From Lineus longissimus (lineage: Eukaryota > Nemertea > Pilidiophora > Heteronemertea > Lineidae), in NCBI RefSeq assembly GCF_910592395.1, contig NC_088314.1, forward strand, positions 11,968,001-12,032,000: a stretch of 64,000 nucleotides of DNA. The letters are read 5' to 3'. Shown piece after piece: positions 1 to 64,000 of the stretch. The notes below the pieces were generated by a model. That model was not told where the DNA came from. It did not search any database and was given only the letters and a program-made list of their open reading frames with translations. A program made the position numbers and the translations under genes. The number at the start of each line of letters is the position of its first letter. The first letter of the stretch is position 1.

Positions 1-1837
1 GCATTCAAAACTCTGGCACACGTGGCCCCGTCCAGATGCCTACGTATCTTCGTAAGTCTGTGGATATGGAAGTATAGTGATTTGACTGTGTTTTACAGAC
101 TGGACACCTAGAATAGGACCAGCAACTGATTCTTAATACTAGTGTAAACTGGGTAGTGTTTGCAACCATTTTCTGTTTGCAAATTTAGGGAAAACGCCAA
201 CTTTGAACTTGTTAACATTTCAACTCTAATGCATTATAACCATTAAATTTTGACAACAAACGCGTAATTTAGTCTACGCCAAATGAAAAATGCCCAAGTT
301 CGCAACACTGGGCTTTGAGAACAATACCCTGTTTACACTACAGTAACCTTGTCACAAATTAGGACTTTAATTTGTCATGTCACCAAGCCACTGAATACTA
401 TCCTCATGCTTGGCTTCATTTCAATGAAAGAACTGAGAATGAGTTGTTGGCTAGCCTCAAGAAATTTGGATGCATGTTAAGTTGCAGCTTGGGTTATCTA
501 ATTTAGAAAATATTCTTTGATTTCAGTGACAAGGTAAGCTGGCCTGCCGGTGACTTAAGTCAGGCTAGTTGCCCAACGCCAACAGAGCACCCATATGATA
601 AATCACCAACTTTCGAACCGCTTACTTTTTCAAGCAGCCAGGCTCTAGAAAATGTTTCAAGCCACAACATTAGTTTTAAAGGCGAGGAAAGATTAACGTT
701 GTGGGTACCACTTCAATCAATGATGTCACTGGTGGGGTGTGCCACCAATAAAACTCAATTTGGACTGCATATCCGCGAAGCTAAAATGTACGCCCTCGAC
801 AACTCAAGCAAATACTGTTACTATAAAAACTCACCGATCACTCTCTTGATCTTGATCCAGATTCCACTGCTCTAGGTTCGAGTCATTCCTGTTATGACTG
901 GCTGGTCCTGCTATCCTCCGTGTCCAGCTACGGTTTTGTCGGTTTAACATATATACAACACATAAATCTTAGTCCATGGAACTTTGCGTAAAATCACGTC
1001 AACCGGCCAGGTTGCTTCAACAAATAAACCTCCACTTCCGAATCTCGATTATTTATGGTTGTGGCGCTCCATAGACCATTCACACGAATATATAAACTAC
1101 TCACGAACCACGCGCATTTTAAGGTTGCACTGCGGTTATTCAACTGAACTTATACACAAATGGTTGTCACTGTACAAACACGGCGAAAACGATATTCTAT
1201 ATACACTAAAAGTCCTTGATTAAGACATATAACGAAGACGCGATGAGCTAGCTCGCTTAATAAATAAAACGCGCTGACGGTCTCTAAAGGTGAAGGTTGT
1301 ACAACGCAACGCTCGAGGCACGCAAACTTGCTTACCGCGAAATCACTATGAAAAACGAGAATCTTCGATGACGATATCTGAACATGACAACTTCTACTTC
1401 CACGTTCAACGTCTTCCTTGCTATCTAATTTATCGATGTAACGAGATTGTCTCCCGAATTGAGCAATGTTAAGTCCCAAATCTGGCACTAATCGATGGAT
1501 CACACTCAAAATGAATCACCACTAAAACCGAAACATCCAGCACTCCCCCGTCTCATCAACTAGTTTCTTACTGGTCTCAGTCGCCAGTTTTGACTTCGCC
1601 GGAGCAGTCACCACAATACTTTTTACGCCACTGAGTGCGACAATAGCAACATGCATAATACCATGTAACATCAGCTGGGATTGTAGACTCCTTTTTAGTC
1701 CATTACAATACATCATCCTAAATCGTCCGTAGTGTAGGTGTGTGATACAGCCATGTGAAAGTGATAACGGAAAATTATTACACTCCAGGAATTGTATGCT
1801 TAGCAATGACAAAAACTATATTTTAAGTCCTTTTTAC
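1..1837. other. AT-rich DNA with no recognised feature
   Basis: I find no coding region, RNA gene or repeat that I can support here. The only open frames are short (under 120 codons), overlap on both strands and carry no motif. A GGTTCGAGTC word near 877 resembles a tRNA B box, but there is no matching A box or cloverleaf. Confidence 0.5.
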
Positions 1838-2800
1838 CCCTCAGCCCAAATGGGCTAGAGGGGTACTGTCGTCCCGTGCGCCGTCCGTCTGGGTGGGTGG
1901 GCGGGCGGGCGTCTGCTACTTGGTTTCCGCCGATTTCTAGGAGACAGCTTTGACAATCAATTCAATTTTTGGTATATGCATTGGGGGTGACTAGAGGAAG
2001 GTTCCTTTCGAAAACGGGCTTGTTCCAATTGTCAATATGGCCACCAGGGCGGCGTGTTTGAAATTGGTTTCCGTCAATTTCGAGGAGAACCGTTCGTCCA
2101 ATTAAATTAATTTTTGGTATATATGTTGAGGGTGACTAGAGCAAGGTTCCTTTCGAAAACGGGCTCGTTCTGATTATCAATATGGCCACTAGGGCGGCGT
2201 GCTGGAAATCGGCTTCCGTCAATTTCGAGGAGAACCGTTCGTCCGATCAAATTCATTTGTGGTATGTTTGTTGGGGGTGACTAGAGGAAGATTCCTTTCG
2301 AAAACCGGCTCGTTCTGATTCTCAATATGGTCACTAGGGCGGCGTGCTTGAAATCGGTTTCCATCAATTTCGAGGAGAACCGTTCGTCCGATTAAATTCA
2401 TTTTTGGTATGTACGTTGATGGTGACGACTAGAGCGAGGTTCCTTTTGAAAACGGGCTCGTTCCGATTATCAATATGGCCACTAGGGCGGTGGCTTGAAA
2501 TCGGTTTCCGTCAATTTCGAGGAGAACCGTTCGTTCAATCAAATTCATTTTTGGTATGTACGTTGGGGGTGACTAGAGGAAGCTTCCTTTCGAAAACCGG
2601 CTCGTTCTGATTCTCAATATGGTCACCAGGGAAACGTGCTTGAAATCGGTTTCCATCAATTTCGAGGAGAACGGCTTGGAGGATGGAATCAATTTTTAGT
2701 GGGTGTAGGCCTAATGCAGTTTTGTAAGGGGAAGGTTCCTTTCGAAAATCAGCGCGATTCGAAATTCAATATGGCCGCCACGCTCACATCCTCAAAATAG
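1838..2800. repeat. Degenerate tandem array, about 146-bp unit
   Basis: The shared word GAGGAGAACCGTTCGT recurs at about 2081, 2227, 2372 and 2519, with a decayed copy near 2666, giving a period of 145-147 bp and five to six copies. Each unit also carries a CAATATGGCCACTAGGG stretch and GGGGGTGACTAGAGGAAGG. The array starts after a short inverted repeat (CAGCCCAAATGGGCTAG, about 1842) and a G-rich CCGTCCGTCTGGGTGGG segment, which suggests it belongs to a larger dispersed element. Open frames running through the array are by-products of the repeat. Confidence 0.85.
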
Positions 2801-2879
2801 GTTTCCACAATTTTAATTTCTATATGCAAACTAGCCACTCCACTAAGCCAACTTCACCATTATCTGACCTTCAACCTTA

Positions 2880-4170
2880 ATAGGCTGAGGGGTTATGCTC
2901 GCTTTGCGATGCTATTTTTTGAGTTTGAACTTTGTTGTCCCCCGGAGCTTGTGTAGGGGGACATGGTACTAGTACATGGTACCAACTTTGTGCTCGTTTC
3001 AACCCTACAGCTTCTAAACGACTCAAGCAATTTAATAGATATTTGGTGGAAGGAGTGAAGGACATCTGAAGATGTGTCCCACTAAAAATCATCCCGGTCA
3101 GATTCCCGGCCTGGCCAGTAGGGGGCAAAATGTCACTCACCGGACGCACATTTCCCTTCCGCTCTATAACTTCTGAACGACAAAATATTTTGGGTTGAAA
3201 TTTGGTGTGCTGATAGAGGGTGTGCCAAAGGTGTGTCACGTCGAAAAATCAGCCGAGTTTAATTCTCCATTTTGCCACCAGGGGGCCAAAACCAAAAACA
3301 CATAAAGTGTTAGGACTCGCTTAATATTCGTCCGATCTTTACCATATTTTTATGGTAGACTAAGCCAACAAAGGAACACGATATATCACTCGGGTTTTTA
3401 GTTTCATTCATATTTCTGCCCTATAGGGGCGCTTCCTGAAAATCATGAAAATTCCCTTCCGCTCTGTAACTTCTGAATGACAAAATATTTTGGATTGAAA
3501 TTTGGTGTGCTGATAGAGGGCGGGACAAAGGTATGTCGCGTCGAAAAATTGGCCAAGTTTGATTCTTGATTTGGCCAAAACCAAAAGCACATTAAGTATC
3601 TTTACCAAATTTTTATGGTAGACTAAGCCTACAAAGGTACACGATATATCATTCGGGTTTTTAGCTTCATCCATTTTTCTGCCCTATAGGGGGCGCTTCC
3701 TGAAAATCATGAAAATTCCCTTCCGCTTTGTTACTTCTGAACAACAAAATTTTTTGGATTGAAATTTCGTGTGCTGATAGAGGGTGAGCCAAAGGTGTGT
3801 CGCGTTGAAAAATCGGCCGAGTTTCATTCTCGATTTGTCCAGGGGACCAAAACCAAAAACACATAAAATGTTAGAACTCGCTTGATATTTCTCCGATCTT
3901 TACCTAATCTTTATGGTAGACTAGGCTAACAAAGGTACACAATATATCTCTCGAGTTTTTAGTTTCATACATTTTTCTGCTCAATAGGGGGCACTTCCTG
4001 AAAATCATGAAAATTCCCTTCCGCTCTGTAACTTCTGAACGACAAAATATTTTGGCTTGAAATTTGGTGGGTACGTTACTGAATCGGCCGAGTTCGATTC
4101 TCGACTTGGCTACCAAGGGCAGAAAAACCACTGCAGTGCAGTGCAGTATTACCAGTAGCCTTACCACGCT
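2880..4170. repeat. Degenerate tandem array, units of about 263-299 bp
   Basis: The word CCCTTCCGCTCTGTAACTTCTGAA, or a close variant, recurs near 3155, 3454, 3717 and 4015. Each copy is followed by GACAAAATATTTTGG, and most by TTGGTGTGCTGATAGAGGG. Unit length varies between 263 and 299 bp because of indels, so this is an old array. It lies directly after the 146-bp array and may be part of the same composite element. Nothing in it looks coding. Confidence 0.8.
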
Positions 4171-4544
4171 TCATGCTGATTTGATGAGTAAATCATGTGT
4201 AGCAGTGTATTGATGTACATACATGACGTGTTGACAAATTTCATTGGTATAACAGCCATTTTTTTCTTTGGTTACTTTTGTTTTTTCAGATTTTTTTTCT
4301 CTCCAAACTATTTAAATCAGATTCACAATATGCATGTTCTACCTATAGTCACAGGTGACAAGTTCACGATTTTACTTGATCTAATGCATTGGAGAATCAG
4401 ACAACCCCGATTTAAATGAAATTTAACAGATGGATACATACCAGTAACTATTCTGCCTTTTGGAGGCATGCGACTCGCCAATAGCCCCTCTACTTTCCAT
4501 TTGTTGTGGTTATTTGCCTTCTTCCTCAAAGCATACGACAGTGC
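4171..4544. other. Spacer with no recognised feature
   Basis: A T-rich stretch (about 4255-4310) and short open frames only. It ends at the left LTR edge of Ty3-A. I see nothing else that I can support. Confidence 0.4.
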
Positions 4545-4700
4545 TGTAGCATATCTATGGCTACTTGATTCTCAAAGGAATAAACGGCTAGAGAATTCTT
4601 TCAACATGAACACAGAAGTAACTTTATTGATAATACGCATGCGCAAACCATGGCGCCAAATATGAATGCAAGTAACACAAGATATTCAAAATATACTACA
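4545..4700 (-). repeat. 3' LTR of Ty3-A, short, about 156 bp
   Basis: The segment starts TGTAGCATATCTATGG and ends ATACTACA, giving TG...CA ends. On the minus strand it is directly preceded by a polypurine tract, AAAGGGGAAGCAG (4701-4713). The first 18-19 bp recur at 27315 at the opposite edge of the element. The other LTR is cut off after that, so the full length of 156 bp cannot be checked against a second copy. Confidence 0.65.
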
Positions 4701-4923
4701 CTGCTTCCCCTTTAAAGAGAAAATTGTAGAACTCACTGCTTTCCCTTCAAAAAGGAAATTGTAGAAACACCCTTTTAGCTGAAGCTCTATACACATGTAC
4801 TGATCACTCAAATTTGTAATTACACATCAGAATGAATAACAAGTTTCAAGAATTAAGTCTAATTATTTCTCACAAGTCAACTTTCCCACTCAAATTTCTG
4901 AGTAGCTTACTTATCCTCACAGA

Positions 4924-6267
4924 TCAACCTTCGTGGTGGTTTGTAACCCTGGTTGATCGTCTCACTACATGCTCAGGAGAAGTCTGTGCCACCTGAACTG
5001 GATCATGATTTGATCCCCCAGAATTCACTTCTCTAGAAATTTCCGCACCTTGTACCCCAGCTTCTGGCAACATGCCAGCATTCGTCAAACAAACATCAAC
5101 TGGAGGAGTGAGTGTGTCAGGAATTTGGATAGTAGGTGCCTGTGGATCAGGCAACTCCTCTGTGGATTCTGCCTCAAAAACCTTCACCAAATGGTCCCCA
5201 TGGACCATTTTGGTCACCTGGCCAAATAGTTTCCTGGCCAAATAGAACCTTTAACCTCAACTATTGATCCTAACACCCGTTTACTCAATCTACTTTGGGC
5301 CCTAGTGTTTTTCACTCTCACGACATCACCCAACTCAAAATTTCCCTCAACCTTTCTAGTTCTGTCTTTTCTAAAGACCGTTTCTGGGATTCCTGTTTCT
5401 GTTGAACCGCCTTAGACAAGTATGGGTTTATTAAATTCAATCGAATTCTGAGCTGTCTCTTAAAGAGAAACTCTGCTGGACTCACCCAAGTGGTACTCTG
5501 TGGTCTGGTTCTATACCTCAGCAAGAAATCAGCAATTCTATGCTTCAAGGAACGCTTCTTATTACCTTCCAAAACCTGTTTGGTGAAACTCTCTTTGAAT
5601 ACTCTTGCTGTACGCTCTGCAGCCCCATTGGAGGCAGGATGGTAGGGTGCAACCAACACATGTTTTATACCATTGGTTTTCATGAAGTTTCTTAACTCAC
5701 TCGCAGTGAATTGAGGCCCGTTGTCTGACACTAACTGCTCTGGTAACCCATGCTGGGCAAAAATCAGCAGTAGAATTCTGACGCATTGGCTTAATTTCAA
5801 TCCATTTAGAGTAACTGTCTAGTATAAGAACTGAAAAATGTTCCTTCTTGTCCTCACAAAAATAAATGTGTACTCTCTGAAATGGACGCGAAGGCCACAA
5901 CCATGGCTGTAAAGGACGTTTTGGTAGGAGTCTGTCTCACTTGTTGACATACCGAACAGGATTTAACCCGTTCCTAAATATTGGCATCCAAATTGGGCCA
6001 CCATATGTAGCTTGGAGCTAAAGCCTTCATGCTTCACACACCCGGATGCTCCCAATGGAGTTCAACTAAAACATGATTCTGCAGTTTCTTAGGAACAATC
6101 ACCCTTGAGCCCCAGAGGACACATCCTTGTTCACAAGACAACTGGTCACGCCTTTGAAAATAGGGCCTAAAAGTAACGGAAAGTTTTCCTGCATCACTCG
6201 GCCACCCATTTAGTAGAAATTGATGGACCCTGCTCAAAATTGGGTCGAACTCAGTTGCCCTAGTCAC
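4924..6267 (-). pseudogene. Ty3-A integrase and C-terminal tail, broken
   Basis: Minus-strand frames carry, in order, the HHCC-side region (6267-6034), the core strand with SDNGPQF and the PYHPASNGAAER glutamate motif (5800-5318), and a basic C-terminal tail containing a GDVVRVKN segment (about 5340-5250) and STRV near the end (4924). The core shows the D-x-E spacing of the second and third catalytic residues, and the first Asp block sits upstream in a shifted frame near 5850. The frame is interrupted at least three times. The domain order fits a K02A2.6-like Ty3 polyprotein. It is followed directly by the polypurine tract and LTR. Confidence 0.85.
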
Positions 6268-6545
6268 ATGTTATACAATACAATACAATACATGATTTCT
6301 AGTGCGCCCTTCCAGGTTGCCCTGCTCAAAGAAAAACACCTACATGAAAAATAGCCAGGACTTTAGGGCGGACTTGAATTGCATCAGATCAGTGATTGAT
6401 CTGATGGGGGCTGGGAGTTGGTTCCAGAGTTTGGGACCTGCAACGGAGAAGCTTCTGTCACCATACCGAGATTTTGTTTGAGGGACAATGAAAAGCTCTG
6501 AGCAGGACAACCTGGTAGGACGCACTCTGGCTTTTATAGCAAAGA
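6268..6545 (-). mobile_element. CR1/L2-type LINE 3' end inserted in Ty3-A
   Basis: The minus-strand frame 6525-6340 encodes the standard last segment of CR1/L2-type ORF2, with YGDRSFSVAGPKLWNQLP, IRS and a final FKSALKSWLF. It is followed by a short 3' UTR and an ACAATACAATACAATAC microsatellite tail (about 6272-6290), the usual 3' end of such LINEs. It lies exactly between the RNase H and the integrase of Ty3-A, so it is a 5'-truncated insertion that postdates that element. I could not define a clean target-site duplication. Confidence 0.8.
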
Positions 6546-6559
6546 CCGGACCCCTTAGC

Positions 6560-7066
6560 TCCTACCTTACTCAACTCAGGATTTGGTAATCGCGAAAGAG
6601 CATCACAGTTGGCATGGGACGCTGAGTCCCTGTACTCAATGTCATGATTGTAAGCTGATAGTATCAGGGCCCATCTCTGCATTGTTGCAGCAGCAATGGT
6701 TGGGATGCCAGATTTGGGACCAAGTATAGCCAATAAAGGCTTGTGATCTGTGACCAATGTGAATTTCCTCCCATAGAGGAAATCATGGAATTTCTTAACT
6801 CCGAAAATCAAGGACAGCGCCTCACATTTGTTCATAGTTCTGGATGCATTCCTCACCAGATTCAAATTCATGTGAAAGCACGGCCCCTAAACCGTAGTAT
6901 GAAGCATCGCACGCCAACTTCAACTTCTTTTTTGGGTCATAATGGACCAACAGTGTTTCACTTGTCAGATGCTGTTTGCAATTTTCAAATGACGCTTGAC
7001 ACTCACTTGACCAGTTCCATTTTACTTCTTTTTAAGAAGCTCATGAAGAGGATTTAATACCGTAGC
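6560..7066 (-). pseudogene. Ty3-A RT tail and RNase H
   Basis: The frame at 6871-6560 shows the Ty3 RNase H: a MNKCEALSLIFGVKKFHDF block, the FTLVTDHKPLL motif and a CDALSRLP end. Just upstream, in shifted frames, is the RT connection region (LNPLHELLKK at about 7050-7020) and a CDASYYGLGAVL-type RNase H start. There are at least two frameshifts. The block starts abruptly at the left end of the large insertion, where the preceding part of the RT is missing. That part is found at 25379 onward. Confidence 0.85.
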
Positions 7067-8863
7067 CATTTTATGTCGTTCATACCCAGGTCAGACTTTT
7101 GCATGGGTACTCTTATCGGACACACCCGAGAAAAAAAATAATCTATTTATAAAAGGCAGGGATAAATTGGTTGAACAGTGGTAAACAAGACAGCATACCC
7201 TATCTCTTCACTGATCACTTCATCAACGGTTGTGATAGTCTAGAGATCTACATAGGACTTTTACTAAACGCCATGGTGATACACGGACATTGTCCAACCA
7301 AATTCGAGAGCACTCGGGTCATCCCAATCCCGAAAGATAAGAAGAAGTCTTTAAATTCCTCTGACAACTACCGGGGTATATCTCTCAGCAGTATCATGGG
7401 GAAGATCCTTGATAATGTTATCATAAAGCACCATCACGATGCCCTGAGATCAAATGACGCTCAGTTTGGCTTTAAAAAGAATCTGTCAACGGCTAGCTGC
7501 GCATCTATAGTAAACGAAGTAGTGGGATATTACAATGGGAGAAATTCGCCAGTATATTGCATAACCCTTGATGCAAGTAAAGCGTTCGACTGCGTACACT
7601 TTGTTAAGTTGTTCCGGAAGCTCATAAAAAACGGAATCTGTCCATTAATGGCGAGGTTTTTGGCATACCAGTACAGTAATCAACGGATTTGTGTTAAATG
7701 GGGCGAATTCGTATCGGATTCATTTACCGCGACGAACGGGGTGAAACAGGGTGGGGTGTTATCCCCCATTCTTTTCAATATTTACATAGATCAGCTTCTT
7801 GTAGACCTACAACATTCAAAGATCGGGTGTAGAGTAGGTCATATGTATGTGGGGGTATTTGCTTATGCAGATGACATTATACTCCTTGCACCAACGGTAC
7901 TATCACTGACAAAGATGTTGAAAATGGCAAAGGTTTTTTCAAATGACTATATGATTAAATTCAATATGACTAAAAGTGGTTTCATGGTTTTTCCCGGGAG
8001 TTGTGATGTCAGGGTGGAATTCATAGTCTTCGACGGAGTGAGGTTAAATGCAAAACAGGTTGAGACGCATCTGGGTTTCCCCCTAGGGCCCAATACCGAC
8101 CAGCTGAGAATCGATGCAGGAATAAACAACTTGTATAAGCGTACCAACATGGTTTTGGCTCGTTTTGGGCATGCTTCAGCCGAGAGCCGGTATTTTTTGT
8201 TCAAATCTTTTTGCATGAGTATGTATAAGTTTCAATTGTGGGACATAGGAAGTCGACACATGGAGAATTTTTTCACTGCATGGCGGAAGTGCGTCAGGCG
8301 AATAATGAAGTAAACAATGAGAACACACAACAAACTAATTCCTTTAATCATTGGAGACAGTCCCATTGAGCTTCAATTGGAAAGACGATTACTGAGATTC
8401 ATAGAAAACCTTACTAGATCAGGGAACGATTACGTGATGTTATGTATGAATCTAATATTGTATGAGGGTACAACAAGCCTAGGTAGGAACACTACTAGAG
8501 TCTGTCTTAAATATCGTATCAATAAGTTTACGATTAATGTTGGATACCATAACATAGGTGAGGCTGAGTTTAAAGATGAGGATGTACGTGTGACGGCTCA
8601 AGCCCGTGAGTTGTTAGAAAGCCTAGAAAACGGCAACGAAATACTAACACAGGACGAGATAAGGACGATGTTAGAATTTGTATGTACGAGTTAATTTGTA
8701 ATCACGGTGTTTCTTTTTCTTTTCTGTAAATTCTGTAAACTCATGTCAATTTAAATACTCAGTACAATAGTACGAAATAAACATATATATAATAGACAAA
8801 TGATTAGCTAGTTCACGTAGCTACAACCTCTGCCTCGTGAAAGCCACCATTACTCAGTACTTT
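7067..8863. repeat. Left inverted-repeat copy at the edge of the 18-kb insertion, split by a LINE
   Basis: 7067-7131 (GTTCATACCCAGGTCAGACT ... CGGACACACCCGAG) and 8798-8863 (TGATTAGCTAGTTCACGTAG ... ACTCAGTACTT) together match the reverse complement of 25210-25378. A LINE at 7132-8797 separates the two pieces at the point where the right copy reads GAGAAAAATGATTAG. Similarity stops at about 8863, where DIRS-type sequence begins, so the inner end of this copy is missing. The two copies are inverted with the same end facing outward, so they bracket the whole 18.3-kb block. Confidence 0.8.
7132..8797 (+). pseudogene. 5'-truncated LINE with reverse transcriptase
   Basis: The frame 7171-8313 reads a non-LTR reverse transcriptase. 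It opens within the finger region, then shows VIPIPKDKK, NYRGISLSS, DASKAFDCV, NGVKQGGVLSPILFNIY and the catalytic box FAYADDIILL. After an in-frame TAA (8311-8313) the same frame resumes at 8317 and runs to 8694 with the C-terminal segment (THNKLIPLI, then a charged helix). No endonuclease is present, so the copy is 5'-truncated. A 3' UTR with AATAAA near 8777 precedes a short TATATAATA tail. Near-matching A-rich flanks (AAAAATAAT on the left, ACAAATGAT on the right) suggest a target-site duplication. The catalytic residues are intact but the copy cannot be autonomous. Confidence 0.9.
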
Positions 8864-8919
8864 TTCCTCGGCGCATTGTTTAACAATTTTGCTGAGTTTT
8901 TCCCTTCAATTCAGCGGAT

Positions 8920-9494
8920 TAGAGCTTGTTCGGGTTAAAGAAGGACCTCCCGGGGACACCTTTCTGTGGAAGATCATATCTGGACGCAGGTGAGGTTTCG
9001 ACCCGTCCCCCTGGCTGGGAACCCCCCTTCGGGGGTGTACCCCCTGGGGAGGTCTTGACGTCGAGCATCGGTGACCCTGTTTCAGGGATGCTCCGCAAGA
9101 CTTCGGTGCCCCCCTTCTTCGGCGGAAAGGATTCCCGTGGGGACTCTGGACATATTACGTCCTGATCCCTAGGTTTTGGAGTCTGAGCAGGCATTTATTG
9201 ACCAGCTCCTCTAACTCTCCCACATTGAGACCGTTTCTTCTGCCCCTGGATCCGCTCCTGGATTTTTTAGGCAAGTGAGCAGCGCCTCCCCGGGTATTGA
9301 GGCATCTGTTCTCACAGATGTGCTCCCCCGTCCCCCTCCGGGGCTTTCGATGGGGTTGCGACCGCTCTCGTTCTTGGACGTAACTGGCACTGCCAGTCTC
9401 CTCTCTTCGTCTGCGGTTGCCCCGTGGACCACCATCCCAAAAATGGGTGTCTCTGTGAGGCAGCGCATTTCTTCCGGCAGGGAGTTCCACTCAT
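8920..9494 (+). pseudogene. Probable DIRS gag, 5' part
   Basis: GC-rich plus-strand frames (8926-9165 and 9275-9496) read a Pro/Gly/Ser-rich protein with an EQAFIDQLL-LSHIET segment where the frames meet. The assignment to gag rests mainly on position, orientation and composition shared with the DIRS reverse transcriptase at 11985. I do not recognise a diagnostic gag motif. A minus-strand frame over the same bases reads an ELxxxVN-type Arg-rich protein and is likely a shadow of this one. It ends at the junction with the CR1/L2-type LINE. Confidence 0.4.
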
Positions 9495-11690
9495 AAGTGC
9501 GTTAATCACACGGGCACATGTTTTGTAAGTTAAGAACCTTCGAACTTTTGCCAACCTAGAAATCTGGAAATAGACTGATTTGACAACGCTGGATACCTGT
9601 GGAGACATGCTAAGGTGTGTATCAAATTGAGCCCCCAGGTTTCTCACCTGGCTAGAGGCTTGAACCGAGGCAGCACCAATCTGGATGGTAGGGAGTGGCT
9701 GCAACTTCGATATCCTTTGTTTAGAAGCAATGATTATGAAATCTGTTTTCTCATCATTGCCCTTTAGATGGTTGGGTGCAAGCCACCCCCTTACATCACG
9801 CACGCAGTCCTCGGCCTTAGCTATGGCCGCCAGCAGCCCTGTCTGTGAGGTCTCAAACGTTGTGTACAGTTGTACATCATCGACGAAGCAGTGTAGCATC
9901 ATGTCGATGTCTTTCTATGACTGCACCGAGTGGCTGGATATAGAGGGAAAATAAGAGAGGGCCTAGAACTGAACCCTGTTGCATGCCGCAGATGAGGGGT
10001 TTGGCGGCAGACTTCTTGCCATTGATGACAACAGTCTGTGTGCGTAGTGAAAGATAAGACTCGCACCACTCGAGGGCCTTACCAGTGACACCAAGACCGC
10101 GAAGTCTTGAAAACAAGACCCCATGGTCGATGGTGTCAAAGGCGGCGGACATGTCAAGCAGTATCAGTATGACCCCACGGCCAGAATCCAGGGCCCTGTC
10201 GATGTCAGCCTTTATCTTCAGGAGAGCGATCTCCGTACTATGACCAGCTCTATATGCCGACTGGAGGGGGTCGACCGAGTCACTTGCATTCAGGAAACGT
10301 ACCAGCTGCTGGGCGATGACCTTCTCAATAACCTTCCCAATGAAGGGAAGATTCGAGACCGGACGATAGTTCCTTATAGTACTATAGTACTAGTAATATA
10401 GTATAATAGTACGTCCCGGTCGAGACTAGGCTTCTTGAGAAGGGGGGTAACCAGACTTGTCTTCAAACAGTCCGGTACAACTCCTGATGCAATCGACTCA
10501 TTTACACATTTCATGAGAAGGGGTAGTATAGTTGGAATGGGGTCCAGTGCACAGGATTTTGATAGGCGGCTCCGGATGAGTTTCAGCAGCTCTTCCTCGG
10601 TTACTGATTGGAAGGAGGGAAGCATTTGTTCTGGAGGCTCGGCTGTGTCTTTGTGCGGGGTCGCGAACCCCTTGGGAATCTCCAGTATCTTCCCCTCAAG
10701 GAAGACTGCAAAATCATTTGCAAGCTGCAACTCATCATCGCATGTTGGAAGCCGCCGGTCAGTGCCTGTACATAGGAGCCCATTCACAGTGCGGAACATG
10801 TTTCTATTGTCGCAAGTGGTCAGTTTATCATGATAGTACATTCGCTTGGCATTGACAATCATGGATACCACCATCTTACCCTGCTCGTCATACATCTCCC
10901 GATGCACCTCCAAACCAGTTTTCAACCACTGCTTCTCAAGACGTCGTCTAGTTCGACGAGAAGCGTGGATGGTATCATTGTACCAAGGTTTTTTGGTCTG
11001 GCCCTTTAACTTAATGGTTTTCATCAGGGCATGTTTGTCAAGGAGAGTTAGCATTATCTCAGAGTAAGCTAAAGTGGCATTTTCAGCTTTGCCTGGACAG
11101 GCGGCCATTTCTGCAATGTCAGTAGCCAGGGCTGCCTTGTCAATTGATCTCAGTTTCCGTACATTCATCATCTTTGGTGCCAATTTGTTGCACCTGCTGA
11201 GTTTCATGTCAAAAAAGACCCGAAAATGGTCAGATAGGGCCTTGCATGGCTCAACAGTAAAACCCAACAGGGCACTGTCATCTTTGCGAGTAATGATATG
11301 GTCAAGCGTGTTTCCTGACCGATGTGTTGGTTTGTTCACGTGTTGATAAAAGCGATGGGGATCTAAGAGTTCCAGATATCTCAATGTTTCAGAGTCATGT
11401 TTACGGTTCAATTTGATGTTGATATCACCCACAATCATTAGCGGTAAAGTCTCTGAGCTGTACATGTCGAGTAGGTCAGAAAAGTCTCGCAGAAAGCCAT
11501 TAAACGTGTACTTGTTTGTTCTGCTTGGTGGTGGGCGGTACACAAGTGATACTCGTTTTTTCCCATTTATCGTTGTTTCAACCCATTCAAATATCTCGAA
11601 CTGGTCCCGAGCTACAGCCTTGATGCTTACCTCTCGTGTATGAATGATGGCGGTACCACCGGCATGTGAAGCCCGGGCAAAATTTAGGAA
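9495..11690 (-). pseudogene. CR1/L2-type LINE ORF2 fragment (endonuclease plus RT)
   Basis: The minus-strand frame 11690-10408 contains the AP endonuclease C-terminal half (SHAGGTAIIHT, GDINIKLN, GNTLDHI, then SDHFRVFF with the catalytic His), a linker with KPWYND, and the RT start (PLLKKPSLDRDV). A 32-bp insertion at 10376-10407 shifts the frame. The RT then continues through FDTIDHGVL, QGSVLGPLLFSLYI (9877-10152) and, after another 1-bp shift, the catalytic box CFVDD (about 9890), where Ala of the usual YADD is Val. It stops near 9500. The endonuclease N-terminus is missing. The LINE sits inside the DIRS element in reverse orientation. Confidence 0.88.
10376..10407. repeat. 32-bp AT-rich palindromic insertion in LINE ORF2
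   Basis: The run contains the perfect palindrome AGTACTATAGTACT and is otherwise made of ATAGTA-type words. Removing it restores reading of the conserved RT motif on either side, so it is a later insertion of 32 bp, which is not a multiple of three. The exact edges are ambiguous by a few bases because AGT/ATAGT words recur at both sides. Confidence 0.75.
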
Positions 11691-13275
11691 ACAGTTCGCC
11701 TCTGGTAGGGATGGGGGCAGCGGGCAGCCCAAGCGACTCTTCCAAGGTAAGAGGGGTTGCGGGGGCAAGCAAAAGTGACATTTTAGTCCGTCCTCCTGCG
11801 CCTACAGGTGGCGCCTCCACGGATGTTACCGTGGGGGCAGGCTGCGCCATTTCGCGGCCTTTTGGGATCAGTGGTGTCAAAAGGACTCCCTGTGCCGGAC
11901 ATGCTCCGCCACGGTGTCTGCTTGGACTTTTCTCATCCCCACTGACGATCACAATCCCTACCCCGGTCCTCCCCCCCTAGACCCTGCACAGAGGTTCTCT
12001 CCCTCCTTCAGAAGGAGGCTGTGAGGGTGGTGGACGATCATTCCTCCCAAGGCACATTTTCTTGGTCCCCAAAAGGTCGGGGAAGTGGAGACTGGTCATC
12101 GATCTGTCCAGTTTGAACCAGTTCCTTCGGGTGCCCAGCTTCAAGATGGAGACAACCAGATCGGTGCAGCCCAACGATTAGGCAATCCTGCTGGATCTCC
12201 AGGACGCATATTTTCAAGTTCCTATTCATCCAGATTTTCAACCCTTCCTTCGGTTTTACTTCAAAGGAAAGGTCTATCAGTTCCCAGCCCTTCCTTTCGG
12301 CCTGGCTTCCGCGACGCTTATTTTCACTACAGTCGTCAAGGCGTTTGCCGCGCCTTTTCACGCCATGGGCTTCAAGCTCCATTGCTATCTCGAAGACTGG
12401 CTGCTTCATTACCAGGCTCTTCGCCGACTGGGAAAGCAATCAAAGTTCCTGCTTTAGACAACCAGGCAAGCAGGGTGGCTCTTAAATTTTGACAAGTCCA
12501 AGCAAGATCCATCTCAGGACTATATCTTCATGGGTGTGCGCTTTCGCGCACGAGACGGCCTCATGTCCTTTTCGGACCTTCTCGATCATCAAATTTCAAT
12601 CCCAAATTCTCTCCTGGAGGAGGTCTGGAAGTTCTGGGGGTCCGAGACGGAGCTCCTCTGCGGAGTGCAGCTCAGTCCTCTATGGCTTGGGCGCCCATCT
12701 GAACAAAGGGGACCTGACCACCAAGGGCACGTGGTCAGTGGAAGATTCATGCCTCTCGATCAATATTCTCGAGATGCAGGCTGTCATCCTGGCAGTGCGG
12801 GCCTTCACGTCTCCTTTAAGGGGTCTTAGGGTTTCTCTCTTCTCCAACAATTCGACAGTGGTCGCTTTTATCTGGAGACAAGGGGGTCCGACACTTTGTG
12901 TCGCCTCACTTGGGAGCTCCAGCAGCTTTGTCGCTGCTTGGACATTCAGCTCCTCCCCTGTCACATCCCAGGCAAGAGGAATATCCTTGCTGACACCCTT
13001 TCCTGGGCGGATCGTCTGGTCCAGACGGAATGGACCCTTTACCGCGAGGTGGTCTCCCGCCTAGCGGGGATGTGGGACACCCCGGTGGTGGACTTGTTCG
13101 CGACTTGGCTAAACAAGAGATTCGCCCTGTATTGTTTGCCTCTTCAAGACGAGGAGGCCTTTGGAGTGGACAGCCTGTTGGCCTCCTTGGACGACCTGAA
13201 TGCTTATGCATTCCCGCCAACCCCTCTGTTGCTTCGGGTACTAAACAAAATGGCCAGTTCTCGGGTCTGAGTTTG
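11691..13275 (+). pseudogene. DIRS reverse transcriptase and RNase H, broken
   Basis: After a Gly/Ala-rich lead (11691-11980), the plus strand reads EVLSLLQKEAVRVV, KWRLVIDLSSLN, LLDLQDAYFQVPIHP, FPALPFGLASA and the catalytic region CYLEDWLLH (about 12380-12405). Most DIRS elements have YLDDW here, so the first catalytic Asp reads Glu. RNase H follows (12690-13010) with SINILEMQAVILAV, a FSNNSTVVAFI block and the HIPGKRNILADTLSW motif, then the connector WDTPVVDLFAT to about 13260. There are several frameshifts and at least two in-frame stops. The family call is firm from the VDLFA and ILADTLS motifs. Confidence 0.88.
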
Positions 13276-13489
13276 TCTGATAGCCCTGTGCTGGCCGAAC
13301 CAGGCTTGGTTCCCGGTCCTGCTGGAGCTCCTGACGGACCACCCCTGCCATCTGCCAGGGTGGGACCGTCTGTTGTATCACCCAATCGGCCGGGTCTATC
13401 ATTAAGACCCTTCTTTCTACAGGCTTCACGCCTGGAGACTATCGGGTGTTTCCTCCGAGAGAGAGAGAGGCTTTTCGGAAGACGTTATC

Positions 13490-13632
13490 CATAAAGTCGC
13501 TCAGCCTCAGAGACAGTCTACCCTTGCTTCATACTACAGCAAGTGGGATGTCTTTCGAGACTGGTGTAGGAAGCACGGAGTTTCTCCGGTCGCTCCCTGT
13601 CTTCCCAACTTCCTCGACTTCTTGAATTGAGA
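13490..13632 (+). pseudogene. DIRS tyrosine recombinase, N-terminal remnant
   Basis: The plus strand reads QRQSTLASYYSKWDVFRDWC and then a Pro-rich NFLDFL segment. This is the SAM-like N-terminal domain found at the start of DIRS tyrosine recombinases. Everything after it, including the catalytic Arg, His-x-x-Arg and Tyr, is missing. The sequence passes into a T-rich non-coding region. Confidence 0.75.
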
Positions 13633-14056
13633 TCTTTTGGTTCCCCTATTTTAAAACGCAGCATTTCTTGTAATTCCACAGTGTACGAAATGTGCTGAGC
13701 GTTTACCAAGTGAGGTTTTTTCCCCTTCTCTAAGAAGGGTGGGTTCCTCACTTTGGCTCGCCTTTGTTTTTTCTCAAAGGGTCTTTTGGCCATAAGCCCG
13801 GGTTGCCCCCATGCTTATTTTTCTGGGTTCCCTTGGTCTCACCCGTTTGTTCTGTTATGCGGATGTGGAGACAGTTCACTTCACTACATGGTAAGTCACC
13901 GTTTACCCACCTTCCAGAGTTGTTGGTAAGCATATACCCGTGGCGCTGGCTGTTCGAGGTATAAAAATCAGATTGTGTGGGTGCTGGTATGTTGTGGGGG
14001 TTTGGTGTAAATGGGGTGCTGGTTTGTGAGTAACACTTTTTTCATGAGTGTAATAC
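13633..14056. other. Probable DIRS 3' region and junction to Ty3-B
   Basis: T- and G-rich DNA without a supportable gene. Its first 330 bases keep the composition of the DIRS block and contain a TTGGTAAGC/TGGTAAGTCACC pair (about 13888 and 13922) that could be part of the terminal or internal repeats of a DIRS element, which I cannot confirm. From about 13970 the sequence is GT-rich up to the LTR of Ty3-B. Confidence 0.35.
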
Positions 14057-15326
14057 TGTAACTCTCGCTAATTCCGTAGAGGGCGTCGCGACTGTCACTG
14101 GATGGCCTTTTAGAGTTTTTGCTGCCACCACCCGTATTAAGGGAATTAATAAAATCTCACCAGTTTCTATATAGAGGCGAGAGAGTTGGGGTTCGTTAAA
14201 AGAACACAAAACACTAAACTAAACCACGTGAATAAGAACAAGGGACTAAAATATCTTGGTAATTAATATTTCATATTTCATCTCAATTATTTAGACAAGA
14301 TTCATCATTCATTATATACAAATTCATTTACAAAATGGTACAAATACCAAAGGCAATTCTATTCGATTTTTGCTAAAACGACTCGGTAAATCCAAAGAAT
14401 CTTCTCAAAACCCCCTCAAACTCTGTTCCCGATTTAAATAAACCCAAACACCGCACAACGCGCTCTCACTGAAACGTACCGAGTCGGACCTCTGTTCCAG
14501 ACTCCGCGCGCGACGTCATCAACCAGTTTAAATACCCCGCCGTCGCTAAAACCGCACTACCTTGGTGACGTCACGTAAAAATGTACACTTACACACTGAA
14601 TGTAACACAGAAAGAGAGCCTACTCTTTCACCCCCAAAATACTTGTATCATCTATCAAAAACCCTCGAAATTCTCACCCCAGGTCACAAACTGACATTAC
14701 AATAAGTATCTAAACACTTCGTCAACCTAATGAAATATATTCAGATTACACCAAGAACTATTTTAAACTTCTCACACAGCGCGAGGATCAATGCGCTGAA
14801 TTTACATCGACGAACTGTCAACATTGAAGATCGTGAACCAGAAACAAACCTCATATAAATTGGGAAACCGTATTCATTAAATTAAACCAGACCAGAAACA
14901 ATATCTGAATATGATAAGAATTTAACCCCAAGGGTGAAAATAACTAAGAAGTACTCAAACCCCTACAATTTTGACCCGAATTTCAGTCAAAAGACAGAAT
15001 TAACACTCTACCTCATTTCCATAAACAGCGGTGTGAACTGTCAAATGTTAAACCCGTAAAAACACAATGAAATTTGTACAAAGGGACAAAAATCATACAC
15101 ACACATATTCTTACCGGTGAAAAGACACAAACCTATAAGTTTCTATTAAAATACTTACGTTTTCTGTACGTAAAAATGCAAATATTGACACTGTTCGGAA
15201 GTTTCGCAAATCTATGACCATGGCAAAGATCCAAAAGATGAGGTCACAGGTCACGTAAATATTCAAATGAGCCATACGCGTGAAGCACGTGCACAACGTA
15301 GATATCAGCAGAGGAATTTCGCTACA
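14057..15326 (-). repeat. 3' LTR of Ty3-B
   Basis: This is 1,270 bp, equal in length to the partner at 23211-24480 and differing from it at 11 positions by eye count, with no indels. A conserved GTGACGTCAC palindrome (CRE-like) occurs near 14565 in both copies. It is preceded on the coding strand by the polypurine tract at 15327-15339. Confidence 0.95.
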
Positions 15327-15339
15327 ACTACCCCCCACT
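15327..15339 (-). promoter_or_regulatory. Polypurine tract of Ty3-B
   Basis: Read on the minus strand the sequence is AGTGGGGGGTAGT, directly upstream of the 3' LTR. In LTR retrotransposons this RNase H-resistant run primes plus-strand synthesis. Confidence 0.8.
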
Positions 15340-15896
15340 AAGACTGTACGTCCCGGACAGTATACATTCAAAACACCCAAGACGTCACGTGACGTAACCA
15401 CATGTTTCTGTTTCCACGAAGACACCTACACATCCCCGAATATCGTAACCATGGTAACCATGACGCAGTGACTGCAGAGGCAATCAACTCAGATTATCCC
15501 ATTGTAACATACACCGTAAAATACGAGTCACTTACACTGGAAAATTCTAAATACAGTATATACAGGTACAGCACAAATTTTTACCTAGGTAGACCAATAC
15601 CTTTAAAAGAAATTCACTAGCATATATAATTTACAACAGTAACAGTAACAATCACTATAAAAACGCACCAGCCTAGGTCTAGGTCTATACATATACTTAC
15701 CAATTAAATTTCCTCCTAGAGAAAACCCTTTTTACAACTATCTAGATATAAAAAAAATTCAAAACCCTTCAACAATGAAATATATATACAATTAGACTGT
15801 CATCAGATATAACTTACAGTTAAATATCCTCAAGTATTCTCGGTAAACCTTAAAATAATTACAATCTATACAAATTCAACAATATTCGAAATTCCA

Positions 15897-16550
15897 CTAT
15901 TCCTCCGTAGTCGTTTGGGTCCGAGCATCCCTCATATGAATATTGTCTCTGAAAACGTACGTACACTGTTCGTTGCAAATCGTTCCATCTGGGTAACTCC
16001 ATGTCCTGTTTCGATGTAGAACATAAGGTCTCTCAAACTCCTTGGACGGCTTGTCCCCTCTAGTCGGTACTAAAGGCAGTTTCTCTCCATCGCCATCTTC
16101 ATGGCTATCGCTGAGGCAGCTTGCTTTCCCTAACGCCTCGGCAGGGGTAGTCTTTGGTGCGCACGAGGAGAACTCCTTCTCCACAGGTCGGGACTCATCC
16201 CCCTCACCTACATTACTGGCCATGGACGATTCCAAAATCAAATCGCCTGGATCTTCGAATTCCTCGCTTACCACAACGGTAAGTTTCTGGGTATTCCCCG
16301 ACCGAAACTCCTCTTCGAATTTTGCGAGCTCCTCCGTAGGTTCTGCCGACATATCTCTTGCCAGAGTCTGAGCTCTTCGGTGTCGCTGCTCGTGGAGCCT
16401 CAGCTCCACACGTTGAGTCTTCGGAAACTTCTGCTGGCAATACTGGCAAGATAGTTTGCCCCACTCAGGATGTTCCTCGTCTTTATGCTGCATCAGCTGC
16501 GCTCTTGTCGCAAATTTTCTTTGACATCCGAAACACTTGAACTTCGTCAT
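15897..16550 (-). CDS. Third gene of Ty3-B: two C2H2 zinc fingers with acidic tail
   Basis: The intact frame starting at ATG 16550 gives 217 residues. The frame is open upstream to 16652, but that extension overlaps the end of pol (stop at 16621) and looks unlike a protein start. Residues 3-28 hold a C-x2-C-x12-H-x4-H finger (FKCFGCQRKF...). Residues 35-60 hold a C-x2-C-x14-H-x3-H finger (CQYCQQKF...). The rest is Ser/Glu-rich and acidic, with a possible Cys-containing C-terminal stretch. It lies between pol and the 3' LTR, where retroviruses keep env or accessory genes, but it has no signal peptide or transmembrane segment, so it is not an envelope protein. Likely roles are nucleic-acid binding or transcription control. 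Capture from a host zinc-finger gene is an inference. Expression would need splicing or re-initiation, and I found no certain splice site. Confidence 0.75.
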   Translation of the reverse strand: MTKFKCFGCQRKFATRAQLMQHKDEEHPEWGKLSCQYCQQKFPKTQRVELRLHEQRHRRAQTLARDMSAEPTEELAKFEEEFRSGNTQKLTVVVSEEFEDPGDLILESSMASNVGEGDESRPVEKEFSSCAPKTTPAEALGKASCLSDSHEDGDGEKLPLVPTRGDKPSKEFERPYVLHRNRTWSYPDGTICNEQCTYVFRDNIHMRDARTQTTTEE

Positions 16551-18409
16551 CTTTATCCTTAAAATAAATAAATATATACACACTTCAGTTAATGGAATTG
16601 CAATTAACTTTGAACACATTTTAAACATTGCAAACCCGTCCAATTTTAACATCCGGTCTCATGACAGAAGCTACCCATTCCCCAAATCTTTGAGGAACAC
16701 TCTTGTTCCTTCCGCTTCGTCGGCCAACACCGGTGTCCTGTTCATGGACAATCGAAGATTTCTCTCCAGTATCTTTACCCAACTCTGAACTAGATTCATG
16801 ACCTACTTCAATATTTTCACGGGCATCTACTGCGCCAGCGTCCGTATCTACCCCTTGATTTTCCTCAATGATTTCCGGAGTAGTATCCTTGGATACTTCC
16901 CCCCTCCCTATAATGATGTCTCCTCCTGGAGACTCTTCTCCTGGAGTAACCTCCACCATTTCATTTATCTTCGGGAGCCAAGCTTTGAAATCACATCCCT
17001 TATAGGGCTTCAAACGGTCATAATGACAGACTATAGGACTAGCTTGAGGTGATTTCTGAAGTCTGTACACAACGTCGTCAATCTTTCCTACTACGAGAAA
17101 CGGACCTTTCCAGTGACACTGAAGTTTGGGACACACCCCTTTCTTTCGTGCAGGATTATATACCCAGACTACATCACCAACAGAATACGCGGATCCGAAT
17201 CTTTGTCTATCATAATATCGCTTCTGACGCTCAGAATTTTTCTTAGTTTCATTTCTCGCCATTTCATGAGCTACATGAATATTTTCTCTCAGGGTTTCTA
17301 CGTAATCAATAGGCTTTACTTGATCAGCATTGTCTTCGATAGGAAAACCTGTCACTAAGTCTAGAGGTAACTCAACCTCCCTTCCCAACATCATTTTGTT
17401 CGGCGTTTGACCAGTCGTGTCATGTCTGGTTGCCCGATAAGCCATCATAGCAAAGGGAAGGCACTCTTGCCAGTCTTCTTGGCGCCTAATCGTCTTTGCT
17501 AAGATAGCCTCTATGGTCTGATTCATTCGTTCGCATTGTGAATTAGATTGAGGTCGCATCGGACTTGTCCTAGTTTTCTCTATTTCAAGCATTTCACAGA
17601 CTGCCCGAAATAACTTAGACTCATAGGACGCACCTCGGTCACTGTGAAGTTGTCTAGCACAACCGAATCTGCACAAAAACTCTCTAACAATTTTATTTGC
17701 AATAGTCTCCATTTCTTGATTAGGGATAGGATAGGCCTCAGCCCACTTAGTCCAGCTGTCCGTCACTAAGAGGATAAAACGGTTACCGTCACCCTTACTA
17801 GGAGGTAAAGGTCCTAGAACATCTGTACTAATCCGCTCTAATGTGTTTCCCACCCGATACTGTTTCAATTCAGCACGTCTTTTCTTACCCGGTCTCTTTC
17901 TCTGAGCGCAAATATCACACTGTTCAACCCAAGTGATAATATCCCTACTCATACCAGGCCACCAAAACCTTTGTTGTGCGAGAGGCAAAACTCGTTTTGC
18001 ACCGAAATGCCCTGCGGTTTTAGAAGAATGCAGATCACGGAAAATATCTCGGCGGTATTCGTTGGGTGGAATCATTTTCCAAACGTAAGTTTTCCCGTCG
18101 ACAGATTCCCAGTTTAATCCTAATACACCTGCTTGGAACTTTAACCTATCCCATTTGGCCCAATATGCCTTAGACAAAGCGTTTTGACTGGAAACATTTT
18201 TCCAATCCGGCCTCTCATTTAAGTTCTTTTTGGCATTTAGTATCCAAGTCAACTCTTGGTCTTCAGATTGTTTCTGAGCTAACATTGTCGGGGTCCACTT
18301 GTCAGTATCTTGGCTAAATTGCACTGTTTTGCATTTCTGATAAGATCTGGAGGAGTGTTCTTTAACACTATTCGCCTCAATTTCGTGAACTGCGTCTCCT
18401 TTCAATCTG

Positions 18410-19281
18410 GTAGTGTCACTCAGACACCCTACGTCACTACATAGTTCAGATGATGTGCATGACTGATCCAGGGAGAAACTGTCTTTACCGTTTTTCGTCT
18501 CCGTTGGCAAAGCCATTACGTCACCTACGTCACTATTGTCAATATCTTTTGACAGAGCGGTGTCACTTTGACACCTGCGTCTCTCAGTCTCATCTTCGTA
18601 TCGTGACATGCATGACTGATCCAAGGGGAAATGGTCTTTACCACTCTTCATCACCTTCGGAGAAGCCATGACGTCACCTACATCACTATTGTCAATATCT
18701 TTTGAGAAAGTCGTGTCACTTTGACACCTGCGTCTCTCAGTCTCATCTTCGTGTAGTGACATGCATGACTGATCCAAGGGGAAATGGTCTTTACCACTCT
18801 TCATCACCTTCGGAGAAGCCATGACGTCACCTACGTCATCAACATCAACATCTTTTTGGAGAGTAGCGTCACTTTGACACTTTTGTCTCTCAGTCTTAAC
18901 CTCATGTTGTGACATGCATGACTGATCCAGGGAGAAATGGTCTTTACCATTTTTCGTCTCCGTTGGCAAAGCCATGACGTCACCTACGTCATCAACATCA
19001 ACATCTTTTGTGAGAGTAGTGTCACTTTGACACCTTTGTCTCTCAGTCTTAACCTCATGTTGTGACATGCATGACTGATCCAGGGAGAAATGGTCTTTAC
19101 CATTTTTCGTCTCCGTTGGCAAAGCCATGAAGTCACCTACGTCATCGACATCAACATCTTTTGTGAGAGTAGTGTCACTTTGACACCTTTTTCTCTCAGT
19201 CTTAACTTCCTGTTGTGACATGCATGACTGATCCAGGGAGAAATGGTCTTTACCATTTTTCGTCTCCGTTGGCAAAGCCAT
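18410..19281 (-). repeat. 153-bp tandem repeat coding a 51-residue unit inside pol
   Basis: Between RNase H and integrase, five full units and one partial unit start at MALPTETKNG or MASPKVMKSG and continue through GKDHFSLDQSC, a TER-RCQSDTT segment and an acidic DVDVDDVGD end. All stay in frame. Units 1-3 form one subtype and units 4-5 a second (MASPKVMKSG, DIDNSDVGD). The partial sixth reverts to the first subtype, so the expansion involved more than one duplication step. The unit keeps two Cys. I know of no named domain like it. It could be a flexible linker or a protease cleavage region. Confidence 0.92.
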
Positions 19282-21668
19282 GACGTCACAACTTAAATCA
19301 GTCGTGTGGTCAATCTCCGTCACTTCTGTCAGCTCAACAACTCTATTAACCAGAATGTCCCCATCGTACCCCATTCTGTCACATTGTTTACAGTTTGTGC
19401 ACGGGATTCTACTTAGTCCGTCAGCGTTCCCATGAAGACGGCCTGCTCGGTGTTCAATTTTATAGTTGTAGGTTTCTAACACTTCCAACCACCTAGCCAC
19501 TTGACCCTCTGGTTCTTTGAAATTTTTAAGCCATGTGAGACTAGCATGATCAGTTCTGATCGTGAAAAATCTACCGTACAAGTAATGTTTGAAATGTTTC
19601 ACAAAATGTACTACGGCTAGGAGCTCCCTCCTGGTTGTACAATAGTTACGTTCAGTTTTAGACAATGACCGGCTACCATACGCAATAACCCTCTCGTGTC
19701 CATCCTAAATTTGGCTAAGGACGCCTCCTATACCAAATAGACTAGCATCTGTATCTAGTACCCATTCACCTTCTTCTCTAGGGTGTCCAAGAATTGGTGC
19801 AGACATCAGGCACCCTTTGAGAATGTCAAATGCCACTTCCTGTTCTTCACCCCATACCCATAATTCATCTTTCTGCGTTAATTTGTTTAACGGCCTAGCT
19901 ATGGTAGAGAACCCTCGTATGTACTTGCGATAATAGGCTAGTGTCCCCAAGAAACTACGCAACTCTGTCAAATCCTTTGGCCTCGGCCACTCTTTGACAA
20001 CTCTAACTTTTTCTGGATCACATGCTACTCCATTTTCGCTTACAACGTGTCCTAGAAAATGTACACTAAGTTGAAGGAGATTACATTTCTTAGGTTTCAA
20101 CTTTACATTGGCCTGTTCGAATCGTCCTAGCACAGTTCTCAAATTCTTTATTGCCTCATCAAAATCTCGTCCCCAGGTGATCACATCATCAAGATATACC
20201 AAGCAGACTTCAAATAACAAATTTGACATCATTTTGTTCATCATATAGGTGAAGGTCATCGGACTATTCACCATACCAAATGGCATAACTTTGAAGGAGT
20301 AAACATTGGTCCTATCTCGGAAACAAGAAATTTTGGATGCCCTTTCTGTAAGCTCTACTTGCCAGAATCCCGCCTGCGCGTCGAGTGCTGAAAAGTATTT
20401 GGCCCCAGCTAATGATGATAGTAAAGTTTCTTGATTAGCCATAGGTACAGCAGAAACCACAGTCTTTTTATTGACAAGTCGATAGTCCACACAGAAACGA
20501 TTTGTCCCGTCGCGCTTCTTTACTAGCGTAATGGCCGCTGCCCACGGACTATCAGGACATGGCACAATGATGTCATTCTCTAGCATTGATTTTATTTCTT
20601 TGTCAATTTCTTTTTGTTTCTCTATAGGGAATCTCCTTGGAGGTACCCTAATTGGTTTTGCATCACCAACGTCTATATCATGTTTGACAATTTTAGTCCT
20701 ACCCAGATCAGTCGGTGAAGTGGCGAATGCCCCCGAAAAATCGTTCAGACAACGTGCCAATTCATTACGTTGATAATCAGTTTCAAGATCCTTAGAACAT
20801 CTCTCATAGAGCTCCTTTAGGTGCTCAGGTATTTCTAAAATACCGGTATCGGTCTTCTCCGATTCTTTTACTAAATTAACAGCTTTGTTCGCAGGAGGTT
20901 TCGCATCCTCTCTTTCTACAATTTGAGTGCATGAATCTACGGGACACAATACTCCTAAGTACGTTCCCTTTCTTACTATTTGGGCCTGATCCCCGAAATT
21001 AGCAACCCTTATGGGGCACTCCCCATTTCTTGAGTCCACCAAAGTTTTCCCTAGTACACAAAATTCTGGAAGTCTCGTCTTCCTTGTAGGTTCAGCCACA
21101 GCCCAACCACCAGATGCGCGCTCTAGTGGCTTAGCAGGGACTCCACTCAACAACACTTGGTGACCTGCCGGTAATGTAACAGTAGACGTAGCAAATATTT
21201 TACAACATCTCAACTTAGGCGCTCTATTAATTCGACATAGCACCTCAGACTTCCCACACCATAAGACACCTCTACGCGCATCAATGGTACAACCCAGCTG
21301 TCCAAGAAAATCTAAGCCTAATATTCCATCTCAAGGGACATCAGCAATGATAACTGACCCTTCGGTCAATATATCGTCTGTCAATTCTATCACCATTTCA
21401 CCTTGTCCCAATACTTTTAAAGCAGACCCCTCAACACCTTCGAGGACAGGCACCTCTGTACCTAATCTTGGCCTCATTTCTTTTTTAATAGACTGAAATT
21501 TCTCTCTGGAGAGTATGGTGACACATGATCCTGTGTCTATCAAAAATTCAACATGTTCTCCACAAATTTTACTTGGCACATACAACCCCGAGTTGTTTTT
21601 CCCAATATTGACTTTAATAGGTGTACCATTGACGACGTCGGTCTTATGATGTGAGGCTTCCGTCTCCT

Positions 21669-22913
21669 TTACAACTGAGAAGCACCCCCCTTTCCCAGTT
21701 GATTCCCGTTTCCCTGATCGGTCCTATAGTTACCGTTATCGCGCCAATTATTCCTTGCCGTATTGTCTCTTCCTCCCTGCGCCTCATTTTGACTATGTGG
21801 ACAACGGCTGCTAAAATGACCAAATTCATTACATGTCCAGCACTGGATGTCCTTCAACGGTTTCTTAGGCCTACGCATGTTGCCACCAGCCTCATTGCCA
21901 GCGTAACCAGGTTGCGCACCTATTTGAAATGATTCAAGGAGTTTCGTCAGGTTTGTTATATTGCCACTCACTGATGCCAAACCCTCTTCTAGGCCCTTAA
22001 GTCTAGACTCAAATTTCTCCTGGTCTCCTCCTTTTTTACTACTAGCACTTACATGTTTGATTGCGCCCTGACTCTTGTCATTGTTTTGAAATTTCTGACG
22101 GTCATCTCTAGTAGTTGTGGCTTTCAAAGATCTAGGTAATGTCTCAACATTTCCACTTGATGACGTTTCATCAAGGTCCTCAGCCCTCACCATTTTACAG
22201 ACCCCTTTAGGTCTTGGTAGACCACCGTTATTTCTACGCGACTCAATTTTTTGGAAATTTTCCATTTCTAAAGCCACCGTAATGGCTTGTTCAAGCGTGT
22301 CCGGAGCTGCCTGAAAAAGTCTGACTCTCACGTCAGAATCATCTATAGCGTCAACGAAATGTTGCCGCGCCATACGCTCAGTCCACTGTAGGCCTAGACC
22401 TGGATATGCTAAAGAGCAGAGACGTCTTATATCCTGCCCCAATTCATGTAAACTTTCATTTTTGTGGCGTCTTCTATAACGAAGTTCAGCGGTGTATAGC
22501 TCGGTTCGATTGGCTGGGCCAAAGCGTTTCTCCAAAGCCCTAGAGAGTTTCTTGAAATTTGTACGGTCCCGCCTGGGGAGATCTGCCATTACTTGTAAGG
22601 CCGGCCCGCGGAGACACACCCCCATGCCTTGAGCCTTATCTTCATCATCCCATCCATTCAGATCCGAAACCATCTCAAAATGTGCCATGAAATCAACCCA
22701 ACTGGTAGACCCATTATAACATTGAGGAACTACTTCCCGCTTAGTACGACGCACTCGTGCGTGTGGGGCTCTGGCCTGGTCTCCACCAGCCAAGCGAAAA
22801 TTAGGCGAATTATCCCTTGAGGACTCATCCTCTGTGGTGGACGTATCATTACCATCACCTCGCCCATTTCTTCCCTCGTTCATAATAATCACCTCGTGAT
22901 CAGAGTCTGACAT
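21669..22913 (-). CDS. gag: Ty3-B gag
   Basis: An intact frame of 414 residues from ATG 22913. The first 50 residues are acidic and Ser/Asp/Asn-rich. A capsid region follows with CYNGSTSWVDFMAHFE, LRGPALQVMADLP, ALEKRFGP and HELGQDIRRLCSLAYP, typical of the Ty3 capsid. A CCHC zinc knuckle, CWTCNEFGHFSSRCPH, lies near residue 360. The tail is Gly/Asn/Arg-rich. The stop at 21669-21671 is 13 bases past a slippery run, and pol continues in the -1 frame. Confidence 0.95.
   Translation of the reverse strand: MSDSDHEVIIMNEGRNGRGDGNDTSTTEDESSRDNSPNFRLAGGDQARAPHARVRRTKREVVPQCYNGSTSWVDFMAHFEMVSDLNGWDDEDKAQGMGVCLRGPALQVMADLPRRDRTNFKKLSRALEKRFGPANRTELYTAELRYRRRHKNESLHELGQDIRRLCSLAYPGLGLQWTERMARQHFVDAIDDSDVRVRLFQAAPDTLEQAITVALEMENFQKIESRRNNGGLPRPKGVCKMVRAEDLDETSSSGNVETLPRSLKATTTRDDRQKFQNNDKSQGAIKHVSASSKKGGDQEKFESRLKGLEEGLASVSGNITNLTKLLESFQIGAQPGYAGNEAGGNMRRPKKPLKDIQCWTCNEFGHFSSRCPHSQNEAQGGRDNTARNNWRDNGNYRTDQGNGNQLGKGGASQL
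21684..21693 (-). promoter_or_regulatory. -1 frameshift slippery run at the gag/pol junction
   Basis: On the minus strand the run is AAAGGGGGGT. In the gag frame it presents A-AAG-GGG and G-GGG-GGT, both of the X-XXY-YYZ type, 13 bases before the gag stop. Shifting back by one base enters the pol frame, which is open there without a stop. I did not identify the stem-loop or pseudoknot that usually lies just downstream. Confidence 0.6.
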
Positions 22914-23192
22914 TACTAATTAGTCTGATATGCTTCACACTAAACGAATCTAAGGCCTAAACCTTTATCTACGGCTACTTTGATGATTTTAGTCGCACAC
23001 GACTAAATCTAAACAGTAAACTCAGTGAACCAGTACTACTTCCGAACTCTAAAGTTCAGTCATAATAATCACCAACAAAATTGTGTCCGTTGAAGTCTCA
23101 ATAGGTTCACTCATTTTTACTTCAATTTCAAATGATGCGTCTCTTATTTTCATTGATTGAATTGCTCTTTGAGTTTGATATTACAAAATTAT

Positions 23193-23210
23193 CCCACCGC
23201 TGCCACCAGT
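23193..23210 (-). promoter_or_regulatory. Primer binding site of Ty3-B
   Basis: Read on the minus strand, ACTGGTGGCAGCGGTGGG follows directly after the 5' LTR end. The TGGTGGCAGCGG core looks like the 3' end complement of a tRNA, the normal primer site position. I cannot name the tRNA with certainty. Confidence 0.65.
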
Positions 23211-24480
23211 TGTAACTCTCGCTAATTCCGTAGAGGGCGTCGCGACTGTCACTGGATGGCCTTTTAGAGTTTTTGCTGCCACCACCCGTATTAAGGGAAT
23301 TAATAAAATCTCAGCAGTTTCTATATAGAGGCGAGAGAGTTGGGGTTCGTTAAAAGAACACAAAACACTAAACTAAACCACGTGAATAAGAACAAGGGAC
23401 TAAAATATCTTGGTAATTAATATTTCATATTTCATCTCAATTATTTAGACAAGATTCATCATTCATTATATACAAATTCATTTACAAAATGGTACAAATA
23501 CCAAAGGCAATTCTATTCGATTTCTGCTAAAACGACTCGGTAAATCCAAAGAATCTTCTCAAAACCCCCTCAAACTCTGTTCCCGATTTAAATAAACCCA
23601 AACACCGCACAACGCGCTCTCACCGAAACGTACCGAGTCGGACCTCTGTTCCAGACTCCGCGCGCGACGTCATCAACCAGTTTAAATACCCCGCCGACGC
23701 TAAAACCGCACTACCTTGGTGACGTCACGTAAAAATGTACACTTACACACTGAATGTAACACAGAAAGAGAGCCTACTCTTTCACGCCCAAAATACTTGT
23801 ATCATCTGTCAAAAACCCTCGAAATTCTCACCCCAGGTCACAAACTGACATTACAATAAGTATCTAAACACTTCGTCAACCTAATGAAATATATTCAGAT
23901 TACACCAAGAACTATTTTAAACTTCTCACACAGCGCGAGGATCAATGCGCTGAATTTACATCGACGAAATGTCAACATTGAAGATCGTGAACCAGAAACA
24001 AACCTCATATAAATTGGGAAACCGTATTCATTAAATTAAACCAGACCAGAAACAATATCTGAATATGATAAGAATTTAACCCCAAGGGTGAAAATAACTA
24101 AGAAGTACTCAAACCCCTACAATTTTGACCCGAATTTCAGTCAAAAGACAGAATGAACACTCTACCTCATTTCCATAAACAGCGGTGTGAACTGTCAAAT
24201 GTTAAACCCGTAAAAACACAATGAAATTTGTACAAAGGGACAAAAATCATACACACACATATTCTTACCGGTGAAAAGACACAAACCTATAAGTTTCTAT
24301 TAAAATACTTACGTTTTCTGTACGTAAAAATGCAAATATTGACACTGTTCGGAAGTTTCGCAAATCTATGACCATGGCAAAGATCCAAAAGATGAGGTCA
24401 CAGGTCACGTAAATATTCAAATGAGCCATGCGCGTGAAGCACGTGCACAACGTAAATATCAACAGAGGAATTTCGCTACA
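23211..24480 (-). repeat. 5' LTR of Ty3-B
   Basis: Partner of 14057-15326, also 1,270 bp. Gag starts 298 bases downstream on the minus strand. Transcription of the element would start within this LTR, but I could not fix a TATA box or start site. Confidence 0.95.
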
Positions 24481-24483
24481 ACA

Positions 24484-25109
24484 CTTCTTGAAAACGTACA
24501 GGTGTCCACAATGCTAAACCTATTCTCGGAAAACCAAGATGGTGCAGACTGGTGATGTACTCAATATCAGCCAGCGATTAGCGCCAGAATGGTTTAAGTT
24601 ACCGGTGTGTGCGTAAATCTTGTCTCCCGTTGGGTACATTGTGACCTAAGATGAGCTATTTGTGAATAAATGGCTGTCTCGAGGTGAAAAAGCAGCATTT
24701 TTCCTTCAGATATGGACGCTGCCATTTTGCATGCTGGCGTCAGTGATGTCGATTTTGATTGGTGGATGATGCGCGCATGGAAGGGACCATTTGAACAGGA
24801 CATCTGATTGGTTGATAGCGGAGGTGGGAGGTAATTCGTGACGGTAATAATGCAGAGAGATTACTGATGAACTTCTCGGCGAAGAGATTACTTGGAGCTC
24901 TCCAGTTGACGTCATCTCCACAAAGTTGTTATGTATTCCAAAACCACCAAGATATTCGACGTATGACACCCTCAGTGACACTCTTACTTATGATCCACAC
25001 CTACGAAGCCAAAAGTTGCAAGAATTCGACGCATTTCCGAGGACCAATTTTGAAACAAAAATCGCCTCCTATTTAGCGGCCACAACGCGCATTATAGTAT
25101 AGATTCGAT
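24484..25109. other. Low-repeat DNA between Ty3-B and the right inverted-repeat copy
   Basis: About 620 bp inside the large insertion that matches none of the recognised elements here. It is of intermediate GC and contains a TGACGTCATC word near 24908. Short open frames carry no motif. It may be a piece of the inserted unit itself or captured host DNA. Confidence 0.35.
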
Positions 25110-25378
25110 GCAAATGTCATTTAATTAGTTCATACCTACCCAGGTCAGACTACCCGCCCTGCCTGTCCCCACAGCAACGGGACTTACTCTGGCGCTCGAG
25201 TAACAAGTACTGAGTAATGGCGGCTTTCACGAGGCAGGGGCTGTATTGGGGCGCCGCCTAGGTGTAGCTACGTGTAGCTACGTGAACTAACTAATCATTT
25301 TTCTCGGGTGTGTCCGATATAAGAGTACACTTGCAAAAGTCTGACCTGGGTAGGTATGAACTGATAAAATGACATTTC
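25110..25378. repeat. Right inverted-repeat copy, self-contained 269-bp palindromic element
   Basis: Its own ends are inverted repeats: AAATGTCATTT-AT-AGTTCATACC followed by TACCCAGGTCAGACT on the left (25112-25152) and the reverse complement on the right (25339-25378). This is the structure of a miniature inverted-repeat transposable element. Its right part matches, in reverse, the sequence at 7067-7131 and 8798-8863. The right end abuts the broken Ty3-A RT. A GTGTAGCTAC direct duplication lies at about 25261-25282. Confidence 0.85.
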
Positions 25379-26265
25379 CACACGAAATGCAAAAATCAGG
25401 CAAAAACTGATGATAATATTGTATCATACCTCTCCATGACTGCAACTGTGACACATTGGTTGGGGCAGGAGCCTTCCTGATGGCTTCTACAGGACTTTTT
25501 ACAGGTTTTATTCCTTCCCCACTGTATTCCAATCCAAGATTGGACCTCAAAAATGCACATTTTGGCACATTCAAGTGAACATTGTTGTCAGACAACCTCT
25601 CTATGACCATCTCAAGAAAATCAAGATTCTCTTGATCGTTGTCACACCCCATCAGGATATCATCCTGTTTGCAGACACATTTTGGTATTCCCTGAAAAGC
25701 TGATCCATCTTGGCATATCTTTGGAGCGCTTTTAACTTCATATGGTAATTTCAAGTAGTAGTACTACAATCCTTTATAGTCAAAATCTAGAACCAGGTTC
25801 ATCAACACTGAGCTGTGCGTAGGCATGAGACAAATCTAATTTGCTGAAAACCTTTGAACCATCTGGCTGTACATACAAGTCTTGGGTAGTAGGCAATGTA
25901 GTCTGTTCATCTTCAACCAAGGGATTTATGCTCGCTTTGTAGTCTCCACAAATCCTTACACTTTTGTTAGACTTGGGAACTACTGCGATGGGACTAGCCC
26001 ATTCTGATCTGTCAATCTTTTTGATCACACCATTCTTTTCAAGTTGTTCTAACTCAGCTTCAATGGAGTCACGCAGTGCATAGGGCACCATACAGGGTTT
26101 TTGATATACAGGCTGCTGTATCGTGTGGTCAGCTGCGGTGTCAATCTGCATTTTACAAGGTTTACCGTTCAAAAATACAAATTCAAAATACCCCTCTATA
26201 TAGGAGTGACCTGTCTCTGATTTATTGTTTTTGTCTTTGACTTGGTAAATACCCAACAAATCGTC
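25379..26265 (-). pseudogene. Ty3-A protease remnant and reverse transcriptase
   Basis: The minus strand reads a protease piece, KMQIDTAADHTI (about 26160-26120). It then jumps, without the usual 200-300 intervening residues, to RT motifs (AELEQLEKNGVI, SEWASPIAVVPK, RICGDYKASINP, KLDLSHAYAQL) ending at about 25780. After a frame break the RT continues (25754-25395) with QDDILMG where YVDDIL is usual, KCAFLRSNLGLEY, and an SQLQSW...YYHQFLPD segment at the break. This shows an internal deletion, frameshifts and one altered catalytic-box flank. It is the upstream half of the gene whose remainder starts at 7066. Confidence 0.88.
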
Positions 26266-26269
26266 GTCA

Positions 26270-27176
26270 GCAAAATCAGACTCGCCATTTGCCTCGGTGA
26301 CGACTTTGACAGAGTTCTTTTTTCCTATCGCCTTTCCGGTTCGAGTCCTTGTTGTTAGAAGTGGGAGACTTCCTGTTCTCCGGATTGGTTTTACAAAACT
26401 TGCTGAAATGTCCTTTAAGGTTGCACTTGTTACAGACTACATCATTGTGTGGACATTCTGTCGCTACGTGGTTATTGCCACATCGGTGTCACGACATACC
26501 AGTGGTGGAAGGATGCCCACCTCTTTTTTTCCTTCCCAGAAGACTGGACGCATTTCGACTTAGCAAATACTTTGAGTACACTGTCGGTTTTGTTTGGATG
26601 CAGTTCACTTGACTGCTGGGACACCATCTCCATTGCTGATGCAATGCGACAGGCATTATCAAAATTGAGATCTACAGTGTTCAAAAGTTTATTTTGAATT
26701 TTGATGTCCCGGAGTCCACACACGAATCAGTCACGGCGGAGGGCACGATTTAGAAAATCGGCCAAATTGCAATGCACAGTAAGTTTTTTTAACGCATGAA
26801 TGTAGTCATTCACAGATTCCCCCAACTTTTGATCACGTTTCCAGAATTGGTAGCTTTCTGTAATTTCAAGTGGCGGCGGATTAAAGTGGGCTTTCAGGTT
26901 ATCGAAAATATATCGCAATGCTGTGTCAGCAGGCTTAGCTGGAGCGTCCAGATTGGTCAACACATCGTACACTTCTGGCCCAACCTCGCTAAAAAAGATG
27001 GCCTTTTTACGTCGGACAACTTCTTCCCGAGCTGCTACGTCAGCAGGTCCGTCACCTGTCAATTCAACATTGTTGTTCGCCAGAAAGAACATGGACGGTC
27101 TCTCTGTATACGCCTCAAATGTCTCTTTTGAGCTGTCATAACATCCCACTCCACCGATGAAACCAACGCCGGCCAT
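26270..27176 (-). pseudogene. Ty3-A gag with zinc knuckles
   Basis: The minus-strand frame 27176-26727 opens with MAGVGFIGGVGCYDSS and reads a Ty3 capsid with AFFFSEVGPEVYDVL-type helices, FNPPPLEI, YQFWKRDQKLGESVNDY and TVHCNLADFLNRALRRD. The next block (26723-26472) continues CGLRDIKIQNKLL after an in-frame stop. Two CCHC-like knuckles follow at about 26475-26400 (HRCGNNHVATECPH and CNKCNLKGHFSKFC), with a stop at the position of the first Cys of the first knuckle. Confidence 0.85.
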
Positions 27177-27333
27177 GTTGTGTTACACTCTGGGCAGCAC
27201 GATGTGGGACCAGGCAGAATTTAATCGCCTAACATCAACTTACAGGCATGACTATAGTATAGGACGGGAATCTAAAGTTTCTTATAGTTTCTTCCACAAT
27301 CCTCGTTCGCCAGCTGTAGCATATCTATGGCTT
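27177..27333 (-). repeat. Ty3-A leader and LTR remnant
   Basis: About 140 bp of leader end in CTGGCGAACGAGG (minus strand), the expected primer-binding position, directly inside the LTR terminus TGTAGCATATCTATGGCT at 27315-27332. Beyond 27333 the sequence no longer matches the left LTR, so this LTR is truncated or replaced. Confidence 0.55.
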
Positions 27334-28048
27334 CTCTTTTCTGACGTGAAGGAGGAATTTGCCATACTTGCTCTAGGTGTAACTGGTAGTGGTACATGAT
27401 GCTGCTTGTGCTAAGATAGGAGTCTGAAAGAACAAGACAAGAAACATCATATCACAATGGGGTTCAGTAAAATGTAACCTTACACACAACAGGCAGTTTC
27501 ACATGTTTCAGGCCCCTGCAGTCTGTGAAAGGCACCTTGTAGTTCATCCAAATCTACTGCTGCTGCACACTTGTTGACAAAACCCTGCTCAATACTATGC
27601 ATACGAGCTGGTTTCCCCATGGACATCAGAATCAATTAGTCACTTTCGAGGTTTTCTTTAGTTACTCACAAATATCAGTCAAAACGTGGTGAAAAAGAAA
27701 ATGATTTTCCATTGTCATCCCACCCCAATTTGTTTCTACAATGACTAACATGTCAAGCTGCAGGATGCATGAACCCTGCATGTAAGGGATCACTAATAAA
27801 ACTCAATTTTTAAAGCAATTAATCATACCATCCTTAAAAGGTTATGTAGGGGGGGGGTCAAGGCCTTGTTAGCATGGTTTAGGATTGGTTTGGATGTTGA
27901 AATATTAATATTTCCCCGATTTATTCTTATTTGTATTTGTGTTCAGAATAGAGGGAAGGAGGGTTAGCGCATTGTTAGGATTGCTTTGTTGATTTTTTTT
28001 AACAGTACTATGAACTTACATTTACAACAGTAAATTTATATTGACTTC
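27334..28048. other. AT-rich DNA between Ty3-A and the kinase-like gene
   Basis: No coding region supported. It contains a G run (27848-27855), and a CACAATGGGG word at about 27455 that resembles a RAG/Transib-type terminal heptamer but for which I found no partner. It forms the 3' flank of the kinase-like gene. Confidence 0.35.
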
Positions 28049-29045
28049 AATTCTTGAATGACAGTATCCATGGAACTCGGCTGGAGCCAGTGATCAGCGA
28101 TACAGCGTGATGAGATGGTTTTCAACTGTGATCTGAAGTCTCCAGCATTTGCAGTTCTGAACACTTCCTCCCGAATTTTGCCATAGCTGTAAATGTTCGA
28201 CAATAACCTCAGGAATCAAATAGTACCTCTTTTTGGTCTCATCAATTTTATTGTTTGGTATATGCCAGTTGCAGAAAAGGGTCTTTTCCATCCGAGAAAC
28301 TAGACCAAAATCAATTATAATGGGCCGAATATTCTGCAGGTTGGCAAGATCAACAAGTCTATTGTTGCTCTTAAGGTCCGTATGAAGCCACCCCGCTTTG
28401 TGAACTGATTGCAACGCATCGGCAATCTGAAGCACAATAACCTTAAGATAATCATTGGATAGGGTTTGTGGTCTTAATGCATCAGACAGTGTCACAGCCT
28501 GCTGAACAGTTTGACTTCCAATAAATTCAGTCACAACACAGGGGGCTTCTCCGTTTCTGACCAGCATACCAACAGGAAACAAAACACAAGGGTGTGAAAT
28601 AGACTGCAGGACACGGAGCTCTTTCACCGCACAGTCTTCTTTCGTGTTTTGGCGATACTGCTTCACAGCTATGAACAGCTTATCACTTCCGAAGGTCATT
28701 CCAGCAAGGTAAGCTACACCATAAGAGCCTTTCCCCAGGAGCACTTTAGAACTGTCTTCATTTAGGATGTATTCAACGCAATCCTTGTGCAGAATGTTCA
28801 CAGCATGCGATCGATGCATACTTTCTACTTTTTTGTTCACTCGTGCAATTTTAAGAGCAATTCGAAGATTTTCCTTGTGATTGTTGGACACTTCCGATAT
28901 TTGTTTCAAGTTGGCTGCTGTTGCCGACAACGTCTTCACTTTTTCTTTACAGTTTTCTTTTTCATCAAGCGCACCCAATTTCTTCTTTTCTGCACATTCC
29001 TTTGACACTTTATTCCTTGACGCCCGTTTTCGGACATGTTAGACA
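28049..29045 (-). pseudogene. Protein-kinase-like gene with coiled-coil N-terminus
   Basis: The minus frame from about 29040 reads a Lys/Glu-rich helical N-terminus (about 75 residues) and then a kinase domain: Gly-rich loop LGKGSYGVAY, the ATP lysine in IAVKQY, the alphaC Glu in AVKEL, the catalytic loop HTDLKSNN (HRD reads HTD), the DFG motif in IIIDFGLVS, and PEV where APE is expected. A 1-bp shift just after PEV (about 28165) moves the rest of the C-lobe into another frame, which reads IYSYGKI and ends at about 28049. No clean ATG exists in the main frame. An ATG in a neighbouring frame lies near 29038. The active-site residues are present. I do not recognise the subfamily. It is intronless and head to head with the RAG1-like gene, so it may be cargo, a retrocopy or an unrelated neighbour. 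Confidence 0.8.
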
Positions 29046-29762
29046 TGTCAGACATCATAGACTGAAGTGGAAAATAGTTCCTAGAAAACGTAAGTGTGTA
29101 AAGAATGAAGTGGTCCACAGAACATGTGTCCAGCAAACAGTCACATAAGACAGTAACAGAGTAAGACTGAGATATTGGATATCTCCATCGTACACTGAAG
29201 GAGTGTAACAGTGATGCCGACAGAACAATTTGACCTTGAAAAGTAGGTCAAATCAATAAATCAGCGCATATTTAATTTTTTCGGTTTTACAGAATTTTAT
29301 TATCACTGACTGAAGTCAGTGACAACATGGTAAACGAATACTTGTGATCGTCATAAATGGCAAGATGTTTCCTACACATATACTAAATGGGAGTTGCAGC
29401 GGTCGCAGATCTGATGGCGAACTAAACACGATGGTTTCATACTAACAACTGAATCATATCTTTATTCTCCCACAAATGTGGCATAAGCAAGGTATATGTT
29501 ACAGACAACAAAGTCAACTCCGATCGTGGGAAAGTGCTGGTCTCGAGCTACCCATGTTAGCTCCATGATTGGCAACAGATGCAGCTTCTGGGAAGGAAGC
29601 CCTAGGTTATGCAACAATATGTAATATCTGACACTCCCGGCTGAGCGAGAACTAGGTTTGTTTACTTCAAGTAAGCTGGTTGATTGACCTTAAGTTTCCG
29701 GAAATAAGTTCCAGTGAAATTTAGTTGGCATGAGCAATGAGACTTTTCCTTCTTTCTTACAG
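29046..29762. other. Divergent intergenic region between kinase-like and RAG1-like genes
   Basis: About 700 bp. It contains the near-perfect palindrome CACTGACTGAAGTCAGTG (29303-29320) and a GACCTTGAAAAGTAGGTCAA piece (29232-29251) that matches the internal unit of the 1.13-kb repeats at 49880 and 52715. A CACGATG word is at about 29427. It ends in a splice-acceptor-like tract. If both genes were transcribed, their promoters would lie here or upstream of an unseen first exon. None can be placed. Confidence 0.4.
29744..29762 (+). promoter_or_regulatory. Probable 3' splice site before the RAG1-like coding exon
   Basis: A pyrimidine tract ending CTTCTTTCTTACAG is followed at 29763 by AATATGG, where the RAG1-like frame starts. 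This is a good acceptor consensus. It suggests an upstream non-coding or short coding exon that I could not find. Confidence 0.55.
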
Positions 29763-32238
29763 AATATGGACCAGTATCACAAGCAAGTCCTCCAGCAGAT
29801 ATGTCATCTCTGTTCTGGTGATCTCAAGAAAGTCAAAAGACAGAACACTTTCTTTGATGTTTCAAAAGCAGCAGATGTCTTTCAGTTACACTACAGTATC
29901 TCTGTCGGCAACGAGTCGGAAGCTGTCTTCCCGCGCTGTATATGCAACAAGTGTCGTAACAAGGTTGATCGCCTAAAACAGTCTGCGGTTTCTAAGAATC
30001 TGACCGCCCCTAACTTTTTGCCACACCAGGATTGTGATTGCTTTTGCATAGGAAGAGGCTCAGTCCTTAAGTTACCTTTACCCAGTAAGCCATTGCAAAT
30101 TGAACCCTCAGAGGTGGTCATTTCTAGTGATCATTCCTATTTTGGATCTGGCCCAAATGCATGAGGGAACATCTAATGGTGGTACCACTACTGACACTGT
30201 TCTGTCTCCTCAGCAGCGAAAAAATGTCCACTGAAGCAGGTTTCACGTCATCACATAAAACAGCGACGTCTCAAAGACTTGATATCATCAGTTCATTCAT
30301 TTTGTGATGACAGGAAGGAAGATCCGATTGATGCAATTTATTCTGTTCTCATCCAAAAACTTCTTGATGTTGGGAGAAAAAAGGAAGCAGACAAAATTTT
30401 GTCAACGTGGACAACCAAGGGGAGGAGCTGGAAATGTCTGCCCTGGAATGTCTTGCAATGCGTGTTCAGACATTGCTATCAAAGACGCGTTGAAGGCAAC
30501 AATATAGTTTACAGCGTGACAATACCACCTCAGCATCTTTGAAACCGCCCTATCAGCTAGATGCTGTTGAACCTACATTTATGCCAGGGCACTGTGCGTT
30601 CAAGTTAATTAAAGCTCTGAGGTCATCGCGGAACAATCTATCTCTACCAATTGCCAGTATGAGCCACAGGACATCATGGCTCAATTCAAAAAACTTTCCA
30701 TCTGACTTTCCACTGCCCAATCTGGCTGGGGTGGAATTTAGTTTCATTTCTGCTATCGCAAAAACTTTATGGGAATGGGACAATTCAATCGAGATGCGCC
30801 TCAGAGAACTAGGATTACCACTTTCAACACCAATAGAGACATTATTCAAGGATGGTGGTGATGTAGCCATAAAAACACAGAAGGCAGAAGTGGCTAGAAC
30901 TGTCAAGGTTTTTAGGTACTCCTTCTGTTGTGTTTCATGTAGTGCTGTTGTTGGGGATGAGAAGCATCTTCTGTTTCGAGAAGATTTTCCAAACTCAGTT
31001 GATAATACTAGGCCTGTCATTCTCTGTCATTGTGATGAGAGTGACAGGCCCAGTATTTCAACTTTGCTGGGCAATGTATCTGGAGAAAGAGAGATGATGC
31101 AAGATGGCACCTTGTTGCTGGTGGATCCTGATACAGATGATGACGTATGACAGCATCACCTGCATTTCCTGTATACCATGGTTGATGAAAAATACGAGCG
31201 TACATCATCAGGGCTTAAGGGCAGTGGTTCAAGATATCTTTGCACTCTCTGTTATGCTGCAACTAACGCTGATGTTGGTTCCTTCTCCAGATGTAGAACT
31301 TATGATGAGACAGTTTCCCTGTACAAGTATCGCCTTGAAAACCCTGAGAAACTAAATGAAAATGATCTGGCTGAGAGATGCAAGGGGGTCAATAGCGTAC
31401 CTCTGATTAAATCAGATGCCACAGACAGATCACTTGATTCAACTCATGCCAATATCAATATTGGCAGGGTTTTCAAGAAGATACTTGTCAGGGAAGTAGC
31501 AGAGATCTATCACTTGGCTGAGAATGATGGAAACAAAAAACGCCTGCAACATGCTGAAAAAACCTTAGACCAATCTTTGATGAAAGAACTGGGCTTGCAG
31601 TCGAAGATGATCATGCCAGGCAATTATGCCCGCATTCTGTTCTTAGAAAAGAACGCTGAGACAGTGAGTGGGTTGATAAAAGACCCAAAGAGAAAGCAAC
31701 ATTTCAAAACCATTCTAGGTTTATTCAGCAAGTTGAAGGCAGTATATTCTAGCAATAATCCCTCTGTCAGTGCCAGAAGAAACTGACTCGTACAAGGAGA
31801 ATGCACTGCAATTTGCATTTCATTTGGGGGAGCATTTCAACTATGTGCCATGGTCTATTATCTTCACAAGTTGATTGAACATGTGGATGAAATAGTCAAG
31901 GACCCAAGAGATCTCCATAATGTAGGGATGCTCTCTAGTGAAGGTGGCGAATGTGGGAATAAGTTGTACAGGTGCATTCGCAAGTGCCTCAGTAGACAGG
32001 ACACTGCTGGTGACCGTGATTTGAGAGATGCCCTGGTTTTCCATTGGATTTATACCAGTAAATCAAGTCAGAAACTAGCAAGTTCTCAAAATAATCCTTA
32101 TTACAGTGGAAATGTGGACAGGTTTGTCACAACAGTCGTACTTGTGATGAAAATGGGCAAACTAGTACTCTTCACCAGAGCATGGACACTAGTGTTGACT
32201 TGGAGATGGACATGGACATGGACACTTTGTCTGAGTAA
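29763..32238 (+). pseudogene. RAG1L: RAG1-like recombinase/transposase (RAG1L), broken
   Basis: RAG1-like proteins are DDE-type endonucleases that cut at terminal repeats with their RAG2-like partner. The frame starts at ATG 29766. Residues 1-60 hold a Cys-rich zinc domain (CHLCSG ... FPRCICNKC) equivalent to the RAG1 zinc-binding dimerisation region. The core follows in pieces (30539-31150, 31178-31786, 31850-32120), with FKDGGDVA, CHCDESDRP (first catalytic Asp at 31034), DEKYERTSSGLKGSGSRYLC with LCTLC, THANINIG, GNYARIL, LHKLIEHV, SSEGGECGNKLYR (catalytic Glu at 31940) and HWIYTSKSSQKL. The C-terminus is acidic. At THAN (31451) the second catalytic Asp reads Asn. Breaks include frameshifts near 30160, 30230, 30400-30540, 31770, 31848 and 32125, and TGA at 31148. 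It faces RAG2L tail to tail. Confidence 0.95.
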
Positions 32239-32604
32239 TGGAATTACTACATGCAGAATCTTAACTTCTGTGTGGTCCACAAAACAAACTTCAAATGAAA
32301 TCTGATTTACCTTTGATTGATTTATTCATCCATGTTTTACCACCAATGCAATGTCTTAACTATTTGTTTTACTAAATATTGTTTATTACTTATTTTACTA
32401 CCATTGATTATTTAAAGTTTATAAAATAGGGGCCAGTGCCATCCATGTATGATGAATTAACTAGTATTGATTGATACCCTGGCCCTGTGTTGCACAGTAG
32501 TGCTGCCCTGCAAACAATGCAGCAAATTCTTATACAGACTGAAAGCCCATTTTCATTTTCAATAGGCCTACTGCATTGCACAAATTACATAAATTATTTA
32601 CCAC
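32239..32604. other. Convergent spacer between RAG1L and RAG2L
   Basis: About 366 bp of AT-rich DNA between the two stop codons. It should hold both 3' UTRs. AATAAA-type words on the minus strand (TTTATT on the plus strand at about 32319 and 32378) could serve RAG2L. I see no further gene. Confidence 0.45.
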
Positions 32605-33934
32605 TCAATTTTTGGCTTTGTTCTTTCTTTGTCTTTTACCTTTTGGTTTGCATTTAGGACATGTAAATCTGATGTCCTCCTGGCCCTGAGATTCACCATT
32701 TCCTCTCAGGTCAGTACAGCAAGAGTGGAAAAATGCATCACACAAGACACACTGAAGCTTTGTGACAATTTCTCCCGGAGAGAAATTATCATTTACGATG
32801 CATTTTTCCGCTTCACAAACACCAAGCTCCATTTGTTTGGTTGTCATTGTGAACAAATGTTCATTGGCTCCACCATGGAAAAACAGAGAGGATTGGTCTA
32901 GTCTCACAAAAGTGTGACTAGCCATAGCAAACCCGGTGGGAGCTTCCTTGGTTTGAATGCTGAGGGTAGTAATGTCCACAAGATAGTAAGAGTTGCTTGG
33001 AGTCTTTGTGTTCATATCAGAGGTATACTGTTGGTACCCCCCAAAAATCAATAGCTGATTTGGAGAGCAGATGTTTGCACTGTGCCCAGAGAGAAATACA
33101 TTATCCAGTGCAGGGTCAATGAAGGACAAGCTGAGATTTTACACAGTAACTTGGTCAACTGTTGGATTCAGTTCCACTGTGATTATCTTCTGGATGGACA
33201 TACGCTGTGTAGAAGTCACCCCATTTTCACATAGCTGAGACAGTCCCCCGGTGAAGACAATTGTATGGTCCTTGATTTCACAGCCTGTATGATATGCAAC
33301 TGGTACAAGTTCAGTCAACAGTTTCTTCCACTGATGATTTAAGTCTATAAAGTAGAGAGAGCCATCCTGCGTTGAATGTTCTTTGCCCTGGACTGTGTTC
33401 TTCACAGTGACTCCTCCATACAGAACAGCTCCAATAAGATTGTCATTGTAATGGAGACCAGTTAGTGTATGCCCATAACGTGCTTCAGGTACAGCCCCAG
33501 TTTGCACATTCTTAGTCCCTTCCTGGCAAACTAATGTAGCAGTGAATTGATCCCTTCCAAAGTTCTCAAGAATTGTCAGGTCATTATGTGGTGACATACG
33601 ATGTTGATCAAGACCGCCCCAAATTGAGCAAACCGGTCTCATGGCACTCCTCACTCCCCCAGAACCAGCACCAGTTCGTCTGGAGGAAACTTCACGTGTT
33701 GCCTTAGTTTCAACAATGCATGCAGAGTGCACAAATGGCCTCAGAGCTATCTGTGCACCTGAACACTTGCACTCTGCCACAGACAATATCTTAATGTCAT
33801 CGTTGGTCACTTTAAAAGCATAATTGTAAATAGTCGCGGATAAATTTGTGAGTGGTTTCAGTGAATGCATTCCACCGAGCACGGCAACTGAGAATTTTTT
33901 TTTCTTCTTGCTGCTGCTGGGGATCGTAGCTCAT
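32605..33934 (-). pseudogene. RAG2L: RAG2-like protein with kelch propeller and PHD finger (RAG2L), broken
   Basis: RAG2-like proteins are cofactors of RAG1-like transposases; in RAG2 the PHD finger binds methylated histone H3. One minus frame runs from about 33900 to 32605, interrupted by TAA at 33139-33141. Kelch-type blades are visible: VPEARYGHTLTG, VLYGGVTV, AYHTGCEIKDHTIVFTGG, SGHSANICSPNQLLIFGG and SHTFVRLDQSSLFFHGG. The EARYGH motif is a hallmark of RAG2. A C4HC3 PHD finger follows (residues 105-160 of the downstream block: CEAEKC, CVLC, HSCC, CPKC), and the protein ends in a basic tail. A start at ATG 33934 joins this frame only through a 1-bp change in an A9 run, and the frame also continues upstream (see 33940-34119). 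Retention of the PHD finger is a useful family character. Confidence 0.93.
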
Positions 33935-33939
33935 GCTAT

Positions 33940-34119
33940 TCAGCCAAGATAAATGTCCGTGCTCTGAAAAAAGGGCTCCCTTGTTTGCCTCCGATCGCCT
34001 TCTTCCGTCACCTTTCTACGATTTAGAACTGCCTTTAGAACGGAATAAAAATGAGCATTGTTGAAGAATTCATCGCCAGATTCTCGATTCATTACATGCA
34101 ATACGCCCACATCCGCCAT
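33940..34119 (-). CDS. Small 59-codon frame, possible RAG2L N-terminal exon
   Basis: ATG 34119 lies in a good context (AACATGG) and opens a frame MADVGVLHVMNRESGDEFF that ends in TGA at 33940-33942. It is in the same frame as RAG2L, separated from it only by two TGA codons (33940 and about 33931), so it may be the true N-terminal region of RAG2L interrupted by nonsense changes, or an upstream exon. It has no recognised domain. The alternative is a small host or element gene. Confidence 0.4.
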   Translation of the reverse strand: MADVGVLHVMNRESGDEFFNNAHFYSVLKAVLNRRKVTEEGDRRQTREPFFQSTDIYLG

Positions 34120-35306
34120 GTTGTTTATCAGTTACCAGGTGCAACAATTGTACTGCGCATGCAGACATACTGAGAGAACCTGGCGGTGGCGGAAAAACTA
34201 ATCTGAAACGATGTGCGCATGCGTAGCTTAATACACAGGTGAGCTGTAGAGAACATTTCTGTGTGCAACAAGAAGATCTGCCAACAAGCTATTATTATTA
34301 AAGGGACTCTCTGTCAATAGAAAATCAATGTGCATCACAATCCTAACAAAGCTAGATTAGGTATCAAAGTTTGCACCGACATGCATTTGCCAAAATTCCT
34401 TTATGACCGAGCAAGCCCTGGCCTGGCAAGTTACATATTGTAGAATCGAATAGCATATTTACATGTATCCAATCAATAGGTCCTCAAGGAGCAAATAGGA
34501 ACTTTAGATAAATATAATATGCATAATTTTGACTACAAAATAAACTAATATAGTAACAGACATTTATAGCAATAGAAAGAGAAAGACATGGGAAAACCAA
34601 CTTACTGTGGCCCGGATAGGGGGAATTCAAGAATGACAAACTGCTTTCAACGTCTTATACGATTTAATAAGGTACTAACTCGTTTCTGGAAAGATACAAA
34701 TACAAGACTCATAAGTTATGAGTAAAAGATACATGAAAATGATGATACTAGTACTGTTTACCACAACTTGACCGTACGAAGTCGCCACCTGGCGTTATAC
34801 AACTGAACTAAACAGATTGGAAACATGCACAACTTTGTGCCCAAATAATGACTTAGTTATATAGAATTTACACATGAAATTACTTACACAACGTTGCGAG
34901 AACCCTCTCCTGCACTTATATTCGGGTTTTGATACAATATTTGATTGATTAAGGTTACAACAGAAGCAATCTTCGCAAGAAGATAGTTCAGAAAAATGGC
35001 TTCCGTGGGCGGAAGTTGGCTAAAAGCCACGAGAGACACGTGATGGCGAAAACCTCAAGAAGATAATAAAAAGGACCACAATACAGAGTGTCCCAAAGAA
35101 AATACAAGTTGATTTGTGACATACCCGCCCCCCCTGACAGAGTCCAAAAACTAGTCAAAAAAGTAAATCACGAAAATGGATTCACTGACACTGATTGAAA
35201 ACGAATTAATGAAACTATTGAACTGATTGAAAACGAATTAATGAAACTAAGTCTACCGGATACAGACACATCATAAACTGTCTGAACATAGAACATGTAG
35301 AACTGC
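34120..35306. other. Upstream flank of RAG2L, no feature recognised
   Basis: AT-rich DNA of about 1.2 kb. It contains a GCGCATGC word twice (about 34155 and 34216). The right terminal repeat of a RAG-type element would be expected in this range, but I could not find a heptamer-like CACNNTG terminus with an inverted partner on the left side. The fragments of open frame have no motif. Confidence 0.4.
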
Positions 35307-35572
35307 CCCTGCAAAATTCGACTGGAAATTGTCGGCAAAAGCCGGCAATTTCCACCTAATTCCAAACTATTTTTCCTTGCCAGGAGGCTGGAATTAGCTG
35401 GAAATTCCAGAAAATGTCAGGGCTGGAGTTTGGCGGTATTTTGGTAAATGGCAGTGCCAGAAAATGCCAGCTCTGGAAAAAGCTGGCATAACCTGGCATT
35501 AGCTGGAACCTTTAAATTTCCAGAGCTGGAATTAGGTGGAAAAATCTTGACTGAGGCCTTCCAGCTGATTAC

Positions 35573-35720
35573 CAATGTCAGGGCTGTCATTTATTGGAAA
35601 TAGCTGGCATTAGTTGACATTAGCTGGAAATTACAAATTCAGCATGCAACGAGGAATGTCAGGGCTGTCATTTATTGGAAATAGCTGGCATTAGTTGACA
35701 TTAGCTGGAAATTTAATATT
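35573..35720. repeat. 83-bp tandem duplication inside the left arm
   Basis: AATGTCAGGGCTGTCATTTA begins a segment at about 35573 that is repeated at 35656 with near identity through TAGTTGACATTAGCTGGAAA. The spacing is 83 bp. It reflects recent local duplication within the otherwise degenerate inverted-repeat arm. Confidence 0.85.
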
Positions 35721-36704
35721 GAGTATGTGACCTGCTCTACGTTTGAATCGATCAGAGCACTGCACACTAATAAACAGGCGTTTTTTGTCACTCAACAGTG
35801 ACTATGATTAGAATCGTTGTGATATGCAACAAGAAGATCTCTTGTCGTGGAGTAAAACCAATAATCACTTAGTTTTGACTTTGCTGATTGCAATCTTGTC
35901 ACACGCACCTGCGATTATCACCACAGACAGGCAATTTTTCACATGCAAACATGATTGCATGTTGATTTTGCTTGATCCCAGGCCGTGCGATTTCCAATTC
36001 TAATTCAATTTTGATGGCATCTGCAATTATAACTGCAAACAAGCAATTTCTGTCACACAGAAATATGATTAAAGGTTGCAGGTTGATTTTGCTTCCAACA
36101 GAGGTTGCTAGGATGACCAGTTCTTGTTGCGGGCACCTGAAATAATCTATGCAAACAAGTGATTTATGTCACTTGCAAACATGATTGCTGTGGCATTATC
36201 AAGTTTTGAGCATATGCCACTGACCTAATCCCTTAGTTTTCTGACACAATCTTGTCACACTGTTATAATGTAAATATCATTCTTGGTGTGTGTTGACCAT
36301 GGACTTACACGAGCATAAGAGGCCCTATCATATAAAACGAAAGATTATTGCTTCACTGAGGCTCCTTGCAGACACCTCTGCCAGGCGGACACTTCCCCAT
36401 TGCAGATGGTTTAAGTTGCCACATGACCTGGGTTGGAGTGCTCGTCAATGCCGACTGGCGTCGTCAGGGCTCAATGCCCATCCTGGAGACAGCACGTCAT
36501 TTACATCATAGCTAATTGTGATCAGTTGATACGATGACGTCATTGACAATCACTGACAGGAAAATTTTGCCTCTCGTTTAATAATGTAGATGGTGCAAAG
36601 TATTCACATTGTAATATTAGGCTCGTAAGTTTGAGGATCATGGATTGACCAGATTGGTGTGAATTGCCCCAGGGCCCATGGAACATATGTAGGCCTATAC
36701 CAAT

Positions 36705-36812
36705 TTTAAGTCCAGACTTTACGAAACGTGCCGCGCTAACAATACGGCCGCCACCGACGATGGACGCCACATCATCGCATAGGCTCACAAGGTGAGCCAA
36801 ATAAAAAAGAGG
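36705..36812. repeat. Terminal fragment of a 1.13-kb-repeat relative
   Basis: ACGAAACGTGCC-GCTAAC, a GGACGCCAC word and CTCACAAGGTGAGCC (36719-36800) correspond to the 3' end of the repeats at 49880-51010 and 52715-53845. There it reads ACGAAACGTGCCCTGCTAAC, GGACGCCACGG and AGAGGTGAGCTAAAA. Only the end is present, with divergence, inside the long-TIR element. Confidence 0.6.
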
Positions 36813-37712
36813 TGCCGTTTTAACTGGATACCGTGACATCAACATGATGTTAACCACACATAGCACACTCTGTCACTTTGATGTCTGGAGGGCAGGGTTA
36901 CAGACGGGGACTGACGTCCAAAATGGATGTCCAAATAACATCACTGCACGACCTTGAAAAGAATGATGGAGCAAGCCGACTGTTGATTGACTCCATCACT
37001 TACATGAGTCATGAGCTGTGGACATCTCCCATGCAAAATCTTACAGTTATGATACCGTCCGGGTCTACGATCATGCATACAATAATACAGGCTTACAGCA
37101 AATACACTGATTCAGGCTTCATCATATGCTAAAAAAACAACCTCAAGGCCTGTCCAGATTATCCTTTTTGCATTCATTTGAATCCTTATGTGTTCCAATT
37201 CAATTTGTGTAAACTTTGGATATCTTGATATCGAATTCGGGGTAAAAATCAAGAAATAAGAAGAGCTCCCACATGATTTCTTTGTTTGACTTGAAAATTC
37301 AAACCTACCAGTTCCTGTCTGAGGTGTAATGCATCATGGGATAGGTCAGGTGATAAGACCACATGATAGAATTGCATAACATAATAGCAATTTGCATAAT
37401 GCCAGCAAATGCCAGCTTTTTCCAACAATTGTCAGAAACATCGAATTTGAAATTTCCAGCTAATTCCAGCTCTGACAATCTCATAGTAAAGTGACAGAGA
37501 TTTCCAGCGCTGGAACTTTTACGAAAAGTAAAGTTCCAGAAAATGCCAAGAATTTCCACCCCATGGATAAAGTTCCAGTTTTTGTCAGCTTTTGCCAGCT
37601 ATAACTTTTCGATGAAACTCTCTAAATTCAAAGTGTCAGCTTATTCCAGCCAAGAGCTGGAAATTCCAGCTATTTCCAACAAAATCCACCCAAGGTAAAA
37701 TTCATTTCGCAG

Positions 37713-37922
37713 GGGTGAAAACGTTATCTAACTGATGATACATGTACATAAACAGCATTTATCTAACTTATAACTACAGCTTATAAACCAGTGTATTAAG
37801 AGTTTGTTGTCCTAACCTTTGGAACACTACAGACAGCAAATTAATGAAAACACGATTGTCTCTATACACACAGTCACAATTAACATGAATGACCACCACA
37901 CTTAGGAACATCATCGTGAGAC
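37713..37922. other. Spacer between the long-TIR element and BEL fragment
   Basis: About 210 bp, AT-rich, no feature recognised. It may be the 3' end of the BEL fragment. Confidence 0.35.
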
Positions 37923-38650
37923 TTATGCGGCGTCATCATGATTGTCATCACGGTTGTTCACGTTTTCTTCAAGGATGCACACCTTTGCAGCGGGCCTGCG
38001 GTAAGTATTTCTCGCGGTTTTAACATCGACTGCGTGCACACGCCCATCGTCTCCTCGATATGTCACTGTAATGCACCCCAACTCCCAGTGTCCTCGAGGG
38101 GTTTCCTCATCTACAAGTAACACTAGACTACCCACTGTTGTGGAATCAGCGTCCTTTGTCCAGCGACTCCTCACTGTCAATGTTTGCAGGTACTCCTTTT
38201 TCGAACGGCTACAAACGCGGTTCGCGATGACTTGGCACTGACGCCATCGGCGGCGACTATTTATTTCACGGTCCTGACATTCCACTGGTGGAATCTTTCG
38301 ATCTGCACATCCCAACAAGAAATGATTAGGTGTCATGGCTGAGAAGTCATGAGGATCCGGGCTGTTTTGAGTGAGCGGTCGCGAGTTCAGAACTGCCTCA
38401 ACTTCGATCAACGCGGTGCACAAGACGGTGTCGGTCACCAGGGTATTTTTAAGTGTCGCGCTCAACGCCCTTTTCACTGAACTCACAAGATGTTCCCAGG
38501 CACCCCCAAAGTGTGGTGCTGCAGGCGGGTTGAAGTGCCACTTGATCCCTAGCGGTGACAGTAACCCGTTGATCCGATCCTTGTCCAAATCCGGTAGAGC
38601 GCGCACCAGCTCAGCATCAGCTTTTTTCACACCAATGATTCCAGAATGAT
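37923..38650 (-). pseudogene. BEL/Pao integrase C-terminal fragment (copy 1)
   Basis: The minus frame reads KKADAELVRALPDL, GIKWHFNPPAAPHFGGAWEH (the BEL signature after the last catalytic residue), LNSRPLTQ, MTPNHFLLG and a C-terminal domain (TVGSLVLLVDEETPRGHWELG, VDVKTARNTYRRP) that matches the DUF5641 tail of BEL/Pao pol. The frame is open for 240 residues to the stop at 37923. It starts abruptly at about 38650 where another element begins, so the integrase core is lost. Confidence 0.93.
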
Positions 38651-40060
38651 TCAGCCTACTTTTGCATTTTCTCGGGTGGTGAAGCAAAAGCAAGCAAAAG
38701 AAGAAGTATTACATTTCACTCGATTTTCTAAAAACCATTTTCTCAAACGTATGTACAATTTCCCAGCCTTAACAACATCACAAACTGTCTGCATGTACTT
38801 CCCAATTGGAGAAGAAGTAAAAGTTGGACTATCAAATTTACAGGTGGTTTTGAAAACAGCAGAATCTGAGCGAGATATAGCTTCCTTAATGATTAGGTTG
38901 TTGATCTGCTGACACATGTTGTTCTTTGTGTGCAATGGATCAATCTTCACCTTGTCAACATATGAACCAATGATGGGAGGAAACTCTTGCCGTGACCCCA
39001 AGGAGGCAATTCCTTAAGTACTTTGCTTCAATCACTCGTTTTCTGTTTCGTTTTCTCAATGATTTTAGCGTGCCTCAACCGTTCACTGTAAGACCAGAGA
39101 GGGATAGTCTCATTGACAATGCCATCGAGCTTATCAAGGTGATCCTTATGAATTTTGGCAAAAGTAGAGGGATAGGTGGCTGCATTATTCAATTCTCCAG
39201 CTACAGTCGCTAGCCATTTATTGTCAGAGGAGACAAGTTCCAGTGAAAACCTCAAAACAGTGTCATTTATAATATAACTTTTGCCTTCAATTTCTTTCAT
39301 TTCAACATACAATTTTCTCATATATTCAATAACACATGCGTCATCTTCGGGTACATCAGCGCCGAAAAGTAGATAATTGTGATCACAGCTAGCAATCCTT
39401 TCCTCTGCATTAAGAAATGACACATGCAATGAAGTGTTGGTTTTGAATTTTCCTGCTGGAGCCCCGTCTGCACCTAAAGCAACCAGAAAATGTCCCCGCT
39501 CCTTCCCAAACCAATTTAGGGTTGATCCCCTTTCGATCAGATGTTGATCAATGTCAAGATAAATTTGTGCAAGTTCCATTATTAATAATTCGCATTTCCT
39601 ATGAAATCCAGGTTTTCCTTCAAGGGGTATGGTATAATTTGTATCATGGATAGTATTGATATTGTCAATGAGGGTGGCATAAGGTAATAATTGAGGCTTA
39701 CATGATGAGCGAATGCTACAATATTTATGTTTGCTTGTAAGACCATCTTTGTACATAACATTTAGTGAAGAAATCAACTAGTCCTCTGATGGAAGCTCTG
39801 GCCGAGGTTTCCTCTCCTCCAATTTCTTGCAAATTTTGCTCCTCCTGAATCGACTCGATAACTCCTCGGGGGTACACATGGTGGTCAAACTGTACCACAG
39901 TCCATCTTTGACTGGCCTGTTGTTCTCAGCACAGCCGTGGATCTCTTGCAGAGCCTGAACTGTTCGATGATGCCTGGACTTTTTGGTCGATACGGGAGAT
40001 GTAAATCGTCCGAGTTGAGATGATCACCAACAGTTGGAGTTGCTGGTTCGGGAGTTGGGA
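38651..40060 (-). pseudogene. Unclassified transposase-like gene with GADGAP motif
   Basis: Minus-strand pieces lie in order: about 40060-39781 (TTMCTPEELSSRF, KICKKLEERKPRPELPSED), an in-frame TAG at 39778, then 39777-39028 (YKDGLTSKHKYC, LLPYATLIDNINTI, FLVALGADGAPAGKFKTN, LHVSFLNAEERIASCDHNY, LVSSDNKWLATVAGELNNAA), and after a frameshift 39001-38651 (VDKVKIDPLHTKNN). The conserved Asp in GADGAP, the DNKW segment and the IDPLH segment look like a DDE-type catalytic series, but I cannot name the superfamily. It probably inserted into the BEL fragment below it. Confidence 0.6.
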
Positions 40061-40611
40061 TTATTTTAACACCCCGCCCAAAAAGCCAACTTTATTGATA
40101 TTTCCTATGCATTTTCCATTAGGCTTGCCAGGACCAATTAAGCAGGTGCACTAATTGGCTTAATTGGCTAGGCCCGCAATAGCTGGTAATGACCAACAGT
40201 GACTAATTGCATAACCAGCGAGTGTACTAATTTTGTAACGAAGTACCCCTGGAAGCCTTAGCAGGTTAGAATCATTGAAATGTGATGCTCACATTAACAA
40301 CTGTAGTTGACGCAATTGGTGAATGACACTTTTTTTTGAAAGTACTCATTTTCACCATCTATTTTTCAGACACCAACAGTAAGACAGCCAATAGAATTTG
40401 TTTCATCAGACCGAAATAAAACATAAAATACAGTGTATACACTTCCGATGCTAAAACCAGGTATTGCAATAATCAATGTCAAATGAAGGATTGTTCGACA
40501 TCGCTACAATATTATTCACAACTTAACTTCACATATTTGGAATCATTAGATCAGAATCTGTCCATTACTTATGAAAATGTTTGCACATTCATGTTAGTAC
40601 TTTAGACTTTT
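40061..40611. other. AT-rich spacer before BEL copy 2
   Basis: No gene recognised. Contains a CTAATTGGCTTAATTGGCTA duplication (40150-40170) and a T-run. It may hold the 5' part of the transposase element. Confidence 0.35.
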
Positions 40612-41549
40612 GGGGCTCTTTTGATTTTGCGATTTGGCCTGCTATCATCAATGGGAATCACTCAGAAGTGCACTCCAAAACGATGGATATGTCTGTTCAC
40701 ATTCACTAACTCCAGAGCTGTTCACCTTGAGATTGCATATGCTTTGGAAACCAATAGTTTTTTAAGCGCATTTTCTTGCATGATAGCCCGGCGAGGAAAA
40801 CCAGAACTTGTTGTATCGGATAACAGTACCAACTTTGTTGGCGCAGAGCGAGAGTTGTGTGAGTTACTGCAAGGGCTAGATCAAGATCGTATAGTTGAAG
40901 ATGCAGCAAATAAGGGAATCAAGTGGAGATTCAACCAACCATGGGGTTCACACCATGGTGGACTATTCGAAGCATTCATCAAATCAACCAAGAGAGTACT
41001 TAAAGCCATTCTAGGGGAGGCAGGAGTAACCGAAGAGGAGTTTCACACAGCGTTGGTTAAGGTGGAAGGTATACTCAACTCCAAACCCCTTTACCTATGG
41101 TGGGAATGATGCCAAAGACAATCCCCTATTGACTCCTAATCATTTTCTAATAGGGCCAGCTGGAGGCCAGCTAGCACCTAGAGTTGCTGAGGATATTGCT
41201 TGCAGTCCCAGGCAAAGGTGGTTGTATACTTAACAATTAATCACGCAAGTGTGGAAGCGCTGGAAAAAAGTTCCTATCTCTCATGCAGACAAGAGGAAAG
41301 TGGTTAGACACGAAGGAGGACCCTCATGTAGGAGACATCGTTCTTGTGGCGGATCCGAGCAATCCAAAAGGAAAGTGGCCGCTTGGGCGCATCGTCGAAA
41401 CGTACCCCTGTCAGGATGGTCACGTTCGAGTGTTATCTGGGGGTAAGACATTTATTAGACCAATCCAAAAACTCTGTTCGCTTGGACGTTAGTCCTAACC
41501 CTACATATCAAGTGGTCAACGCCCCTGCGTCAGACCACGGGGGGGAGGA
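40612..41549 (+). pseudogene. BEL/Pao integrase fragment (copy 2)
   Basis: The plus strand reads FTFTNSRAVHLEIAYAL (with the TRAVH-type motif), SDNSTNFVGAEREL, KWRFNQPWGSHHGGLFE, VEGILNSKPL, then in shifted frames TPNHFLIG-like sequence and a DUF5641 tail (HVGDIVLVADPSNPKGKWPLG). The second catalytic Asp (SDNSTNF) and the catalytic Glu position are visible. It is opposite in orientation and clearly different in sequence from copy 1, so it is a separate element. A G-rich polypurine tract (GGGGGGGAGGA, 41539-41549) ends it. Confidence 0.9.
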
Positions 41550-42103
41550 TGTTCAGGCGCTACCGCCGAAGACAGGCACAACATTAACGGCCCGGGCGGA
41601 ATCGGGTACATGAGCGCACAGAACAAGGATCCTGAAGAATTAGTTTTGGAACTTTCATAGTTGGATTAAAGTGTCGATTTGTCATTTAAAACGGACTCGG
41701 ATGAGCCAGTTAACCTGACAGACTTGTGGATTAGGTTCTAGAGCGAGAAAGATTTTTGAATTTGGAGGGCGAGGACGTTGTTTCAATCAATATTGATCGG
41801 TTTATTCGCCCGTTCTTTCCCCGCGAGTAGTACTCAAGAGTGCGCGCCTTGTGTGATACCAATATACAGCGTGTACCAAAAAACAATCGTATTGTTCTTT
41901 GTATTACGTGTTTGTGCCGTTGATATATATATATTTGCGTGTTTCTGTGTCGCTAAGTATCCCCGCCGACCGGATGATGATTTTATTGAGAATCCCTTTG
42001 ATTGGTTTTATTGATTGTGGCCGTGCGTCAGGCATTTAAGGCAACTTTTGACTTGAGTTTGATATGCGATGTTGATTATCTCCGCTCATTCGTATTATTA
42101 ATA
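41550..42103 (+). repeat. Possible 3' LTR of BEL copy 2, interrupted by a piggyBac MITE
   Basis: The polypurine tract is followed by TGTTCAGGCGCTACC, a plausible LTR start with TG. The AT-rich region then continues to the miniature piggyBac at 42108 and may resume after 42613. No second LTR is in the window, so its length cannot be defined. Confidence 0.35.
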
Positions 42104-42107
42104 TTAA

Positions 42108-42609
42108 CTCTTTCACTGCCAATAATGTCTTAAAACGTTATTGAAAGTAGGTCGCTAAATTTCCAATAACATTTCAAAATGTTATCTTAGTGTTTCATCT
42201 ATTCATCAAAAGTAAACCAAACTATTGATTCTACGTTGATTTAAACCTCCCGCCATGTCTTAGGAGGTGTTCTCGGAAGCATTCGGCTCAATTTCGTCCC
42301 CAGGAAGTGGGTATTTCAAGTCAGGTGAATTGGTGAAGATAGACCAATTTGCGTGATCAGCCTGATTCAAATGGTGATAATGACCAGTCAGTTGGGGGTG
42401 ATGATATAAGTAGTAGTGAAAATGACTCAGGTGATGGAGGGCAGGGGGCGCAGCCTGCTGCAGGTGGGAATCAAGCTGCACGTGGCCAAGGGCGTGGTCG
42501 AAGCCGCTAAAGAGGGCCCTCAGCTCCTGCTACCAAAAAGTGGTAAAAATCGCAAAAATGCTGGCAAGATGGGGGGGAATAACTTAAAATAGGGCTAGCA
42601 GTGAAAGAG
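42108..42609. mobile_element. Miniature piggyBac element with TTAA target duplication
   Basis: The ends are inverted: CTCTTTCACTGCC at the left and, reversed, CTCTTTCACTGCT at the right. They are flanked by TTAA at 42104-42107 and 42610-42613, the exact signature of piggyBac. The interior (about 500 bp) contains an acidic frame remnant (plus strand, around 42394-42500: DDISSSENDSGDGG, then Gly/Gln/Arg-rich) like a piggyBac transposase N-terminus. It is therefore an internal-deletion derivative rather than a random MITE. Confidence 0.9.
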
Positions 42610-42613
42610 TTAA

Positions 42614-43059
42614 TCATTGACCGTCATTTCGTCAATTATTATTGTGTCTTTATCGCGTTGCGTTGCTGTGAACCAATCATTTCACTTCGACTCTGGCTTT
42701 ATTTGATTCTTTTGAAGAATTCGCAAGGGAGAAATTCTTAGGAGCTCTGCTTACGATATGATATTACAACTATAAACTGTATAAGCCTGGATGTGGCCTA
42801 AGACATAGGACGGAATTCGGGAACGAGACAGTGCGCCACGCCCAACATCTGAATTGTTGAAGAACAAGCTTGGCGAGTGATTAAAAAGAGAAACAGGTTA
42901 GTTTATCTAGTAACTTCTCCATTTATTAGTTCGTCGAACTGTCGAGCATACAGTCCACCCGTTGTCGTTAGTGATCGCGACAACACTGATGCAGACGTAC
43001 TACCTAACTTCTTTGTGTCATTGCTCTTAGGGTGGAGTTTCAAAATCGTGGTTCTCCTC
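42614..43059. other. AT-rich spacer, no feature recognised
   Basis: Between the miniature piggyBac and the Helitron fragment. It may be the rest of the BEL LTR or the 5' side of the Helitron. The open frame before 43060 has no motif. Confidence 0.35.
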
Positions 43060-43800
43060 ATGTACATATGGATAGAAGGTGCCCCGACATATGGATCAGC
43101 CTCTGAAGAGGAAGTTGTAAACTACATTGATTCTGTAATTAGCGTATCAGTGAATGTCAGTGAATCAGATAAGCCATTCTTTGCATTACAATATCACAAA
43201 TATTCAAAGAGATGCAGAAAAGATAAACACCGAGTGTGCAGATTTAGATATCCAATGCCACCAATGAGAAGGACTGGAATTTTGGAACCACTAGATCCGG
43301 ATATCGATGAAGAACTTTTGAAAAAGTACAAGGAAAATTTCACAAAAATTTATGAAACATTGAATGAAATTGGCGATAGAAAAGAGGTTGTCCTCACATT
43401 TGATGAATTTCTTAAAGAGTTAGAAATGTCTGAAGATGAGTATCTAGAGCATTCAGTCATCCTCAAAAGTGTTTCTAAAAATAGAACCTACAGAAATTCA
43501 TATCAATCCATACATGAAGCAATTACTTGGTAACCATGACATTCAATTCATTCTCGATGGATGTGTTCTAGCAGTCTACATCATTGCCTACACCTGTAAA
43601 TCCCAAAAGGAATGAGTGCTTTTCTAGACCGCACCGCATCTAAAGAAGCAAAGGCAGTTAAGATGGAACTCAGAGCAGCTGTTCGCCACATGGGAAACAA
43701 ATTTCTAAATTCTGTTGAAATGGGAGCACAAGAAGCAGCATATCTTGTATTACAAATGCCAATGACACGCTGTTCACGAGATAAATACCAATAAACCCAA
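43060..43800 (+). pseudogene. Helitron Rep/helicase fragment
   Basis: The plus frame 42877-43533 carries, from about 43120, VNYIDSVISVSV, QYHKYSKRCRKDKHRVCRF, RYPMPPMRRTGILEPLD and a long acidic Lys/Glu helical stretch. These match the N-terminal/Rep-side region of Helitron helicases, where a CxxH/Cys cluster and a F(N/R)YPxPPM motif are characteristic. Shifted frames continue with LDGCSSAVYI (about 43560) and 43612-43794 (MGNKFLNSVEMGAQEAAYLVLQ, then a RCSRD motif), the standard segment before the helicase. The helicase part and the HUH nuclease are missing. No TC/CTRR ends were located. Confidence 0.85.
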
Positions 43801-43820
43801 GGAACGCCCATTTATATTAA

Positions 43821-44290
43821 GTCTTTCAGTGCCAAGATCGTATACATGTATGATCTATTTATGTACAAAAAATGGTGTCCAAAAGTGCCCACATCGTCAA
43901 TGTACGATCCATTTTGGTTTATTTCTTATAAATGTTCACAGTGAGCACTGCAATCACTTGGGTGTTCCAACGTGTTCTAAATATGGTTTAGATTGTCTGC
44001 GAGCAGTTTAGGGGCAATATAGGTAGGGGGCAAAATCATGCAATGGAGTGGCACGTGAAATACCGGGAAATCCATTGATCATGGCGAGTTCTTCCTAGGA
44101 TGCTCGCTTCATGGCAGATGAAGTAGCAGACTATTTAGCCAACTCAGTTGTGGAAAATATTACGTTGACAGTGATTCATAGCTAAGTGACTATGTGGACA
44201 GTGATAGGCTTAGTGATGGGGCTCAGTCGGAGCCGAAGGATGACGAAATTGAGGACGAAATAAACTAAGACAATTGATAGAAACGCTAGA
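43821..44290 (+). pseudogene. piggyBac remnant: left TIR and acidic N-terminus
   Basis: TTAA at 43817-43820 is followed by GTCTTTCAGTGCC, a piggyBac-type terminal sequence. It is directly downstream of the Helitron fragment, which it appears to interrupt. A plus-strand frame at about 44090-44270 reads MADEVADYLANS and, in another frame, an acidic Asp/Ser/Glu-rich stretch (YVDSDRLSDGAQ, DDEIEDEIN), resembling a piggyBac transposase N-terminus. It is cut at about 44290 where the Penelope-like element begins. Confidence 0.7.
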
Positions 44291-44299
44291 AAAGTATGG

Positions 44300-45562
44300 G
44301 CGTGGTTACCAGGACGTGTTGTCCTTTATGTTGAGTCCTAACGGCGACATAGTGCACAGACGATGGATCCAAAAAGACTCTCTCGAGAGTCTGGTTGCCT
44401 TGACTTGGGCGCCATCTGGAGGGATGTGCATGAACTCAAGGATCGAGATGGTGATGTCTTCCAGGCCATGGTGGTCCGGGAGGTTAAAGTGATGCCCTAT
44501 GACATCAGTGGCGATGTTTTTGTTGACGCTGTAGAAGTGTCCTTGGAAGCGTTCTAGTAGTGAACGCTTGGTTTCGCCCACATATTGTTGTATGTGACAT
44601 TGTAATGCAATAAATAACATCATGTCTCATATAGGTGTAGAGTAGTTTTGTGTCTTGCTAGAATGTCCAAATTGTCTTTTAAAATGACTGTTGGTTGTGT
44701 TAGCGCCGGGTTGAAGGTTGTGACAAAGAAGAAAGGAGCTTTGTCTTCCTCCTGAGTTCCTGTTGTGGTAGGGTCCAGATTGAGAAGAGACTGGCGGTCT
44801 TGCCTGCGTGCCCGTATGAGGGCCGTCTCTATGAGTGGCTTAGAGTAACCTCTGTATCGAAGTGGTGTGCTATCACGAGCACGTGTTTCTCTATGTCTTC
44901 TATGTTAGGACAGATTCTACGGATTCTCAGAAATTGTCCATATGATATGCCATTGAGGCATGACCTGATTTGAGCTGATGAGTATAGAAGGTAATTGTGT
45001 GCATCCGTCGGTTTGGTATACAGATCTGTGTATATTTGTCCGGTGGATGTGACATGGATACGTGTGTCTAAGAATGTGACACTGGTATCCGAAATGTTGG
45101 CAGTGAATTTAATGATTGGATGTTGCGAGTTGAGATTCGTCACAAAATTGTTCACTTCCTCTCTCGTGCATGCGAAGAGGGCGAAGATGTCATCTATGAA
45201 GTGTACCTAGACTAGTTGTTGTTGGGTGAGTGTAGACATGACTTTCCTCGAAGTCTGCCATGAAGAGATTGGCAAAGGATGGTGCAACCTTTGTTCCAAT
45301 GGCTGTTCCTGAGACTTGTAAGTAGTTCTGCGTGTTGAACTGAAAATTGTTTTGTGACAGTACTAGATCATGAAGTTTGATTATAGACTGATTGTTGGGG
45401 CCGTGTTGTTGGCCTCTGTTCCTTAGATGGCGTGCCACAGCTCTTTTGCCCTCCCATATTGGGATGTTTGTGTAAAGAGATGTGACATCGAGAGTGACCA
45501 GTAAAGTCCCAGCTGGGATTTGTCCTAAGGCTGTAATCGTTTGTAGGAAATGGGGGGTGTCC
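44300..45562 (-). pseudogene. Penelope-like element: RT plus GIY-YIG endonuclease
   Basis: Minus-strand pieces run from 45651 to 44306. RT part: VTLDVTSLYTNIP, then GTAIGTKVAPSFANLFMADFEE (45270-45210 region). A catalytic FIDDIF-type block falls at the frame change near 45190, where the sequence shows a GAAGATGTCATCTATG run on the plus strand, and ISDTSVTFLDTRI follows. C-terminal part: QYVGETKRSLLERFQGH and a His-rich helix (44590-44440), the GIY-YIG endonuclease domain found in Penelope-like elements. At least two frame breaks. The N-terminal RT end is cut at 45563 by a TTAA junction. Confidence 0.92.
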
Positions 45563-45566
45563 TTAA

Positions 45567-45760
45567 CCCTTAAGCTGCCTATAGGACGTACGTTGTACGT
45601 CGTCATTTTGGTAAATAATGTGCTATAGAGACGTACAATGTACGTCCCCATATTAAGTATCTACTGTGCCTGGGTCTAATGTTATTTCCAGTTATTAGGA
45701 TGTTTCTCGTACGTCCGATAGGCACATCAGCAATTATAAATTATGCTTACCTAAAATTTC
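45567..45760. mobile_element. piggyBac-like terminal sequence with ACGTAC palindromes
   Basis: TTAA at 45563-45566 is followed by CCCTTAAGCTGCC, a standard piggyBac-type terminal sequence. Sub-terminal palindromes follow: GACGTACGTTGTACGTC (45588-45604) and GACGTACAATGTACGTC (45630-45646). A third, TACGTC, is at 45710. It interrupts the Penelope-like RT. The matching right end was not found in the window, so the element is one-sided or the end is beyond recognition. Confidence 0.65.
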
Positions 45761-45839
45761 GTCAGATGGCAGCACTGGGGTGACTTGATACCTGGATGAC
45801 CAGAAGACGATTTCACAATAATTTGCAAGACAATGGCGT

Positions 45840-46275
45840 CGTCACGACACCGTATCCCGAGTGGTGTGACGACAGGTGCATGTTCTACGCTAGGGTTAAG
45901 AGATGGGAAGAATGGTGAACTCCCCAGCATAAAACATTCAGCAGATATCGCCTGCAAGGGGGGGGGGGAGGAGGAAAAACAAAACTTCCCTGCCTACAAG
46001 CCCCTTCCCAATCCAGGCAGTGGGTGGACTACCGCCTTGTTCCAATGGGTTTAACTGCAGTCCACCTCCGTCTTCCAATACTGTCCCAGTGTGGCATTGA
46101 CCCGCCACCCTCTACTGATCATTCCAAAGCAGAATGGGATCATTTGGGTATTCACATGATCAGTCACGTCACCTCACTCGGAATAACACCGTATCCCGAT
46201 TGGTGTGACGACAGATGCTTGTTCCACGCTAGGGTTAAGAGATGGGAACAATGGCGAACTTCCCCTTTGTCCCAG
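45840..46275. repeat. Direct pair of 85-bp segments about 340 bp apart
   Basis: CACCGTATCCCGAGTGGTGTG at 45851 and CACCGTATCCCGATTGGTGTG at 46189 begin segments that stay closely similar through CGCTAGGGTTAAGAGATGGGAA. This points to a duplicated unit of unknown origin. The GGTTAA word looks like a piggyBac target but no TIR follows. Confidence 0.6.
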
Positions 46276-46855
46276 TACTCACTGTGGACCATCGTTTGCA
46301 CTATAAGTGTTCACACTTCCCACACCCAACACTTATAGAAAAACCCAAACCACACCATTCTCCCAACAAAACCAAAAACCGAAACAACGAAAAGTTGCCA
46401 ATAGAACTGACTATAATAATTTTTGAACAAACGCCACAAAATAATAGTAATACATCCGAACACCGTCAACTTCTACAATTATAACCAGAAACATCATATA
46501 CATTCACCAATCAACTACCTAGTTCTTGCTACGTCTAGCTACAATTTATCTGTATATCTATTTTTAACATTACCAACACGGCCTACGCCTATAGATGTAA
46601 ATTTTTCTATTTCGTATTAGCCAATGCTACTTTTTGCTCTGCTCCAAACTGTTTTCATACTAGTATAATACATCGGAATATCGTACAATATAGATCCAAA
46701 ATATGCCTGCCTAGACGCTCACCATAAATGCCTAAACAAATGATTTCTTAAGCACAGACTCGTCCACAAAATCCTGCGCACTACCTGCTAGGAAAACGTC
46801 ACCAGATACCACACCCTCCATATTTGATGCCTGAGTCATCCTTGAACTTCAAGCA
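46276..46855. other. AT-rich spacer, no feature recognised
   Basis: About 580 bp with no gene or repeat that I can support. It precedes the Ngaro-like element. Confidence 0.35.
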
Positions 46856-48660
46856 TAATGCTTGGCCGAGCCCTCTGTGGACCAACCAACATGCTACATC
46901 GCCGCTGAAATGCTGATCCCCGCGGCCTGGAGACCTACTGCACAACCACTCCTAAAACTGTGGGGTGTTTCCCCTTCATCTATTCCCAATGTAACTAAGT
47001 AATTTCGGAGCCTCCTGTAAATCACATCATACTGCAACGGAGCGTCAAGCACCCTACCACTAGCCATAGGCCTAAACAAGTAGCCCACTTTTAAGCAGAC
47101 CCCCAACTAGACCGCCACTCCCAGATAGCACTCCAATGCTCCGACCGGGCACATTAAATGATCTTTGCATCTTAAGATGGTAAATATGTTTGGTCTGTCA
47201 ACTCGATGAGTCTTACCCCACGTATGACGGATGACAAAGCCCAACTTGTCTGGCAATGATTTTACCTCCTGTGCGATCATCAGACCCACGTCATTTGCCC
47301 TATCACCCCCAAAAGCCATAAGCTTCATCAAAGCCTGGTCCCGTGCCAGAATAAATTTCAAAGAATCAACTACCCCCTCATCATGTAGCCGTCTATCAAT
47401 ATACTGCGCCATCAACTTTACCTTCGGCAAAAACAACAGCTTCGCCTGAACCGGCGCCACCCGAGCAATGCTCTGCTCATCCCTAACCTGACCCATGTAG
47501 ATGGACACTTCATTAGATGAGGCTGGATTTCCCGACCCTGCCAATCAGGCACCACGACGCCCCATACTCTCATACAAAGCCCTCAACTGGGACACCTTCA
47601 CCTTCACTGTACCAAACGCTAATCTTCTGGAACAAAGACAAAGCGGTTTTCTCACGCCAGTCTCCTTACAACTCCTGACATGGATCGCTGTCTCACCCTT
47701 TCCATCACACCATGCCAGAAACAAGCACACCTCATATGGAGAGCATGAAAATAAACTGCTCCCGATCTCAAACAGAAAACATTCTAACTGCACTGCCAAT
47801 CTCGATTTACTAATCTGGTAACTCTCACTACAATGGGCCTCCAATAACTGATCCACCCTACTCCTCAAACCAAACACATCCAGGTGGCCTACTGTTCTTG
47901 ACTGCAAGATAAAACGGACAGCATTAGACACTAAACTTTGTACGATGAACAAAAAACCAGACTCCTAGAGTTGACAGACCCTCGCTACCCATAGTTCACA
48001 TTTCAGATTAAAATCTGTAAAACCTGCCGAGGACGGAGACTCAAGTACCCCACTCTCCCCTACCATGCCCAACCTAGTAATTGATTTTGCATTGCGCTTG
48101 AGCATTGGCCACCAATATGGGGTCTTCCGTGCCTTTGGGACCACAATAGACACTCTTAAAGGCCTAGCGGAATTACTCTGCAGGAGAAAAGCCAAAACCG
48201 CCCCTACCATGCAAAATGGCGGGAAAACATAGTAGTTCTGAGAGTCCAAGCGCACCTTTGACAGAACATTGACTCCTGCTGACTGCGGCAGCGGCCAAGG
48301 AGTGTAATGAGGGAGCACCGTCCCATCTCTGTCTCTCATAACATTCGAATCTAGAGCCATTAGGTCGAAAGTATGCCGCAAATCTGACAAGGATATAGCC
48401 CGAGACGGGGCGTCAGCCGGATTCAGAGCCAAACGGACATACACCAATCTCAAATCACAATTCACTTTGGCCACCCACAGGAATATAGCCTTGATTATCT
48501 TAACCAACGCCAGATCCTTGCTACCTCGGTTCTCTCAAGATTTCATGAGAGCCTGGTTATCAACCCAAACCTCTACTCTCTTGTTGGCGATAATATCTGG
48601 GATTGCCTCTAATGTTTTTAGCTCAGCTGACAAAGTCAGCGGAGCTAGTCAAATAGCTAT
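46856..48660 (-). pseudogene. Ngaro-like retroelement: RNase H and tyrosine recombinase
   Basis: In minus-strand order from 48660: RNase H end (VEVWVDNQALMKS then a stop, DLRLVYVRLALNPADAPSR, the DAPSR motif of Ngaro/DIRS RNase H), a linker with PWPLPQSAGVNV, and an N-terminal core domain (47952-47545, helical). The tyrosine recombinase follows with KLMAFGGDRANDVG (Arg region), a basic KTHRVDRPN segment, GETPHSFRSGCA (His-x-x-Arg) and, after an in-frame TAG, HVGWSTEGSAKHYA with the nucleophilic Tyr at about 46861. The two in-frame TAG codons (47107 and about 46891) and a TGA in RNase H break it. The active-site set is otherwise visible. The RT is missing to the right of 48660. Confidence 0.82.
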
Positions 48661-49879
48661 TCGATTGGTGTCCGTCCTTCCATCCTTCCATCCTTCCATC
48701 TAGCCATCTGAAGACAAAGTTGGGCATTTTGTAATCATACAACCGAGGCACTTCAAATCTAGTCTTGCTTATAAACGCCGCAGAAAATGTTGCTTACGGA
48801 AAAAAATTTGGGCGATTCGACTCAAGTTCAGCTCCCCAGGGGGCAAAATGCGAAAATGAAAAAACAATTTTTGACGCTCTATTCCAGCAGATAAAAGCTT
48901 GAAATAAAGTTAAAAAGGTCTTTATGATACAGAAGTTTTGATATAAAATAGATTAGTGTCGATTTATATCACCAGTTGGCGGTAGTGAGCAAAACTGTTG
49001 TTTGACCCCGGATGATTCCGCTTTAAATTTCCCGCTGAGGTTACCTGGAGTACTCTCATCAAGAAAATGGCGGTGACCTTTTTATTTCTACCGGAGCGAT
49101 GATTTTGTAATAGACAAATTTTCTTTTTTAAGCCTTTACGGAAACGTATTTTGGTGCGAAACTTCACACGTTTATAGAAAAGATCAACGAGAATGTGTTC
49201 AAATTCCCTCATAACGATGAGTTCAACGGAATTTGGTCAAAAAAACCTTCGATGGAGTCAACTTTCTTTGCGAAATTGAAGCGACGACCTCATTATTTAT
49301 CGTAATTTATGCAGATCTGAGTCCAGCTGATGGGTGATATTCTGATTTGTGTTCAAACTATTGGAAACTTCGGAAATTAGTTCTATTAGTTCTACTATTC
49401 TGCTGGAGTATATTATAGCCATTGATGTTGACAGCTAAAAGCACGAAAACTTTGTTCAGGTTTCTCGTCCAATCACGTGACCTCTCCAACACTCGATAAT
49501 GCACTCTTTTCTTCCACATTTTAGGCCAATCTTCGGCATGAACATAAAATCTAATATGCGCAGTACTTAAATCAGATGTTTCTCTCGTTTTGAAAACATT
49601 CCTGGGTAAAATCCATTGAGATTAGCCAAGTTAATCTACTTTTTCCGTGCTTAAAATCTCTGCCGCTGAATTCTATAGATAGAAACTATTAACATCGCGG
49701 CAGTGTGGTTCCCATTGTGCGCCCTCCCACTTCACACCATGTCAGGAAGTTTTACGGAGAGGGAGGGCGTGCGGTAAGAAGAATGGCCAAAATGACGTCA
49801 CATTTTCCTGGCAATGCCTCTTGCCAGACCAGTCAAGCATTGGGAAAGCATCTTTAATTCAGACAACGTTAGAACTAGA
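48661..49879. other. AT-rich DNA with short CCTTCCAT microsatellite
   Basis: 48673-48703 is CCTTCCATCCTTCCATCCTT-type microsatellite at the truncation of the Ngaro-like element. The rest, about 1.1 kb, has no gene or repeat I can support. Short open frames carry no motif. Confidence 0.45.
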
Positions 49880-50919
49880 ATGAAATGGCCAGGGCCATTG
49901 TGCTCACCTCATGTGGAGGAAAGATGGATAAAGAGCATGGTCTTGTGTCATGTAGTGTTAGGTTTGATGTAGGTCCAAGCAATTACAATTTCCCCAAAAT
50001 GGCCAATTTACAGTACATTCGACCTCTGTGACCTTGAAAAGTAGGTCAAATCAAAGAAGACCCGGGTGACACATTGAATGGTTGTTAGAATTAGATGTAC
50101 CTATGATATAAAATTGGTGCCAATCGGGCAAGTCATTACTAGGAATAATGGCATTTTGAAGAATTAAGGATTTGGCCCCCTCCCTGGAGGCCAAACGGCA
50201 AATCAGATCGCACCAAACTTCGGTACCTGAGATCACCTGACCAAGGGGTACATGTGTACTTAATTTGTGATCAATAGTCATTGCAGTTAAGAAACGTGCC
50301 ATAGTAACGGCCTGACGGCGAATTTAGGCCATTTGACCTCTGTGACCTTGACAAGAAGGTCAAATTAAAAACCTGTGTGACATATACTGTATGGTGGTTA
50401 GATGTACCCATGATATCAAATTGGTGGCAATCGGGCAAGAAGTTAAGGAATAATCACATTTTTAAGGTTTTTGGATTTTGCCCCCTGGTGGTCAAGTGGT
50501 GAATCATATTGGACCAAACTTTGGTCCCTGAGATCACCTGACTAAGGGGTAAATGTGTACCAAATTTGGTATCAATAGTCATTGCAGTTTAGAAACGTGC
50601 CATCATTACATCCTAACGGCTAATTTACACCATTTGACCTCTGTGACCTTGAAAAGGAGGTCAAATCAAAAACCCGGAGGATATATGATGCACCTTTGCT
50701 AGAAGTACCTACCATATTTTTTTCAAAATTTCCTGACTACTATTAAGGGAGATATTGCATATTTTCACTTTTAACGTTTGGCCCCCTGGTGGCCAAACCA
50801 TGAAACGAATCGGACCGAAAACTTGGTCTCCCAGGTGTCATTACATAAGGGTACATGTGTACCAAGTTTCAACTCAATAGCTCCAACAGTTACGAAACGT
50901 GCCCTGCTAACGGACGACG

Positions 50920-50954
<35 letters not shown>

Positions 50955-51010
50955 ACGACGGACGCCACGGTATGGGATAAGCTCACCTCTGCTAAGAGGT
51001 GAGCTAAAAA
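49880..51010. mobile_element. 1.13-kb repeat, copy A (MITE-like, with internal 300-bp repeat and CGA microsatellite)
   Basis: Starts ATGAAATGGCCAGGGCC and ends AGAGGTGAGCTAAAA. Both termini contain GCTCACCTC in inverted orientation, so it has short inverted ends. Inside, a CATTTGACCTCTGTGACCTT unit repeats about every 300 bp three times, each followed by AAATC and later by GAAACGTGCCAT. It ends with a (CGA)n run that creates spurious poly-Arg/Asp frames. The second copy is at 52715. Confidence 0.85.
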
Positions 51011-52714
51011 CGAATATGTTAATCTGCAAAATTAAAAGCAGATTTCACCACTAACCAGTCAAATCGGAATACGACGGCGCAAAATGTTGTCGCTTTCCTC
51101 CTGCTAAAAAACCTTGTTCCCGTACTCCTATTTTAATTTATGCCAAGGAATATGATATGATCTGTTTTCACTTGTTTGTAATTAAATGATATTTATATAA
51201 TGAGATCAATAGTAGTGTCCGTGTCAGATCCCATCGTTCAACTAGTCTTTCTCTCCCCAGGTGCCTCACATGGACCTTCAGGTCCCCATAATCAAGACCA
51301 ACTCTTACGATATCGCCCTCAAAACAACCCTGGAGTCATGAATTCACAGGTGCTCCTGTGAAATCTCAGTTCTAGTTTATTTATCAAACTTTATCGAGTG
51401 TTATCGAATCGAATGGATGTGTCGATCGTCGGGGCGGATCGATATAATGTGGTTAGGTTGTGCGTCCAAGGCGATTAGGTCATTCAGTTACTTTGAGTAA
51501 GATCATGATCATGAAGATGCGTGTTGTGTTATCATAACCGGAAAATAAGTTGAAGTTATTATTAGTACTACGATTCTAACATGAGTAAAAAGTAGACGTT
51601 TTAAGCAACACAATAATGTTACTCTCATATAAAAAAAACTGTCAATTCTCCTTACCACTCACAGAAGCCAAGCCATTGCTGTTAAGTTATGCAGGGGCTT
51701 AATCAATTATCTGCACTCCCTGTGGGGTGAATAACATTACCTTTTGAACAGCTGGCTGTAGGGGGATGATTGGAACAGCCGGTATACCAGTCCTGCTGAC
51801 CTGCTGAACCCAGGTTAATGTTATTTTCAATCCGCGATTGCAGGTCACCTGATTTTCAAGATTTCGCGGGAAATGAAATTGTAAACAAACGCATGTGTGC
51901 AGTTCAAATGTAAACAAAAATGTATTTTTGGTACTTTTGGTTGCTGGACTTGGGTTTTCCCGCAGTTAGGAGCTGGGGTCAAATTGGTGGTCTATTGTGC
52001 TGTTTTAGTCAGAGGTAGCCCTTGATTATGAAGGGATTTTCAAATTAAGGTGACCATGGTCTTTTTATGTGCTCAGCTCACCACAGCTTTCAATACTTGA
52101 TGTATCTGAAGAGGCGCGCGGAACCTGACATGGCCTTACCAAGGAGCTGCTCACGGTGCTGAACTTCTAGCTTGCCTGTCGACCAAGTGCCTTTTTGGCC
52201 AAGACATTGCTACATGTAGGAGGAGCACGCATTTTAAATTTATAGTAGTGATAGTACAGTTGGTTCGAGCCATTTGGAAGCTGACATGTGAAGGCCTATC
52301 TGGGTTCTCCTTCTTCTCCGTATAAAAAGGGGCGTATTGCTGACTAAGGAACAAGGCATATTGACATTGCCTCATCATCTCTATGGGACCAATTGATATA
52401 CTTTTATATACATGCATATATCATGCCATTTCAGGGTCCGAGTCTGTGGACAATTGGTTTGATTAATTTGTCTCTTCGATATTGCTCCTTTATTGCATTA
52501 GATTTTCATCGCAATTCAATCTATTCAAGATATAGCCAATTTGAACCTGTCTGCGCCAAGGATAGATTGGTTCCAGATCGACTCATTAGGGATTCGCAGT
52601 AGAGCACAATGTCATGGAAAACGACCCTTTGTAAATTCCATTCACCTGCAGGACAGGTCAATTTCTCTCAGTTAAATTAATTTTGTTGACTCCTGTAATC
52701 TCTACCTTATTATA
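51011..52714. other. Region between repeat copies A and B
   Basis: A 1.7-kb segment with no repeat. The only supportable item is a candidate terminal exon (51261-51341). Elsewhere I see AT-rich DNA and short frames. Confidence 0.4.
51261..51341 (+). CDS. Candidate terminal exon of a host gene
   Basis: A pyrimidine-rich tract TTTCTCTCCCCAG (51248-51260) precedes a 27-codon segment that opens in phase, reads VPHMDLQVPIIKTNSYDIAL and ends in TGA at 51339. The acceptor is strong, the exon length and phase are tidy, and the protein sounds like a natural C-terminus, but it is too short to name. No upstream exon was found on this strand. Confidence 0.3.
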   Translation: MPHMDLQVPIIKTNSYDIALKTTLES

Positions 52715-53754
52715 AATGAAATGGCCAGGGCCATTGTGCTCACCTCATGTGGAGGAAAGATGGATAAAGAGCATGGTATTGTGTCATGTAGTGTTAGGTT
52801 TGATGTAGGTCCAAGCAATTACAATTTCCCCAAAATGGCCAATTTGCAGTACATTCGACCTCTGTGACCTTGAAAAGTAGGTCAAATCAAAGAAGACCCG
52901 GGTGACACATTGCATGGTTGTTAGAATTAGATGTACCTATGATATAAAATTGGTGCCAATCGGGCAAGTCATTACTAGGAATAATGGCATTTTGAAGAAT
53001 TTAGGATTTGGCCCCCTCCCTGGAGGCCAAACGGCAAATCAGATCGCACCAAACTTCGGTACCTGAGATCACCTGACCAAGGGGTACATGTGTACTTAAT
53101 TTGTGATCAATAGTCATTGCAGTTAAGAAACGTGCCATAGTTACGGCCTGACGGCGAATTTATGCCATTTGACCTCTGTGACCTTGACAAGAAGGTCAAA
53201 TTAAAAACCTGTGTGACATATACTGTATGGTGGTTAGATGTACCCATGATATCAAATTGGTGGCAATCGGGCAAGAAGTTAAGGAATAATCACATTTTTA
53301 AGGTTTTTAGATTTTGCCCCCTGGTGGTCAAGTGGTGAATCATATTGGACCAAACTTTGGTCCCTGAGATCACCTGACTAAGGGGTAAATGTGTACTAAA
53401 TTTGGTATCAATAGTCATTGCAGTTTAGAAACGTGCCATCGTTACATCCTAACGGCCAATTTACACCATTTGACCTCTGTGACCTTGAAAAGGAGGTCAA
53501 ATCAAAAACCCGGAGGATATATGATGCACCTTTGCTAGAAGTACCTACCATATTTTTTTCAAAATTTCCCAACTACTATTAAGAGAGATATTGCATATTT
53601 TCACTTTTAACGTTTGGCCCCCTGGTGGCCAAACCATGAAACGAATCGGACCGAAACTTGGTCTCCAAGGTGTCATTACATAAGGGTACATGTGTACCAA
53701 GTTTCAACTCAACAGCTCTAACAGTTACGAAACGTGCCCTGCTAACGGACGACG

Positions 53755-53789
<35 letters not shown>

Positions 53790-53845
53790 ACGACGGACGC
53801 CACGGTATGGGATAAGCTCACCTCTGCTAAGAGGTGAGCTAAAAA
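52715..53845. mobile_element. 1.13-kb repeat, copy B
   Basis: Same length and ends as copy A (49880-51010), direct orientation. By eye I find about 15-20 substitutions and one single-base indel, mostly single changes, so similarity is about 98 percent. The two are recent copies of one non-autonomous element or one is a duplication of the other. Confidence 0.85.
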
Positions 53846-53853
53846 GGAACGAA

Positions 53854-53973
53854 TTTAGAATCCCCGATCACACCCCAAAAAAAGGTCATCGGTTGACTAA
53901 CCAAGCACCACTGTTCAATGGATTTATAGTTGAATGCGATCAAACTACGTCATTTCCAATCGGGGATTCTAAA
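53854..53973. mobile_element. 120-bp mini element with 15-bp inverted ends
   Basis: TTTAGAATCCCCGAT on the left and the exact inverse ATCGGGGATTCTAAA on the right enclose about 90 bp. It starts 8 bp past the end of repeat copy B. I cannot determine its target duplication or family. Confidence 0.7.
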
Positions 53974-54920
53974 GTTTAGCCTAAAAAAAAGACAGTGGTG
54001 TTAGTCCCAAACTGGTAATTTCTATTTATTTTGACCTATGTTAAATGAGGATACCTCTCAATTACAGACAGCATTTTGTATCCTTGTGCTGTACAACCCA
54101 GCCTGGACATACAACAGTTGTCAATGGAGAAGTCTCATCCTCTCTGACACTTCTTTACTGTAAAGCTACCTATACAACATACTGAAATAGGGATATCTTC
54201 CGTTGCCTCCTGTAATATCTACATACCATGGCTGATTAGTTCAATCATATTTCATCCAGCTGGCAGCTCTGCATTGGAAATTTTAGTGGTATAACGTGTT
54301 CTCTTGACCTTCAAACAGTAGTATAAAGCCGACATTTACTACTTTACACCCTCAGTCCTATGTTATTAGGTCATCCAGCTGAGCGCCAGGCCCTTGTTTA
54401 TTGCTAGTATCCTCATTATTACCGATTAAGTACAGTAATATATTGATACAATTACACTGTAACAATTTCCACTACTCGTGCCATTCATGTTTTAATCATT
54501 GATCCTTACCGAGGCCATTCATTGTGTGTTATGCGTAATTCACTTGTAAATAAACACATTCATGTTTTAATCCTTGAGTTCACTCTTTCTTTGTTGTTAT
54601 ATAATTGGGTGGAGGTTTGGTGTAGGGTTTGCTTGTAAGGAAGGTGTGATTGGAGTGAGTTGAAGCTTGAGGTTGGTGAGAGTAAGAGGACTGACTGGTA
54701 TTTCCTGTGGGGTAAGTTATATTTTGAAGTAGTCTTTGATGAATTTGATGAATTAGATTATTTGATAAGGTTAGCTTGTGGATAGACTTTATTGATGTTG
54801 AGTTTAGAGACAAATTGAGTCTTGGTGTGTGGTTGAAATTTGATACCCCAGTTTTGATACATCCTCTGAAGTAGTATAATACGAAGATACCAAAGTTAGC
54901 AATTGTAGTGAACGTGTATA
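53974..54920. other. AT-rich DNA with one satellite-monomer fragment
   Basis: 54402-54464 matches the satellite monomer exactly over TATCCTCATTATTACCGATT and onward through TTGATACAATTACACT. The rest has no recognised gene or repeat. Confidence 0.5.
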
Positions 54921-55975
54921 CAGTGGAACCCCGGTCGGCTACCACCTCAGTAACGCGACCACCCCGCGAACACGACCAAAATTCTCCGGTCCCGAATGGT
55001 TTTCTCTCTAATTCCCATTAACTGGCCCTCGCTAACACGACCACCCCGGTACCCAGACCGCGACCACCAGCTTGGTCGGTCCCAAACTGCAAATTAACCC
55101 CGCTAACGCGACCATGAGGCCTAATTGCCGTAATCAACCATGACTACATGGTATCAATTGGCACCTTCTCGCAAATCCGTGTTGATAATTAGCACCTCGA
55201 ACACAATGACCATGGGAATCCATATGAAAATAAATGATGTGTAAGTGAGTTTGATCTTGGAGGAACTATACTTCAAGTATAATTCCTCCAAGGTTTGATC
55301 AAATGTAAGCGCAAATAAAATGAAGAATAAACTTTCTTTTCGACTCAAGGTTTGTTTTTTCATCATTTAGTATTAAATGATGTCAAGAGGCATGCACACG
55401 TAGTTTTTAGGACAAATAAATTATGTTGATTAGTAAGAGTACCGATACTCAAAGTAAAGAATGCTTACTACGTCGTAATGTTGATAAAATACGTTATTAA
55501 AAAGATGATTTAATCAGTACCAGTTCAAATTGGCTAATGTTAAAGCAGGAAGACATCAGGAAGAATTCTCAACATCTTCTCACATCACCTCTCTCAATGT
55601 TAGCGGGAATATTAGCTTGACATCAAGAAGGGCAGCTGCCGATGGTGTGAATTACATGCTTGTTCTAATTAGCATGCTCAAGTTTTAATGTAATGTTTGG
55701 TCTAATTAGCTCTCGTCAGTTTATTTACTCATTTACATAAACTGCAAATTAAACGCAAAACACTAAAGAAAATGATTTTTTATTCGTAATATACACACAA
55801 AATTATCGAATCACCCGGTGGCGTAGTCATTAATGCATGTCAATGTACACACAGCAGGACGATGTTTTGGCGGGAAAACCTACTTATGATTCTTAAATTC
55901 ACTAACGCGACCACCCCGGTAACACGACCACTTCGGCTTAGTCCCTTGGGTGGTCGTGTTACCGGGGTTCCACTG
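54921..55975. mobile_element. Non-autonomous pogo/Tigger-type element with TA target duplication
   Basis: The left end CAGTGGAACCCCGGT and right end ACCGGGGTTCCACTG are exact inverted repeats flanked by TA on both sides (54919-54920 and 55976-55977). Sub-terminal CTAACGCGACCACCCCGGTA words recur at both ends (about 55040 and 55901). These features are those of a pogo-like Tc1/mariner element. The 1,055-bp interior has no transposase frame. It includes a 37-bp near-perfect palindrome at 55256-55292 (CTTGGAGGAA...TTCCTCCAAG). Confidence 0.9.
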
Positions 55976-56109
55976 TACATGTATATCCTGTGTAATTTGT
56001 ATGTTTGGTTAATTGTAATTCATTTACTTTATGTGTTTCAGTTTTTCCGAGTTTGAAATAAACCTCCTATGATGAGGATACTCGAGTTGGTGGTTGAGTT
56101 TGAGACCAG

Positions 56110-59100
56110 GATCCTTACAAACACTCTCATCATTATTATTATCATTATTATCATCCCTATTACATTTATTTGTTTTCTTTTCCTTTATTCGTATATATGG
56201 TTACGTATTATAAACGCCTATTATACTTTTGCTTAGCCGTAATAATTAGTTATATGGTTTCATTCACTCCGTCAAACCTTGAGTTTTATCGATAGGCATA
56301 TTGTGATTTCATTTATTCCTAGTATCCGCATTATTACCGATTAAGTACAGTAATATATTGATACAATTACCCTCTCATCATTATTATCGTCACTATCACT
56401 TGTTATCTTTTCCTTATTCGTATATATGGTTACGTATTATAAACGCCTATTATACTTTTGCTTAGTCGTAATATTTAGCAATATGGTTTCATTCACTAGA
56501 GTTTTATCGATAGGCATATTGTGATGTTATTGATTCCAAGTACTCATTATTACTGATTAGTACAGTAATATATTGATACAATTACACTCTCATCATTATT
56601 ATCGTCACTATCACTTGTTATCTTTTCCTTATTCGTATATATGGTTACGTATTATAAACGCCTATTATACTTTCGCTTAGTCGTAATATTTAGCAATATG
56701 GTTTCATTCACTAGAGTTTTATCGATAAGCATATTGTGATGTTATTTATTCCTAGTATCCTCATTATTACCGACTAATTACAGTAATATATATTATCGTC
56801 ACTATTATATGTTTTCTTTTCCTTTATGCGTATATATGGTTACGTATTATAAACGCCTATTATACTTTCACTTATTCGTAATATTTAGCTATATGGTTTG
56901 ATTCACTAGAGTTTTATCGATAAGCATATTGTGATGTTATTTATTCCTAGTATCCTCATTATTACCGACTAAGTACAGTAATATATATTATCGTCACTAT
57001 TATACTTTTGCTTAGTCGTTATATTTAGCTATATGGTTTCATTCACTAAAGTTTTATCGATAGGCATATTGTGATGTTATTGATTCCAAGTACTCATTAT
57101 TACCGATTAGTACAGTAATATATTGATACAATTACACTCTCATCATTATTATCGTCACTATCACTTGTTATCTTTTCCTTATTCATATATATGGTTATGT
57201 ATTATAAACGCCTATAATAATTTCGCTTAGTCGTAATATTTAGTTATATGGTTTCATTCGCTCCGTCAAACCTTGAGTTTTATCGATAGGCATATTGTGA
57301 TTTCAATTATTCCTAGTATTCTCATTATTACCGATTAAGTACAGTAATATATTGATACAATTACACTCTCATCATTATTATTGTCACTATCACTTGTTAT
57401 CTTTTCCTTATTCGTATATATGGTTACGTATTATAAACGCCTATTATACTTTCGCTTAGTCGTAATATTAGCTATATGGTTTCATTCACTAGAGTTTTAT
57501 CGATAGGCATATTGTGATGTTATTGATTCCAAGTACTCATTATTACCGATTAGTACAGTAATATATTGATACAATTACACTCTCATCATTATTATCGTCA
57601 CTATCACTTGTTATCTTTTCCTTATTCGTATATATGGTTACGTATTATAAACGCCTATTATACTTTTGCTTAGCCGTAATAATTAGTTATATGGTTTCAT
57701 TCACTCCGTCAAACCTTGAGTTTTATCGATAGGCATATTGTGATTTCATTTATTCCTAGTATCCGCATTATTACCGATTAAGTATAGTAATATATTGATA
57801 CAATTACACTCTCATCATTATTATCGTCACTATCACTTGTTATCTTTTCCTTATTCGTATATATGGTTACGTCTATTATACTTTCGCTTAGTCGTAATAT
57901 TTAGCAATATGGTTTCATTCACTAGAGTTTTATCGATAAGCATATTGTGATGTTATTTATTCCTAGTATCCTCATTATTACCGACTAATTACAGTAATAT
58001 ATATTATCGTCACTATTATATGTTTTCTTTTCCTTTATGCGTATATATGGTTACGTATTATAAACGCCTATTATACTTTCACTTATGCGTAATATTTAGC
58101 TATATGGTTTCATTCACTAGAGTTTTATCGATAAGCATATTGTGATGTTATTTATTCCTAGTATCCTCATTATTACCGACTAAGTACAGTAATATATATT
58201 ATCGTCACTATTATACTTTTGCTTAGTCGTAATATTTAGCTATATGGTTTCATTCACTAGAGTTTTTTCGATAGGCATATTGTGATGTTATCGATTCCAA
58301 GTACTCATTATTACCGATTAGTACAGTAATATATTGATACAATTACACTCTCATCATTATTATCGTCACTATCACTTGTTATCTTTTCCTTATTCATATA
58401 TATGGTTATGTATTATAAACGCCTATAATAATTTCGCTTAGTCGTAATATTTAGTTATATGGTTTCATTCGCTCCGTCAAACCTTGAGTTTTATCGATAG
58501 GCATATTGTGATTTCAATTATTCCTAGTATTCTCATTATCACCGATTAAGTACAGTAATATATTGATACAATTACACTCTCATCATTATTATTGTCACTA
58601 TCACTTGTTATCTTTTCCTTATTCGTATATATGGTTACGTATTATAAACGCCTATTATACTTTCGCTTAGTCGTAATATTAGCTATATGGTTTCATTCAC
58701 TAGAGTTTTATCGATAGGCATATTGTGATGTTATTGATTCCAAGTACTCATTATTACCGATTAGTACAGTAATATATTGATACAATTACACTCTCCTCAT
58801 TATTATCGTCACTATCACTTGTTATATTTTCCTTATTCGTATATAAGGTTACGTATTATAAACGCCTATTGTGCTTTTGCTTAGCCGTAATAATTACTTA
58901 TATGGTTTCATTCACTCCGTCAAACCTTGAGTTTTATCGATAGGCATATTGTGATTTCATTTATTCCTAGTATCCTCATTATTACCGATTAAGTACAGTA
59001 ATATATTGATACAATTACACTCTCATCATTATTATCGTCACTATCACTTGTTATCTTTTCCTTATTCGTATATATGGTTACGTATTATAAACGCCTATTA

Positions 59101-62100
59101 TACTTTCGCTTAGTCGTAATATTTAGCTATATGGTTTCATTCACTAGAGTTTTATCGATAGGCATATTGTGATGTTATTGATTCCAAGTACTCATTATTA
59201 CCGATTAGTACAGTAATATATTGATACAATTACACTCTCATCATTATTATCGTCACTATCACTTGTTATCTTTTCTTTATTCGTATATATGGTTACGTAT
59301 TATAAACGCCTATTATACTTTCGCTTAGTCGTAATATTAGCTATATGGTTTCATTCACTAGAGTTTTATCGATAGGCATATTGTGATGTTATTGATTCCA
59401 AGTACTCATTATTACCGATTAGTACAGTAATATATTGATACAATTACACTCTCCTCATTATTATCGTCACTATCACTTGTTATCTTTTCCTTATTCGTAT
59501 ATATGGTTACGTATTATAAACGCCTATTGCACTTTTGCTTAGCCGTAATAATTACTTATATGGTTTCATTCACTCCGTCAAACCTTGAGTTTTATCGATA
59601 GGCATATTGTGATTTCATTTATTCCTAGTATCCTCATTATTACCGATTAAGTACAGTAATATATTGATACAATTACACTCTCATCATTATTATCGTCACT
59701 ATCACTTGTTATCTTTTCCTTATTCGTATATATGGTTACGTATTATAAACGCCTATTATACTTTCGCTTAGTCGTAATATTTAGCTATATGGTTTCATTC
59801 ACTAGAGTTTTATCGATAGGCATATTGTGATGTTATTTATTCCTAGTATCCTCATTATTACCGACTAATTACAGTAATATATATTATCGTCACTATTATA
59901 TGTTTTCTTTTCCTTTATGCGTATATATGGTTACGTATTATAAACGCCTATTATACTTTCACTTATTCGTAATATTTAGCTATATGGTTTCATTCACTAG
60001 AGTTTTATCGATAAGCATATTGTGATGTTATTTATTCCTAGTATCCTCATTATAACCGACTAAGTACAGTAATATATATTATCGTCACTATTATACTTTT
60101 GCTTAGTCGTAATATTTAGTTATATGGTTTCATTCGCTCTGTCAAACCTTGAGTTTTATCGATAGGCATATTGTGATTTCAATTATTCCTAGTATTCTCA
60201 TTATTACCGATTAAGTACAGTAATATATTGATACAATTACACTCTCATCATTATTATCGTCACTATCACTTGTTATCTTTTCCTTATTCGTATATATGGT
60301 TACGTATTATAAACGCCTATTATACTTTCGCTTAGTCGTAATATTTAGCTATATGGTTTCATTCACTAGAGTTTTATCGATAGGGATATTGTGATGTTAT
60401 TGATTCCAAGTACTCATTATTACCGATTAGTACAGTAATATATTGATACAATTACACTCTCATCATTATTATCGTCACTATCACTTGTTTTCTTTTCTTT
60501 ATTCGTATATATGGTTACGTATTATAAACGCCTATTATACTATTGCTTAGCCGTAATAATAAGTTATATGGTTTCATTCACTCCGTGAAACCTTGAGTTT
60601 TATCGATAGGCATATTGTGATTTCATTTATTCCTAGTATCCTCATTATTACCGATTAAGTACAGTAATATATTGATACAATTACACTCTCATCATTATTA
60701 TCGTCACTATCACTTGTTATCTTTTCCTTATTCGTATATATGGTTGCGTATTATAAACGCCTATTATACTTTCGCTTAGTCGTAATATTTAGCAATATGG
60801 TTTCATTCACTAGAGTTTTATCGATAAGCATATTGTGATGTTATTTATTCCTAGTATCCTCATTATTACCGACTAATTACAGTAATATATATTATCGTCA
60901 CTATTATATGTTTTCTTTTCCTTTATGCGTATATATGGTTACGTATTATAAACGCCTATTATACTTTCGCTTAGTCGTAATATTTAGCTATATGGTTTCA
61001 TTCACTAGAGTTTTATCGATAGGCTTATGTTATTTATTCCTAGTATCCTCATTATTACCGATTAAGTACAGTAATATATTGATACAATTACACTCTCATC
61101 ATTATTATCGTCACTATCACTTGTTATCTTTTCCTTATTCGTATATATGGTTACGTATTATAAACGCCTATTATACTTTCGCTTAGTCGTAATATTTAGC
61201 TATATGGTTTCATTCACTAGAGTTTTATCGATAGGCATATTGTGATGTTATTGATTCCAAGTACTCATTATTACCGATTAGTACAGTAATATATTGATAC
61301 AATTACACTCTCATCATCATTATCGTCACTATCACTTGTTATCTTTTCTTTATTCGTATATATGGTTACGTATTATAAACGCCTATTATACTTTTGCTTA
61401 GCCGTAATAATTAGTTATATGGTTTCATTCACTCCGTGAAACCTTGAGTTTTATCGATAGGCATATTGTGATTTCATTTATTCCTAGTATCCGCATTATT
61501 ACCGATTAAGTACAGTAATATATTGATACAATTACACTCTCATCATTATTATCGTCACTATCACTTGTTATCTTTTCCTTATTGGTATATATGGTTACGT
61601 ATTATAAACGCCTATTATACTTTTGCTTAGCCGTAATAATTAGTTATATGGTTTCATTCACTCCGTGAAACCTTGAGTTTTATCGATAGGCATATTGTGA
61701 TTTCATTTATTCCTAGTATCCGCATTATTACCGACTAAGTACAGTAATATATATTATCGTCACTATTATACTTTTGCTTAGTCGTAATATTTAGCTATAT
61801 GGTTTCATTCACTAGAGTTTTATCGATAGGCATATTGTGATGTTATTGATTCCAAGTACTCATTATTACCGATTAGTACAGTAATATATTGATACAATTA
61901 CACTCTCATCATTATTATCGTCACTATCACTTGTTATCTTTTCTTATTCATATATATGGTTATGTATTATAAACGCCTATAATAATTTCGCTTAGTCGTA
62001 ATATTCAGTTATATGGTTTCATTCGCTCCGTCAAACCTTGAGTTTTATCGATAGGCATATTGTGATTTCAATTATTCCTAGTATTCTCATTATTACCGAT

Positions 62101-64000
62101 TAAGTACAGTAATATATTGATACAATTACACTCTCATCATTATTATCGTCACTATCGTCACTATTCACTAGAGTTTTATCGATAGGCATATGTTATTTAT
62201 TCCTAGTATCCTCATTATTACCGACTAAGTACAGTAATATATATTATCGTCACTATTATGTTTTCTTTTATGCGTATATATGGTTACGTATTATAAACGC
62301 CTATTATACTTTTTTAGAGTTTTATCGATATCCATATTGTGATTTTATTTATTCCTAGTATCCACATTATTACCGATTAAGTACAGTAATATATTGATAC
62401 AATTACACTCTCATCATTATTATTATCATTATTATCGTCACTATCACTTGTTATCTTTTCCTTATTGGTATATATGGTTACGTATTATAAACGCCTATTA
62501 TACTTTCGCTAAGTCGTAATATTTAGCTATATGGTTTCATTCACTAGAGTTTTATCGATAGGCATATGTTATTTATTCCTAGTATCCTCATTATTACCGA
62601 TTAAGTACAGTAATATATTGATACAATTACACTCTCATCATTATTATCGTCACTATCACTTGTTATCTTTTCCTTATTTGTATATATGGTTACGTATTAT
62701 AAAGGCCTATTATACTTTCGCTTAGTCGTAATATTTAGCTATATGGTTTCATTCACTAAAGTTTTATCGATAGGCATATTGTGATGTTATTGATTCCAAG
62801 TACTCATTATTACCGATAAGTTCAGTAATATATTGATACAATTACACTCTCATCATTATTATCGTCACTATCACTTGTTATCTTTTCCTTATTCGTATAT
62901 ATGGTTACGTATTATAAACGCCTATTATACTTTCGCTTAGTCGTAATATTTAGCAGTATGGTTTCATTCACTAGAGTTTTATCGATAAGCATATTGTGAT
63001 GTTATTTATTCCTAGTATCCTCATTATTACCGACTAATTACAGTAATATATATTATCGTCACTATTATATGTTTTCTTTTCCTTTATGCGTATATATGGT
63101 TACGTATTATAAACGCCTATTATACTTTCACTTATGCGTAATATTTAGCTATATGGTTTCATTCACTAGAGTTTTATCGATAAGCATATTGTGATGTTAT
63201 TTATTCCTAGTATCCTCATTATTACCGACTAAGTACAGTAATATATATTATCGTCACTATTATACTTTTGCTTAGTCGTAATATTTAGCTATATGGTTTC
63301 ATTCACTAGAGTTTTATCGATAGGCATATTGTGATGTTATCGATTTCAAGTACTCATTATTACCGATTAGTACAGTAATATATTGATACAATTACACTCT
63401 CATCATTATTATCGTCACTATCACTTGTTATCTATTCCTTATTCATATATATGGTTATGTATTATAAACGCCTATAATAATTTCGCTTAGTCGTAATATT
63501 TAGTTATATGGTTTCATTCGCTCCGTCAAACCTTGAGTTTTATCGATAGGCATATTGTGATTTCAATTATTCCTAGTATTCTCATTATTACCGATCAAGT
63601 ACAGTAATATATTGATACAATTACACTCTCATCATTATTATTGTCACTATCACTTGTTATCTTTTCCTTATTCGTATATATGGTTACGTATTATAAACGC
63701 CTATTATACTTTCGCTTAGTCGTAATATTAGCTATATGGTTTCATTCACTAGAGTTTTATCGATGGGCATATTGTGATGTTATTGATTCCAAGTACTCAT
63801 TATTACCGATTAGTACAGTAATATATTGATACAATTACACTCTCCTCATTATTATCGTCACTATCACTTGTTATCTTTTCCTTATTCGTATATATGGTTA
63901 CGTATTATAAACGCCTATTGTACTTTTGCTTAGCCGTAATAATTAGTTATATGGTTTCATTCACTCCGTCAAACCTTGAGTTTTATCGATAGGCATATTG
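56110..64000. repeat. Satellite array, about 215-230-bp monomer with shorter variants
   Basis: The word GGTTACGTATTATAAACGCC recurs throughout, for example at about 56199, 56428, 56643 and 56838. Monomers are mostly 215-230 bp, with a 195-bp variant and a short variant of about 140 bp (CGACTAAGTACAG...TACTTTTGC). A marker subtype carrying GGTTATG and CTATAATAATTTCGC appears at about 57193, 58404, 61958 and 63453. It is each time followed by the same order of neighbours, which shows higher-order structure. The array runs past the window end, so its length exceeds 7.9 kb. The monomer contains CATTATTATCGTCACTATC and TTTTATCGATAGGCATATTG. Frames inside it are by-products. Confidence 0.95.

What the first reader, a model, noticed from the sequence alone, without database searches (positions are those of the whole stretch)
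29763..33934. Tail-to-tail RAG1-like and RAG2-like gene pair (fossil ProtoRAG-type transposon)
The sequence shows a RAG1-type core and zinc N-terminus on one strand and a kelch-plus-PHD RAG2-type protein on the other, 366 bp apart and convergent. Established knowledge: this is the arrangement of the ProtoRAG transposon of amphioxus and related RAG-like elements of other invertebrates, the ancestors of V(D)J recombination machinery. That the pair is a transposon rather than a domesticated locus is an inference from its position in a transposon-rich region and its decay.
Basis: partly seen in the sequence, partly recalled or inferred. Interest (0 to 1): 0.97.

Follow-up and report, generated by a model that had tools for sequence, protein, structure and literature searches.

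The report
Dead RAG-like jumping gene pair
A ribbon-worm chromosome carries the decayed remains of a mobile element whose two genes are relatives of RAG1 and RAG2, the enzymes that cut and shuffle antibody genes in vertebrates; it adds a new host and some anatomy to a known family and is not a new kind of system.

Summary
RAG1-like (+, 29766-32238) and RAG2-like (-, about 34128-32605) remnants lie tail to tail; best solved-structure matches are amphioxus RAG1L (1.1e-36) and RAG2L (1.5e-11). Both genes are broken. A second broken copy lies on chromosome 16, 96.4% identical over 4,531 aligned bases. Homology stops sharply at window 29706 and about 34265 and the adjoining flanks are unrelated, so the unit moved as an element. 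Both copies end on the right in 5'-CACACMGAAATGTTC: CAC start and AAA at positions 8-10, as in published protostome RAGL ends. No left terminal repeat or target-site duplication was found. Between copies dN/dS is 0.87 (0.58-1.49) overall (RAG1L 1.29, RAG2L 0.45): mostly neutral decay, not a domesticated locus. The closest relatives are two open-framed metagenome proteins (54% and 49% identity; the RAG1L one ends early) sharing the lack of a RING domain and a RAG2L N-terminal extension. This branch is only 33-35% identical to seven other invertebrate RAG1L; it may be nemertean RAGL_D, whose sequences I could not compare. Verdict: fossil RAGL transposon, new member of a known kind.

The parts
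29706..34265 (.). Whole repeated unit (RAGL element remnant), about 4.56 kb
   Evidence: Blastn homology with C16:11364839-11370365 runs 29706-34268 in two pieces and stops at both ends; adjoining 400-bp flanks score like random pairs
29766..32238 (+). RAG1-like gene remnant: zinc-motif N-terminus, no RING (ZDD), NBD to CTD core, remnant of CTT* zinc motif; broken by frameshifts and stops
   Evidence: PF12940, 6b40_A, P0001 54%, frame lesions; start codon read
30494..32095 (+). RAG1 core region with residues aligned to mouse D708 and H795 (and E962, number recalled); a four-residue gap overlaps the D600 site
   Evidence: Alignments; C16 counterpart
32605..34128 (-). RAG2-like gene remnant: N-terminal extension (about 34128-33890), kelch propeller, PHD finger (about 32817-32650); broken by frameshifts and a TAA
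   Evidence: 6b40_M, P0005 49%, tblastn P0005 34128-32611, lesions, PHD read
34226..34265 (-). Right terminal sequence (putative 3' TIR), read on the minus strand CACACAGAAATGTTCTCTACAG...
   Evidence: Lies at the homology drop in both copies; CAC start and AAA at 8-10; 12 of 17 positions of the published protostome consensus
29700..29765 (+). Left end of homology, with a splice-acceptor-like TTCTTTCTTACAG before the first ATG; no TIR recognised

Best explanation
The locus is a dead copy of a RAG-like (RAGL) cut-and-paste DNA transposon in the ribbon worm Lineus longissimus. When intact it would have coded a RAG1L transposase (RNase-H-type DDE active site) and a RAG2L kelch/PHD partner transcribed towards each other; together they would bind CAC-ended terminal repeats, cut by nick and hairpin, and insert elsewhere (mechanism inferred from RAG/ProtoRAG, not shown here). 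One copy came to lie on chromosome 7 and another on chromosome 16. Since they parted, the copies have decayed with little or no selection on their proteins. Shown: homology, arrangement, breakage, two copies at unrelated sites, right-hand terminus. Inferred: past activity, mechanism, host name.
For: RAG1/RAG2-like homology. Convergent pair. Second copy on C16 at 96.4% identity over 4,531 aligned bases, K2P 0.037, with unrelated adjoining flanks. Right end with CAC start and AAA at positions 8-10 in both copies; such a pair of motifs occurs at 45 of 127,966 window positions, both strands. Residues aligned to mouse D708 and H795 kept; V at the position aligned to E649 and I at that aligned to R848, the states that PMC7204232 reports for most protostome RAG1L and links to transposition-prone enzymes. 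PHD C/H spacing C-x4-C-x16-C-x2-C-x4-H-x2-C-x18-C-x2-C fits the published invertebrate pattern (counted by hand; pattern). Combined dN/dS 0.87 (0.58-1.49); substitutions by codon position RAG1L 31/680, 20/677, 20/679 and RAG2L 12/422, 12/423, 12/423. Host: the eight contigs whose lengths I saw (C2, C4, C7, C10, C14, C15, C16, C17) lie within about 0.01 Mb of chromosomes 2, 4, 7, 10, 14, 15, 16 and 17 of L. longissimus.
Against: No left TIR and no target-site duplication found. A 276-base search for the right end found 2 of 2 candidates, the two copies themselves, so nothing further supports the terminus; short derivatives sharing only the outer repeat would be missed, and the pattern search for them did not complete. 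RAG2L alone gives dN/dS 0.45 (0.24-0.98), a hint of some constraint in the history of the two copies. In the window copy a four-residue gap overlaps the D600 site, and the alignment can keep or lose that aspartate; the C16 copy has it. One stop (at P0001 residue 234) is present in both copies, TGA here and TAA on C16, so the progenitor may already have been defective and moved by an enzyme supplied in trans.
Confidence: 0.9

Rival explanations
1. A domesticated RAGL gene pair kept by the host for its own use, as proposed for sea urchins, that has only lately been lost.
For: RAG2L dN/dS is under 1 (0.45, 0.24-0.98); invertebrate RAGL genes without TIRs are suspected to be domesticated (PMC9885083, passages).
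Against: Frameshifts in both genes of both copies, stops in three of the four; RAG1L dN/dS 1.29 (0.75-3.09); two copies at unrelated sites with clean homology limits.
Confidence: 0.03
2. The unit reached its two sites by some other route, such as capture in a larger mobile element or a duplication by repair, and not by its own transposition.
For: No left TIR and no TSD; shared stop in both copies.
Against: The right limit is the same in both copies within the alignment and has the CAC...AAA form of RAGL ends; no homology adjoins the unit on either side. Dispersed 301-bp repeats occur some kilobases away at both loci, but not next to the unit.
Confidence: 0.07
3. A gene pair with real but sequencing-broken frames (assembly errors), still active.
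For: Some frame breaks lie in runs of one base, for example the one near 33892 beside a long T run of the + strand.
Against: In-frame stops, the four-residue gap at the D600 site, and the 0.95-kb insertion in the C16 copy are not base-run errors; the paper reports 79-fold long-read and 107-fold read-cloud coverage (PMC8593623, passages).
Confidence: 0.03

Closest known systems
P0001/P0005, JGI metagenome proteins, each on one contig of 5,999 bp (probably the same contig; inference)
   Same: RAG1L 54% and RAG2L 49% identity; N-terminal zinc motifs, no RING hit, RAG2L N-terminal extension, PHD
   Different: Open frames of 705 and 540 residues, though P0001 ends before the region of the third catalytic residue; host unknown; its DNA could not be fetched
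RAGL_D (and RAGL_B) transposons of the ribbon worm Notospermus geniculatus, same family Lineidae (PMC7204232, Results read; taxonomy)
   Same: Host family; convergent pair; RING (ZDD) absent; PHD present; CAC-ended termini reported there
   Different: There at least six intact protein pairs, and elements with TIRs and TSDs, are reported; here only broken copies were found. Direct sequence comparison was not possible
ProtoRAG of amphioxus (Branchiostoma belcheri)
   Same: Convergent RAG1L/RAG2L; best solved-structure match of both
   Different: RAG1L 33% identical; amphioxus RAG2L lacks PHD; ProtoRAG RAG1L has a RING and the element has both TIRs (PMC7204232)
Vertebrate RAG1-RAG2
   Same: Active-site residues D708 and H795 and gene arrangement
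   Different: 26% identity to mouse RAG1 core; no acidic stretch between propeller and PHD (read); transposase-like residues at the E649 and R848 positions

Membership tests
RAGL transposon | RAG1-like core | tested here: met
   PF12940 185 bits read through; 6b40_A 1.1e-36
RAGL transposon | RNase-H-type DDE residues | tested here: inconclusive
   D708 and H795 aligned; E962-equivalent in SSEGGECGNK (mouse number recalled); D600 site overlaps a four-residue gap in the window copy, present on C16
RAGL transposon | Adjacent RAG2-like kelch protein in tail-to-tail orientation | tested here: met
   6b40_M 1.5e-11; P0005 1.9e-127; Pfam RAG2 in the window under cut-off; fold not confirmed (model too poor)
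RAGL transposon | RAG2L PHD with the invertebrate C/H spacing | tested here: met
   Spacing counted against the pattern in PMC7204232; Pfam PHD sub-threshold in the window
RAGL transposon | CTT* zinc motif Cx2Cx3GHx4C at the RAG1L C-terminus | tested here: inconclusive
   Only a frame-shifted remnant CGQVCHNSRTC at 32113-32145
RAGL transposon | Terminal inverted repeats beginning CAC at both ends | tested here: inconclusive
   Right end met in both copies; left end not found
RAGL transposon | 5-bp target-site duplication | tested here: inconclusive
   None convincing with the two right-end readings tried over 9.8 kb (window) and 7.9 kb (C16) upstream
RAGL transposon | Copies at unrelated genomic sites | tested here: met
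   Two copies, C7 and C16
ProtoRAG in the strict sense (amphioxus element) | RAG2L without PHD, RAG1L with RING | tested here: not met
   PHD present; no RING between the zinc motifs and the NBD; P0002 shows RING hits in the same scan, P0001 does not
RAGL_B | RAG1L falls within the RAGL_B clade | tested here: inconclusive
   Window plus P0001 form a clade (100/99) apart from seven other invertebrate rows, but the split of those seven has only 76/88 support, and without the window row the place of P0001 is unresolved; that those rows are RAGL_B is my inference
RAGL_D | Monophyly with N. geniculatus RAGL_D RAG1L | not testable with these tools
Domesticated RAGL gene | Intact frames under purifying selection | tested here: not met
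   Broken in both copies; dN/dS 0.87 overall, RAG2L alone 0.45

The most novel reading that the evidence does not exclude
The window element, the C10 relic and the metagenome pair P0001/P0005 form a RAGL family apart from A-D, marked by loss of the RING domain and an N-terminal extension on RAG2L of about 80 residues not seen in amphioxus RAG2L, with unequal ends of which only the right one keeps the RSS-like CAC form.
Probability: 0.2. Interest if true: 0.62.

Novelty: new member of a known kind. Interest (0 to 1): 0.45.

Why it matters
RAGL transposons are widely held to be the source of V(D)J recombination. A pair of dead copies in a chromosome-level nemertean genome indicates that the element moved and died in this lineage, gives a second lineid host to set beside N. 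geniculatus, and, with the metagenome pair, gives a divergent RAGL branch whose RAG2L extension and termini can be used to test how RAG2 was acquired and how RAGL families split. It is an addition to a known picture, not a change of it.

Tried and rejected
Left TIR: scans with the published consensus (21 matches in the window against 19.4 expected), with the right end's own sequence, and with CAC plus near-TSD gave no convincing left end. At the C16 left limit the stretch TACAAACTTC fits ten positions of the published consensus in a row, but without its CACT start (11 of 17 in all) and not so in the window copy; I do not claim it. A weak similarity between the two ends (score 19) was not tested against shuffles and is not used.

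Structure: AlphaFold of P0005 from two sequences gave mean pLDDT 41.5; not used, no fold search made. Viral and prokaryote contig scans with A3 found no relative: 242 and 71 pattern stretches, 0 confirmed; neither collection is one of animal genomes.

Protein searches: one search scored only the 8,000 candidates sharing most words and gave 4 hits; one search gave 1; one search gave 4, of which P0001 was already known.

Domestication and misassembly were weighed and rejected as told in rivals. The tree with mouse RAG1 has a long branch beside the window clade; without mouse the window clade stays (100/100), without the window P0001 is not placed.

Papers: PMC7204232 abstract, Results whole, Methods part 1 of 2 and passages; PMC9435367 whole text; PMC8593623 passages; PMC9885083 passages; others search listings only. 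Searches for print on this locus: 'Lineus longissimus' with 'RAG1' (0 papers), nemertea+RAG1+RAG2+transposon since 2021 (1), RAGL_D names (2, of which 1 relevant). A later paper on RAGL families that I recall was not in the listings (0 papers).
Full report
OBSERVATION. On the + strand three successive open stretches of one frame match Pfam RAG1 (PF12940; 6e-10, 1.4e-25, 3.8e-13), and 30494-32239 read through its stops scores 185 bits. The best solved-structure match of 31151-31783 is amphioxus RAG1L 6b40_A, 1.1e-36. On the minus strand 33139-33930 matches amphioxus RAG2L 6b40_M, 1.5e-11; Pfam RAG2 and PHD stay below cut-off in the window but pass it in the closest relative P0005 (24.5 and 24.2 bits). 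The pair is convergent with 366 bp between (32239-32604).

EXTENT. The extra part aligns with the N-terminal extension of P0005. P0005 starts its match to amphioxus RAG2L at residue 189 against residue 109 of that chain, so it is about 80 residues longer ahead of the propeller. RAG1L begins at the ATG at 29766, where the alignment to P0001 also starts. Between the N-terminal zinc motifs and the NBD there is no room for a RING, and P0001 has no RING hit either, while the hemichordate P0002 has.

HOST. The window lies in G000:C7:11968001-12032000 of a 391,118,348-base, 30-contig assembly. The lengths of the eight contigs that I saw fit chromosomes 2, 4, 7, 10, 14, 15, 16 and 17 of Lineus longissimus within about 0.01 Mb (PMC8593623, passages; for example C7 21.155 against 21.16, C16 16.534 against 16.53, C10 19.402 against 19.41). 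The paper gives 391 Mb in 32 scaffolds, two more than the 30 contigs here. The host name is my inference from this.

COPIES. In the own genome Pfam RAG1 gives 6 matches, 1 here and 5 on C16 between 11365392 and 11368190 (6 of 6 candidates scored). P0001 gives 8, 2 here and 6 on C16. P0005 gives 5: 1 here, 2 on C16 and 2 at C10:7175957-7176464. The C10 relic has no DNA similarity to the window element beyond short chance matches, and no RAG1L was seen in the 18 kb around it, so it belongs to another, probably older insertion (inference). The C16 copy matches window 29706-34268 in two pieces split by about 0.95 kb extra in C16. The extra piece has mirror termini CAAGGAGGATACCGCGGTGACGTCAC and a 9-bp duplication CCTATATAC (read by eye); the window holds an uninterrupted counterpart that differs at one base. 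Adjoining 400-bp flanks score 19 and 20, as random pairs do (median 19, 95% point 23, largest 44 in 300 draws), against 701 and 652 just inside. Farther out, a dispersed repeat of window 49.9-53.7 kb has relatives on both sides of the C16 copy.

ENDS. The right limit reads 5'-CACACAGAAATGTTC (window, outer base 34265) and 5'-CACACCGAAATGTTC (C16) on the minus strand. Protostome RAGL ends begin CAC with AAA at positions 8-10 (PMC7204232); 12 of 17 consensus positions fit, a score that 0.5% of all window positions reach. CAC with AAA at 8-10 occurs at 45 of 127,966 positions of the window, both strands. A 276-base search found this end only at the two copies; derivatives sharing just the outer repeat would escape it. 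No left TIR and no TSD were found.

DECAY. Against P0001 the window RAG1L shows five frame breaks and a stop, and one more break near 32108 against P0003; further in-frame stops lie at 30162, 30192 and 31148. RAG2L shows two breaks and a TAA. C16 RAG1L shows five breaks and two stops besides the insertion, one further break near local 11009 against P0003, and C16 RAG2L two breaks and no stop. One stop site is common to both copies. In the window copy a four-residue gap overlaps the D600 site, and the alignment can be placed so as to keep or lose that aspartate; the C16 copy has it. Between the copies: 164 substitutions in 4,531 columns (88 transitions, 76 transversions), K2P 0.037, 28 gaps. 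Nei-Gojobori dN/dS: RAG1L 1.29 (0.75-3.09; 673 codons), RAG2L 0.45 (0.24-0.98; 417 codons), both 0.87 (0.58-1.49; 1,090 codons). Codons near frame breaks and codons with gaps were left out, and 3 of 1,093 codon pairs holding a stop were dropped. RAG1L and the whole look neutral; RAG2L alone hints at some constraint.

RELATIVES. Three protein searches gave seven RAG1L (P0001-P0004, P0006-P0008) and one RAG2L (P0005). P0001 and P0005 are each known from one contig, 5,999 bp long, probably the same one. Window RAG1L is 54% identical to P0001, 33-35% to seven others (P. flava, Mercenaria, Pinctada, amphioxus, two ENA and one lgn sequence) and 26% to mouse; those seven are 40-82% identical to one another. 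The window-P0001 clade has 100/99 support. The split of the seven from window, P0001 and mouse has 76/88 support, and with the window left out P0001 is not placed. So it is a branch apart, perhaps RAGL_D of N. geniculatus, also Lineidae; that could not be tested.

MECHANISM. By analogy with RAG and ProtoRAG, a RAG1L-RAG2L complex would bind CAC-ended repeats, cut and reinsert. Kept residues: those aligned to D708 and H795 (mouse numbers worked out from chain offsets) and, by recalled number, E962; V at the E649 position and I at the R848 position, which PMC7204232 links to transposition-prone enzymes; invertebrate-type PHD spacing. None of this was tested by experiment. The shared stop suggests that the last move of at least one copy was made by an enzyme supplied in trans (inference).

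VERDICT. Fossil RAGL transposon; new member of a known kind; interest 0.45. No paper in the searches reports it, but the library lacks most subscription journals, and the broad survey PMC9435367 (173 species) lists its species in supplements that I could not open.

Noticed in passing
G000:C10:7175957-7176464 (L024 8957-9455): A RAG2L N-terminal relic with the same N-terminal extension, no DNA similarity to the window element and no RAG1L in the 18 kb examined: a separate RAGL insertion.
   Followed up: partly
C16:11366306-11367258 approx. (L009 9306 to L010 258): About 0.95-kb piece inside the C16 RAG1L with 26-bp mirror ends and a 9-bp duplication; a non-autonomous element, Mutator-like by duplication length (inference).
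   Followed up: partly
28097-29038 (-): Protein-kinase-like open frame just upstream of RAG1L (PF00069 5.5e-19); host gene or captured, not resolved.
   Followed up: no
16621-22919 (-): Ty3-type gag-pol with long open frames (RVT_1, RNase H, integrase) and a 153-bp internal repeat, 5.5 copies, inside the frame at 18456-19289.
   Followed up: no
50016-50796 and 52852-53704: 301-bp tandem repeats with an 810-bp relative (98%) about 7 kb upstream of the C16 RAGL copy and weaker ones downstream of it; probably a common dispersed repeat.
   Followed up: no
47548-47964 (-): Open frame with an ALOG domain hit (9.2e-11), as in some tyrosine recombinases of mobile elements (recalled).
   Followed up: no
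34606-34900: Dispersed repeat, 96-97% copies on C17 and C15, begins about 340 bp right of the RAGL end.
   Followed up: no
56281-63965: Long tandem arrays with units of about 140-443 bp.
   Followed up: no
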